Part shown: one piece after another, positions 1-64,000 of the stretch | Layout: every line of letters starts with the position of its first letter | How positions within the stretch are numbered: position 1 is the first letter of the stretch | NCBI RefSeq assembly: GCF_039555335.1 | Contig: NC_092628.1 | Location: forward strand, 64,303,235 to 64,367,234 | Direction of reading: 5' to 3' | DNA length: 64,000 nucleotides | Origin: Amphiura filiformis | Lineage: Eukaryota; Echinodermata; Ophiuroidea; Amphilepidida; Amphiuridae | The notes under the pieces: generated by a model | Seen by the model: only the letters and a program-made list of their open reading frames with translations | Database searches by the model: none | Told to the model about the DNA's origin: nothing | Made by a program: the position numbers and the translations under genes

Positions 1-398
1 GTGATACTGGTAGTCTATACAGTGTTTATATTAATGATAATCATCATGTAATAAATTGGTATCAAATGAGATGAGAGATCCTATATTTTTCTCATTAACA
101 TATTGAAATTACCCCCCCCGTTCATACACCCAAAACCTTTTAAACCCCCATATTCTGAACTCCTAAAATTTTTGATCCCCCCTACATATTTTCCAGGCCC
201 CCCACCAGAGTAGGCCTATTTATGAACACTCCCTATATGATTTCAGTGTAATCTACAATTAAGATGTAAAGGCCATAACACCGTAAATTTCGGAAAATTA
301 AAAGAGCATTTCATATTTGAAATAAATTCTTTGAATAGAAATAATATTCAAACAAAAACAAATAATAAAATAAACAAAACAAAAATATAAAAAATATC

Positions 399-470
399 GG
401 GCTCGTCCGGGAGTCGAACTCGGGACCTCTCGCACCCGAAGCGAGAATCATACCACTAGACCAACGAGCC
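399..470 (-). tRNA. tRNA-Pro (anticodon CGG)
   Basis: Read on the minus strand, this folds as a complete tRNA cloverleaf. The 7-bp acceptor stem GGCTCGT/ACGAGCC is perfect. The A box is TGGTCTAGTGG and the B box is GGTTCGA-like (AGTTCGACTCC). The anticodon stem CTCGC/GCGAG closes the loop TTCGGGT, giving anticodon CGG. It has no intron and no encoded CCA, as expected for a eukaryotic nuclear tRNA. A TTTT run follows within ten bases of the 3' end and would terminate RNA polymerase III. The body is almost the same as the vertebrate tRNA-Pro(CGG) that I remember, so this looks like a working gene and not a tRNA-derived repeat. Confidence 0.93.
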
Positions 471-1034
471 TTGCAGAATTCCTGGCCGCCATTCTTGCCA
501 TTAAACACATATTACTCATACCGGGATATAAATAACCATAAAAGCTCATAAACATGCCATAAACAAGTCGCTTTATTAATTTTCCGAGTAACTTTCTTTG
601 TTTATGTGGATAAATTGAAGGCCGAACATGTACACGCGCCACGATAGATATCGATAGCTCACCGTAGAACAAAAATGCCTTTAAAAGGGAAGCCGGACGT
701 TGAATAGCCCGAGGAGACACACAGCTATAAGCTCAGCTACACACAGGCTCCGCGCCGTCACTACGATTTGCACTGGCCTTCGGCTCCGTAACAAAGGAAC
801 TCATGTGTCGGGCTAGCAGTTGAAGTAAATGATAACTTGTAGGCCTATCGCCGTCCGCGTCCTGCCGCGCCGACCTGCTCTCACCGGCGATTTTTGGAGA
901 TTTTCAAATATTTTTGTTATTTTTCTTCTTTGCTCCTTTGTTTCTAAAATGGTTGAGCCAATCCATGTCAACTCCTGGGATGTGCACCGCAGCACCTCTT
1001 CAATTTTTTTCTTTTTCTGTGTGGTGCTAGATAT
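471..1034. other. Unannotated intergenic stretch
   Basis: No coding region, repeat or RNA is recognised. Base composition is closer to 45-50% GC around 600-900 than in most of the window. Short open frames here have no recognisable domain. Confidence 0.5.
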
Positions 1035-1242
1035 GGCCGTGTAAAATTAATATTTTGGTTCTCGTCCCTCCCTCCTCAATTTCTGGGATTTGTCAGATTT
1101 TTTTTTTTTTTTTTTTTTTTTAGATTTTTCAATTTGTTTAGACTTTGGAATAATTTATGAAATCTTCATACATATAAATAAAGTTTATTAGAGAACAAGC
1201 AACAATTACAAGTATTTTTATAAAAAACAAGGAAGAATATCC

Positions 1243-1275
<33 letters not shown>

Positions 1276-1429
1276 CTCATCGTTTCCTCGAGCACTGTTG
1301 GAGAAGACCGAAAACTACTGACAATGCTAATTTTACATTGGAAAAAAAACAAAACAAAAAACACCTCCCTCCCTCATCAATTCATGAAAATCCTCTGGAC
1401 GAGAACCAAAACATTAATTTTATACGGCC
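1035..1429. mobile_element. MITE with terminal inverted repeats and internal poly-T/poly-A
   Basis: Both ends carry the same roughly 34-bp inverted repeat, beginning GGCCGTRTAAAATTAATRTT and running on through a GGTTCTCGTCC motif. Inside lie a long T run (about 1090-1122) and a long A run (about 1243-1271), which could also pair with each other. There is no transposase frame, so this is a non-autonomous DNA element. No clear target duplication is visible, and the superfamily is not assigned. Confidence 0.7.
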
Positions 1430-2162
1430 TATTGGTGAGAAAGTAAAATCCTGAAAATTTGAGCTTCATATTCCATTTCGTTTTTCCGTGGTAGCAAGTT
1501 GAAATTTAGGGGGTCAGCGTAAAAAATGTGTTGCTGCGCGAAAGAGGGAACCCATACAATTTTTTAAAATAGGCCTATGTATCCTGGGGTGCTTCTTTGT
1601 GTAGAATTCAAATCTGCCATCAGCAAACTTGTAAGCCCTTTTATACTTAGATATAGGGCCCTCAAAATGCAACTTCATGAGGACCAACTTCGGGGGGTCA
1701 GAACTCCAAAAGTAAAAATAATTTTACTGTCCATTTTTTGGTCAGTCAAAGCCCTTTGGTGGGGGACATTACTCTTGTCCCATATTGAGCCTATTAGAAT
1801 ACTATTAGCTGAGATATTACCCATGCAAAACCCCAATTGTAGTTTTTTGTACATTTTGACCCCCCTGAAAACCAATGTCATTGTCAGACATTATGCCCCA
1901 CCATCAACTTCAGGTATGTTAAAAATATGTCCTTGGACAACATTTTGGCTTGGGGTCTCGATGGCTTTAACACATCAGTTAGGTTTTTAATTAATTAATT
2001 AAGGGAGGTGTAATGAGCGTGAACCTGGTTTGGATGCAGAGGGAGTGTGCCTGTAACAGACACAGCCACCAGAAAAGGACCAGCTCAGATCGCGCGCCAA
2101 ATAAGTTTGCAGTCCAGAAATTTCATTTTTTCTCAGCCTTGCAAAAAAAATAGGCAGAGGTG
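1430..2162. other. Unannotated; one long open frame without recognisable similarity
   Basis: A 137-codon frame runs 1577-1990 on the plus strand, but its composition and lack of any domain do not support a gene. The text looks like decayed repeat DNA. I see no promoter or splice signals. Confidence 0.35.
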
Positions 2163-2223
2163 GGAATCGAACCGGGACCTCGGTGTTGCAAAACCTACTA
2201 CGTTACCACTGAGCCAACTGACA
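2163..2223 (-). repeat. tRNA-related sequence (SINE head or tRNA pseudogene)
   Basis: On the minus strand there is a perfect A box (TGGCTCAGTGG, 2206-2216) and a perfect B box (GGTTCGATTCC, 2163-2173) at tRNA-like spacing. A TTTTTTTT run follows at about 2143-2150. The acceptor and T stems do not pair (T-stem CCCGG against CCCAC), so it is not a functional tRNA. A tRNA-derived SINE or an old pseudogene fits. The anticodon position would read TGC. Confidence 0.6.
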
Positions 2224-2459
2224 ATCAGCTATGAGAAGTTTGATAGTAATCCTTGATATTGCTGAATAGAATAAATCACTACTGATAGGTCTATTTATCT
2301 AATGTACGATGTTATTCAAATTGGCCTATAAACTAGGAATATAATGTGAAATGACTATCAATCGATCAATCAATCAAGTTGTCAAGTTATCAACAATCAA
2401 TAATAAACCGACGTAGGCCTATCATGGAATATTACTAACTAGGCCTACTTACTAATATA

Positions 2460-2532
2460 CCAAATAAATAAAATAAATAAATAAGTCAGTAAATAAATAA
2501 ATAGGCATAGGCCTAAATAAATAAATAAATAC
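2460..2532. repeat. (AAAT)n microsatellite
   Basis: Interrupted AAAT/AATA repeats, with a TAGGCCTA word embedded at 2508. Confidence 0.85.
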
Positions 2533-3484
2533 ATAATGCAGAATGCAGTTAGTATTTTAGTTGCAAAATTCAAACATTCTATTCACACATTCTATTATAA
2601 TTTTCTGCTATACACGCAAAGGACCTGTGCCTTTAATATGTCCGCGCCTAATCAATAATGAGTCTTTCACCATGCTCACACACCATGTTAAACTATTGTA
2701 TCCCTGCAAGTATTATCTACTGACCAAGTCCTAACAATGAATGAAATGGATGCTATAACGTACCCAATCAAGCGAACATATCAAGGTCATATCAGGGCGT
2801 TATACAAAGAATGGTCAAAGGTCAACGTTTCCAAAGAAGTATAGTAATAGATGTAGACACAAGCTTTCGTGCGGGAAACATAAACACATAGTCGTCAGTC
2901 GTGTGGGTTTTATGAGATTTGATACGGCGCTGAAGTCTATTGGCTGTCCCAAAATCAGTACCAGACCCGGTTTCCAGACGGCAATGTGTGTGTTGTTACA
3001 AGGAACGCAAACTCATTTTATCAATGAGTGAACCACATAGAGGAATACGACATCTATCGTGAGCCAATCTGCATTCTGTTGCCTGCAAAAGCCGACGATC
3101 AGGTAAAAATTCTAAAAGCAGCGTGACTAGATATTTGCGTTAATTTCATGATACGTGTGAAACGCATTGAAACGGCGCCTAATTGCAGTCATAAAATATA
3201 TAATATTAGTAAATCACCCAATCGAATGTTAACGTAGGTATGTGGAAAAGAACTGCAATAACAATAACAAACTATGTGCCCAAAGAGTTGTCTTTGGCAT
3301 GTCGCTTTTTTTGAAATATGACCAAAAATATCAAATTTTGGAAAAAACGCCCCAAAATTTAAAACAAACACGAACCCTCCAAAATAAATATCTATTAGCA
3401 CTCGGCGGCCCAGTCACTACCTGCCGCTGTGATTTGGGGTAACTCATTGCTTCCCTCTCCAGATACCGGAACTTCAAGGTCGCT
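2533..3484. other. Unannotated intergenic stretch
   Basis: I see no gene, tRNA or repeat structure here. Short open frames on both strands around 3190-3440 overlap each other and have no recognisable domain. Confidence 0.45.
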
Positions 3485-3538
3485 CATACCCCAGCCCTTA
3501 ATTCATTTATTAATTTATTTATTTATTAATTTATTAAT

Positions 3539-3577
<39 letters not shown>

Positions 3578-3669
3578 TTGATTGATTGACATGATTGATT
3601 GATTGATTGATTTATGTTTTTACTTATGAATATTTATTAATTAATTAATTAATTAATTAATTAATTAAT

Positions 3670-3752
<83 letters not shown>

Positions 3753-3911
3753 TTGATTGACTGATTGATTGACATGATTGATTGATTGATTGATTGATTT
3801 ATGTTTTTACTTAGGCCTACTTACTTAGGCCTACTTACTTACATACTTAGGACTTCTTACTTTTTACTTAATTACTTATTTATTTATATATTTATTTATT
3901 TATTTACATAT

Positions 3912-3954
<43 letters not shown>

Positions 3955-3998
3955 TGCCAATTTATTTATTTATATGTTTATTTATTTGCTTACTGACA
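3485..3998. repeat. (ATTT)n microsatellite block with internal duplication
   Basis: About 0.5 kb of ATTT repeats, interrupted twice by the same GATT/ATGTTTTTACTTA segment (near 3576-3620 and 3752-3812). This indicates a roughly 178-bp internal duplication. Peptides read through it (LFIY repeats) are artefacts. Confidence 0.93.
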
Positions 3999-4447
3999 AT
4001 ATCTGTTTTTTGGCCAAAATAGGGCAAAATTGTAAAATTTTCTGCGCATCGCGCGCATTCAATTAGCAAAATTCATGTTAATCTGGGGCTAAAATAGTCT
4101 GAAATTGAATTTTTTTCGCATGCTGTGCACGCAAATGTCCTATTAACATCGGAACAAAATATGTTAGTCCCCCTCTATATTATACGAAAACCAAAACTTG
4201 ACCACTGACTTGAAGAGTGCACATGCCTTCCTCAGCATGTGAGTTCGGGGCTTCCAAATTTTGGCCTGGCCCAAGGCCCCCATAAGGTAAATCCCGCCCT
4301 GGTTAAAAGGGCCCGTACTGCTACTTGTCCATGGGCCCCTGATGCTCTTGCTACGCCCCTGGTAAAGCGCCGGACGATGGTACAATTGCATGTTTTAAAA
4401 GCGCTCGATAGTAAGCACATAATTATGCTAACTATCAAGATTTTATG

Positions 4448-4640
4448 GTATGCTATCTTCAGATGATAGCAGCCAAGGTATGCCTATTATCACTCCGTAA
4501 ATATGCTATCTTAAGATGAGCATCAAGGTTTGTCTAATATCAATCTGTAAACATGCTATCTTCAGAAGAGAGTAGTCAAGGTGTGCCTCATACATGCTAT
4601 CTTCAGAAGATGGCAGCAAACGTGCATCTATTATCACTCC
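4448..4640. repeat. Palindromic 53-bp satellite, left fragment
   Basis: About four degenerate units share the core GCTATCTTCAGAAGATAGC and spacer words such as TCAAGG, ATCACTCCGTAAAT and ATCAATCTGTAAAC. The segment 4515-4640 recurs with few changes at 8274-8391 inside the main array. That shows this fragment was once joined to the array starting near 6041. Confidence 0.9.
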
Positions 4641-6040
4641 GCATGATGCAGTCATGTCTACAGTAGAATTCACCACGACCTTTGCAGAACTAAGGGGGTT
4701 CGAAACGATGTTTCTGGAAAACAGAAACTGAATTTAGAACCATTTGAATAGATTGAATAAGTTAAGCTAAATACACTGAGCAAAATAGTTTTTGTTTGAA
4801 GGAAATCGGACATACGGTTGTCAAGATATACATGTTTTTAGTTTCTTTGTATTCTATTGTTTTTGCCAATATATTGATGAAGTTAATGAGGAAAATTGGC
4901 ATAATGTGCTCATGAATATTCATGTTTGCCAATATTATACCAATATCTTATGAATAAACCTTCATACTACTTTTATTTTATATGATTTTGACATGAAACT
5001 TTGCCAATGTGTTTCTATGGCCTAAAACATTAACATGTGATTTTCCTGCCCATCTAATTTGCATATTTGCATAATTAATTAGCATTATACTTAAGGCTAA
5101 TTAATTATGCAAATAGATGGGCAGGAAAATCACATGTTAAAGGTTTAGGTCATAGAGACACATTGGCAAAGTTTCAGGTCAAAATTCTTAAAGGTAAAAG
5201 TAGTATGAAGGTTTATTCATAAAATATTGGGAAACTATTGGCAAAAATTAATATTAATGAGCACATTTTGCCAATTTTCCTCATTAACTTCATCAATATA
5301 TTGGCAAAAACAATAGAATACAAAGAATCTTTCAACAGCAATATCTCAAAAACCGTTTGTCCGATTTGGCACAAATTTTGGAATTAAGATTATTTTGCAT
5401 ATCTCTCTGCATCAAGTCTATTTTAATCTCAATCAGAGCAACTTGATTTTGCCTTTCGTACCACCTTAAACCCCATTAAAAGCTATTAAACCAAGATAAC
5501 ACTCATTGAAAACAGCTCAACTATGTTAAATCAGATCTTCTCTGGTTAAATCCACACTACACATGTTTCTGTTTACCTGTGCAATGAGCAATGAGCTGGT
5601 ATTATAGTTTCAGTTGGGTGAACGATTATAAAGCAAACGCAAGGTAACAATACTGTGTGGGCCTTTGTTTACGAAATGAGACAATAGTCTGCATATTGTT
5701 AACCAGCATTCTTGAAAATGAGAAACATAATGGTTGCAGACTTAACACGGTTTGGAAATAATTTCTTCATATTTTTTGGTGTTATCTGTCCTTTACATAT
5801 ATCCTTCCTAAAACACCAAAGTGCGAATATTTCCAAACACCTAAATTAGCTAAAAATTTCGGACATGTTACAAAACTATATTTTCTAGAATTTCAGAGAG
5901 AACTTTAAATATTGGCCGGTTATTATTTACACAGTGACGTTAACTAGGCAATGCCCATACATGTACTGTTTGTAGAGGTCACGCGTCAATGGTGAGAGTA
6001 CTGTGTATTATGTATATAGAAAATGGACAGTAACTGCAGT
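4641..6040. other. 1.4-kb block interrupting the satellite
   Basis: This block separates two satellite segments that are adjacent in the related stretch 8274-8540. It contains the long inverted repeat at 4770-5415 and about 0.6 kb of featureless DNA after it. It is probably an insertion, though deletion from the other copy is possible. Confidence 0.55.
4770..5415. mobile_element. Long inverted repeat (foldback element)
   Basis: Two arms of roughly 300 bp are inverted around about 5090-5095. Paired segments include the TTGCCAATATATTGATGAAG type sequence near 4865 and its complement near 5300, and the GATGGGCAGGAAAATCACAT stretch near 5115 with its complement near 5040. The arms differ by scattered substitutions and are near-identical towards the centre. 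It has no coding capacity. Transcribed RNA would form a long hairpin. Confidence 0.85.
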
Positions 6041-8835
6041 ATGGTTATAGCTTCAGTAAATAACAGTGAAGATTATTCCTATCACACCGTAGATATGCTA
6101 TCTTCAGAAGATAGTAGCCAACGTGATGTATCTATTACCAATCCGTAAACATATACTATCTTTAGAAGATAGCAGTCAAGGTGTGTCAATCAATCCGTAA
6201 ACATGCTATCTTCAGAGGATAGTAGTCAAGATGTGTCTCATATCAATCCGTAAACATGCTATCTTCAGAAGATAGCAGACAAGGTGTGTCTATGATCACT
6301 CCGTAAACACTTCAGAAGATAGTAGTCAACATGTGTCTATTATTACTCCATATAATGCTATCTTCAGAAGATAGTAGTCAAGGTATGCCTATTATCACTC
6401 CGTAAATATGCTATCTTCAGATGATGGCAGTCAAGGCATGTCTAATATCAATCCGTAAACATGCTATCTTCAGAAGATAGCAGTCAATGTGTGTCTATTA
6501 TCACTCTGTGATTATGCTATCTTCAGATGATGGCAGTCAAGGTATGTCTCATATCGATTCGCAAATATGCTATCTTTGGATGTTAGCAGTCAAGGTGTGT
6601 CTATTATCACGCCGTAAATATGCTATCTTAAGATAACAGAAGTCAGGGTGTGTTTAATATCAATTCGTAAACATGCTATCTTCAGAAGATAGCAGTCAAG
6701 GTGTGTCTATTATCACTCCGTAAATATGCTATCTTCAGATGATGGCAGTCAAGGCGTGTCTAATATCAATCTGTAAACATGCTATTCTCAGAAGATAGCA
6801 GTCAATGTGTGTCTATTACCACTCCGTAAATATGCTATCTTCAGAAGATATCAGTCAAGGTGTGTCTATTATCACGCCGTAAATATGCTATCTTAAGATA
6901 ACAGAAGTCAGGGTGTGTTTAATATCAATTGAAACATGCTATCTTCAGAAGATAGCAATCAATGTATGTCTATCACTCCGTAGATATGCTATCTTCAGAA
7001 GATAACAGTCACGGTGTGCCTAATATCAATTCGTAAACATGCTATTGTCAGAAGATAGCAGTCAAGGTGTGTCTCTTATCAATCCGTAAACATGCTATCT
7101 TCAGAAGATAGCAGTCAAGGTGTGTCTATTATCATCACTCCGTAAATATGCTATCTTCAGATGATGGCAGTCAAGGCGTGTCTAATATCAATCTGTAAAC
7201 ATGCTATTTTCAGAAGATATCAGTCAAGGTGTGTCTCATATCAATCCGTAAACATGCTATCTTCAGAAGATAGCAGTCAATGTGTGTCTATTACCACTCC
7301 GTAAATATGCTATCTTCAGAAGATAGCAGTCAAGGTGTGTCTATTATCACGCCGTAAATATGCTATCTTAAGATAACAGAAGTCAGGGTGTGTTTAATAT
7401 CAATTCGGAAACATGCTATCTTCAGAAGATAGCAATCAATGTATGTCTATCACTCCGTAGATATGCTATCTTCAGAAGATAACAGTCACGGTGTGCCTAA
7501 TATCAATTCGTAAACATGCTATTGTCAGAAGATAGCAGTCAAGGTGTGTCTCTTATCAATCCGTAAACATGCTATCTTCAGAAGATAGCAGTCAAGGTGT
7601 GTCTATTATCATCACTCCGTAAATATGCTATCTCCAGATGATGGCAGTCAAGGCGTGTCTAATATCAATCTGTAAACATGCTATTTTCAGAAGATATCAG
7701 TCAAGGTGTGTCTCATATCAATCCGTAAACATGCTATCTTCAGAAGATAGCAGTCAATGTGTCTATTACCACTCCGTAAATATGCTATCTTCAGAAGATA
7801 GCAGTCAAGGTGTGTCTATTATCACGCCGTAAATATGCTATCTTAAGATAACAGAAGTCAGGGTGTGTTTAATATCAATTCGTAAACATGCTATCTTCAG
7901 AAGATAGCAATCAATGTGTGTCTATCACTCCGTATATGCTATCTTCAGAAGATAACAGTCACGGTGTGCCTAATATCAATTCGTAAACATGCTATTTTCA
8001 GAAGATAGCAGTCAAGGTGTGTCTCTTATCAATCCGTAAACATGCTATCTTCAGAAGATAGCAGTCAATGTGTGTCTATTACCACTCCGTAAATATGCAA
8101 TCTTCAGATGATAGCAGTCAAGGTGTGTTTAATATCACTCCGTAAACACTTCAGAAGATAGTAGTCAACATGTGTCTATTATTACTCCATATATATGCTA
8201 TCTTCAGAAGATAGCAGTCAAGGTATGCTTATTATCACTCCGTAAATATGCTATCTTCAGATGAGCAGGCAAGGTGTGTCTAATATCAATCCGTAAACTA
8301 TCTTCAGAAGAGAGTAGTCAAGGTGTGCCTCATACATGTTATCTTCAGAAGATAGCAGCAAACGTGCATCTATTATCACTCCGTAATATATGCTATCTTC
8401 AGTAGATAACAGTCAAGATTATTCCTATCACTCCGTAGATATGCTATCTTCAGAAGATAGTAGCCAACGTGATGTATCTATTATATACTAATCCGTAAAC
8501 ATACTATCTTTAGAAGATAGCAGTCAAGGTGTGTCTTATATCAATCCGTAAACATGTTATCTTCAGAAGATAGCAGCAAACGTGCTATCTTCACTCATAT
8601 CTCAAGTTCAGAGGATAGCAGTCTGAGTGTGTCTAATATCAATCCGTAAACATGCTATCTTCAGAAGATAGCAGTCAATCATCATTATGTAAATAACTAA
8701 ATGTGCTAGCTTCTGAAGATATCAGTAAATGTCTAGGCTATCACTCCGTAATCATATACGACGTATATCTTTTCATATCAGTCAATGTGGGTCTATTATC
8801 ACTCCACAAACATGCTATCTTCATATGACATTTAA
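6041..8835. repeat. Palindromic 53-bp satellite array I
   Basis: Tandem units of about 50-53 bp, roughly 50 by length. Each holds the 19-bp odd palindrome GCTATCTTCAGAAGATAGC (9-bp arms, central A) and a spacer. Two spacer types recur: one with ATTATCACTCCGTAAATAT and one with AATATCAATCCGTAAACAT. A diagnostic variant unit with CTTAAGATAACAGAAGTCAG recurs with starts near 6611, 6876, 7351 and 7826, marking a higher-order repeat of about 475-477 bp. The last units (8580-8830) are strongly decayed. Short peptides read from it are repeat artefacts. Confidence 0.96.
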
Positions 8836-9270
8836 TTTACAGTGTACTGACGACCTATAGTTTGAGTATATACCTCTTTGTTTCTCGTATTTTATTCAGG
8901 ACCAGTCCAGCCCATACTTTTTTTCTCTGGTGTGCTGGATTACCGCAACGTGGACATCTTACGGGGAGAATCGGGTTTCATGTAAATGGACTAAAATTTG
9001 TGTTTTTTGGAATGTATAAGAAGTTGATCACTTTTTGATCTGGAAATGGGCCTTTTGCTGGACAGAGTTAATTGCATCACAGCTTGGGCCCGGTATCATC
9101 ATTGTTGTCGCTGTTGCTGCTGTACGTGTTGTCATGCATTTTGTTTTGTTCAACCTCAAATATTACACGATTGCTATATACCATGTGTCAATTATGCCGT
9201 AGGCCATATATTTCATAACTGATTATTATTTATAAAATAAAATAATGATGGTGTATAGTGACTACTGAAA
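8836..9270. other. Unannotated intergenic stretch
   Basis: AT-rich DNA with no recognised gene or repeat. Confidence 0.45.
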
Positions 9271-9272
9271 TA

Positions 9273-10112
9273 CAGGGTGAGTCAAAAAAAAGTGCAATAG
9301 AGCAAAGAATCGATATTTATGTAAGAACCAAGTTGAACTTTCCCTTTATTGAAAGTTTCTTTAAATGCCACACCTTCTGTGAAAAAATGAAGTGAATCAC
9401 AACTACCGTTTAATTTTTATGAGTCCTTTTGCTGCGATATCCAATTTCATTATTTGTCCACGAGATACCATGTATTTTGAATGAGAGCACACAATGCACG
9501 ATAAAGGCACCAGCTCTGAAACTGACTTTCACTTAAGTAAGGTTGATTTTTGCATTATTTTTTTTTCTGTTCAAACAAAATTTCTTGCATTATTTTAAGT
9601 CCTTCATACCTCACTCGACTCCAACTTTAATTCCAATATGTCCAACTTACGTGATATTTTGTAATTCACTAAACTTCAATTTTGCGTGCATTTCATTTCG
9701 ACATTTGAAAAACCCGCCTACAAATTTATATGGTTTTGAAAGAGAATAAACATCTTTAAAGTAAAGGTAAAATGAAAACAACAAATAATGTTTCTTTTAC
9801 TTAAACAAGACTAAGGGTACTAACACTTTGGGTGCTCCATTTTATTTCAATGCCTTAAAGGTTAAGAAAATGGCAGTTGTTCCAAATCTTCCTTACTCAG
9901 AGTGAGCTGATATTCAAATTTTAGATGTCTCTTGGACAAACATTAAAATTGGGTATCGCTATAAAACGGTAAATGCTAATTCCATAATTTTTTCACACAA
10001 GGTCACTAATAGATATATCATTTATAAAATGTTTTAAAACCTAAAAGTTTCAACTCGGTTCTTAAATTAAAATGGATTTTTTTCTCTATTGCACTTGTTT
10101 TGACTCACCCTG
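9273..10112. mobile_element. TA-flanked MITE with about 90-bp terminal inverted repeats
   Basis: The ends are CAGGGTGAGTCAAAA and its complement. The inverted similarity continues inward for about 90 bp, including AGTGCAATAGAG and TAAGAACC-AGTTGAA. TA dinucleotides flank both ends (9271-9272 and 10113-10114), as expected for Tc1/mariner-type target duplications. The interior is AT-rich with no transposase frame, so it is a non-autonomous copy. Confidence 0.85.
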
Positions 10113-10114
10113 TA

Positions 10115-10888
10115 TTATTTATGACATTAAGAGACGGCCTCGGTAAATTTTGAGGAATCGTATATTTTAAGCTTCAATGTGCAGTATTTCAAATATCATT
10201 GATTTTCGTTTAATTTAAATCACTTATTTTGAAAGCTCAAACAGTCAAATGGCAAGGATAGGTCTGCAATCATGCGTATCCTGTATAGCCATTAGCCCAG
10301 AATATATCTAGAAAAAAAATGTGCCATTTTAATAAAACAAAATAACTGGCAAGCATTAACACAGGCACATTTCTTGCTGTGTCTCATGCATGCGAAGTTA
10401 TGAATAATGCATTTGGGTGTGTTTTGGGCGTAGGTCTTATAGTAAACGTCTATTGTCGGGTACGATCGAGTGTAAAAATTGTCACACAAATATTATTTCA
10501 AATAACACGAGCATAAAAAAATGTTTGGTTGTCCTCGAACGAACAAGCGAATTTGAAAATCGGTGAAAAGGGTGAACGCCGAGTTTATTTTCTTAATTAG
10601 ACCAAAGCGTTTATCCTTTCAGGACGTTTGTATTATGATTTATGTTAAAGAGTACGAGTGGAATACGTAGTGGTAAATAAATAATTAAAGAGTTCAACAC
10701 TACACTATTTTGTCGCTAGGTCAACTAGCTTCTTCAGCAGATGGTGACGCTGTGGCGTCTTCAGCAAATGGTTACGCTGTGATGATGATGATAATTATAT
10801 CTTGTCTATAATCGGGATAGTCCTTTTTGATAGTCATCATGCAATATCTGCTGAAACAAAACGTTCAAGGTGAGCGAAATAATAGGTT
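10115..10888. other. Unannotated intergenic stretch
   Basis: No gene is recognised. A small direct repeat, CTTCAGCAGATGGT/CTTCAGCAAATGGT with GACGCTGTG, lies at about 10730-10780. Confidence 0.4.
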
Positions 10889-11224
10889 AGCAACTATTTT
10901 AAACTGTTGCGATTTGGTAGTTCACAGCATCTTGCGAATGGTAGTGAGCTTTTGCAAAAATTGCATTGATCATTTCATCGCGAGTGTGTAGAAGAATTCA
11001 AATATTACATTTATGTTGTAAAGAGGGCTGAAACAACAACACTTGTGTAAAACGTACAAACTCATTCACAACAATAAATCAAGCAAGTTTTCAAACTATA
11101 TGATTTGTAGAATGAACTTTTGCAAAACATCAAGGTGTTATTTTTCAGTAATATATTGATTTAGATAATGAAAATCGGGTTGTTTTTTGGCTGCTTCGAC
11201 CAACAATACCTCGCTTACCCTTAA
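10889..11224 (+). repeat. Dispersed repeat copy 1 (TTAA-type element, plus orientation)
   Basis: About 335 bp that match copies at 30155-30536 (same strand) and 50265-50645 (reverse). Shared words include GAATGGTAGTGAGCTTTTGC, TTGTAAAGAGGGCTGA and GGCTGCTTCGACCAACAATA. It keeps the right end (CTTACCCTTAA) but begins with AGCAACTATTTTAAACTG instead of the inverted terminal repeat seen in copy 3. Confidence 0.85.
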
Positions 11225-13869
11225 TTATGCTATACAGGCTAAGTTTCACACTTCTGAAACAGGTTGCAAACAGGTTGCGCGTTGGAAGATAGAAGTTATA
11301 AAAGATTTATTATTAGAATTATTGTTAAAATTATTATCATGATTATTAGATATCCATATTTGGTTTTAAAATAGCTTATTTTCTTTATAATGACTTCTGA
11401 AAAATTCCAACCGATTGAACCTACCCCTAAATAAGTGGTGGGGACAACCAAATTTCTATCTAGGTCAACTGCAATACACAGTATATGTACACAGGCCTAT
11501 ACCGTACTTTATCATGTCATATTTTACTGTCTAGTCACCAATAGTCTGATGTGTAATATTATATATATATATGTACATGTGGCAGAAACTGCATGTGTTT
11601 TTGTCTATAGAGCCCTTTTTTGCTTGATTTCAATCAAACAATAACTATTCAACGAAGCATTGACAAATCAGGGTCACGGCCATGGATCAACAAGTTAAGA
11701 ACACCCAAAAGATTTAAAAAACAAAACTTGGTGTTCCCACTGTGTTAAGGTTAATGGCTAGCCAAACATGATGATTGTTTCTAATTGATACAAATATTAT
11801 TGCTATTGATATATACACGCGTCAATATTATGGTTAAGAAACAAAAATGATCAAGACGCTGAAAAGAAAAGATTTTAGATTTTAATTAATAGGTTGCGGG
11901 TCAGTACACTGACCAACGGTCATTTGCACAATACACCCGATCGCAGGACCCTGTTTAATCACACTCATTTAAATAAACATTTGTTTGAAATCTAGGATGG
12001 CAATTCGAATTTGAAATCTTGCAATTAGGTACTATTATTATGCATTTATTTTCAGGAAGCATATTATATGATTTGTTATTAATATCTATTACAAGGCCAC
12101 AGCATGTACCGATTTGACGTTATCTGTTTCATAATGTACATAGCAAAGTCAAAAAAGCAAAAAAAAAAAAATGTAAGAATAATGTGAAATATGTTGCACA
12201 TGGTTACGATTGCATATGTGGTCGGTGGATTTTTACAGGCATACGTTGGACAGACAGACAGTCTTTTCATAAAATCAGTTTATGAGGTTTTGTTCCATTA
12301 ATGTCAGAAACACAATAAAAATAATCTAATTTTATATCTACTCTTCTGCGCGATAATAATTTAATATAATAGCTCAGCAGCCTTGTATCGTGGCATGCAT
12401 CGAATAAGGAGTCTAATTTCATGTTGAATTGTCTCTCGACCCAAGGATTGATAACAGCAACATAATGTTGACAAGTAATCATTTTTCGTTTTTCTTTTAT
12501 TGAACGAAAGGTTACCATGGTTTAAAAAGCTATCTCTATGCCGACATTTGAAAAATTGAGTTGAGTCATTTCAGTTTTGAGGTCGAGTGACTCGTTAAAC
12601 GTCTGGTACCTTGCGTATTAATATTAAACAGATTTGATGATATTCATAAAAGCGTGAACCACTGAACCCACATGAACAAAATGATGAAGAAAATATTTGT
12701 TTTTGTAGAAACAAACAAACCCAAAAAAGAATAGCAGCAGTAAAAACAAAACATGACGGCAATTATATTAGCACTACATGTATTCGTAGGCCTACTGACT
12801 ATTTTCAGACCGCCAATTTTTCATCAAATATGCACACTCTTCATAAAATGTTACGACTCCCATACTTTTTTGTTCATATCGCGTTCATTTATTAGTTTTA
12901 ATTTGAACATCAGCTGTAGGGACAGATATAAGACCAGGGATAGGCCTACATGGTTACTGGTGCGATAGAATGCATGACCTTATTGTATTATTCTTCAGCG
13001 TAATGGAAAGCATTGTCTGATTTTATTTTGCTGTAAAAATGACCCAGTTCCACTGTATAAACAGAAAATATAATAAACCGTTTTAACAACAAATATTTTG
13101 AATGAATAGAGCTACGCCTAGAAATAAAAATGTGCAACTAGTCTAACAATAACAACAGCAGCGGCAAAATAACAACAACAGCATATACAAAAATACAAGA
13201 AAAATATCCGCTTAGGGCTTATACAGGTTGTGTCAAAAATATTCTTAAAAATTCCTGGAATGGAGTGTCTAGATGCTAGATTAAATACACACAAAAGTAA
13301 AATTGTGTATTTTCCCTTTTTCTATAGTATGTTAAAATAAAAAAATAAAAAATTAAGGCTAAACACGTGTTTTATTTTGTGATTTTCTCTAAAATATTTA
13401 CACCAAATCTGTATTAATATATTTAGATTTAGATTTCCCCAAGTCGATTTTGACCCGTTTGTTTGCTGAACCATATATTTTGTTCTAAGTCCCCGATTGA
13501 AGTCAAATCAAGTTTATATTACCCTGGATATTCCTGTTTATGGTACAGTTTTAAAATTATAAAATACCGCAAAGGTTTCACCGTTTTCTAAAATTATTCT
13601 GCCTGTATAGTATCGCTCAATCGAAGCTGATGTTGTGGACTAAACCAGTCAAGTTAAATATTATCGTTCAATACTGTTTAGATCTGAGACAAATCTATCG
13701 TTTTACTGAATAATGGTCTGATTTCCAGATGCATTACCATGAAAATAAATGCATGCATATAGTAAATTTATAATATTAGTGTAATGACTACACGAGTCCC
13801 GTTAAATCACGTTGATTGCTCTGTATAATGGTAAAAAGACATTAGTTAATAGCAATAGGAAGATGCCAT
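11225..13869. other. Unannotated AT-rich intergenic DNA
   Basis: About 2.6 kb without a recognisable gene or RNA. Short open frames at 11435-11644, 12079-12518 and 12753-12968 show no domain. Three isolated TAGGCCTA words occur near 12.8-13.95 kb. Any exons would have to be found by transcript data. Confidence 0.4.
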
Positions 13870-13990
13870 AATCGTTACGGTATACTTATATATACCTCGA
13901 TGCATAATCAGCTTGATGACTGAGTTCAGAAGTACTAAATTAGAGATAGGCCTATTAATGATATTTTAATATTGACCCATTTTAATATCA
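13870..13990 (+). repeat. Left flanking direct repeat of satellite array II
   Basis: The segment with TATACCTCGATGCATAATCAGC, the motif GAGATAGG and GATATTTTAATA is matched in the same order at 18003-18135, on the other side of the satellite. Similarity is about 70% by eye. Confidence 0.65.
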
Positions 13991-14161
13991 TGGCACGAGT
14001 TCTACAGAACACGAAAACCCTCTTAGATACGTCAAATTACGCTAATTGCTTTACATAATGATGAAAACCCATTAGTAAATGGCTTGTTTTTTTAATTATA
14101 ATTAAAATAAAACGCAGCATCAAAAAGAAAACAAAGTAGGATGAAAATATAACAAACAAAT

Positions 14162-17100
14162 AAGTCAAGGTGTGTCTATTATCACTCCGTAAATTATGCT
14201 ATCTTCAGAAGATAGCAGTCAAGGTCTGTCTATCCGTAAATATGCTATCTTCAGAAGATAGTAGTCAACATGTGTCTATTATTACTCCATAAATATGCTA
14301 TCTTCAGAAGATAACAGTCAGGGTGTGACTAATATAAATCCGTAAACAGCTATCTTCAGAAGATAGCAGTCAAGGTGTGTCTATCACTCCGTAGATATGC
14401 TATCTTCAGAAGATAGCAGTCAAGGTGTGTCTCATATCAATCCGTAAACATGCTATCTTCAGAAGATAGCAGTCAAGGTGTGTCTCATATCAATCCGTAA
14501 ACATGCTATCTTCAGAAGATAGCAGCCAAGGTGTGTCTAATATCAATCCGTAAACATGCTATCTTCAGAAGATAGCAGTCAAGGTGTGTCAAATATCAAT
14601 CCGTAAACATGCTATCTTCAGAAGATAACAGTCAAGGTGTGTCTATCACTCCGTAGATATGCTATCTTCAGATGATAGCAGTCAAGGTGTGTCAAATATC
14701 AATCCGAAAAAAAACATGCTTATCTTCACAAGATCATGAGCAGTCAAGGTGTGTCTCATATCAATCCGTAAACATGTTATCTTCAGGAGATAGCAGTTAA
14801 GGTGTGAGTGGGGTGTGGGGGTGTGGGGGTGGGGGCGTGTGTGTGTGTGTCTATTATCACTCCGTAGTTATGCTATCATCAGATGATAGCAGTCAAGGTT
14901 TGTCTCATATCAATCCGTAAATATGCTATCTTCAGAAGATAGCAGTCAAGGTGTGTCTATTATCACTCCGTAAATATGCTATCTTCAGATGATAGCAGTC
15001 AAGGTGTGTCTAATATCAATTCGTAAACATGCTATCTTCAGAAGATAGCAGTCAAGATGTGTCTAATATCACTCCGTAAACTCTTCAGAAGATAGAAGTC
15101 AACGTGTGTCTATTATTACTCCATATATATGCTATCTTCGGAAGATAGCAGTCAAGGTGTATCTATTATCAATCAATCCATCAATCCGCAAACATGCTAT
15201 CTTCAGAAGATAGCAGTCAAGGTGTGTCTCATATCATCCGCAAATATGCTATCTTCAGAAGATAGCAGTCAAGGTGTGTCTATCACTCCGTAGATATGCT
15301 ATCTTCAGATGATAGTAGTCAAGGTGTGTCAAATATTAATCCGTAAACATGCTTATCTTCAGAAGATAGCAGTCAAGGTGTGTCTATCACTCCGTAGATA
15401 TGCTATCTTCAGAAGATAACAGTCAAGGTGTGACTAATATAAATCCGTAAACATGCTATCTTCAGAAGATAGCAGTCAAGGTGTGTCTAATATCAATCCG
15501 TAAACATGCTATCTTCAGAAGATAGCAGTCAAGGTGTGTCTATTATCACTCCGTAAATATGATATCTTCAGATGATAGCAGTCAAGGTGTGTCTAATATC
15601 AATTCGTAAACATGCTATCTTCAGAAGATAGCAGTCAAGGTATGTCTAATATCACTCCGTAAACACTTCAGAAGATAGAAGTCAACGTGTGTCTATTATT
15701 ACTCCATATATATGCTATCTTCAGAAAATAGCAGTCAAGGTGTGTCTCATATCATCCACAAATATGCTATCTTCAGAAGATAGCAGTCAAGGTGTGTCTA
15801 TCACTCCGTAGATAATATAGATATGCTATCTTCAGATGATAGCAGTCAAGGTGTGTCTCATATTAATCCGTAAATATGCTATCTTCAGATGATAGCAGTC
15901 AAGGTGTGTCAAATATTAATCCGTAAACATGCTTATCTTCAGAAGATAGCAGTCAAGGTGTGTCTATCACATTGGTAGATATGCTATCTTCAGAAGATAA
16001 CAGTCAAGGTGTGACTAATATCAATCCGTAAATATGCTATCTTCAGAAGATAGCAGTCAAGGTGTGTCTATTATCACTCCGTAAACATGCTATCTTCAGA
16101 AGATAGCAGTCAAGGTGTGTCTAATATCAATCCGTAAATATGCTATCTTCAGAAGATAGCAGTCAAGGTGTGTCTATCACTCCGTAGATATGCTATCTTC
16201 AGATGATAGCAGTCAAGGTGTGTCTCATATTAATCCGTAAATATGCTATCTTCAGATGATAGCAGTCAAGGTGTGTCAAATATTAATCCGTAAACATGCT
16301 TATCTTCAGAAGATAGCAGTCAATGTGTGTCTATCACTCGGTAGATATGCTATCTTCGGAAGATAACAGTCAAGGTGTGACTAATATCAATCCGTAAATA
16401 TGCTATCTTCAGAAGATAGCAGTCAAGGTGTGTCTATTATCATTCCGTAAACATGCTATCTTCTGAAGATAGCAGTCAAGGTGTGTCTATTATCACTCCG
16501 TAAATATGCTATCTTCAGAAGATAGAAGTCAACGTGTGTCTATTATTACTCCATATATATGCTATCTTCAGAAGATAGCAGTCAAGGTGTGTCTATCACT
16601 CCGTAGATATGCTATCTTCAGAAGATAGCAGTCAAGGTGTGTCTAATATTAATTCGTAAACATGCTATCTTCAGAAGATAGCAGTCAAGGTGTGTCTAAT
16701 ATCAATCCGTAAATATGCTATATTCAGAAGATAGCAGTCAAGGTGTGTCTAATATCAATCCGTAAACATGCTATCTTCAGAAGATAGCAGTCAAGGTGTG
16801 TCTAATATCAATCCGTAAACACGCTATCTTCATAAGATAGCAGTCAAGGTATGTCTCATATCAATCCGTAGATATGCTATCTTCAGAAGATAGCAGTCAA
16901 GGTGTGTCTATTATCACTCCGTAAACATGCTATCTTGAGATGATAGCAGTCAAGGTGTGTCTAATATCGACCCGTAAACATGCTATCTTCAGAAGATAGC
17001 AGTCAAGGTGTGTCTAATATCAATCCGTAAAGATGCTATCTTCAGAAGATAGCAGTCAAGGTGTGTATTATATCAATCCGTAGATATGCTATCTTCAGAA

Positions 17101-17883
17101 GATAGCAGTCAAGGTGTGTCTCATATCAATCCATAAATATGCTATCTTCAGAAGATAGCAGTCAAGGTGTGTATTATATCAATCCGTAGATATGCTATCT
17201 TCAGAAGATAGCAGTCAAGGTGTGTCTCATATCAATCCATAAATATGCTATCTTCAGAAGATAGCAGTCAAGGTGTGTCTCATATCAATCCGTAAATATG
17301 CTATCTTCAGAAGATAGCAGTCAAGGTGTGTATTATATCAATCCGTAGATATGCTATCTTCAGAAGATAGCAGTCAAGGTGTGTATTATATCAATCCGTA
17401 GATATGCTATCTTCAGAAGATAGCAGTCAAGGTGTGTCTCATATCAATCCATAAATATGCTATCTTCAGAAGATAGCAGTCAAGGTGTGTATTATATCAA
17501 TCCGTAGATATGCTATCTTCAGAAGATAGCAGTCAAGGTGTGTATTATATCAATCCATAAATATGCTATCTTCAGAAGATAGCAGTCAAGGTGTGTATTA
17601 TATCAATCCATAAATATGCTATCTTCAGAAGATAGCAGTCAAGGTGTGTATTATATCAATCCATAAATATGCTATCTTCAGAAGATAGCAGTCAAGGTGT
17701 GTATTATATCAATCCATAAATATGCTATCTTCAGAAGATAGCAGTCAAGGTGTGTATTATATCAATCCATAAATATGCTATCTTCAGAAGATAGCAGTCA
17801 AGGTTTGTCTATTATCACTCCGTAAACATGTTATCTTCATTCAGAAGATAGCAGTCATGGTGTGTCCAATATCACTCGTAAAC
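14162..17883. repeat. Palindromic 53-bp satellite array II
   Basis: About 3.7 kb, roughly 70 units, of the same satellite as 6.0-8.8 kb. The core GCTATCTTCAGAAGATAGC is followed by AGTCAAGGTGTGTC and one of several spacers. Common variants have A-to-T in the right arm (TTCAGATGATAGC) or an extra T (GCTTATCTTC). Units with TCTATCACTCCGTAGAT are about 3 bp shorter. Homogeneity rises to the right: from 17541 to about 17805 five consecutive units share one spacer at exactly 53-bp spacing. A GTG-rich expansion interrupts the array at 14801-14850. It has no coding role. Confidence 0.97.
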
Positions 17884-18002
17884 ATGTAATGTAATGTAAT
17901 GTTGCACTTACCTTGTTTCACTAAATTTTTAAAGCATAGCACATAGCTTTATTGTGATATGTTTGAGAGATAAATTTTTCTTCTTTAGGCCTAATCAGAA
18001 CG

Positions 18003-18135
18003 CGGTAACGGTGCTCATTATACCTCGATACGTAAATGAGCTGGATAACTGAATTCACAATCATCATGATTATATATTAAATTCGAGATAGGCATATTAT
18101 TAACTGATATTTTAATAGTGACCAGTAATAATAAT
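18003..18135 (+). repeat. Right flanking direct repeat of satellite array II
   Basis: This matches 13870-13990 in order and orientation (TATACCTCGATACGTAAATG, GAGATAGGCATATTA, GATATTTTAATAGTGACC). Array II therefore sits between two diverged copies of the same flank. Confidence 0.65.
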
Positions 18136-19639
18136 ATCTATTTTTAGATATATACGGCAATGTGTTTAGGGCAACCCTATGGGATGTAGAGTGTATGGGG
18201 TGACTGTAGGGGGCCTACACCCAAACTATAAATTTAACTGATACTGATCAAGGTGATCTTTTTCTGATGTTTGATGAATTCGTGTGAACACATTACACAG
18301 TTCCGCAAGCGCTTTCATATAGAGTTCCATCGTTATATTATTACAAAAGTCAACCAATTGTATTCTTGGTTTAAATTTGTACATGATGGTCAAACAGATG
18401 GTAAAAATATTCTGAGGGCAGAAATTATTAGAAAGCTGTTTTGTCAAAGGTCATCTCCGTTTTATCATGTTTATATAAATTGATAGTAATATATATTTCG
18501 TATATCATTTTACTTGCATGCATCATACTTGTTTGAGTAAATTCTGAAAGCGTTCTAATTTAGAAATGTCAACAAACCTCATGAAAATCTAATTGAGGTG
18601 AAATCATCTTATACGGTATTATGCATGGCTTTCACTCATGAGTTAATGATTATCTAAAGCATGTCGCAACTGTAAGGAAAATGGCCAAAGTCCATGTATT
18701 GATACTTGATAGATGGATATAATTAGCACTCAAACTGATTACAGTGGTATAGTATTATGATAACCATGGTAACATGCCATTTTACATGATATACGGCATG
18801 ACATTGACCTAGCAACAATTAAAAAAAAAATATGGTGTTAATAAATTAATAATTTTAAAATATCACCATGAAATAAAGCATATGTGTATACATAACATAT
18901 TTATATGTCCGGAATGTTGTTACCATATCATTATTAACACCGGCAAAAAAATTGTAATAAAGTGAACAATTGATCCTGGTATTGGTATCTAACGAGGCGA
19001 GTGGCGTTTCTTAGTTATGGGATAACAATATTGTATTGCAGGAAGGTTAAAGAGGAATAATTAATTAATAGATATTAAAGTTGCTTGTTAATTAATGTGG
19101 ATGGCAATTTCATTTCTGATGTTGTGTTTGTTTTTGTTTTTCAGAGAAGATGGTGCATAATGTTGAAATAAAATTGACTATACCCATGAAGATTGTGCGA
19201 TTGCGGTTACAGAACAATCCTAGTAATGCTGGCTATCTTGAAATTTTATTTCTCCAACTTGTTGAATGATATACCAAAGTATTCGTTTGATCACAAGGAT
19301 TTCAACATTTCAAAAATGTATAGTGTGTGCTATCTACGACCTATCGTTAAAGAGTTATTCTACAAAAACCCTGGTCGAAATTGCATATTTTTGGCAAAAG
19401 TGGTGGTAAATTGTTTGTGTAGCTAAATGGACAGAAAAAAAATACTTTTGCATATCTATACATTGTACTGTGTTAATCTATAGTAAGATTGATGGTAAAA
19501 AGGTCATTGGTAGACCATAGGTCTTGCTATTGGTCGATATGATGGAATATGTTTACCAGTCTGCCGCCTGGACAACCAATTCTTTAGAAATGCTTAGTCG
19601 CGCTAAAAGTCGATCGATACATGTAAAAATCAGCACAAT
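18136..19639. other. Unannotated intergenic stretch
   Basis: AT-rich DNA. Overlapping short frames on both strands at 18226-18483 and one at 19193-19426 show no recognisable domain or splice context. Confidence 0.4.
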
Positions 19640-20660
19640 TCAGAGATACACCTTTTTGCTATGAAATTAATTTTCTCGGTCAAATATAAAGCAATATTTT
19701 TTTTTTTCTTCAGTAATGTCAGTTAAAAACTTGGTGCTTGAATATACATTTTTTAAAATCCTGGTGTTAAAATTAAGCATCAAATTGTGTCTTTTAGTGT
19801 GATATTTTTGATTTTTATAGGCCTTGAATTCGCCTGCGAGCTTTTTACGGAATTCATGTTTTAGCGTCTCAAACTAACATAGTTTGCTAAAGAAAGATAT
19901 TTCCCACCTCTGTAAAGCACATCGTGTGGGTCTATATGTTATAGTTTTGTCAGAATTTCCGTTTTGTTTTACCCTTTTTCCATTTATGCTCCGAAAATGT
20001 CAAACTAAGTAAAAGTAGGCAATGGTGAGTACTTTTATCTCGAGAGCAACCAGCTGAAATAGTCGATATTTCCTTTGTTGTTATCCAGGTCAATTTTTCA
20101 TTGAAAGCAAATTGCCCGACCAGCGATTAAATCCCCAATTGGGTGTTATGGTTAAACATGATCAGTAGGAGCGCTATAGGTCTGGGAATTTCTTTGCTAT
20201 ATTGAAGTTCTGGCAACACTATAGCCATGCCGGTATTCCTATTAAACCCAGGGATATCGATCCAAAATGCTAGTACTAGCCTTTAGATTTCACGTGTTGA
20301 TTTAGAAATTTTTTCAGCCGACAGTGAAAGATGGTGAAATCAAAACGGAAATTCTGACAAAACTATGATATATAGCTCACGGTGATGTGCTTTAGAAAGT
20401 TGGGGAAAATCCTTCATTAGCGAACTATATTACTTTGAAAAGCTAAAAGGTTGATCCAAGAAAAAGCTCGCGGGCCGAGCTGAAGCCTATAAAAATCGAA
20501 TATCTTACACTAAATGACTGAATTTCAGGCCTAAGTTTAACACCAGGATTTTAAAAAAAATCAGTATCAAGCATTATAGTTTTTCCAGCCATTTACTGAA
20601 AAAATGAAAATTATTGCTTTTCATTTGGCTGAGAAAACAATTTTTACACTGAAAAGGTGT
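19640..20660. mobile_element. About 1-kb diverged inverted repeat
   Basis: The left arm (19640-20000) and right arm (20310-20660) are complementary over most of their length. Paired words include ACACCTTTTTGCT/AAAAGGTGT, AAAATCCTGGTGTTAAA with its complement near 20540, GCGAGCTTTTT/AAAAAGCTCGCG and TTTTGTCAGAATTTCCGTTT with its complement near 20345. Divergence is considerable, so this is an old foldback or MITE-like element. It has no coding frame. Confidence 0.8.
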
Positions 20661-22380
20661 AACTCAAAATTTTGCTCATTTCAACACCAATTTCGATCGT
20701 TTGTATTGCCTCATTAAATGACTGAGTGAGCCTTGCAGAACAAAAGAATCGGTTGTGCAGGTAGCTGACTGTTACATGCATGCTTGCGCGTTTATTCGAG
20801 TTTGATATCGGAACTATTATGTAACAAGCACTTTTATAAAATATCAATATTCGATCAAATGAAAAATTCAATATGAATTATCTTGTAGCAAGAAAAACCC
20901 TTTTGCATGTTTTGTGGTTATGATATCAGTTACATAATATACTTTGACGCATCAGTTTTAATAAAACTCAACTGTCTTCAAAGAAAAGAAATGTCATGGT
21001 GGCAAAATGTGATCTACTCAGACATGAACCTTACAGGGCTCAAAATTCAAAATTGCTTAAATTTTGTTTAAAGTCACACCAACATATTCCTCTATTCGCT
21101 GTGTTTCAGAATCAATGGGTAAAAAATGTTCAGCTTCAGGTTTTCCTGAAAATTGTCTCAAATTGTTGTTTTTGATAACAATTCAAATAGGCCCCTAAAT
21201 AATGCTTTGCTTTATCTAATACTTTGCATATTTAATTTCTTTCTCCGATTAAGTTTTAAAGCAAAATAATGGTCAATCCTTCATGTAATTATTATGTGCA
21301 AGCTAATCCTAAACATAAGCCTAATCCTAAAAATAACCCTAATCCTAAACCTAAACTAACCCTAATCCCAACTCTAACCCTGACCCTAAAATTCAAGGAA
21401 TAACCAAAAAATTTGAATGAATTCAAGTTAATGTGAAGTCATGATGTCAATTTGTTTCCAGCCCCAGGCACAATTCATTACCATTCTTGTCCGGGACAAA
21501 AAAAATCAAATTGTGTCGGTCCATAATTATACTGCAAGCCGCTAATCGCGACAATGTCCTTTTGAAAAATCATAAAGTAGATGTTCCTGTATATAGTCCA
21601 TTAAAGAAATCAAATAGGTTTTATTATATCTTTTTAGTTGTGAACACATACATGAAGTTCAACGACCCCGTAATTAATCCAACCATACGGCATGTTCAGA
21701 AGCTTTCAGAACTTCAAATACAATTCAGCGATTGATGAAATAAAAGAGAATTAATCCACCTTTTGTGCCTGAAAATAAAAACCAACCAAGTTCAAGTTGG
21801 GATAAAGTACGAATAATGTTTTAAATTTTTTCTTTCCGATGTGAGAAACTGCAAATTAAGCCTCAATCTTGTTGTTATTCCGCGTCTTATTAGAATAATA
21901 TTTCATTGTTTGATATTAACATGATTAATAAAATGAATGGAAAATTCACATGATAAAGGGAACCCCTGTTTTTATGACCCTAGTCAACTATATTATGAAG
22001 TTGAACAAAGAGCTAAAGGTTCACCATCTCCACACTTCGATAATAAAATCAGTAAAAACGTGAAGTTGAATTAAATGAGCTTAAATATAACAACATTCTA
22101 CAGTAATTTTACTCTCGGTATGTGGAATTGAAATGACATCACCCTCAGTGATTTGTGTAAAACTTTTGTCAGCTCGAATCAAATTGCAGAAGTTAGAAAA
22201 TTGGCATAGCGTCACCATGATCACAGGCTTGATATAACTCGCGGAATAACATTGGTGTTCATCAAAATACACCTTTACCTTGTGGAAATCGGGGACGAAT
22301 ATATTCTTTGTTAACCAATATTCGTTAGAATATAAAAATAACCTGAAATAGATTAAATAACGAATACTTGTTGAAAGTAC
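20661..22380. other. Unannotated, with a telomere-like patch
   Basis: No gene is recognised. The stretch 21311-21394 consists of degenerate CCTAA-type repeats (CCTAATCCTAAA, ACCCTAATCC, CTAACCCTGACC), an interstitial telomere-like block or a simple satellite. Confidence 0.5.
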
Positions 22381-22383
22381 ACC

Positions 22384-22415
22384 GAATAAATAAATAAATA
22401 AATAAATAAATAAAG
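22384..22415. repeat. (AAAT)n microsatellite
   Basis: Seven or so uninterrupted AAAT units. Confidence 0.9.
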
Positions 22416-23833
22416 GAACCGGCCCTTAAAATTGTACACGTAGTATACATGTACACTATAATGCAAGTATATTATTATGGTTCGATATGGCCTAGTCCTG
22501 AATAATGAAAAATATCGATATGTATTGGGAATTGGTGAAGGGGGTAAAACAAGGTATGGTAACCGGACTGCATGGCTTCTGTACACATTTACGTTGACAT
22601 CCAAAATAAAATACCACGTTTATAGATCAATTATTTCTATCTGTCTGTCTTACCATTTCAATGGATCAAATGCTCATCACCATGATCACGCATCTAATCA
22701 GTGGCGGTGCCAGGATTTTTTCGGGGCAAAATCATTTTGTGCAAAACTGCAGCAAAAAGTAGCCATTTTCGTACTGAGGGCAACCGGGGGACAAGCGTTC
22801 TGACTGGGAGGGGGATTCCACCACTGTATCTAATGTAGCCTATAAATTGATTGTCAAGTTTGTATTTTTCAGTAAAAAGTGTGGATAATTAGATATGTGA
22901 GCTCGCATCACCACATATAATTAATATGACACTCATAAACTTACCTTTTCAGCCAGACGTTATGACACCAATATTTGTGCCAGGTATTTGTGTAAATTTA
23001 TTGTTGAACAATAATTACATAAAAATAGAACATATCTTTTTGTCACCTATTTCGGTGTAATCATGCATACTTACTTCATACTTTGATATAAATTGTCTCA
23101 TATTATAGAAATTATTTGGGTTTAGATTAATTCATGTTCATCTCGGTATAATTAAAGCATAATTAAGCATAACCATTACCCAACATGCAAGGAATCAAAA
23201 ATGAATCTGTTATTGTTTATAGTTTACTGCATGTTATTTTGTAATTATGCTCAAAGCATTTTGCTCTGAATCATTTTGCGATGATTGTCTTTAAATAGTC
23301 AGTGACATTATAATTATCTAAAATATCTGCAAAGACCTGAACGTTTCTTCAAATTGTATGCTATAGATTGGATGCCCACTACATTAGGTTAATGTAATGA
23401 CATTAAAGATATTTTTAAATAGCCTCAAGTCATATCAATAATTGAAATGTTTTGGCATGAAGGAAAACTCGTAGCAACAGGTCCTTTTGTCTTTTATGTA
23501 TGCATACGCATGAAATCACAAATTAATCAACACAGCATTCATATTCGTTTTGTATATTGTATCATTGTTAAGCACACGACACACATATCCAGGGTAAACA
23601 AAAACAATGCTTTTGGATGATTTAAATGTAAATCTACTCGCAGCGGTTGCTATGGAAAAGGAAATCGAAATTAAGGAGGAAATATTTTTAAGGTAACCAT
23701 CGAACTTATCAAAAGCATGCTGAATTGAGTAATGCCTGTTTTGTTTTTTGTTTTTTTTGTGGGGGGGGGGCGGGTGACAGTGTGTGGGGTGGGGTGTTTG
23801 TGGGGGGGTGTTGTTTTTTATTGTTTTACTATA
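22416..23833. other. Unannotated; likely transposon scrap and a G-rich tract
   Basis: The stretch 22690-22820 (GGCGGTGCCAGGATTTTTTC and GGGGGATTCCACC words) has the look of a dispersed repeat tail. 23758-23815 is a strand-asymmetric G/T-rich tract just before the inverted-repeat element at 23834. No gene is seen. Confidence 0.4.
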
Positions 23834-24586
23834 CACTCTCAGAAAAAAAAGGTACTACTTAGAACCTTTTTTTTGTCCTGTATTTAGAACCCTAAGCAGT
23901 AATAAGGTTCTAAAAAGAACCTTAAAAGGTTCTATAAAGAACCTTAAATATTTAAATAGGCCTGGGGACATTCTAATTCATTCATTCAGGGACTCATCAC
24001 CAAGTTAATAAAAGTAAAACGTAGTGTTAACCCTTTTTGGTACTAAAAAATCATTTTCTTGGATAAAAAACCTTTTTTTCTGTTCTACGAAGAACCCTTT
24101 GAGGGTTCTTTCTTTAAGATTCCTTAAAGGTTCTTCAAGCTTAAGGTTCTACAAAGAACCCTTTTCTTGGCTACAGAACCTTTTTTGGTTCTACAAAGAA
24201 CCCCATTGGGTTTCAATTGGGTTCTCTGTAGAACCAAAACTGGTTCTGTAGCCAAGAAAAGGGTTCTTTGTAGAACCTTGAGCTTGAAGAACCCTTAAGG
24301 AATCTTAAAGAAAGAACCCTTAAATGGTTCTTCGTAGAACAGAAAAAAAAGTTTTTTATCCAAGAAAATGATTTTTTTAGTACAAAAGGGGTTAACACTA
24401 TGTTTTACTTTTCTTAACTTTGTAATGAGTCCCTGAATGAATGAATTAGAATGTCCCCAGGCCTATTTAAACCTTGAAGGTTCTTTATAGAACCTTTTAA
24501 GGTTCTTTTTAGAACCTTATTACTGCTTAGGGTTCTACATACAGGACAAAAAAAGGTTCTACGTAGCACCTTTTTTTCTGAGAGTG
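23834..24586. mobile_element. Foldback MITE made of GGTTCT/AGAACC motifs
   Basis: This is a 753-bp near-perfect palindrome with arms of about 370 bp centred near 24212. The ends are CACTCTCAGAAAAAAA and its complement, with TA on both sides (23832-23833 and 24587-24588). Each arm is itself built of closely spaced inverted motifs GGTTCT and AGAACC, so many small hairpins lie within the big one. The peptides read from it on both strands are mirror artefacts. Confidence 0.92.
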
Positions 24587-24588
24587 TA

Positions 24589-26839
24589 CCCTTGAAGATT
24601 GTGCGCTCTTTGCGGTTGCAGAGCATCAGACAGTAGGGCCTACACTGATACTACAAGAATACTAGAATCCCCTTTTTGAAAAAATAGACATGAGAAAACA
24701 AAGAAACAAACAAATAAACTCCGTTTAAACGATTGCAAACACTCATTGCAACGTCGAAGTTATCTCGAAGTACTAGTATGCCTATATACCTTTGAGATTT
24801 TGATACATGATATGCTGACTTTATATAATTAGCTTAAACCAGACGGGCGTTTTGTTTGTTTGTTACATGAATAAACTTCATTTTACATTAATGTATAGAC
24901 TAACTGATGTGCAACCAAGTGCAATATTTGACATGATTTGATACATGTGTTGAAATGTTATGTACAGTCGTATGATGAGTCAAAGCCACTACTCGGTATA
25001 TTGAAATGGTATGTTTCCTTCGATCATTGATATTGGGTAAGAAAGAACAAAACTGAAACAAACTTATTGCTTAAACAAAGAGTTTGTGAACATACATGAA
25101 ACAAGTGTTTACAGATTATGGGCAAAGAGTGTATGATTTTGAATACGTGTCAACGATAATATTGCTTTCTATACATTAATTACATTTTGTGGTACATCGT
25201 ATGTGTCCAAAACATGAAGTTGGTCCGACTTTTGAAATACAAATACGGTTTTGAACATTGAATGCACAAAAAAGTTGAGGTAAATTCAAAGGGACAAATA
25301 ACATAATCCCTTTGATTAACCGTGAATTAAATTATGCACAAACAATCATTTTATTTAATAGCAAATGGGCATAAATGGATTTAAACTATCCACCTTCTTA
25401 TATCAATGATATCACTTGTTCTCTAAAATCCCAAGTTATCGTTAGAAAAAAATACAAAGAATTTCTATTTTTTTAAACCGATTGTTATATAGGGCCACGT
25501 TTGAAGGATGTTTTAGAATTACAACATTCAATGCCAAAAACCACAGATAATTGGCACGACTTGCTGTATAGAAACACCGCATACTAAATTCCGGTGAATC
25601 CAATCATCTATATCTAATGTATCGTTTTATTTTAACTCACCTGACAACTCAAAGAAGAATCCCCCCTATATTCTCGAAAAAAGTTAAAAGTTCAAAATGG
25701 TACAAACAGGACAAAATATGTATAGCCTAGAGGTATAGACAGGCAATATTTTAAAATTCTTCAGCTATTGTGCCAAAAGGTCACAATTAGGTGACTTTTA
25801 TGGATTATGAACGAGATTATGAAACCAATGGACTAATTCAACGATAAAATCTCATAATCCTATATGAAATGCATGGCGAATCACCAAAAGCTACATATTT
25901 TTAAGAATTTTAGCACCTTATTCAAATATAATGATCATATCGATATGCTTGTGTTTCAAAGTATACACACAGAAGAAATAAAATTAGCCCTGTTGATCAA
26001 GAAATATTTCCGAGTTTTGATGATTTGGATTGAAATATTTGTGGTCCAGGCAAGTTATGTTCTTCTGAATTATCTAGAGTACATGTTGACTATTTTTGTT
26101 TAAAACCAAAACCCACCAAATTCCATTAGAATTTGTGTGGTAAGTACCATAGAATACCATATATGAAAAAATGATTACGCATTTCTGTTTTTCTTGCAAA
26201 CGTCACCTTTTACGGTTCACTTATTTGGGTTTTTTACCATGTCTATGACGTCACCACTGAATAAATAAAACCACCCATCAGTGGGTGTTAACAACAGCAA
26301 AGATGTAACTGTTTCTTTTCATTTTATTTTACACACGTTTTTGTTGTATATAAGAACACATAATATAACAGTTTCTCCATGGCTTGAAATACTGGTGTTT
26401 TCCTATATAATTATACTCCATTAATCATAACATAAGCCTTACTGATAGGTCATTATTTGCAAAGATATGTCACCATGATCACCTACCTGTGTCCTTTAAT
26501 TTGTTTCATTTTGAATCAAATCATATCATTGTCATTCAATGACGACCAACTTTGGTATTCCACAAGAAAAACTGTTTTTAGAAATGATATTCTTGTTGTC
26601 ATTATTCTTGTAAAATATGTTTAGAAGCTCAACATTAATACATGCCAGATTGCTTAACATCAATTAATGGCTTGCAATACCCATCAAAGAGTTTGCAAGA
26701 AAGTATTTAATTGATAAAAACAGTTTCATGGTATATACATAATTATATAGTTAGGCATACATGATGTTCACACATGTAATATAAACTTTGAAATAAGGTA
26801 TTATTATCTTTATGCCAAAAGTTAAGAAAACTAACGGTC
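24589..26839. other. Unannotated intergenic stretch
   Basis: AT-rich DNA of 2.2 kb. A 79-codon frame at 25864-26103 has no recognisable similarity. I see no repeats or RNA genes. Confidence 0.4.
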
Positions 26840-27043
26840 CCGTAAAACCTCGTCTAAACGAATATAGGGTGCTTCTGATGAAAGTTAAATGAATCCAAGC
26901 GCCATGGTGTTTGAGCAAATAAATGACAGATCCAAGCATATACAAACAAGTATTATTGTAAGACCAAATTATTGTATTGGCATATTTACGCATGTATCGT
27001 ATTAATTTAGCTTTCATATATGCTTGTAGACGAGGTTTTACGG
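26840..27043. mobile_element. Short MITE (204 bp)
   Basis: The ends are exact 17-bp inverted repeats CCGTAAAACCTCGTCTA and complement (26840-26856 and 27027-27043). Weaker inverted similarity runs inward to about 45 bp (GAAAGTTAAAT against GAAAGCTAAAT). No coding capacity. Confidence 0.8.
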
Positions 27044-30000
27044 TATGTAGTTATGCAGCGGTGATTCAGAGGGACAAATTGCGAAGTCCTGATCTGGTCA
27101 CCCTTCTTTGAAACTTTCTATGTATGCCCATGCATTGCATACCCATGTGAATTTTTATTCTTATAGCTAAATGGGGCTATTGAAGATACTGTCAGATATA
27201 TCCCCTTTTATTTTTAAGCCGAACAACTACGGCAAAGAAAATTGGAATTTACTACAAACGCACATGTCGCCAAAATAACACTCGCATCATTCATTGCTGA
27301 ATGAAAATAATATCTGACTTGTATTTGGTTCAAAATGCTAATAAAATAATAGTATACAGGCAATCCTGATAGCTGTAATTGTTTTTGAGTAGTATTATAG
27401 CTTCAACATTCCACGTACATGATAAAGACTTAAATTACCATTCATTTATCATTAAAGGCATGCACATTATCTAATGTCAACATTAAAGGCACATTTTATA
27501 GTAACATCAAACCTGAATTGATTATGATAGACCACATTCACATTGATACGCCTATACATCAAAGTTACCCTTACACAAATAACAGATTCAGAGATATTTG
27601 CATGTAGAAAAATATTGGTTAATTAATACAATTTTTACTGGTACTGTCTTACATGTAATTATGTATCGATAATTACTCTGACCCAATTGATTTTTAAATA
27701 ATTAAAACTGTTAAAATTCAATCACACGTGTGCCACCATGGATATATGCATGGGACAAAGCAGCCGAGAGAAAAAAAACTGAGAGCTACGGTATAATTAT
27801 AGGCTTTTGGCTTATTAATATTATGTTTTGGCGTATAACTATAAACCTTGCTGCGAAAATCCGCCGGAAAATCCACAAAATGTAGGGACTTAACCGGACT
27901 TGCATTTCAAAAATAATAGCATAATATATGTTTTCAAATGTTTCTGTTTAGAATAAAAAGGTTTTGGATAATAACAGAATCATTTAAACAATACACACAA
28001 AACATGCAATGATTATATCAGGAAATAATAAGCTTCCTTATTGCGACAGTTATTTTTTGTTTTGCCTGTCTTAATTATTATGATCATGATTATTTCCATA
28101 TCTAACTTAAAAATGAGTTGAACATAATATTTCTACCCGGTGTAGCCTACATTCAAAACATATCAGCAGATGGTGTACATGTACATGCAATTAACGCATA
28201 TAGCTGTTATAGGAAATGGACATAGAGTGTGAACTTTCCCTATGCGAATGTAAATCGGAATGCATATATCATGATATAGATTATTGACATCGAATTTATA
28301 ATGAGATGGATCAATGGCTCGAGAAATTATTGAATATTGTCTGAAATTGTATTTCCCATGCTGCACAAAGTAAATTCTGGTCAATTGGTTGATTGCGTTC
28401 ATTCAAAATTTATTTTATTTACTGTACACGCAATGACAGCAAAAATATCTAAAATTCCAATCGAAAGTATAATTATTTTCAACTCGTATTTTGTACCCGT
28501 TAGCAATCTAAGAAATAGTTAGAGCGTGTGATGTAATTTGACATATTTTCTTGAACACCTGAATACAGATTCGTAATTTGATAATCAAATACCTGGAAAT
28601 TATTGGTAGCAAGCATATATAATTATTACCTCATAACACACAAACACACAAAATATTTTCTCTTTAATAATATTTCGATTTTATGGAAGTATAGAACTAT
28701 ATAGCCATATTCTGAGCTATACAATTTACAAATACTTTGCAAAAAATGATCTGGAATTCTACCTGAAACCCGGGCCTGAAACGTACCAAACCTCGGTATT
28801 TTGTCTACCTTCACATTTACAGAAAATTAATTGTACCGTGTCAACCTATATGGTATTTGTACCAGTCTGTTGTATTTGTGATTGATGTTGTCTGCCTCAG
28901 ATAATGCAGCGGTTTGCCTTAACCCTACATAGCAACCAAACACACCTTCAAACCATACAACAGCCTTAACAAAAGCTTTGGACAGTTGAAGCTAGTTGAA
29001 CAGAAGAAAAGAACGTACAAAACAGAAAAACAGGAAGTTCGCTGCCAGTTGTAAGAATCTATGGCAATTTTCCAGCATTTATATTATAAGATTTGAGCGG
29101 AATGCATTTGACGTTTTTGTCGAAGTAGTCTCTTGAAGAGAATTATTGTCTTGATTGACAAATTGTTGGTTGTTATACTTTACATGTTATGTGTGTACAT
29201 TGCACCTTGGTTAAACTAAATCCCCAATGACAGCTTGTTTTTCTTCCATTCAGCAGCATTCATGAGCTTTCATGCATACATTTTGAGTACCTACAAGTGT
29301 ATAAATCAAAATACTCATGTATTATAGAATTCATTCGAGTTTTCTAAACAACCTTCTTAACCTTAAATCACTAAGAAATATCACATCTGATTGGATCAAT
29401 GGGGATATAGATAGTATGTATTTAAAATTTCAGTTAGAGACCCATTCGTTTGCTTTTCCAAGCACTGCCTCATGCAGATTCGTGCAGTTTTGACACAATC
29501 GGGACAATGGAGTCATACATACGAAGTACTTTGTTGGACTATTTAGGCTAATGTGTTCGACGCTAAATTAAATTTTGCAACTTTTTGTTGCCTTCAAGTC
29601 GCACAGTACTGGTTATATGCACCCCTCCTTCCGGAGCCTTATGTGCATCAGGCTCAATCAATTTTCTCATTTTTTTCTCAAAAATCAAACCATTTTTTGT
29701 AAAAGGTGAAACCTGTATCTCAATGGATATTTTCTGAGTATTGAAAAGGTATTAATGATATTAACAATTCGGTAGGTTTACGGTTCTTGAGTTACAGGTA
29801 AAATGTCAACCAATGTAAGTTCTTTGTATTTTGGCCAATAAGTCAAGAACTAAATAGCGTATCAACATCCGAATGCGATTAATGAAATTTTCAGAAAATT
29901 TCCAATAATATGATGAATACGAGTATATCAATTCTTACCAAATGTTCTGTGATAAAAAATAGACAAATTGTTCCACGGATGGACGCACGTAGCCTTGCCA

Positions 30001-30154
30001 CATGGAAATGGCAAAATTGGTCCTGTAAGGTTTTTAATACGGAATTTTGACAACTGTTTTATCAAACAAACTCAGTCTTTTTGCAGATCATGTAGCTAAC
30101 ATACATGATATAATTTATGTGTCCCTGATTTACACACACACCCCCCCTGACTGT
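27044..30154. other. Unannotated intergenic stretch
   Basis: About 3.1 kb of AT-rich DNA without recognisable genes. Short frames near 28163-28402, 28337-28522 and 28626-28814 have no identifiable domain. Undetected small exons cannot be excluded. Confidence 0.4.
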
Positions 30155-30536
30155 TTAAGGTTATAGCAACTATTTTAAACTGTTGTAATTTGGTAGTTTG
30201 CGAATGGTAGTGAGCTTTGGCAAAAATTGCATTGATCATTTCATAGCGAATGTGTAGAAGAATTCAAATATCACAGATATACTTTTGTAGGTCCTGTATA
30301 GTTCTTGAGTTCTCTGTTGTAAAGAGGGCTGAGAAATCAACACTTTTGTAAACGTACATAACTCTTTTGCAACAATAAATCAAGCAGGTTTTCAAAGTAT
30401 ATACTAGTAAATGATTTATAGAATGAACTTTTGCAAAACATCAAAGTGTTATTTTTCAATAATATATTGATTTAGATAATGAAAATCGATTTTTTTTTTT
30501 GGCTGCATCGACCAACGATACCTTGTCTACCCTTAC
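30155..30536 (+). repeat. Dispersed repeat copy 2 (TTAA-type element)
   Basis: Same family and orientation as 10889-11224. It starts TTAAGGTTATAGCAACTATT and ends GCTGCATCGACCAACGATAC followed by CCTTGTCTACCCTTA. Like copy 1 it lacks the left terminal inverted repeat found in copy 3, but it keeps an internal segment (ACTTTTGTAGGTCCTGT) that copy 1 has lost. Confidence 0.85.
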
Positions 30537-32048
30537 AACCATTTTTGTTGGTGGGGGAAACAGAAAATTATGATAACTGTAGACATACTTTATGAGTGAA
30601 ATTATCACACTCACGAAACATTCATCAAAGCATTTTCAATCAAGCGATTTAATTTAAAGTATTCGCGGTATTACATAACTATCTCAACAACTTGTCATGC
30701 TTGTGTATTGTCTTTTGATTTCAATGTAAATTTTGACTGGTGACATTCAGGAATGGCACCAGCGGATAACATTACTAGTAAACCAATGATGTAAAGCACA
30801 AAGAGCACTTAATAACAGGTCTAAGAAAACACACTTACCAGGCTACTATGTTTGCCTTTACGTAAAGGAGGCATTATCTCCTCGCAGACGTTATGTTAAC
30901 AATATTGGGTAACGCAAATATCATGAAATAATCATAGCTTAGAAATAACATAATGCATCTCGTTCAATATAAATTTGATTAACCGCATATACATTGCAAA
31001 CTGTTAGCTTCACAATCAGTGCGCATTTTACAGAAATATTTAAAGGTCCCATAACACAATTATTGATAAGTAATTTCACAATTTTGCATGCAGCTGTAAA
31101 AGTCAATTCAATTTAAAATAAAAATTCTTATAATTATCCAAGCTGCATGTACATAATATATTTCATTAAATCAATAGTTTTGTAAATTATATAGCAGCCT
31201 AGCGTCACCGACACCAATATCATCAGGCATATAAATCACAACGCTATTGAAAAAATGCTATTACATTACAAATATATAACAACTGGTACTACCATTCGAG
31301 GGTTCTATTATAATAGTCACGGTACCGTTAGCAAGTTAAAAGGGCCAAGCCTTGAAAATGGAGCCATTAAAAGTGTTCATGCGCTGACAAAATAATGCAG
31401 CTGCTGTTATTGTTTGTTGTGACAAAATATATTTTTGTCTTATTATAATAGCAATTATATATGCAGACCACTATTGCAAATTTGCAGTTTATATTTGTAG
31501 TTACAACCGTCTCACTACCAGTGTAAACCATTTACCTGGTTACCATGGTGACCTAGACTATCTCACATCCATTATCTCTTTATCTCAGTCAACAAGTCTC
31601 ATATTTCTATGTTTGATCAAATACCTGAAAACTGTAAACCAAATGTCACACAGCATTCTGTAAACTTACATACAGAGTCAAGTTTGGAAAAATATGTTTT
31701 TGCCAAAGTGTTATTTTTTGTTTTTGTTCAATTGGATTGTACTTCTTTGTAAAGACTCTCCTTGTATCTACATACATTAACACTATAAAATACTACAAAA
31801 AAATTGTTTTTGGACATTTTTGGAGAAAACAATACAATACACATTAATCCTGTTAATTTGGATCTACATTTTATACCATTCAAAAGAACGACGTTCCGAT
31901 CAATGTTACATTTACAATACTTAGATAATCCAAAGACAAATATATTTATGGCTTATCATAAAGCCATGTTGCTGTAGTAGTAACCATTCACCCATAATTA
32001 AAATAACAATAACATTGTGTGAGGTCAATGCACATTTGTACTTGAGTT
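30537..32048. other. 3' flank of PTB gene 1; otherwise unannotated
   Basis: This stretch lies downstream of the minus-strand gene ending at 32049 and probably includes its 3' UTR. I do not see a convincing AATAAA on the minus strand close to the stop. No other gene is recognised. Confidence 0.4.
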
Positions 32049-33293
32049 TCAAGAATCGGGAATAACCGCGAAGTCCTCAGAGAATCGTACAGATTTTCTT
32101 TTTGCCCTTTTAGAACCATCTTTATCTGGTGATTCTTCATCATCGCTTTCACTCCTTGGTGACGAGACCTCACCCCTGAATGCTACAGTTGTTGTACTCC
32201 CTGCTTTTAAAGGACTTGCAGGATTCTTCAGAATTGACATCAATGGATTGATAGCAACGACAATCTCTTGTTCATCATCTTCCAGTTCTGAAGAACCATT
32301 ATGAGTACTGCTATCATTGTCACTGATATTGTCTTTGTCACTTTCAGAAGACAGGTCTAAGTTTTCTTTGTCATCTGCAAGTTTTGCCATGCCTGCTTTG
32401 AGTGCTTCACTGTCGCTCTTTGACCTCCGCAATGGAACATGTGTACTACTAGTTGCAGCACTGGAAGAACTACTCGTAGCAGTTGTACCACCTTCTCGCT
32501 TTTTAACTGGTTTGTCAAGAAGACCTAGTTTATCTTTTTCAAAATCACGTTTTGCAAGAGCTTCGGCAAATGCTCTGTTGCCATCGACAACTTCCTTACT
32601 TTTCTTTCCTTTGGCTTTAGACTTTGGTTTTGGCTGTTCTTGTACAGGTGGTTTCTTATACTCAACATTTAATGTCACCCTAATTGCAGACACAGCTGGT
32701 GTCGATTTTGATTTGTGAAGTTTTTGATGTTCAAGCCTTCCTCTCTCGTGTAATATATGCAATGTGGTAGGCTTACTCTGTCTTGTAGCTTCATCAACAG
32801 AAGTTGGTTGGTCGATTTCTCCTGCAGCAGAAGCTCTTTGGAAGGCTTTCACCAACAGCAATGTAAGATCTCTAGCAACGGAAGGTGAGTCGCATAGGAA
32901 ACCATGACAATACCACCTGCAACTACCTGGGGTGGGTTGAGTACGTACAACTACTGCGAATACCTTGTCGTGTCCAGGAACAGCTGTTCCAAAGGATATA
33001 TCCACAACTGGTAGGAGTGTTTTGCTGCCATTGGATACTCCATTAGGAGGACTCGAGGCTTCATTACACATAATGACTCCTTCACGTGCTACCTCAACCA
33101 CCATTCGCTGGGCATTTTTGCCCTTCGATTGCTTGTAGTTTTTGTACATATTATTCACAGTTTTGAGTGTACAATCCAATCCACTTTCGCCGTCCGTCTC
33201 CATCTTACCCAAATAATAAGCACCATATTTGCAGTTTTTGGAACCGAATTTACGCGGCTCAAAAGTACCACTTCGTCTCTTCCAAAACGCCAT
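32049..33293 (-). CDS. PTB/PID-domain adaptor protein, FAM43-like (gene 1)
   Basis: An uninterrupted 414-codon frame ends in TGA. An upstream ATG at 33302 is in frame, but its context is poor. The ATG at 33293 sits in ACCATGG, a strong Kozak context, and is taken as the start. An in-frame TAA lies just upstream, so the frame is closed. Residues about 21-155 read as a phosphotyrosine-binding (PTB/PID) fold: the YGAYYLGK strand, the helix TLKTVNNMYKNYK, the RMVVEVAREGVIM strand, LLPVVDISFGTA, KVFAVVVRT, and a WYCHGFLCDSPS strand leading into a C-terminal helix. The tail is low-complexity, with KSKAKGKKSK basic patches and a Ser/Asp/Glu-rich acidic stretch. The last residues hold KSVRF (about 400-404), a consensus PP1-docking motif. 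By family, such proteins are cytoplasmic adaptors that bind peptide tails. The FAM43 link is inferred from domain layout and the VTYC-like strand; the PTB call is firmer. Confidence 0.85.
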   Translation of the reverse strand: MAFWKRRSGTFEPRKFGSKNCKYGAYYLGKMETDGESGLDCTLKTVNNMYKNYKQSKGKNAQRMVVEVAREGVIMCNEASSPPNGVSNGSKTLLPVVDISFGTAVPGHDKVFAVVVRTQPTPGSCRWYCHGFLCDSPSVARDLTLLLVKAFQRASAAGEIDQPTSVDEATRQSKPTTLHILHERGRLEHQKLHKSKSTPAVSAIRVTLNVEYKKPPVQEQPKPKSKAKGKKSKEVVDGNRAFAEALAKRDFEKDKLGLLDKPVKKREGGTTATSSSSSAATSSTHVPLRRSKSDSEALKAGMAKLADDKENLDLSSESDKDNISDNDSSTHNGSSELEDDEQEIVVAINPLMSILKNPASPLKAGSTTTVAFRGEVSSPRSESDDEESPDKDGSKRAKRKSVRFSEDFAVIPDS

Positions 33294-33966
33294 GGTTAAC
33301 ATGTAGTAAATGACAGTAATTTATTCAAATGTCCATTTAAAGATCATGTATTCCAATTATAACAGTACATGTATGCAGTCATTTCATTTGTGTTATTTAA
33401 TACCAAAATTGCTTCCAAAGCGTACGCTTGCATTAACGCATCGGTAGATAATGACAAGGCTGTGAGAATTTCACATACGTAGCAGTCGATATCAATTGCT
33501 AGCCAGTGTTTCTAGTCTCTGAACTCTTTATCCTCTCAGCTCCGCTCATATTTTAAATAGCACTTTGATTGAAGCCTATTATAATAGGAGTATATAATTT
33601 GAGCTCTCTGAACTTGGGTTTCATAAACAAGTGGCCTTTGTCTCCAGTTTGAAAAGCAAAAGGTATTTAAAGAGTAGAGTAGAAGAAACCATATCAATAT
33701 GTGACAATAGGTTGGCTGTTGGCAGGTCACTCGTTATTTAGTGTAACGGGAAGTAGGAAACATAATGGCACGAATGACCAGAATTAAATTAATTTTACTT
33801 CTTCTTTCGATTAAAAAGTTTGGTTTCTTTTTGTAAGTGGTCCGACATTATATAGTGGAGTTAAGGTTTAGGAGTAATTAATTACATAATGTCGAATCTT
33901 GGACAGTATTAAAGTCTGCGTAGTGATCACAGTCTCAATTCTATACGAAAGGCATGTGTAATAACT
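33294..33966. other. 5' flank of PTB gene 1
   Basis: This is the presumed 5' UTR and promoter side of the minus-strand gene. No convincing splice acceptor lies close to the ATG, and no TATA or CpG-rich promoter is obvious. No other gene is seen. Confidence 0.35.
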
Positions 33967-34338
33967 AAGGGGCTGTGCAATAATTATGAGCTCCCCCCAC
34001 CGGAGGTAAAATTTCCGAACGGCCCGCCAAAAATCGCCCCCCCCCTCCGCCTGCCAAAAATCGTTGCCCCCCCTCGGCCCGCCAAACAATATTTGCCACC
34101 CCCTTTACACATGCCAAATTTTTAGGATCCCAATTTGCAAACTTTAACTGGTCTATAGATACATGTCGCGAGCGCAGCGAGCAGGAAAATTTGCATATTC
34201 AAGTTTTCCTACGCCTTTTTAGAGCGTTTTATTTAAAAGGCGCCCCATGAATGTGTGTCAAAAATCGCTTGACCCCCCCTCGGCTGGCCACAAATTGCTA
34301 CCCTCCCCCAGGGCTCATAATTATTGCACAGCCCCTTA
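33967..34338. mobile_element. MITE with GGGGCTGTGCAATAATTATGA ends
   Basis: The ends AAGGGGCTGTGCAATAATTA and complement form an inverted repeat of about 26 bp. The interior is C-rich on the plus strand, with repeated GCC(A/C)AAAAATCG-type words, and has no gene. TAA/TTA at the outer edge may be the target duplication. Confidence 0.8.
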
Positions 34339-35789
34339 AATTGCCAAAATTAATTTCTCTTTCATATTTGAACATACAGTGTGTTTCAAAATGATTAGCA
34401 GTTTTGTTTCCATGGTTTGAAGTTTTACTAGTACTGACCATCCACGTGATTAAGGTAATGATACCCTAAACTCTGTTGATTGTATAAATTAAAACATTGA
34501 ACTTGTACTGATAATACGGTACTCATTATTTTGAGAAACCCTGTATTTCTCAAAAACATGAAAAACAACAAAGCCTTTAGATTTGAAAGTGCACTATTTG
34601 GATTTGTCAAAGTTATAAGCTAAAGGATTGTTTGCAAAGGTCCCGGGCAAGGGTATTTACAATAGAGTTTTGTTCAGATGCCTTATACTAACCCCAGTTT
34701 CGATCAAAATCTTTGTACATGTTAGAGGCTATAGGCAAAATATAATACGTTACCAAGGGGGTGCGGATTCAGTCAGGGGGCGTACTACCCAGTTTATAAA
34801 CGGTGACGTTTTGATGACAATGTGCCACATATCCTAGCATGTTGTTTGGGTCCCAAGTAGGCCAAACATATTTATACTTGTTTACAACAAATTCTATAGA
34901 TCCAGCAGAAGGGGGCCATCTTGTTTTTCAAAATGGCGCCCATTTTGGCAATAAATCCCCAATCACAAGGGGGCGCAGCACTAATTCAGCGTCCCATAGG
35001 ATAACGTGTGAATTCGGCCTACTTCAAGCGCCATTTCTGGCGTCCCTGCAATACTTGGCAAAATAAATTTGGTATCAAATTAAAGCTCTGTTTCTCTAGA
35101 TTCCAAAACTTTTGTCGGCATATATCGATGACCATCGACTTTTTTCGCTATTTTGCGGTGCAAAAAAAATAGCTAAAATATACTAAACTCACCACTCACA
35201 TTTCAAAATCGGGTTTCTCTTAATCCGCCACAGACAATTGCTTTTGAGATCCATTGTCCAGTTTTTTTCTGCATGTTATCATTAAAGACACTTGTCGAAT
35301 TCATATGAGCCAATATTGAGTGATTTAAAGTGAACATGTCGGTAGATATGGTCGCTACAATCTCATATTCACTATGGACTATATTAGCCGAATTTCGTTG
35401 TTACATAAAATGCGGAGTGATTTAGTGTTGCGCCCTATATGTTTCAAACTGGTCCTTCCCAATGTGATTTTTATATTGACACAGTAACGAATGTTTTAGG
35501 CTCAAGATATTAATAAGTTATGTCAGGTAGGCATGCAGTAGCAATAATATCGATTATTTTGAAATTCGAAATGTACAGAATACTGTACAGTTTCCAGATA
35601 ACTATCAATGACTTGCCAGGGTATTCCTCCCGGTATTCCTCAGCTGATAAAAGCATTTGGTGAACAACAAGAACCACTTGGAAAGGCAATACTACAGTAT
35701 AATTATGTAGATGGTTTTGGAGATTTTTATATTTATAAGAACAGTAAGAACAGCCAACTAGGAGCTTCATCTTGCCACAACGGGGTGCT
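34339..35789. other. Unannotated; probably repeat-derived
   Basis: No gene is recognised. The part 34740-35080 (GGGGGCGTACTACCC, AAAATGGCGCCCATTTTGGC, CAAGGGGGCGCAGC) is richer in GC than its surroundings and looks like a dispersed repeat. 35600-35789 may belong to the start of the decayed gene that follows, but I cannot show this. Confidence 0.35.
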
Positions 35790-38546
35790 TCTTGAAATAC
35801 TTCTTTGCTCATGATAAGCTTAATTACGCCCGAATCATCCCAGTGTACTTGGCAGATATGAGGAGCCTGGCTAATTCAGACCCTGAGATATATAGCGAGT
35901 TTATAGAAGGAAACTGGGTGGTGAACAAAAACGCCATCTCATTTTGTGCTATGGGGCCGACCATGCTTTGCTTTGGAACAAATCAATAGATTGATGAAAG
36001 TTAATGGAGTACTAATCGGAATTACACAAAACCAAACCCCAACGCTCTCACTAAGTTCTTTCTTGAAGAACGTGTATACCAGAGCTTTCCAATATTGCCA
36101 ATGAAGTTTGTGAAATGAAGCTGGGTTGAAATCTGCAAAGACAGCAAAGCACCACGAGCTTTCTGATGACACAATTCAACAAGACATCATCCAAAAAATG
36201 CGATTTGATGTGTATTGCAGTGCAGGCCATGTTTGTTGAAGCAAGGAAGGGTAATCAGCAATGAAGTCAACATATGGTTGCCAATGACAAAGCGAAAGCT
36301 TTATACATGGACGTCACGGATGGACGTCTAACAACAAAACAGTGAAGGTCAAAGATTACCGAAGACAGAGAATTATTTGCAATATTGAGCTACGCCAAAA
36401 TATTAGAATGTGTGAATTCACTGCGGTGCCAAGAGCTTTGTTTGCCCCAGATGGGTCTCTTCTCTATGTCACATCCAAAAGTGACTTGAACTAGTTATTC
36501 CTCATCAAGACAAGACCGATATATATACCCACACTAAGGCCATGGACACGTCTGTGCCTGCTGGAGATCTTAAAGCAGGTATTATCACAAGTATTCACAA
36601 CTCAAGATGGTTACAGAAGTGTGACCATTGTTGATGGGATGGTAGAAGTACACGGCCTTGATAAACCACAATGGATTCAGACGTGCAAACAGCTTGCCTA
36701 TCATTTTGTAGATTGATTCTGGAAGAAGTATGGTCAGTATGATGAAACACACTTGATCTTTGATAGATATGACGAAGCTGCAATCTCTCTGAAAGCATCA
36801 TCACAAAGAGGCGCCTAGCAGGAGACAATGCCATTGCTTACTTCATAACAGACTCCATCACTGTAGGCAAATTTAAAAAAAAGTATGAAACAGCTACTGT
36901 CACATTCAAGCACAAAGGATGAACTTACCTCTTACCTTGAACAGGAGGTTCTTCCTTATGCAACTAACAATGGGCAATGTGTCATTGTGGCTTGGCGTAA
37001 CAACCCAGCAAACACAAAACGTTTTCGACATCATTCGCAAAAGGTTATAAAAGGTTGTCAGAAAAAGTTTAAATGTCGGGTTATATAAAGGGTATATTAA
37101 GAATATAAAACGTTTTCATAACCTTAGAAAACATTTTTTGATAATCTACTGCTCAGCAAACAAAAATGTTTTACAGAAAACGTTTAAAAGTCGGGTTATA
37201 TAAAGGGTATAAAAACGTTTTAGTAACATTCCAAAAACATTTTTTTAAACTTGATACAAAACATTCTAAACAGAATGTTATTTTGAGGTTGAAAAAATAT
37301 TTTGCGAAAAATGTTTGCCCAAAATATTTTCAATAACGTTTTAAAAACGTTTTCATGACCTTTATATAACCCGACATTTAAATGTTATTAAAAGATTTTT
37401 TTCAAAACCATTTTAAGAACATTTCTGTGTTTGCTGGGTTCAAATATTTTAACATAATGTTATTTAAGTATTGACACAATATTTGGCCAAAATGTTTGCA
37501 AAAATAGTTTACAATAACATTTTTTGAAAACATTTAAAAATATTGTTTAAGTGTGTTTTCATACAAAACGTTTTAAAACGTTATCATGACCTTCATATAA
37601 CCCGACATTTTAATGTTATTAAAACGTTTTTACCTAAACCAAAAGCCAAAATATAACTTATTTAAAACGTTTTTAAAACGTTTTTGTGTTTGCTGGGAAA
37701 GCAGATGCATCCCATTGAGAGGTTAACTTGGACAGTTCAAGAAGAGGTTGAGTACAAAGCTACTGTTACATGTTATTTGTTCAGGCAACAAATGAAGGTG
37801 CTTCTACGGTGCAAATTTACTCGCCTGACACAGATGTCTTAGTTTTGGCAATCAGGTGGTTTCCACATCTTGCAGTGGACACCTACATGATTACCGGGAC
37901 TGGGTAGAATCAAGCAGAGAGAGAACAGCATTAGAGTAATATAATGACACCCGAGGTCCAGCCAAAGCATCAGCACTCCCAGATTTCCACGCTCTTACTG
38001 GAGCTGATGTGAAAGTTTGGCAGGATCACCTGTTAGAAAGTGTGTCAGCAACTTGACAGCGATGTTGATATTATCCAGGCTGCTTTGTTGTCACAGAAAC
38101 AATCTCTGAGTCAAATATATCTACATACCTGGAACAAATGAAATGTGACCGATACCAGGTGGTTGTTGTTTAACATTAAGCGGAATAAGTCCAAACAGAA
38201 AATATGCCCCAACCAAAGCAGCACTGTTACCTGCTCTCTCCAGAACTCATTATCAAGCTATCATATGGCATAATGACATTGTTGAATCACATCACTTCAA
38301 ATGGGTGGAATTTATGGATGGGTCTTTCACAGAGATGATAACCTCTTTGCCACCAGCAGAGGCTATAACCCAGTTGGTCAAATGTGGATGCAGATTATAA
38401 CGCGTTCCAGAAATCGATGCAAATGCAAGAAAAATTGCCTGTTTGGTACAGAGTTAAGCTCATGCAGTGAAGATGATGATCCGTATGATAATCTGGAATT
38501 GGATGAGGATGTGGAAAGGAGGAAGTTTAAGATTTTAATTCAGTAA
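35790..38546 (+). pseudogene. Decayed multicopy transposon-type gene with Cys-rich C-terminus
   Basis: Several frames in order on the plus strand read as fragments of one protein, broken by stops and frameshifts. These are YFFAHDKLNYARIIPVYLAD with GNWVVNKNAISFCA (35790-35955), TIVDGMVEVHGLDKPQW and LIFDRYDEA (36630-36780), GDNAIAYFITDSITVGKF (36820-36870), LLSHSSTKDELTSYLEQEVL (36890-36960), IYSPDTDVLVLAIRWFPHL (37810-37875), THYQAIIWHNDIV (38250-38285), a QLVKCGCR start and NRCKCKKNC (38370-38440). From memory, this order matches a large multicopy family of invertebrate transposon-associated proteins ending in a CGC...CxC Cys-rich region; I cannot name its superfamily with certainty. Between 37004 and 37697 a MITE splits it. 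A non-functional relic. Confidence 0.8.
37004..37697. mobile_element. CCCAGCAAACACA-type MITE inserted in the decayed gene
   Basis: The ends CCCAGCAAACACA and TGTGTTTGCTGGG are inverted. The interior repeats AAAACGTTTT words and the GTCGGGTTATATAAAGGGTA segment with its complement. A second pair of ends lies inside (GCTCAGCAAACA at 37151 and TGTTTGCTGGG ending 37438), so a second copy is nested or tandem within the first. The flanks are CGTAACAA and AAAGCAGATGCA. Removing the element and one AA restores the codons for R-N-K-A-D-A-S-H in frame, which supports a precise insertion. Confidence 0.88.
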
Positions 38547-38641
38547 TTATTTTATAACACCTAGTCATCCATGGGATTTCATTAAGGTGAGCGTGGATGT
38601 GTTTTTATGTAGTATGGATTTTAGTCCAACTTCGTGCCTAC

Positions 38642-38902
38642 CCCAGCAAACACAATACGTTATACAGAAAACGTTTATAAGTCGGGTTATATAATGGGTA
38701 TAAAACGTTTTAATAACATCCAGTAAACACTTTTGAAAACATTCTAACATACCGTAATGTTATTAAGTGTTGACATTTTGCAATAACATTTTGACAACAT
38801 TTTTAAAATGTCGTTATGGTAGACGTGTTTTCATATAAAACGTTTTAAAAACGTGTTCATGACCTTCATGTCCCGATATTTAAATATTATTAAAACGTTT
38901 TG
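38642..38902. mobile_element. Second CCCAGCAAACACA-type MITE, right end missing
   Basis: Starts CCCAGCAAACACAATACG and continues with the same AAGTCGGGTTATATAA and AAAACGTTTT words as 37004-37697. It lacks the TGTGTTTGCTGGG end, so it is truncated. Confidence 0.8.
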
Positions 38903-39509
38903 ACCAATAAATATAGCTAAATATGGGCTCAATCGAAAATTTGTACAAAAAGGGCTACCACTAATTAATTTTGGTTATTTATAGTGAAGTTAAATATCGG
39001 TCTTAAATTGATCTTTCAAACGACTATGCTGAAATTCACGCGAAGCGCGCGAACATTTTAACTTTGAATCGGTCAATTCGGCACCCCTATAAGGTGGCGC
39101 CCAGGGCACGTGCCCCGTACTGCCCCTTGCCCCCCGTCGCTACGCCACTAGTATAGTCTCGTTAGTCCAATCATGAACCGGGAACTAATTATAAATGTCC
39201 CATTTAAGACAAACGACCCCTAAACCTAACCCCTAACCCTAACCTAACCTAACCGTAACCTATAACCCTAACCTATAACCCATGGCCTAACCCTAATAAG
39301 CATATGGTGATGTTTCTGTCTTAAATGAGACCCGGGAATGAGACATCTACCTAATTATCATCAGGACTGGACTATTACTATTACTCTAATACCAATTAGT
39401 ACATTATTAGTAACACATTTTTAGTCAGACTTGGTTTTCTTTTGACCAAAATAAAAAATGAATAGACCTAAATTTAAAAATTAAATGAAATAAAATATTT
39501 TTTTCTTCA
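38903..39509. other. Unannotated; contains telomere-like repeats
   Basis: 39215-39300 holds degenerate CCTAAC/CCCTAA repeats (CTAACCCCTAACCCTAACC and relatives). 39040-39150 (CGCGAAGCGCGCGAAC, TCGCTACGCCACTAG) reads as a dispersed repeat tail. No gene is seen. Confidence 0.5.
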
Positions 39510-39662
39510 TTCATTCATTCGTTCGTTCGTTCGTTCGTTCGTTCAGGCGTTCAGGCGTTCATTCATTCATTCATTCATTCATTCATTCATTCATTCATTC
39601 ATTCATTCATTCATTCATTCATTCATTCATTCATTCATTCATCCATTCGTTCGTTCATTTCA
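39510..39662. repeat. (TTCA)n/(TTCG)n microsatellite
   Basis: Tetranucleotide tract, with TTCG units clustered at the left edge and near the right edge. Confidence 0.95.
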
Positions 39663-40552
39663 TTTAATCGATAACTTAGTTCTAAATTAATTTTCAAAAT
39701 GTTATTTTGCTGCTGACATACATTTTCCACACAATTTATACGCCCTCTGTAAGTGTGTGCCTATTTATTCACTATGATTTATGATGGCGCTATCTTACTT
39801 TTTGAAGCTGAACAGAACAGGAGTTTCTGAAAAGTTACAGGCAAGACCAGGCAACCATGAATAGCGAATTTGGGTTGGGGTGTATAATAAGTGTCAACCT
39901 TTTTTTTCTGTTGTGCGCCATGCGTGAACTGAAATCGCAGCTGTAATTTAAATGGGTCAAATTGCCCGTACGCAGGGGGGTGTGGGTACGACCGCTTCCC
40001 CAACAAATTTGCAAAAGTATACAAAAAGTCACCACATATCACAATTTGCGAGCGTAGCGAGGAAAAAATCATGTTTTTTACGCTTTTTTGGTCAAAAAAG
40101 GTCAACATTTTGGGAAGAAAGTCCACTTTTTACAAAATCGCGATCCCTCTTGAAAAAAAGTCCACTTTTTCAAAATCAGCACCGCCCAAAAAAATCCTGC
40201 GTACGGGCCTAATGGCCCCCTACTATACATTGATCTGATTAAACTTATAGGTCTGGCACCATATCAAATGGGATGGTTAAAGGTTTAATATTTGGATATA
40301 TAGAAAAATCCGGCCATTTAAAGGGTTTTTTTTAAAATTCTGACGACCTCCTTATGAAATGCCTTCATAGAGATATGAGCCTATATCTTCATGATCTTAG
40401 TTACTTTAAAAGATGCAAAAACATAAAGCAGGAGTGAGGGGGAGTCAACAATTACGTGTAGGTTTACCCCCGGAGTGAATTATAGGGGTCAAGCTTTTTA
40501 TTTTTTGCAGGGCTCAGAGGGATGACCAGGTCTAAAGGGGGAAAGGCGAGCG
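39663..40552. other. Unannotated; probable repeat scrap at 39900-40215
   Basis: GCGAGCGTAGCGAGGAAAAA at about 40048 resembles GCGAGCGCAGCGAGCAGG at 34169, and the surrounding text (CGCAGGGGGG, TACGGGCC) looks like a dispersed repeat. No gene is supported; the short frames on both strands overlap. Confidence 0.4.
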
Positions 40553-40602
40553 ATTTTTGGCACATCTTCCAATATTTTAATATTGGAAGATGTGCCAAAA
40601 AT
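40553..40602. repeat. Perfect short hairpin, 24-bp arms
   Basis: The arm ATTTTTGGCACATCTTCC plus AATATT is followed, after two bases, by its exact complement. It stands alone in the window. It could be a tiny MITE remnant or a small-RNA hairpin. Confidence 0.9.
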
Positions 40603-40689
40603 GCTAAGAAAATAAAAGGTGTAGAAAAACAAAATCGGAAAACGTTCAGTAAAATGTGCTAATTGTCTTGTTCGCTGCACTCGCATCAC

Positions 40690-41083
40690 ATGATTGGATA
40701 ATTTAGGGGGGGGGGGGGGGTACGGGGTTGTTTAGCACGTTGACTTTTGGCAGAAATTATCTTATCGGGGGATACATTATTATTAAACATTCATTCGGTT
40801 ATAATTCAATCTTTGGACATGATTTAGTTTGTTGTGCATATGTGAGTTGTGTGAGTTGGCAGAAGGAACACAATGCGGCATTAGCTTCCATTTGTGGATT
40901 AAATATGCGAATTAATGGTATAAATACACAAAAACAGACATAATCAGATTTTTGGTTAATTTTATTCCTTTTTATATTATTTTCCTCGTCAAAAACACAA
41001 AACATGGCATATCATAAACAATTAATATCATAATATTGAAAGCAAATAGTCAAAACTACATGTATTACAACAACTACCGTTTT
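40690..41083. other. Unannotated intergenic stretch
   Basis: A G run at 40707-40719, then AT-rich DNA with no recognised gene. Confidence 0.4.
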
Positions 41084-41102
41084 GCTATCTACTGAAGATA
41101 GC
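41084..41102. repeat. Isolated palindrome core (variant GCTATCTACTGAAGATAGC)
   Basis: A single copy of the core found in arrays at 53.2 and 62.7 kb. A second lone copy at 41277-41293 reads CTATCTACTGTAGATAG and is a perfect palindrome through a matched A/T arm change. Confidence 0.85.
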
Positions 41103-41359
41103 ATTCTTAATTATTTATCAGGGATCGAAGCCTTAAGAAGTTGCTGCTGATATCAAATTATTATCATGTAAATATTGCTGTCAATTAAAAGTATAGTAAA
41201 TTTATCATAATTTCTAATCTATACCATTACGATACAGGAATTGCGTGATATATGCTACAAGAATTACCATGGAATACTATCTACTGTAGATAGCAGAATT
41301 GGCAACTATTAAAAATACTACAAATTTTGTAATAAATCTACTGAAAAGTTACATTCTCT

Positions 41360-41580
41360 TGAATCACCAGTAGCGTTAGCCAGGCGAGCAAGGGGGAAGC
41401 GGCCACCCTGATGTGAGTCTTATCACTCCGCCCTTTTGTCTCCCCCCGTGGGATGCTGGCCGCCCTGATGTTTATGATTTTAGGCCTTTTTGTACTCTTG
41501 ACCCATTTTTTGACAATTTTCGTAAAATCCCCCCTTAAAAGTTCCCTCTTTAAAAATCCTGGCTACGCTACTCTAACCAA
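41360..41580. repeat. Probable dispersed repeat tail
   Basis: A GC-richer segment with AAGCGGCCACCCTGATG, repeated as TGGCCGCCCTGATG, and ending CCTGGCTACGCTACT. The last motif resembles the TCGCTACGCCACTAG tail near 39135 and is typical of old retroelement 3' ends. The assignment is by texture only. Confidence 0.35.
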
Positions 41581-41723
41581 CTGCTATATAGGCTTACTGA
41601 TGATATCAGTATGATATACTCTCTGCACTGCTGAGGACATAATAACGAATTAATTGCTTTCACTGGCTGAAAATAATACTTGCTATCAAGTGCTACACTG
41701 ACGATAGCAGAGTTACAAGTATT

Positions 41724-42147
41724 TGTGACGTGTCATGTCAAAAGGAGACACTTTTGGGCAGGATCGTAAATGGAGAAATAGCTAAAAATCTGCCCGGGTG
41801 TGATTTTTTCACAATTTGGGTTTGTTGTGAATTTGTGATGTTATTAATGTTTAAAATATTGTCTGATAGTTTCAGACCGGAATATAACTGGCATCTTGTA
41901 TTTTTTGAGACATTTGTCAAGGTAATTCCTACTCTCAACATTGTCAATAATATTTTTAAAGGCCGATATCTCAATTTCCAATTTTATAATACCATAACTT
42001 ACGAAATCAATATCTTCGCTTAGGAATGTCCGATTTCATTAGGGAAAACGGCATTGTGGAGCAAAATATCTTTATATTTAAGATATGTAAAAACCTCAAA
42101 ATTGATTACCTGCCCAAAAGTGTCTCCTTTTGACATGACACGTCACA
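41724..42147. mobile_element. MITE with about 40-bp perfect terminal inverted repeats
   Basis: The ends TGTGACGTGTCATGTCAAAA continue through GGAGACACTTTTGGGCAGG and are exactly complementary on both sides. The 424-bp element has no transposase. The short frames inside it are not genes. The nearly perfect ends imply a fairly recent insertion. A lone perfect copy of the palindrome begins 3 bp beyond its right end. Confidence 0.9.
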
Positions 42148-42150
42148 TTT

Positions 42151-42169
42151 GCTATCTTCGGAAGATAGC
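42151..42169. repeat. Isolated palindrome core, GCTATCTTCGGAAGATAGC
   Basis: Perfect 9-bp arms with central G, as in the 53-bp satellite but without its spacer. Confidence 0.9.
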
Positions 42170-43456
42170 TATGACAGAGTTACAATGGATACATGCAGCA
42201 GAAGTGCCCACTTATGGCGTCCACATTTTCTGCAGTGTGTTAATGATTATTATGATGCAAATATTGATAAACTTTATTAAACTTTAAACCATTATTGTTG
42301 TATTAAATTGTTAACCTTGATTATGTTTGCATATTACCAATCAATCTAATTATTGGTACAATCAGTGAAGCGTGCATTAATATCAGAGTGAGAGCTTGTG
42401 AGTGCACTTCACACCCTGAAGGTCGCCATTTTCATAATTGCTTATTGTAGAAGGTCGTAGTCGAGTGTTATGACTAAATAGAATAGAATATCAAAGCAAA
42501 AGGTTAGCAGACTAGACTACCCATGACCTCATCAAACATGTAAATATATGAAAAAAAAGAAAATGTTCAATTTGGTCAAATAATAATCATGATAAGTATA
42601 ATAGTATTCAAAAAGGTGCTGGCTCTAACGCACGTCAATTTTTACACATGTAGCTTAATAATAATTGCCAATAAAAATAATTACATATTTTTATAAGTTT
42701 CTGTGAGCTCGTATTATGCTGAACATGTGCTATCAAAATTGTTGCAAAATAATGTTTAAAAATGCATAATTTAGTCTCTAAACAGTTTGGAGCGTATGAA
42801 TCTATAAACAATATTTGCACGGTGCTAGTAGAAATAAATCGACCACTTCAACATAGGTCCCTACTAAAGATATAACCTTTCATATAATGTCACCATAAAT
42901 AAACAGATTCATCAAATCATTGTGACCTTAAAAGAAATTCATGCATATACAGAAAATCGGAGAAATATAGCTGATTAATAAAATTATGTGAAAAAACAAG
43001 TCATGACTAATACCTCAACACACCAAATTCTACTTTTAAAAGCAATCGGATTCCTGTTACTTCTTGAAAGTCAAAACCAATGCTTAAAATCAACTGAGAA
43101 AAAAACAAACAAACAAACCAAAAAATATACTGGATAGAAAAATGATTGGTATTTGCATTTGGCATAATGCGTCGTGGCAATCAGAATAAATATGTATGGG
43201 TTACAACAACAACAACAACAATTATACAACAATAATAATTTTCAGTAAAAAATAACTACATATGTATTTCTTACTGTTAAACGTCTATTAAAATTCTAAC
43301 CTGTTTACAATACATGTTTACATTTAAATGTTGATGCTACTTGAAAGACTATCGGGTTTGATCATGATTCTATACATTTCTCTCAGGTTTAGGGTTGTGA
43401 AATTACATACACTCTTTAATGCTTGTACAGTGAAGGTATAGTGGTGTTAATTTATT
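42170..43456. other. Unannotated intergenic stretch
   Basis: AT-rich DNA with no recognised gene. A short (CAA)n tract lies at 43205-43222. Confidence 0.4.
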
Positions 43457-43590
43457 AACACTAAAACCGAACCCGTGAAAAATATGAAGATGTTTATGTT
43501 AACACAAGGTAGTGTTAAAAACACACTTTCACACTATTTTGTGTTAAAAACATAAACATCTTCATATTTTTGATTACATGTTTTAGTGTT
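43457..43590. mobile_element. Small palindromic MITE
   Basis: AACACTAAAAC... and its complement bound a 134-bp foldback. The inner arms AAAAATATGAAGATGTTTAT and complement are exact. The centre repeats TAGTGTT/AACAC words. Confidence 0.8.
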
Positions 43591-44144
43591 TATAATTAAT
43601 AATTTATTTATTAAGTTTTGCTCTGCTGGTTTTGCAGTGTCATTCCTCAATCGCAGTCTTTACGCTAGTCTAACTCATGAATATTTTACAACTAAAATGG
43701 GTAAGAGGAGTTGAAATTAACAAATTATTACTAAAAGTAAAAACAAAGAATACTGATTTATCTTGAAATTACTGGTTTTACTACAAAATCTTCATATCTT
43801 TATAATTTGATCCGATGGTCTTTGCAATCATGCAGTCACGGTGATGGCTATATATTGGAACCTCCTATTCCATTCCACAAAATAAGGTCTTTAAAGGCAC
43901 CATCATGCATGATTCACGTAAAGCGGTTAAATTAGGTGAGTTTTCATATGAAAAGAATTGACAAAAGGAAGAAAACAGCAGCGTTGAAGTTTAATTCCAT
44001 TTTATGCATAGATGCAGACTGTATCAAAATGATTGGTACCCGTCAATTTTGATGTGTATTGAAAAGCCTAGCTGCCTCTTCCAAATCCAACATTGGATAC
44101 TCTTGAAATATCCAGTATATATGTGCGTTGTTATACATTTGATA
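43591..44144. other. Unannotated intergenic stretch
   Basis: No gene is recognised; in particular no histone coding sequence precedes the stem-loops at 44184. Confidence 0.4.
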
Positions 44145-44300
44145 TGCTTGTTTTCTGTAGACAAGGAGCAGTCTCCAGTAAACGGCTCTTTTCAGAGCCA
44201 CCAAAACCTTTAAAATTAGCAGATAGTCGAGGTCTGCTTGTTCTCTGTTGACAAGGGGCAGTCTTCAGTGAACAGCTCTTTTCAGAGCCATCAGTATAGG
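44145..44300 (+). repeat. 90-bp tandem duplication with histone-type 3' stem-loops
   Basis: Two units begin TGCTTGTTTTCTGTAGACAA and TGCTTGTTCTCTGTTGACAA, 90 bp apart. Each carries a stem-loop. The first (44184-44199) is GGCTCTTTTCAGAGCC followed by ACCAAA, matching the consensus 3' end of replication-dependent histone mRNAs (6-bp stem, TTTC loop, ACCA flank). The second (44274-44289) has the outer pair mutated (AGCTCT...AGAGCC). No histone frame or purine-rich downstream element is visible, so these are probably relics of a histone 3' UTR or a chance-derived repeat. Confidence 0.6.
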
Positions 44301-44340
44301 CACGGGGCTGTCTACATATCTCATTCTTAGGTACTTTGTC

Positions 44341-44370
44341 CTGAAGAAGTCAGAGCTACTCCTGACGAAA
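44341..44370 (+). other. Hammerhead-ribozyme-like core (degenerate)
   Basis: CTGAAGA (44341-44347, fitting CUGANGA) is followed by a 5-bp stem GTCAG/CTGAC with an 8-nt loop and then GAAA (44367-44370). That is the order of a hammerhead core with stem II. One extra A precedes stem II, and convincing stems I and III are not formed. Penelope-like retroelements are known to carry such motifs, so this may be a retroelement relic. Confidence 0.3.
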
Positions 44371-45040
44371 GCTTGACAGTTCTAAACTTGTCCAACGGCG
44401 AACCCGCTAAAAACCCCACTAATTGTTAAGAATTCCCGTCGTAAAAGCATATCCCACAATTTGCCTAACCTTTTACCTTTGTTGACTTAAGTCGTGCTCG
44501 GTTTGGTCATTTTCATTGTATAACTTTGTTAGCGCAAAAATGCACAAATCGGATTTTCGACGATTTTTATATTTTCTGATTTAGCGAATTACTGATGGTG
44601 CCTTTAATTAAACGGATGATGTCACAGTGCAACAGGTGTACATTATATGATTAAGGTTTCATTTCATGATAACAATTTCATCAATTTCATACCGACACCG
44701 ATATATCATTTAATTAACCGTATATAAAATATGCATAACCGTGTATATTGGCAAGCAAAATTAATATGCATATTTCATACTGTTTTTGTGCAAATTCTTA
44801 TGTACCTATTTAACTACATTTACATATAATGCTGTTACACAAATATACAACTGAAGTATTAATACCAAAGCTACAAAAATACTCATAAAATGTATAAAGA
44901 CTATTTAATGATTATTTATGAGAGTTCAACAGAAGAATTAATGCATTCAAAAAGGCCTAAATTGCGATTAAGGTGTTGTTTTATCAGTGCATTTGCATTA
45001 TAATTTTCCATTGCATAACAAGTGTATCATTTCGTCACCA
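44371..45040. other. Unannotated intergenic stretch
   Basis: AT-rich DNA with no gene or clear repeat recognised. Confidence 0.4.
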
Positions 45041-45280
45041 TACTACGCTAATTGCCTACGTCATTTTTGTAATCATGAGGAAAAAATACGGTACAAAATA
45101 TGGTTCCATCAGTTACGTAATCACCCTAATTATTTCGGATTATTACCTTTAATTTGCATCATTGTCATTTGTTCTTGTGAAAAGATTGGTGAATAAATAT
45201 GTTTAAATGCATCATTGAACCGTATTTTGTACTTTGTTCTCAAAATTTCAAAACAATGACTTAGGCAATTAGCGTAGTAG
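45041..45280. mobile_element. Inverted-repeat element (240 bp)
   Basis: TACTACGCTAATTGCCTACG at the left is the complement of the right end with one change. A second paired block is TACGGTACAAAATATGGTTC with its complement near 45215. No coding content. Confidence 0.8.
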
Positions 45281-46405
45281 GCTGACGATCTGGATTATTT
45301 TTCATAATTTTACAACGTACTACATACAGGCAGATGCGAGTTGTGCAGAAATCACACACATTTACATATAATGAATAATTTCATGCAAACCAACACTTGT
45401 CACTTGTTTTGTAATTATATCTTGTTTGTGCTACAGAAAAAAATGCCGTTTATAAAATGTCATGGTTATTTCTATAGAAAACAAATCTTATAATCTGTAA
45501 TGGTCTGGTTTCTAAAACTACAAAATGCAGCCATAGCACCGTAAGCCGTAAAAAATCATAAATGATAACAACATCAATCAATGTGGACTTATCGTATAGG
45601 TAGGAATCAAAGAAGACAATAGAAATGTAAGCAAAATTTGTTCTTGTACTAAAAATTATCACATTTACACATTATACGCGACAATGTCCCCTTTGGCTAT
45701 GCACTTTCGTGGAATTTCATACTAAATGGTAATCACATGTCGTTTATTATTAGCCCAGTATTTATAATACTTTATTCATAATGACATACAATGCCATTAT
45801 AATAATACACTTGACTATTAGTATATGGCTATAGAAAAATGACACACGTAATAGCAAATATTGGAACAGTAAGACACATATTGAAAGGCCTTAATTAACA
45901 TTTTCTGTAACCATGCATGCATTACCAATATTCATTAACAGTCAACAAATTAAAAATGCGCCAAATTTTGACTTGATTATTTTCAAGACCTAATTAAAAA
46001 GACTATTTTGCGTCTGACGTCAGGGCAATGGCGCGGCGTGATTGGTTGCTGTTTAGTCTGTTTGACAGGACGTCATACGCAAACTAGTTTTTTCAATTCG
46101 GTCTTTGATTACAATTTTCATCACATGATATATTATAGTTCAATTGCATGCATAAAATCAGTTATACCAATATTTAACATGTTAAACAAAGATCCCATAT
46201 ACCTGCATTCAAAACTATTGTTAAGGTTCAACATCAATAAAGAAACATATTCAGCATGTTGATGCAGTAGACATTTTCACATGCGTCTTGAGGTCTTGAA
46301 AAGTCAGTTTCGGGAGCCAGCCTTCAGACACTTCTATCCATGCAGTAAGCCTTATGTGTAGCCTGATGAGATGACACAGCAGAGACAAAGTCACGCCGAC
46401 ATGTC
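45281..46405. other. Unannotated intergenic stretch
   Basis: AT-rich DNA. A frame at 46008-46262 has no domain. Around 46010-46080 the GC content rises (GACGTCAGGGCAATGGCGCG), without a recognised signal. Confidence 0.4.
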
Positions 46406-46583
46406 GTATGACGTCGACATGTCTTACATATTGAAATCAAAAATACAACACGACGGCAAAAGTATATTTATAGTCGACATACAATTTGCCAATGAGTGAG
46501 CTATAATCAAAATAGATTTGCTGTCATGTTGTATTTTTGATTTCAAGGTTTGGTCCAATGTGTAAGACATGTCGACGTCATAC
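46406..46583. mobile_element. Inverted-repeat element with GTATGACGTCGACATGTCTT ends
   Basis: The outer 23 bp are exactly complementary (46406-46428 and 46561-46583). A second matching block is TTGAAATCAAAAATACAACA with its complement at about 46530. It is AT-rich inside and has no frame. Confidence 0.85.
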
Positions 46584-46749
46584 GCCATGCAAGTGATGTC
46601 TATATAGACATACATCTCATGTGAAGCAAGTTCAGAGACATGTCTTGATATTGTTGTGTCTTCTGTATATAGGGCTTATTAATGAAGGACATACATTATT
46701 TGAATAGTATCTCAAATTACCCCTTCAGCAAAACACCTGACTCACCATG

Positions 46750-46977
46750 CTCACTCTAAAAAATGTTTGCCCAACGTTGGTTAACATGTTAAGGAGATTA
46801 CAGCCCAAAGTTGGCTAATGTTTTACCAAATGTTGGGTAATGTTTTACCCAATATTGGGTTTGGCTAAGGAATTTACACAACATTGGGCAAAACATTATC
46901 CAACATTGGGCAAAACATTACCCAAAACGGGTTGTAATCTCCTTAACCAACGTTGGGCAAACATTTCTGAGAATGCT
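46750..46977. mobile_element. Palindromic MITE with CCCAACGTTGG motifs
   Basis: Both ends carry AAATGTTTGCCCAACGTTGG followed by TTAA and GGAGATTACA in inverted orientation. The interior repeats TTGGGTAATGTTTTACCCAA-type palindromes, so the element can fold as one long or many short hairpins. It ends about 70 bp past the 3' end of PTB gene 2. Confidence 0.85.
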
Positions 46978-47049
46978 CTATTAAAATACGGTTTACCTCT
47001 TTTTGAAAACATGTCTTATTGCATGCATTTTTACATAATTATAACTTTT

Positions 47050-48138
47050 CTAGAAAAGAAGTTGTTTGTTATTCTGTAACATCCCGACAGGAGTCAGTTT
47101 AGGCTTTGGTTTCACTACAGTTGGTGCACTACTATTAGACGAATTATTAGAACCAGTTTCTTGAGAGTCTGAAGCCGCAGATGCAGTGGATTCGTTCTCA
47201 TCCTTCTCCGTCTGCTCAGCCATCTCCTCTAAGACACTCCTGACCTCAGGGTCTTCCAGTTCAGACTTGATGTCTATGTCAATATTCAAGGTGTCAGGAT
47301 CGGAAAACTCTTGCATTCTTTTGGAGAACTCTTGGTTCTCTTCGTCAGTCGTATTGATCATTTGGCTTTTAGAAGGTGATGATGAGGTTGGTTTCTTGTC
47401 TCCTACATTCAACCATTTGTCTAGCCACTTGGTGACTTTATCCACATGGTTGGAGGTTTCTACAGGTGGAGCTTGAACTTTTGGCGGGACGGTAATTCTT
47501 GGGCTCAGATTATTGATACCATTAATGTCTAATTGTTTCAAGGTACCTCCTGACCCACTACTGCTGGACTTCTTTATGGTCTCACCAGCTGTTGAAGACC
47601 CCTGTCCAGGTCCAGCCCGGATCTTTTCTCTTAATTCTTGGCTTTTTGCGGCACGTTTCCAGGATTCGAACCCGACTTTGAAGGCCCGTACTAAATACAC
47701 CACCATAGCTCGCGCCATTGCAGCATCGCGACAGTAGAAGGCGTGACATACAAATGGCCGAGCAGTGTCATAAGTTGATTTCCGTTCATCACGATTTTGG
47801 TTTAGACTAAAATTGGTGACAAACGAGAAGACATTTTTGTGGGATTTGTCCGCAGCCCCATAGGTCACATCGTATATGGGTATAAAAGTCTCACGTGGAT
47901 TTGTTTCACTCATCTCTCGCACCATAATTCCTTTGCTCGTTATAGTCACACTAACTCTCTGTAATTCAGGTAATAATTTGGCCTTCTGAATTAATTCTTC
48001 AACAATTCCTTTTGTGCATTCTCGACCCATTTTAGCTCTAGCTGTGGAGCGTCCGATGTAGTACACATCAAAATGTGGCAGTTCGCTATTGAGTTCTAAC
48101 TGGGCAGCTTTTCGGCCTCCCTTGAATAAAGACGCCAT
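47050..48138 (-). CDS. PTB/PID-domain adaptor protein, FAM43-like (gene 2)
   Basis: A 362-codon uninterrupted frame starts at an ATG in AAGATGG (good Kozak context) and ends in TAG. Residues about 22-158 form a PTB/PID-like domain: HFDVYYIGRST strand, a helix around residues 42-54, LQRVSVTITSKGIMV strands, IPIYDVTYGAADKSHKNVFS (the usual I-x-Y-x-x-x-D-x-x-H-x-x-VF core of PTB domains), then FVCHAFYCRD and a C-terminal helix ending near AFKVGFESWKR. The rest is low-complexity: basic, then Ser/Gly-rich, then acidic with Asn/Ser repeats and a KPKPKL end. It shares strand order and the xxCHxFxCxxxxxAR motif with gene 1 at 32-33 kb, so the two are probably paralogues. The likely role is a cytoplasmic adaptor; partners cannot be read from the sequence. 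FAM43 is the nearest named family I recognise. Confidence 0.85.
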   Translation of the reverse strand: MASLFKGGRKAAQLELNSELPHFDVYYIGRSTARAKMGRECTKGIVEELIQKAKLLPELQRVSVTITSKGIMVREMSETNPRETFIPIYDVTYGAADKSHKNVFSFVTNFSLNQNRDERKSTYDTARPFVCHAFYCRDAAMARAMVVYLVRAFKVGFESWKRAAKSQELREKIRAGPGQGSSTAGETIKKSSSSGSGGTLKQLDINGINNLSPRITVPPKVQAPPVETSNHVDKVTKWLDKWLNVGDKKPTSSSPSKSQMINTTDEENQEFSKRMQEFSDPDTLNIDIDIKSELEDPEVRSVLEEMAEQTEKDENESTASAASDSQETGSNNSSNSSAPTVVKPKPKLTPVGMLQNNKQLLF

Positions 48139-48163
48139 CTTATTGGAATTCAGTTGCAGGTGT

Positions 48164-48190
48164 CTGTGTATAAAAATAGATAAAATAAGG
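48164..48190 (-). promoter_or_regulatory. Candidate 3' splice site upstream of PTB gene 2
   Basis: On the minus strand a pyrimidine-rich run (CTTATTTTATCTATTTTTAT) leads to ACACAG, 25 bases before the ATG. It could end a 5'-UTR intron, leaving a single coding exon. This is a pattern match only. Confidence 0.3.
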
Positions 48191-50264
48191 TATAAGTTTG
48201 TAACGGAAAATGTAATATCACAATATGCAAATTAATATATTAACTCCATAAACCGACGAGTGCTCAATATCACAAAGTGCTGTGGCTCTACTGATTAAAA
48301 TTATTATTACTTCCGGAATTGTATTAAGTTTTATGAACCAAACTAAGATACTAAAATACATTAAATATAAATTAAAAACATCTCCGGGCTTCTACTTCAT
48401 CCGTTAACATTATTAAAACCCTGACCTTATATGCGTACTTTGTATACCAGCATATTTTTAAAACCGCGATATCTGATATGGTATCACTATCATCAAGGGT
48501 CGACTATCTTCAGTAGACAGCAGCATTGTATAAAAAGCAAATGGTTTTTGAAACACACCCACGTCACACCCAGATAAAATGCTATTTCTGTCCGATGATT
48601 TGTATTTCTTTTGCAATTATTTGGATGATGAATCTTACTTAACGTTTACCACCCTACAGATTATATTCAAGCATTCAGAATTTCATCAAGGTGAGGACGG
48701 AATGATAAAAAGCACGGTTGAGGTTAATATCGTATTTTGCAGACAACCCACATTGGTGGACATAGTACACAGCGTGTACCATATTAATGCTGTCTTCAGT
48801 AGATAGCTTAAAAATTCGTTAAAATGCAATTTGTTGCTACTTTGATTTGATTACTACCAATCTAATGCAAAGTAGTTTGAACATAAACAGGTTATGCGGC
48901 CGCACGCCAAGCAATACCTGGTGCATTTGAAATGAAATCATAGACTTTTTTATGTGTGACAGGTAACATTTGATCATACGCAGGCGTTTTTTTAAATATA
49001 TTTTAGAAATGACTCAATTTTGACAAGTGTTCTATTCGTATACAAAAACATGTTTATAATGTGTATAATAGGGTCTACTGTGCAATAGCGTATAAAACCC
49101 ACACATTCTTAAAGAATGTATTAACAGTCACATCGGTAACAGTATACAAATGGAAGAATTCAGCTTGAAACAAATTTGAAATAACGAAAAGTGTGTATTA
49201 AACAAAATGGTACAGCTAGATTTATTCTGAAACACAATATGAATGATTGACCTTGGCTATGCTCATCATGAATTAACATAAGATGTGGATCAAAAGATGT
49301 GGTCAGCTTGTAGATGCTGTTTGTGATTATCAGCATAATGTAAGAAAAAAGCCTGATGACTCATGTCCGAATTGGCGTAATTTGCAACAAATGTATATGC
49401 ATACACAGATTTAATAATGTATGGTAATGTATGCATGAAAGACATGCTGGTATAACATTATGACATCGAAGAAAATTTATTTTTCTTATAATGAACCAAA
49501 TTTTGAAATTTAAGCATTTCGGTGATTTGGGTTACTATCTGAAATATTCAAACCTTATAAAAATCAAAGTGGACACAAACTAACGAATTATTTTTTATTT
49601 ACGTGGAATATTTATAGGCAAGCGCAGCTGGTATAAACCGGAATTCATGAGGCCTTGCGAAAAGCCTCGGAATATAAAGCACGAGAAGCTAAAAGATCTT
49701 ATAATATGATTTTCCTATTTTTGTGTAAGTTAGCTATATTTTGGGTCTTTATTTCGGTCAGTCATAGGAAAATTAGAATCAATACTGGGCGGCCTCCTCA
49801 AACTGCCACTTCATAGTCGGAATGTTGTAAAGAGATGAAAAGAAATCATTTGACCCAATTTTACTTAATTCAACAATTAATAGGTTGGCATTGAAAGAAC
49901 ATTGTGACTTGATATAAAAGGGGAAAGTGTTACATGTAGAAGATGGATGGGTGACAACAGAGAATAATGGCAGAGCGCTATGAAGATTGATGAGAGGCCT
50001 CCATTTTGTAGTGGAGTGAAGTATGCTAGATAAACATTCATCTGAATATCAATATTTAAGACATTCTTTGCTGATAATAACTATTTGTTTATATGACAAC
50101 TAAACGGGCATATTAATTAAAAGCGTTTCATTCGAGTGGTTTAATGGAAAAACAGTGTAATGATGGGTAAGACGTTTGTACTTCATGTGACGTCACAGGT
50201 CGCTATATATTTACGTGACGCGATCACGCAAAATGAATATCTGCATGTATGGCATTTTGTTACA
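48191..50264. other. Unannotated; two lone palindrome copies
   Basis: Upstream region of PTB gene 2. It holds two isolated, slightly mutated palindrome cores, CTATCTTCAGTAGACAG (48504-48520) and GCTGTCTTCAGTAGATAGC (48789-48807). No other gene or repeat is recognised. Confidence 0.5.
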
Positions 50265-50645
50265 TTAAGGTTATACGAGGTATTGTTGGTCGAAGCAGCC
50301 AAAAAAAAATCGATTTTCATTATCTGAATCAATATATTATTGAAAAATAACACTTTGGTGTTTTGCAAAGTTCATTCTACAAATCAAATACTTTGAAAAC
50401 TTGCTTAATTTATTGTTGCTAATGAGTTATGTACGTTTTACAAAAGTGTTGTTGTTTCGGCCCTCTTTACAACATATCTCAAGAAGCACAGGACCTACAA
50501 AAATATATCTGTGATATTTTTATCTTCTACACGCTCGCTATGAATTGAGCAATGCAATTTTTGCTAAAACTCACTACCATTCGCAAGATGCTGTGAACTA
50601 CATTTTTTTTGCTGCTTCGACCAACAATACATCGTATACCCTTAA
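50265..50645 (-). mobile_element. TTAA-flanked MITE, full-length copy 3 of the dispersed repeat
   Basis: TTAA at 50265-50268 and 50642-50645 flank an element whose ends are about 33-bp inverted repeats (TACGAGGTATTGTTGGTCGA and complement, reaching GAAGCAGC). The interior is the reverse of the repeats at 10.9 and 30.2 kb. TTAA duplications are typical of piggyBac-type insertion, but the superfamily is not proven. No transposase. Confidence 0.87.
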
Positions 50646-50963
50646 GCCATTGGCAAATTTGGAGGACACAATTTGCAAAAATGTAGTTTAAACTAGACTT
50701 TAATTGATGGTTTTTATTTAGCTAAAATATCAAAAATTAATTACTTAAACAATAGGTCACTTAATTCTTTTGGTCATATCTCAAAGTCAATTTTAGATTA
50801 CAAACATCTAATGGAGTTTTTGCCTGAAGGTTTATAAATATTATATAATGCACACACACAATGTGCCAATTTTGACAAGTAGACAAAGAAATGTGTAAAC
50901 ATAATCTATAGTTCATTTGAAACATAATATTGGTCTATTATATAATTAATATACTAATATATC

Positions 50964-51081
50964 ATTTATTTCTTTCTTTCTTCTTTCTTTCTTTCGTTCT
51001 TTCGTTCTTTCGTTCTTTCGTTCTTTCTTTCTTTCTTTCGTTCGTTCGTTCGTTCGTTCTTTCGTTCGTTCGTTCTTTCGC

Positions 51082-51173
<92 letters not shown>

Positions 51174-51212
51174 TCGTTCTTTCTTTCTTTCGTTCTTTCT
51201 TTCTTTCTTTAC
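50964..51212. repeat. (TTTC)n/(GTTC)n microsatellite
   Basis: Uninterrupted tetranucleotides switching between CTTT and CGTT units. The long KERK/LSFF peptides are artefacts. Confidence 0.96.
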
Positions 51213-51934
51213 CTCGTTTTGCTGCATATCATCTTTGAATTGTTTCAAATGTCGACACTATGTCACAAATACACAAGAGCATTAGTTTAGTCACATTCGT
51301 CTTTTTCTAATTAAGTGCATAAACAAATTCAAGGTTACTGCGTTCTCTTTGCCTTCAAAAGAAGCTAAAACATCCCATTGTATTATTTTATTATTTCTGA
51401 CCGACTTATATAGTTATTGGATATTGGAACTGAATAGATTGGGACAATGTAACGATAGTGTAAAGTACCGTAAATCCTGGCGTATAAGCCGCTTATATAG
51501 CCAAGTCTTCAGCAGATGAAGAGATCAACAAATCTTGCAGTTTTTACCGTTTGCAGTGACTGCCTTAGGGTGTTATACAAAATTATTACAAAAAATTGAC
51601 CATCTTCGAATTACTTCTGTGTAGTATTTTTGAAGGAAAGAGACCATGTCAGTTTTAGCACATTGTTAAATGTATGTGTTTTACATGAAATAATACACTT
51701 TCATTTTTAGAAACTAGCTACACACGTGACAATCTTGTTTTTGAAGAGGAAAAAGCTGTATTTAAATTGTGCCAAACATTACCTCGAACACGAATTGACC
51801 TAGCAAGTTCAATGTAACCCTGTGAGTCTTGTATTACGTAGGTATTTCTCTCTGTAATGTTTAGTGTTAGTGATGCATGAATGAGTAAATAATATTATGA
51901 CTTGTTGATCAATGATCGGGTCAATTCTACCTAT
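51213..51934. other. Unannotated intergenic stretch
   Basis: No gene. TACCGTAAATCCTGGCGTAT at about 51467 resembles a MITE end, but I find no matching partner. Confidence 0.4.
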
Positions 51935-52133
51935 GTATTCGCCACTTGCACGGTTCCGCCATTATGCACTATGTGCGGGAGAGCCTCGAACTGGCAGCAT
52001 ACATGAATGGGAATTGAACCAGTCATATAACATTCTGTGTAAGGTTACGTAATTCTTCCTTTCATGTATGCTGCCAGTTCGAGGCTCTCCCGCATATAGT
52101 GCATAATGGCGGAACCGTGCAAGTGGCGAATAC
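51935..52133. mobile_element. Foldback element, 75-bp near-perfect arms
   Basis: GTATTCGCCACTTGCACGGT and the following bases down to GCAGCATACATGAA are complemented at 52059-52133 with a single obvious mismatch (TATGTG against TATATG). The loop is about 50 bp. The arms are GC-richer than the surroundings. Recent origin is likely. Confidence 0.9.
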
Positions 52134-53178
52134 GAGTTCACGGGTAACATTTATATACAACGGATCAAAAGTCTGCAATTTTCAGATCGTTATTAAGAAT
52201 GTCTTTTGATGCATTTATAACATGTATTAACCGTTTTCTGTGTACACGGGGTATAAAATTTTACATTTATAGTAATATGATTTCATGCATTGTCCAATTC
52301 ATATTGAATCGATTGCGTTTGCATGTTTGAACTCCAACATAAACAAAAATAGTGACGTTGCAAGTTTGATTGCAAAAATGAGGATTCTATAACCGATATG
52401 AGTCACTAAAAGTGTTTTCATGGTTATTGGTCAACCCGGGCCTTTTTTTTTATAAATCCGACGTACTGTCAGAACCCGAACCTTATCCTAACCCTAATCC
52501 AAACCCTAAGTAACCAATCCCTAACCATACACCATAAAAGTTGAGTACGCGTTTGCTCAAAAAATATAATTATTATTATGATCATAGTCTTGATTATTAT
52601 ACAACCAAGTAACAAGACCAGCCACAAGTTATCTTAATATTGATATCATCCGCATCTAATTGAAAATAATTGACTTTCTTATCTGTATATCTGTTATGCT
52701 ATATTGACTTACACCTGTAAGATGTTCAACAATCTAATTAGTCTTACAATGTAATTACCATGATCATCCATGCTTCCTTTCCTGTACGAAGAAATATCTA
52801 TATTTATCAATAATTTCAAGGGTAGCGTCAAAGTCAATAATTACAGGTATACTGAAAACTGTAAAACGTCTTTCACACTTGTGCATATTTTCAACACAAA
52901 ATTGTGTTCTGAGTACCTGATGGTGCTAAATTTGACTGACTCCCCGATCCCGTTTACGTATCATGGCTTCAAACACCAGACTGTCTCAAATATAAAGTGT
53001 AACAATTATTCATTAAGCAAATTACATTTTGGCAATTAATTATTGTTTTTCAACGCACGCAATTTTGTTTGACAAACCAACTCAAGAAGTGCGCAATCAA
53101 TAAGAAACGTACTATAGAGTTTTATATATAATTGATGTATAATATCAAGAAATGACCATTTATTGTTCAAAACACATG
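52134..53178. other. Unannotated; telomere-like patch
   Basis: 52479-52528 has degenerate CCTAA repeats (CCTTATCCTAACCCTAATCC). An 89-codon frame at 52770-53039 has no recognisable domain. Confidence 0.45.
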
Positions 53179-53945
53179 TGCTGAAGATAGCATCAACAAT
53201 GCTATCTACTGAAGATAGCATACCAATGGTGCTATCTCCTGAAGATAGCTTATCAATGGTGCTATCTACTGAAGATAGCATCCAGCGATGTTATCTACCG
53301 AAGGTAACATATCAATGGTGCTATCTACTGAAGATATTAGTTATCGATGCTATCTACTGAAGATAGCATGTCAACGATGTTATCTACTGAAGATAGGCTG
53401 TCAACGATGCTATCTACTGAAGATAGCATATCAACGGGTGCTATCTACTGGAGATAGCATGTCTGACGATGCTATCTACTGAAGGTAACATATCAATGGT
53501 GCTATCTACTGAAGATAGTAGTTAGCGATACTGAAGATAGCATGTCAATGGTGCTATCTACATCTACAGGAGATAGCATGTCAACGATGCTATCTACTGA
53601 TATAGCAAGTCAATGATATTATCTATTGAAGATAGCATAGGGCCTATCAATTTTGCTATCTACTGAAGATAGCATATTAATTGTGCTATCTACTGAAGAT
53701 AACATGTCAACGATGCTATCTACTGGAGATAGCATGTCAATGGTGCTATCTACTGAAGATAGCATTTCAATGATGTTATCTACTGAAGATAACATGTCAA
53801 CTGCTGGAGATAGCTTATATCAATGGTGATATCTACTGAAGATAGCATGTCAACGTTACTATCTACTGAAGATAGCATGTAAACTATGCTATCTACTGAT
53901 GATAGCATGCCAATGATGCTATCAACTGAAGGTGGCATGCCAATG
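53179..53945. repeat. Palindrome array III, about 30-bp units
   Basis: About 25 units of the variant core GCTATCTACTGAAGATAGC on 30-31 bp spacing, with spacers such as ATGTCAACGAT and ATATCAATGGT. Read on the other strand the core is GCTATCTTCAGTAGATAGC, one base different from the 53-bp satellite core. Some copies show matched arm changes (GTTATCT...AGATAAC at 53774-53792), others unmatched. The spacer is unrelated to that of arrays I and II. No coding role. Confidence 0.95.
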
Positions 53946-55092
53946 TTACTGTCGTGTTTTTGTGTGCATAATTATTATAATCAACATTATCCTGTCAGTT
54001 TCACTTCAGTTGATTCACTAATTTATTTAGAACAACATGTTCATCAATCATAGTATAAGATGTAAATACGACGCAATGGCATTGAACAAATTAAGCTGTC
54101 AGACTGACTGTATGCACTTAATTCAGAAGAGTTGATTATTATATTATATTAATTTCTATATCGTGGATTTGTTATTTTATGCACATGCTACAGTTTTTCA
54201 CATTATGATTATTTGGGATATTGTTTATCTAATACCAATCGTTAATATAATATGTTTCATGGCCAATTAAACTAATTTTGTCCCCGACCAATGAGCAGTA
54301 GTATAACCATGATAACCAGCCATTTTTATCAAATAATTTGCAGCTCTTTTCAGGTATTTCCTGACATTTCAAACATGCCCCATTTCAAGCACACGCTGTG
54401 TTTAACGAGCAATTACCATTCTTTCTCAAAACCTTCATGGCAAACTTTATTATCCCCAAATTGATTGTACTTTATTTTAGCAGCGAAGTAAACAAATATC
54501 AAGGTTTTACCAATTTGAATTATATGACTCAATGGCGCGATGGCGGTGATATATTTAAGTTGACCCTGCAAAGAACTAGGCCTAATTTTACTCAAATAAA
54601 ACAGATTTACTCACAATTTACGAAAATACTTCTTCACAACTAAACCGTGGGAATTTGTCAGGATTTAAGAGTATTTGGTTACGGCTCAGTAATATTCTAT
54701 ATATTATATTTCTTTTAACATGGACACTCGGGGCACTATAATGAACTTTCTTTCTTTTTTTTTTCTTGTTCTTTTTATTATAGAATTATTTCCTCCAAGT
54801 TCTTTTTTGTTGTAGATATTTTTTTTTCGTAATGCTCCGCTGCTTGATATTGATAACAATGATAGATCAACTGATATGCTATTGAAAGTAGCCTAAAACT
54901 GAAGATGTGTAAGGCTTGGTATCTCATGTGAAAACATAGTTGTCGTATGCCAAGTATTTTAACCACGTTAACACTATGTTACTATTAAAACAAAAGTTCC
55001 GCATGTTCACATTGATTAAAGATTCACGTTTAAATACGTCCCTATAGCGAAGTTCACCAACGCACTGCACCATGGATGCACGAGAGGAATCA
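53946..55092. other. Unannotated intergenic stretch
   Basis: AT-rich DNA. The frames at 54398-54643 (plus) and 54413-54595 (minus) overlap and are not supported. Confidence 0.4.
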
Positions 55093-55192
55093 GGGGTGGG
55101 GGGGTGGGGGGTGGGGGGGGGGGGGGGGGGGGGGGGGTGGGGGGGGGGGGGGTGGGGGTGTTGGGGTGGGCGTGTAGGGTGTTGGGGTGTGT
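55093..55192. repeat. Poly-G/GGGTG tract
   Basis: About 100 bases of almost pure G with T interruptions on the plus strand, trailing into GTGTTGGGGTG units. It may form G-quadruplexes and may be a sequencing or assembly trouble spot. Confidence 0.93.
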
Positions 55193-55520
55193 ATGTAGGT
55201 GCAGGGTGTGCACATTGCCAAACATATTAGCAAAGTAAACCAAAATATCATTTTAATTTTTTAGGGATTCTGTTTTTTTTCTTCTTCATTATTTCATGCA
55301 TAACTTTTTTGTACAAATATTTCAGAATTTAAAGGCCGAACGCTACACATGTAATATGTTGTTTTTCTTAACAAACCGCGCACGTTCACGCGTTTTGTAC
55401 ATTATTTCATTTATATCACACTCGGTGTAAAAGGTGTTTGAGATGCACTTGGAATGAAACAAATGAGGGAAATGTAAATCAACAACATACAATGTTCAAT
55501 TTTAGATCATGTCCTTCCTA

Positions 55521-55720
55521 AAATTATTATCTCAGTCGGAGTTATGTTTTTAGCAGCCCTTGGAAGTCTTTCTTAGCTGCATAGGCAAGAGTTTGTCTAT
55601 TTTGTACACGGAACTTTAATTTCAATTTATTTTAAAATGATAATTCTTTGTAAAAATAGACAAACTTTTGCCTTCCAAGGCATCCAAGGACTGTTAAAAA
55701 CCTTAACTGAGAAATAATTT
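55521..55720. mobile_element. Diverged inverted-repeat element (200 bp)
   Basis: AAATTATTATCTCAGT and GTTTTTAGCAGCCCTTGGAA at the left pair with complements at the right (TCCAAGGACTGTTAAAAAC, ACTGAGAAATAATTT). The inner words AGTTTGTCTATTTTGTAC and complement also pair. No gene. Confidence 0.7.
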
Positions 55721-56722
55721 GTCTGCCACGCCCCTCCCTTTCAATTTATGTTTTTGGCTCTTGTGCATCCAATCTCCATTGTGTTCTTGTCGTATTTACA
55801 TGAACCATGTAAAAATGACGAAATGTAACCATATGCCAAATCCACGAACATAAATTAGGTGGGGTTAGAAACAATGGAGACAGAATCAATCAATATATCG
55901 ATTAATTATGATTTAATTGATAATGAGATACAATACAAATCTCGGTCAATCAATGCATTACAATCCGGTGTGTCACAGCTCACATGCAATGTATTGTTAT
56001 ATCAAACCAAATATTTAATTTATACGACGGACGACAGAAGGCCAAAGGCTAGTTAATTGAAGCTATTTACATAATATTATGAGATATTCTTGAAGATAAA
56101 AGATGACATGGCACAAATATTATGTTAATATATATTCCATATACCCTTAAAACGATGCGTTATATTATTTACACTCGGCTTATATCTGAAAACTAGATCT
56201 CTTCAGTATCATTGCTGTTCAAAAGTATACTTATTCCGTTATTGCAACATGAGGAAACGGGACCTCTGATAAATATATAAATTTGCAATAAAATATAATC
56301 TATGTATTATGTCTTTTTTATTTAGTTTTTTTGTTCATTCTTTTTTATTCAGTTTTAATGATGTATTCATTACATTCTAGTTGTATGTAATGCAGGCATG
56401 CAAGTCATATTAAATGCTCCTACTTCTTGCATGCTCATTGCAATCAAAATGAGACTGAGACCCGCCCACTGAATTAAATGAATTCGTTCTCGATTTTATC
56501 ATGACTTTTCTTTTTCATCTCCGTTTTTTTTATTAACCATATTATGAGGAAGTCACCAACTTCTATAATTTCGAGCAAATCTTTGCATGACAAGATATGA
56601 CAAGAAAAAACAAGCCAATACTCTGCTCATTTTTATGTATTTGTCAATTGATATTATATTTCAGTTATAAAAAGAGTGATTTGCTTTTCAATGTGTAAAT
56701 TTTACTCGTGTTTTACCATGTT
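55721..56722. other. Unannotated intergenic stretch
   Basis: No gene or clear repeat is recognised. Confidence 0.4.
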
Positions 56723-57860
56723 TTATGGATGGCGGAAACCTTCAAAATACGCCTAAGAATACGCCTAACCTTAGACGTCTAAGATGCAAACTTAGACGTC
56801 TAAGATGCATTCTTAGGCGTCTAAGATGCAATCTTAGGCATCTAAGAAATTCGCGGTAGACTTAAATCAACGAATCACAGGACCAGAAATCCCAAACAAC
56901 CAATCATCTTAGGCGTATTCAATTATTGACCAATAAAATCTTAGACGCCTAAGATTTTACACGCCTAAGAATTCTTACACGTCTAAGATTGATATTTTAG
57001 TGATGGACGGTATTACCAATGTGATTTTCTCTGAGAACTTGCAGCAAAATTGATTAATTGGTTTGATTTTATTTTCGTTGGTTTGGTGTGCTGTTTTGGT
57101 GTGGCTAGTAGTAGTCAGGTATTAATGTTGATGAGCATGATGACGGCGACGACGACGACGACGATGATGATATGATGATGATGATGATTATGATGATGAT
57201 GAAAACTAATACACAAACAACAAAGAGGAACAAACATGCCTAGCATATATTTATATACCTCCATGATTCTATTTTTAACATAGAAAATTTGACCTCTTGT
57301 CTTCTTGCACTTTGCAGACTGAAATTATGCATATCTGATCTCTTCAATTATAAAAGACGATTTGGCCTTGGCCGGGGGCCTTGGTGAAAATATGTCACAC
57401 GCTGTTCGAATTATAAAGACATAGTTGGTTGACCTTATAATGTGTATGCAGTAATAACTTGACCTCTGAACATATTGGATATAAACGCATCATACCCTAC
57501 ACCGTCAGGTTAACTTTCTTGTTGAATGGAGGTATCGAGGTCTCTTAACTGTGTATTTTGGCTCAGTCATAGCATACGTGTTAAGAAAAAACATACATGA
57601 AAAGTGAGCAGGGTGACAGACACGTGCTCTTTGTTTAAACATTACAAGTAACATGAGTGGCAAACATTAATGTTTCATATTGCTACAACCCCTCCCCCAA
57701 TCAATGTTGGAGCCAATACTAGTCCGTTCCTATCTCAGTATCAAAACAACATTGGGTGGGTGCGGGGGGGGGTGAAAATTTCATACTAAATTTAATCCCT
57801 CATCACTGCCATCATCATCACCACCACGACTTTAATAATCATCTGACATCATTTGTATTA

Positions 57861-57939
<79 letters not shown>

Positions 57940-58713
57940 ACAACAACAAGAACAACAACAACAACAACAACAACAACAGCAACAACAACACCATCATCAT
58001 CATCATCATTATCATCTTCATTTACACTATAGCCACACAAATAGAAATCTTACATTAACTGCAAGTCATCAGAAAAACAAAATATTTAAAACAAATTAAA
58101 GTTTTATCAGTCTGCAACAACAACATCAACTGCTAGATTATGTTCAAATGAAAAAAAGCCTATTATGTAAAAATACATTGTTCCGCCTGAGTTGTCAAAA
58201 AGTGGCTGAAAAGAACAAAACAATGGGCCATTGTGCCGAAAGGTGGGAGAACATGTACCCTATCCCCCTCCCACCCCAACACCCCTTTCTCTTTGGGATT
58301 GACGCGGGTGGCTATGGAGAGAAAAGGAGTTTATTAAAAACACACCACCCAGCCATTGTTCGAAATATTCTCTAACGCACAGCGTCCGTTGTACGTTTTG
58401 ATACCGTCCATCACTAGTCACGGTCAAATGGTCAATCTTAGACGTGTAAGAATTCTTAGGCGTGTAAAATCTTAGGCGTCTAAGATTTCATTGGTCAATA
58501 ATTGGATACGCCTAAGATGATTGGTTGTTTGGGATTTCTAGTCCTGTGATTCGTTGATTTAAGTCTACCGCAAATTTCTTAGACGCCTAAGATTACATCT
58601 TAGACGCCTAAGAATGCATCTTAGACGTCTAAGATTGCATCTTAGACGTCTAAGGTTAGGCGTATTCTTAGGCGTATTCTTAGGCGTATTTTGAAGGTTT
58701 CCGCCATCCATAA
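56723..58713. mobile_element. 2-kb foldback transposon with long inverted ends
   Basis: Roughly 290-bp terminal inverted repeats (56723-57010 and about 58400-58713) start TTATGGATGGCGGAAACCTT. Each is largely made of TTAGACGTCTAA / TTAGGCGTCTAAG sub-palindromes. The element is flanked by TGTT on both sides (56719-56722 and 58714-58717), a probable 4-bp target duplication. The 1.4-kb interior carries GAC/GAT and ATC/ACA microsatellites and no recognisable transposase, so it is non-autonomous. The two arms differ slightly. Confidence 0.9.
57862..58018. repeat. (ATC)n(ACA)n microsatellite
   Basis: About 25 ATC units, then ACA units, then a short ATC run, inside the foldback element. Poly-Ile, poly-Met and poly-Asp peptides read from it are artefacts. 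Confidence 0.97.
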
Positions 58714-58717
58714 TGTT

Positions 58718-61509
58718 TACGACATTTCGAGGACATTGAGATCGGCGTGCAGAAGGATAAGGCCAATGAAAGTTAATTCCGAGTTTATCGTCCCCTTTTT
58801 TTCCCAGGTTGGTGAGGTGACTTTTTCATTTTTCATTATTCATTATTTCAACAGATTTCATTATTGACCTAAAATGCGTGTTGATTTAAAGCCACACTCA
58901 TACATGTTATTTATAAACATGTTTTTATATTGGTAGGGACTAGAAAAGTTAGAAAAGGGCCTCGTTTTGCTTCCAAGTTATGAATTTATGTGTTTCCAAT
59001 TGCTAAAACTGGTGAAAACACTGATACTTTGAAAATAATGAATTATTTTGGCATTTTTGAAAATTTGACGCGGGTGTTTTTGGTTACCAAAAAGTGATGC
59101 GGGCGGGGGACGATAAACTGGGAATCGACTTTCACTCGCCTAAAGTCTACACGTCGTATATTTATAGCAAATAATTTGACGCATCGCGGTAATGTATTTG
59201 TGAATGAGGAGCGCTATAGATCGTGATTTCATTCATAAAATCTTGAAAGGCTAGACAACCATGGAATCAATTACATCCATGTCTGATTTTGTGGGTAATA
59301 ATGCAAAAACAATGTTATATAAATATAATGTGAAAAATGCTATATCGAGAGAATTATATTATATTATATTATATTATATTATATTATATTATATCATATT
59401 ATATTATATTATTATAAATCATTTCATTCATATCATTTCAAAAATGAATTATCAAAACATATACGATAGGTGAAATTAATTTTCATAAATGGACAGGAAA
59501 ATATATTCAGCTTTGTTCATGCATATAATATAAATGAGAACATTGTGCCGATTTAATCAGTCGAGTCGTTCCCTCACACCAATGACTTGACGCAATTCAC
59601 ACACGAGGGAATTCATAATTGCTTTCTCTATTTTTGTATATTTAGGTCAAATAAATGATAGATCTAGTCTTTCAAGAGATAGCCATATTGGTTGAGCAGA
59701 CCGGTGAACAATGTCATCCGTTATTGATTCAATTGCAATATGATGAAATCCAGTGTGTAAACACAGTAAATCAACGCCCATCTCACTGATTATCATAGCA
59801 AATCATGCAATCTGAACCGAATGGAGTGATGTGATTTGAATGATGACACATGGGAATCTATGATAAAACAACGCCCCTGTGTCTAAAAACACCTCATAAT
59901 TATTGATATTATTTTTTTCATTAGGCCACCCCAAGCTATGATTTCTACGCAAAATTTCTGAATCAGACCAAAAAACTCTTTTGCGATTGAACATAAAAAT
60001 TAATTTACCAATTAATTAACATTATTATATATATATAATTATATGTATGCATGCTTAATCAAACTTTAAAAATACATACACAAATATAATTCTCAAACCT
60101 TCCAATTACGATATAACTCATAATTATTGATATTATTTTTTATTAGGTCATCTAAGTTATGCAAAATTTGTGAATCAGACCATGCAGATCTATTCATTAT
60201 TTAAGATCTCTGATTTAATATTAGCTCTTCGTGATATCTGCTCTTAAAATTTAAATCTACAAACTAATTCTAAATAACATCACTAGGATGTATCGACATG
60301 ATCGAAGTAAAAATGTTTAAGCAAACAGCAGCAGCAACAATAACAGCAACAACAACAACGACAACAGCAGCAGCAGCAGCAACAACAACAACAACAACAG
60401 CAACAACAACAACAACAGCAACAAGAACAACAACAGTAGCAACAACAACCTACAGAACATAATTCTCAAACCCTTTATATTTTTTTTTCGTTTTTTCAAA
60501 GTTACAAAATGAACAGGTGGATCCGGTAAGGTGGATGGTATATAATTGTCGTCAGATATATATAACCCGAGTTCATGAACCTTCTTGAATCACTGACATT
60601 CAATAGACCAGTGTTAAAGTTTCAAATGACTTCTCATGCACAAAACTCAACCTTGAAAGTTTTTGACAAAAGAATATTTATTTTGATTTACAAAAATACG
60701 TATAGTTCGTGTTCGCGTGACAATAATAGGGGTAGTCCTAACTATTACAAAATTATATAACTCTGTTCAATATATGTAAGTTCTTATTATTAAAAAGAAA
60801 CACCATTTTTTAGGTTGCATAGTGTTTATATCAACAAATATTTCACATGTTTTCCCGATTACATTAACAGGTACTTACCAAATTTGGTAGGTATAGTTTT
60901 GATATATTGCTATCTACGGAAGACAACATTTGTCCTGTTGAAACAGTTGAGTTTTCCCATACACGGCTGCATAGTGACATTCGGTGGTCTTGTAGAGTGA
61001 TGTTTGAATTATTTGGCTAAAAATCAGCCAGTGTTTTCAGACCAATTATAAGCTTGCTTAACCAATATATTCTAGTGGCATGTTTTACTTATCCCCACCA
61101 TTCCCAACGACCATTACACGCCGACTATACTCTCACATATTCCCAATAACTCACATGTAGTTGTCATGACGAGTCGCTCAACTGATCTGTGTAAAAATGA
61201 AGTGAATGGTGGTGGCGCATTACAGATACAAATATTGGCCCAGCACGGTTTGAGTACAATGTGTATGCAGATATTTCAAAATGAATGGCAGGATCAAGTC
61301 AATTGATAAATAACTGTTTACCAGAACACTGAAAAACAAAAATGTTTAGTCGGTACATACAAAGATAACAATCTTCAGCTGTTTAACTCTATATGTATAA
61401 GTAATAATTCTTCTCTAGCAGTACAAAATCCAAGATTTCAGCACCTTCGCAGAGTTTGTGTGCGGTTTTGCATTCTGATTAACATTAATAGTGGGCCTAT
61501 CGTTTTAAT
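58718..61509. other. Unannotated; contains two microsatellites
   Basis: 59353-59412 is (ATATT)n and 60325-60452 is (CAA/CAG)n. A lone palindrome relative, GCTATCTACGGAAGACAAC, lies at 60909-60927. No gene is recognised in 2.8 kb. Confidence 0.5.
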
Positions 61510-61875
61510 AATATCAGTAAACTAGCCGTGTCCTTTCATCAAACTACAGGTAAAAAAAATACAATTAAATTAAATATATTTAAAATGAACCCTCTTCTAA
61601 ATAACACCATCCAACCAATTTCTTTTCTGATTAACATTGTATAAAACATTTTTAAACATAATCGTTAACTTAATTACTGAGCCAGGTGTGTACTTTCATC
61701 AAGCTGTATCTAAGTAAAAATAATGACAAGTCAATTAAATGGATTTACATTTCAAATGAAAACCTACCCATTTAAATAACTCCCACCAATATGATTATCA
61801 TTTTGTAAAACATAATAGAATTAACTTGACATTAGTGAACCAGGTGTGTACTTTCATCGAGCTGTATATAGCTAG
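61510..61875 (+). repeat. Tandem repeat, about 2-3 units of 160-173 bp
   Basis: The phrase GAGCCAGGTGTGTACTTTCA and relatives recurs near 61515, 61680 and 61840, followed each time by AAGCTGTAT-type sequence, A-rich DNA and AAATAAC(A/T)CC. Divergence between units is about 25-30% by eye. Confidence 0.7.
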
Positions 61876-61927
61876 GTTAAAAAAATAAAACAAAAACAAA
61901 AATCGAGTCAGATACACTTTCAAGTCT

Positions 61928-62434
61928 GCGTTCTCAAAGTTAGACAAGATCCTAAAAAACAGTGCCCTCGGTATGGAGACCAGAATTCGGGTACTCAACT
62001 GCTATGTCATCCCTGTATTAATGTATGGAAGTGAAGCATGGTCAATAACAACAGACATTAAAAGAAGATTGGAGAGCTGCGAGATGTGGTTCCTTAGAAG
62101 AATGATGAAGATCCCGTGGACTGATAAAGTGTCTAATGACGATGTCCTAAGAAGAGCAAATGTGAACAGGAAGCTGTTACGTGAAATCAGAGTTAAGCAG
62201 CTCAAATTCCTTGGTCATATCCTCAGAAAGGATGGTTTCGAGAACCTAGTATTGACAGGAAGAATAGAAGGAACAAGGAGCAGAGGCAGGAAGAGAGTGA
62301 TGTGGTTATCAAATCTGAAAGACTGGCTAAAAGAAAGGGGAGCTGAACATAAAGCGACAGAGCTTCTGGAGATGGCTTATAACAGAGAATTGTGGCATGA
62401 CATGATCGCCAACGTCTTAGGATATGGCACCTAG
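61928..62434 (+). pseudogene. C-terminal end of non-LTR reverse transcriptase (partial)
   Basis: 168 in-frame codons end in TAG; nothing upstream of 61928 belongs to the element. The order of motifs fits the region after the catalytic fingers/palm of endonuclease-reverse transcriptases: AFSKLDKILKN, CYVIPVLMYGSEAW, CEMWFLRRMMKIPW, LKFLGHILRKDG, then RSRGRKRVMWLSNLKDW. The YADD catalytic core and the endonuclease are missing, so it cannot be active. The frame is intact, which suggests fairly recent insertion. Clade (RTE or a relative) is inferred from the motif style and the tail; I cannot confirm it. Confidence 0.85.
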
Positions 62435-62458
62435 AGAGAGAGAGAGAGAGAGAGAGAG
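61928..62458 (+). mobile_element. 5'-truncated LINE insertion with target duplications
   Basis: The retrotransposon 3' end lies between ACACTTTCAAGTCT (61914-61927) and ACACTTTCAAAGTCT (62459-62473), a 14/15-bp target-site duplication with one added A. It ends in an (AG)n tail (62432-62458) that begins at the stop codon, so there is almost no 3' UTR. Short tandem-repeat tails of this kind are known for RTE-like LINEs. The 5' truncation is the usual result of incomplete reverse transcription. Confidence 0.85.
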
Positions 62459-62597
62459 ACACTTTCAAAGTCTACATATTTTATGTAGCTAGGCTATTTA
62501 GTTTTGGCAGTTTAACCCACCCAAAATTATGTGTTACAATTAAAACTTAAGACAAACGAGTTAACAAATGTCGGCGTAAACTCCAGATAAAAAAATT

Positions 62598-62735
62598 GGA
62601 GAATACACCGACATAGGAATCGAACCCGTGACTTTCCGCGCAGCTAAGACAGTAGGGTATAATAACAACATATGCACAATCATGCAGCATGGAACAGGAT
62701 ATCAACAAATGATGCTTTATCACCACGAAGAGAGC
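62598..62735 (-). repeat. tRNA-related dispersed repeat, copy A
   Basis: Minus-strand B box GGTTCGATTCC (62616-62626) within CACGGGTTCGATTCCTATGT. About 135 bp match 63294-63425, sharing GCAGCTAAGACA, CATGGAACAGG-like and ATCAACAAATGATGCTT. The A box is not convincing, so it is not a working tRNA. A tRNA-derived SINE is the best reading. Confidence 0.6.
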
Positions 62736-62743
62736 ATGTAAAT

Positions 62744-63070
62744 GCTATCTACTGAAGATAGCATGCAGGCTAAATGCTATCTACTGAAGATAGCATGTAA
62801 ATACCATCTACTGAAGAGAACATGTAAATGCTATCTACTGAAGATAGCATGTAAATACCATCTACTGAAGAGGGCATAAATGCTATCTACTGAAGATAAC
62901 ATGTAAATACCATCTACTGAAGAGAGCATGTAAATGCTATCTACTGAAGATAGCATGTAATACCTGAAGAAAGTGTGAAGAAGGCATAAATGTTATCTAC
63001 TGAAGATAACATACACATCTATATATATAGCATGCAAATACCATCTGCAGAGGATAACATGCAAAACTGT
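62744..63070. repeat. Palindrome array IV, about 30-bp units
   Basis: About ten units alternate the full core GCTATCTACTGAAGATAGC and a degenerate partner ACCATCTACTGAAGAGAGC, separated by ATGTAAAT. One copy (62992-63010) has matched arm changes GTTATCT...AGATAAC. The spacer differs from array III. It lies between the two tRNA-related repeats. Confidence 0.92.
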
Positions 63071-63293
63071 TTGGGTAGACATTACAGTCAGCGATGATGA
63101 GACATTGCTCTGTGCTTCCTCCTATAATATATACTTATCGCGGATTAATGGCTGTTGTTTTGGTTATGTTTGATACTTGTCTTTCTTGTGAGTTATGTTC
63201 TAGCTGGTCCCTGTCCTTTTACTGTTGGCTATAGGAGTAGTTTTATTCAGAAGTTCCAGCCATGAATACTATGCATCATCTGTTTTCTTGTTA
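63071..63293. other. Unannotated spacer
   Basis: No recognised feature. Confidence 0.4.
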
Positions 63294-63425
63294 TTAACAC
63301 CGACATAGGAATCGAACCCGAGACCTTCCGTGCAGCTAAGACAATAGGGTATACAACATATATGCTCAGCATATTGCACAACAGACACTGGAACAGGAGA
63401 TCAACAAATGATGCTTAATCACCAC
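63294..63425 (-). repeat. tRNA-related dispersed repeat, copy B
   Basis: Second copy of the repeat at 62598-62735, 696 bp away in the same orientation, with the same B box GGTTCGATTCC (about 63312-63322). Together with array IV between them this may be one compound repeat or a local duplication. Confidence 0.6.
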
Positions 63426-63436
63426 TGTAGGAATAT

Positions 63437-63473
63437 ATGTCAAACAAACAAACAAACAAACAAACAAACAAAC
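63437..63473. repeat. (CAAA)n microsatellite
   Basis: About eight CAAA units. Confidence 0.93.
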
Positions 63474-64000
63474 GCATTGGGGATCAGTGTAATGATACAT
63501 AAGGAAACTGAATAGGCGTAAAAAGAGAAAGGGACATTTGCCAGGAAAGGGTTTGGCGCATTGACAAATACGGTACCAGCTCATTCCAGTTGGTTGATAT
63601 ATTGTAGAATGTCCCCGTGGCGACCGCCAGTCCTCATATCAACGAAAAATATATTACACCACTAGTCACTAGTTTAGATTTTTAAAAATGTATCACCAAA
63701 TTGAGTGATTAAAATCTCAGAAACTGGAGGTGAACACACCCCTCGCGCCCCCAACACCCCACCCAAGAACCAACATGTAGTCTACTTGGGTATTGAGGCA
63801 AAAGTACATGTATAACTAAAACATTCCATTTGCCGCCAACGTGCAGTGTCTTTTCCCCTAAAATAGCCTGCCCAATGTGAAAATAATCAAACGCTGAATC
63901 TTGATGTACGTGTTGGAAATTTCGTGTAGTAATTCTTTCGACCAAAATAAAAGGGAATATGAGCATGCGAATGCGATCTATTTATCTACTACTTATTGAT
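63474..64000. other. Unannotated intergenic stretch
   Basis: No gene is supported. A minus-strand frame at 63709-63966 has no recognisable domain. Confidence 0.4.

Follow-up and report, generated by a model that had tools for sequence, protein, structure and literature searches.

A near-palindromic core shared by satellite arrays with different spacers and by copies outside the arrays

The window, by which is meant the whole stretch of DNA that was analysed (64 kb), looks nuclear because of its PID_2 reading frames. A PID_2 open reading frame (ORF) occupies positions 47,050-48,231 on the minus strand. The Pfam scan covered the three longest of the 60 ORFs of at least 80 aa, and Rfam (at the gathering threshold) and ARAGORN returned a tRNA-Pro only. 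The window also contains tandem arrays and single copies of a short core, given below with the number of positions that match the 19-letter core; array units were counted at 13/19 or better.

Arrays and core sequence

4450..4655, plus strand: five-unit fragment of the 53-bp satellite, with the last unit degenerate; right edge approximate
6085..8830, plus strand: 53-bp satellite array, core GCTATCTTCAGAAGATAGC, 53 units; edges approximate
14163..17886, plus strand: 53-bp satellite array, 69 units; right edge 17866 by gapped extension
41084..41102, plus strand: solo core, 19/19, identical to the core of the 30-bp array
41276..41294, plus strand: solo core ACTATCTACTGTAGATAGC, 18/19; core plus 1 nt flanked by GAAT left and right
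41689..41709, plus strand: first unit of a likely relic repeat, core-like but degenerate; its local score of 15.9 is of a level that chance would also produce in the background
42151..42169, plus strand: outside-array core GCTATCTTCGGAAGATAGC, 18/19, second unit of the likely relic two-unit repeat, spacer AGAGTTACAAGTATTT
48503..48521, minus strand: solo core, 17/19
48789..48807, minus strand: solo core, 18/19; core plus 1 nt flanked by TTAA left and right
53176..53953, plus strand: 30-bp palindrome array, core GCTATCTACTGAAGATAGC with an 11-nt spacer of approximately ATRTCAAYGRT, 25 units
60909..60927, plus strand: solo core, 16/19
62727..63070, plus strand: 27-bp palindrome array, core GCTATCTACTGAAGATAGC with the 8-nt spacer ATGTAAAT, 10 units in a 54-bp two-unit repeat

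In all of the arrays the unit is repeated head to tail, that is, they are tandem satellite or minisatellite DNA. The fragment at 4.45 kb lies about 1.4 kb away from the main 53-bp array, which is organized as a higher-order repeat of nine units (475 bp) and whose right edge falls at 8794 by gapped extension and at 8823-8831 by another estimate. The edges of the 53.2-kb array were set by gapped extension as well; its period is 30 bp, and 13 of its 24 spacers are 11 nt long. At 62.7 kb the period is 27 bp and five of nine spacers have 8 nt, so that the period of 30-31 bp that the first-pass annotation had given for both arrays holds for the former only. A tRNA-like repeat (62605-62726) adjoins the left edge of the 62.7-kb array, where gapped extension overran to 62686 into this neighbor; the right edge is approximate (63065 by extension). 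By eye, several array ends lay at half-cores, like cuts at the hairpin centre; this idea was abandoned, as gapped extension revealed no common phase. The window further contains an element (56,723-58,713) with palindromic tandem repeats inside its own terminal inverted repeats.

The use of GCTATCTACTGAAGATAGC by the arrays at about 53,176-53,953 and 62,727-63,070, already proposed in the first-pass annotation, was confirmed: the window contains 11 exact copies, six in the former array, four in the latter and one alone. The reverse complement of this core indeed differs by one base from the core of the 53-bp satellite, GCTATCTTCAGAAGATAGC. The accompanying description of the two as lying on opposite strands is of little consequence: only the centre base and the 8/12 pair keep the core from being identical to its reverse complement. 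When up to three mismatches are allowed, the 19-letter core is found 241 times on both strands of the whole window, with 0.00 matches expected and a maximum of 0 in 100 shuffles, and therefore chance is ruled out for its recurrence.

The 21-nt cores are predicted to fold as hairpins of -6.7 and -6.2 kcal/mol, values equalled by none of 200 shuffles. Among distinct units, compensatory changes in the two arms amounted to 12 double changes versus 10.1 expected for the 53-bp family, 3 versus 4.5 for the 30-bp family and 2 versus 1.1 for the 27-bp family; arm covariation is absent, so that maintenance of the hairpin finds no support. A 19-base degenerate core pattern had no match in viral contigs, and a degenerate 20-base pattern had a single exact match in the prokaryote collection, of which chance could give a few by rough arithmetic. 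A literature text search with six core or unit strings gave one 16-letter match, in a yeast amino-acid paper, and none for the 19-letter cores. The core is described nowhere among the open-licence literature matches listed, at the level of titles and abstract openings, which is weak evidence of absence.

Cores outside the arrays and their surroundings

Six cores of at least 16/19 occur in the 56,210 bp outside the arrays, where simulation predicts 0.033 per sequence (a single one in 30 simulations). When the arms were scrambled and the palindrome design was retained, at most one match per draw was obtained in 299 draws (with repeats), and one match in 25 of the 299. Four of the six (41084, 48503, 48789 and 60909) have the asymmetric A8.A12 pair that marks the core of the 30-bp array, which points to a common sequence and not to hairpin shape alone. 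These cores cluster in three places (41-42, 48.5-48.8 and 60.9 kb), each of which falls in the same half of the window as the 30- and 27-bp arrays, and thus their spread may be local. Neither the six cores nor the relic two-unit repeat had been listed in the first-pass annotation.

Beginning at the second base away from the core, the flanks of the six cores agree in 2-4 of 6 sequences per column; the cores themselves agree closely, which is partly a selection effect, the sites having been picked by core score. Judged from their sequences, the flanks do not appear to form one recognisable family. Their mean similarity slightly exceeds that of random sets of six (P 0.017), so that they may preserve remnants of common surroundings, and 4 of 15 pairs reach the 95% null score (P 0.08). 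Clear remains of the array spacers were not found in these flanks, which scored 6-8 in comparison with the 53-bp spacer (95% null, 10) and 5-7 in comparison with the spacers of the 30-bp array (95% null, 7). Homology between the surroundings of the 41.3- and 60.9-kb solo cores was indicated by a flank score of 14 (99% null, 11) and was then not upheld, a local alignment over about 100 bp scoring 16.5 (95% null, 16.0; 99% null, 20.0). Candidate 4-bp target duplications are perfect at two of the six cores (GAAT and TTAA) and reach 3/4 at another, the remaining three matching at just 2, 1 and 2 of 4 positions (16/24 in total); a permutation test chosen post hoc gave P 0.005 for the mean and P 0.09 for the count of perfect repeats.

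The likely relic two-unit repeat around 42,151 is split by a 422-bp MITE. When the MITE is left out, CAGAGTTACAA stands on both sides of the 42,151 core (chance per site 0.026 for at least 10 nt, six sites examined), and it is because of this repeat, not of the unit score, that 41689-41709 is read as a relic unit. The spacer of this repeat likely differs from those of the arrays. All core-like fragments near 41.3-41.7 kb have scores within chance expectation.

Comparison of the 53- and 30-bp spacers gave a joint P of 0.058, with values of 0.0195, 0.2565, 0.3815 and 0.0075 for four spacers in a core-anchored shuffle. A relationship between the 30- and 27-bp spacers, with P 0.0105 on four hand-picked spacers, was lost when all 17 spacers of 9-13 nt were included (P 0.053); the residual signal hangs on the single spacer ATGTAAACTAT (53,877-53,887), and P is 0.325 without it. 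The three spacer families may nonetheless be akin, although the first-pass annotation called the spacers of the 53.2- and 62.7-kb arrays unrelated to those of the 53-bp satellite.

Possible origins of the shared core

A near-palindrome that occurs both alone and in arrays with different spacers suggests that the core spread as a unit of its own or outlived its surroundings. The proposal of the first-pass annotation, a core that moves or persists independently of its spacer, is favored by the six outside-array cores, whose flanks are not one recognisable family, and by the other spacer at 42.15 kb; it is weakened by the average likeness of these flanks and by the possible kinship of the spacer families. 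As for its two forms, a functional site or a mobile seed, neither is favored by the arms, which show no compensatory changes, by the array flanks, where no carrier element was found, or by the post-hoc hint of 4-bp target duplications.

The best reading, to which we assign a probability of about 0.42, is that of a hairpin unit, dispersed and about 20 bp long, which acts as the seed of local arrays. The unit of descent would be the core itself, about 20-21 bp long (T-GCTATCTACTGAAGATAGC-A), a near-palindrome able to fold as a hairpin, which would have been scattered as single copies and duplicated together with adjoining DNA into local tandem arrays. The spacer of each array would be the DNA that chanced to adjoin the seed core, and the spacers would have separate origins. 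Single copies could have spread by transposase-like or break-templated insertion, and arrays could have grown by hairpin-assisted slippage and unequal exchange; the core might be regarded as two fused 10-bp terminal inverted repeats, namely a minimal MITE. What is observed, in one 64-kb window, is the shared core, its copies outside the arrays, the different spacers (53-, 30- and 27-bp, and the likely relic) and the nine-unit repeat. The stronger claim, that a palindrome of 20-21 bp is itself mobile in the nuclear genome of an animal, duplicating a 4-bp target where it inserts, and that each insertion can seed a new satellite from adjoining DNA, is decidedly improbable.

The main rival to the seed model is a single old satellite family, whose core is a box under selection (e.g., a protein-binding site), whose spacers diverge, shrink or are replaced, and whose solo cores are decayed remnants of arrays; this has a real chance of being correct, with the odds against it. 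It has a precedent in Meloidogyne, where a 17-bp CENP-B-box-like motif is kept in otherwise divergent satellites (PMC9673304 and PMC3694981, in excerpt). In two of four arrays the core is less divergent than the spacer (0.057 versus 0.182 at 53.2 kb, 0.034 versus 0.074 at 14-18 kb), in a comparison that is biased towards a conserved core by the selection of units on their core score; however, the two are equal in the 6-9 kb array (0.105 versus 0.102), and the core is more variable at 62.7 kb (0.084 versus 0.000; 5 units). The near-significant spacer similarities and the flank likeness of the solo cores fit such a family, as do the fragments near 41.3-41.7 kb with their chance-level scores, but not the want of clear spacer remains around the solo cores. 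The CENP-B box itself (17 bp) was discarded as a candidate, with 9, 9 and 8 of 17 positions matched in the 53-, 30- and 27-bp units, equalled by 91, 72 and 97% of shuffles.

It is unlikely that a larger mobile element (a Helitron/Helentron or a foldback DNA transposon) moves the arrays about as its cargo or as its terminal repeats, even if Helentron-related elements carry satellite-like arrays in oyster (PMC7492417, in excerpt), the Tetris foldback repeats gave rise to a Drosophila satellite (PMC4079207, in excerpt) and the element at 56,723-58,713 combines the two kinds of repeat. A 4-nt microsatellite does end about 460 bp before the 4.45-kb fragment, the sole such case within 500 bp among the five arrays. 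Nevertheless, terminal inverted repeats, as in foldback or other such transposons, were not found around the five arrays (400- and 2500-bp flanks, BLAST E 0.05), nor were the subterminal inverted repeats of Helentrons in the flanks of four: 0 of 8 tests gave an inverted word of at least 10 nt, a weak test that can miss mismatched repeats and in which about 69% of random segments have none either. The 500-bp flanks of different arrays did not match one another (E 0.01). A regulatory site near genes, such as two inverted GATA-type sites (CTATCT...AGATAG), which the core presumably resembles, is very doubtful: the solo cores at 48,503 and 48,789 sit 272 and 558 bp past the upstream end of the PID_2 ORF, but from general knowledge the conserved stretch, centre included, exceeds the needs of a GATA pair, and arrays of 10-69 units are unusual for such sites. 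Coincidence or convergence of hairpins is scarcely credible; other hairpins are numerous outside the arrays (267 by rule, 102 after a GC filter), yet the shuffle, simulation and scrambled-arm controls make chance very unlikely, and so does the asymmetric A8.A12 centre common to four of the six cores.

The birth of satellite DNA is an old open question. With a core present both alone and in the middle of arrays whose spacers differ, a single stretch of DNA provides a picture of before and after. The seed model thereby becomes directly testable, since solo copies, spacer families and empty sites can be counted in related genomes. If the stronger claim of a mobile 20-21-bp palindrome is true, this palindrome would rank with the smallest mobile units known and would give rise directly to new satellite families.

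Comparison with known systems

In Meloidogyne, the 17-bp motif is on average identical at 15 of 17 positions among satellites that are 36-74% alike overall (PMC9673304 and PMC3694981, in excerpt), and a 19-bp centromeric box was reported by Despot-Slade 2021, as mentioned in the excerpt of PMC9673304. These satellites and the arrays described here share a short, putatively conserved core, a divergent remainder and higher-order repeats, whereas the core of the window differs from the Meloidogyne box in being near-palindromic, in matching CENP-B no better than shuffles and in occurring outside arrays as well. The Helitron-related satellites of Caenorhabditis are built on the palindromic decamer AGAANNTTCT, and another satellite motif is described there as also having isolated copies, whose meaning is unclear (PMC4595182, in excerpt). 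One palindromic core thus underlies different repeats in both cases, but the Caenorhabditis core is shorter and tied to Helitrons, and mobile-element ends were not found in the array flanks here. The Helentron-borne Cg_HINE of oyster likewise includes short satellite-like arrays, which are scattered over the genome (PMC7492417, in excerpt), with subterminal inverted repeats and shared flanks that were not found around the present arrays.

Short dispersed hairpins similar to the solo cores are the hairpin elements of sponge mitochondria, which also occur in tandem, and the short palindromic repeats of Volvox, both thought to be selfish or invasive (PMC2800124 and PMC2670323, in excerpt). Unlike the window, these belong to organelle genomes, and the Volvox nuclear copies are thought to be inert according to the same excerpts. 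The REP and REPIN palindromes (listed as PMC3116915) are bacterial, but like the core they are tiny and dispersed.

A shared core in arrays of different period

The 19-nt near-palindrome GCTATCTACTGAAGATAGC, whose reverse complement lies one base off the core of the 53-bp satellite, occurs 11 times in exact form in the window. Six of these copies belong to the 53.2-kb array, four to the 62.7-kb array and one stands alone at 41,084, which bears out the claim of the first-pass annotation that the two arrays share one core. Matches with up to three mismatches number 241, both strands counted; the expectation is 0.00, and 100 shuffles gave none. The period of 30-31 bp that had been ascribed to both arrays holds at 53.2 kb (30 bp), but that at 62.7 kb is 27 bp, with two alternating unit types giving a 54-bp repeat.

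Arrays of the core (units counted at 13/19 or more to the core)
53.2 kb: 25 units, modal spacer 11 nt (13 of 24 spacers), period 30 bp
62.7 kb: 10 units, modal spacer 8 nt (5 of 9 spacers), period 27 bp
4.45 kb: 53-bp family, 5 units
6.1-8.8 kb: 53-bp family, 53 units
14.2-17.9 kb: 53-bp family, 69 units

The 64 kb (34.8% GC, without N) look like an invertebrate nuclear genome and contain one tRNA-Pro gene, two PID_2 (phosphotyrosine interaction domain) open reading frames, and a 181-aa open reading frame without a Pfam match that we read as a reverse-transcriptase tail.

Folded as single DNA strands, the 21-nt cores reach -6.7 and -6.2 kcal/mol, beating 200 of 200 shuffles. The arm changes do not compensate one another and give no clearer signal than slid pairings, with 12 double changes against 10.1 expected in the 53-bp units (47 distinct of 127), 3 against 4.5 in the 30-bp units (19 distinct of 25) and 2 against 1.1 in the 27-bp units (7 distinct of 10). 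Among units of exact modal length, core and spacer divergence were 0.105 and 0.102 at 6-9 kb (31 units), 0.034 and 0.074 at 14-18 kb (45 units), 0.057 and 0.182 at 53.2 kb (13 units), and 0.084 and 0.000 at 62.7 kb (5 units). Unit identity falls steadily with distance at 62.7 kb, loosely at 53.2 kb and not at all at 14-18 kb. Within the 6.1-8.8 kb array the units recur in sets of nine (period 475 bp; identity 0.81 at lag 9 vs 0.72-0.76 at lags 1-8 and 10-16), a pattern consistent with segmental duplication or unequal exchange.

Spacers of the three families

The 53-bp spacer and ATATCAATGGT, a spacer of the 30-bp array, have ATATCAAT in common, with a single-test P of 0.035 by shuffling and 0.0245 with genomic words; the two remaining 30-bp variants are at chance level, and the joint P over variants is 0.058. 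In core-anchored alignment, two 30-bp variants had shuffle P values of 0.0195 and 0.2565, the 27-bp spacer one of 0.3815 and the lone spacer ATGTAAACTAT one of 0.0075. Between the 30- and 27-bp spacers, P was 0.0105 with four spacers of our own choosing. Taking the full set of 17 spacers 9-13 nt long raised it to 0.053, and without ATGTAAACTAT it was 0.325. By eye, no chain of intermediate spacers between the families was seen within the window, because the shortest spacers of the 53-bp family (22 to 28 nt) mostly begin, as the long ones do, with a AGTCAAGG-like sequence.

Solitary cores and the origin of the arrays

Outside the arrays, 56,210 bp contain six cores scoring at least 16/19.

Cores outside arrays (score out of 19; agreement of the adjoining 4-mers, the element being defined as the core plus one base)
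41,084: 19; 3 of 4
41,276: 18; identical (GAAT)
42,151: 18; 2 of 4
48,503: 17; 1 of 4
48,789: 18; identical (TTAA)
60,909: 16; 2 of 4

Thirty second-order Markov sequences of equal length held one such site in total (0.033 each). A weight matrix built from the window's own cores, these six included, recovered the identical six (total scores 23.1 to 34.5) and no other local score above 18.0; 1 of 20 random sequences had a site with a local score of at least 27. Palindromes with scrambled arms and an unchanged centre (299 draws with repeats) matched at most once each, and once in 25 of the 299. In one orientation, the 8/12 pair near the centre is A8.A12, the asymmetric type of the 30-bp array, in four of the six, A8.T12 in one and T8.A12 in one.

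In common orientation, the core columns agree in 4 to 6 of the six sites, partly through selection by core score; T stands one base before the core in five and A one base after it in four, and the other flank columns shown agree in 2 to 4. The 15 flank pairs score 6 to 14, and four reach 10 or more, the null for a single pair lying at 10 (95%) and 11 (99%); against random six-site sets, P is 0.017 for the mean and 0.08 for the count of pairs at 10 or above. For the top-scoring pair, 41,276 and 60,909, homology was not upheld when the larger surroundings were aligned. The six sites scored 6 to 8 against the 53-bp spacer (95% null 10) and 5 to 7 against the 30-bp spacers (95% null 7). No single sequence is recognisable in these flanks, and a faint shared background is possible.

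With all registers tried allowed for, the P of the repeated 4-mers was 0.09 when perfect repeats were counted and 0.005 when mean identity was used, a measure picked post hoc; as insertion marks they are a lead, not a result. A 422-bp MITE (41,725-42,146; terminal inverted repeats of 38 bp, perfect), with ATTT on either side, ends 4 bases from the 42,151 core. With the MITE removed, CAGAGTTACAA lies on either side of that core, and a degenerate core-like sequence, at chance level when scored alone, precedes it. The two look like a relic two-unit repeat with the spacer AGAGTTACAAGTATTT, which differs by eye from the other spacers; a direct repeat of at least 10 nt has a chance of 0.026 at a random site, and six sites were inspected.

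Decayed array units without selection on the core would be expected to show flank decay no faster than core decay. The flanks are not recognisably one sequence, and therefore the core was either inserted as such or selectively kept. The best reading, to which we give a probability of about 0.4, is that a dispersed hairpin unit of about 20-21 bp seeds local arrays and the adjoining DNA becomes spacer. Ranked second, as a tentative alternative, is an old satellite family in which selection keeps the core while the spacers diverge. In the window, the evidence leans towards the proposal of the first-pass annotation of a core uncoupled from its spacer. It falls short of proof because the similarities among spacers and among flanks are of borderline significance.

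Array surroundings and known systems

No inverted repeats were found in the flanks of five arrays at a BLAST E of 0.05, nor, over eight tests covering four arrays, any inverted word of at least 10 nt linking left and right flank, though about 69% of random segments also lack one; the 500-bp flanks did not match from array to array. Direct repeats (13889-13976 and 18019-18123; 87-105 bp, 70% alike) bracket the 14.2-17.9 kb array, as if it had grown inside a duplication. Two direct copies of a tRNA-like repeat (62605-62726 and 63297-63425; 82%) occur at the 27-bp array, which begins where the first ends; by eye, the minus strand of the repeat contains a B-box-like GGTTCGATTCC. A 20-bp match surrounds the 4.45-kb fragment; around the 53.2-kb array there are matches of TTTC microsatellite.

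Other elements seen in the window
4890-5330: long inverted-repeat element (by eye), within the DNA (~4,655-6,045) interrupting the first 53-bp array
14808-14849 and 55093-55199: tracts rich in G, of GGGGTG type; one of the two lies in a spacer of the 53-bp satellite
23840-24590: long foldback element (~750 bp) in which AGAACC/GGTTCT palindromes are numerous; ends ACACTCTCAGAAA...TTTCTGAGAGTGT (by eye)
46752-46975: small inverted-repeat element of CCCAACATTGGG palindromes in opposite orientations, its ends partly resembling those of the 23.8-kb foldback element (by eye)
56723-58713: transposon-like element of ~2 kb; its terminal inverted repeats (~290-310 bp) hold 21-bp tandem palindromes CTTAGACGTCTAAG, a second palindrome family in the window

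Degenerate core patterns were compared with two sequence collections: the viral one gave no exact match to a 19-base pattern, the prokaryote one a single match to a 20-base pattern. The 19-letter cores did not turn up in a text search of the literature. Tests did not place the arrays among CENP-B-box satellites (comparison with the CENP-B motif), Helentrons (no inverted word of at least 10 nt linking the flanks of four arrays) or foldback elements (no inverted repeats in the flanks of five arrays at the BLAST E above). Similar working is seen in the conserved-box satellites of Meloidogyne (PMC9673304, PMC3694981), in Helitron satellites of Caenorhabditis built on palindromes, which the authors of that study likewise propose to favour satellite expansion (PMC4595182), and in hairpin elements of the organelles of sponges and Volvox (PMC2800124, PMC2670323). 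Satellites with a short conserved core are known as a general kind; that the core also stands alone in apparently nuclear animal DNA makes this a variant that deserves a genome-wide count.
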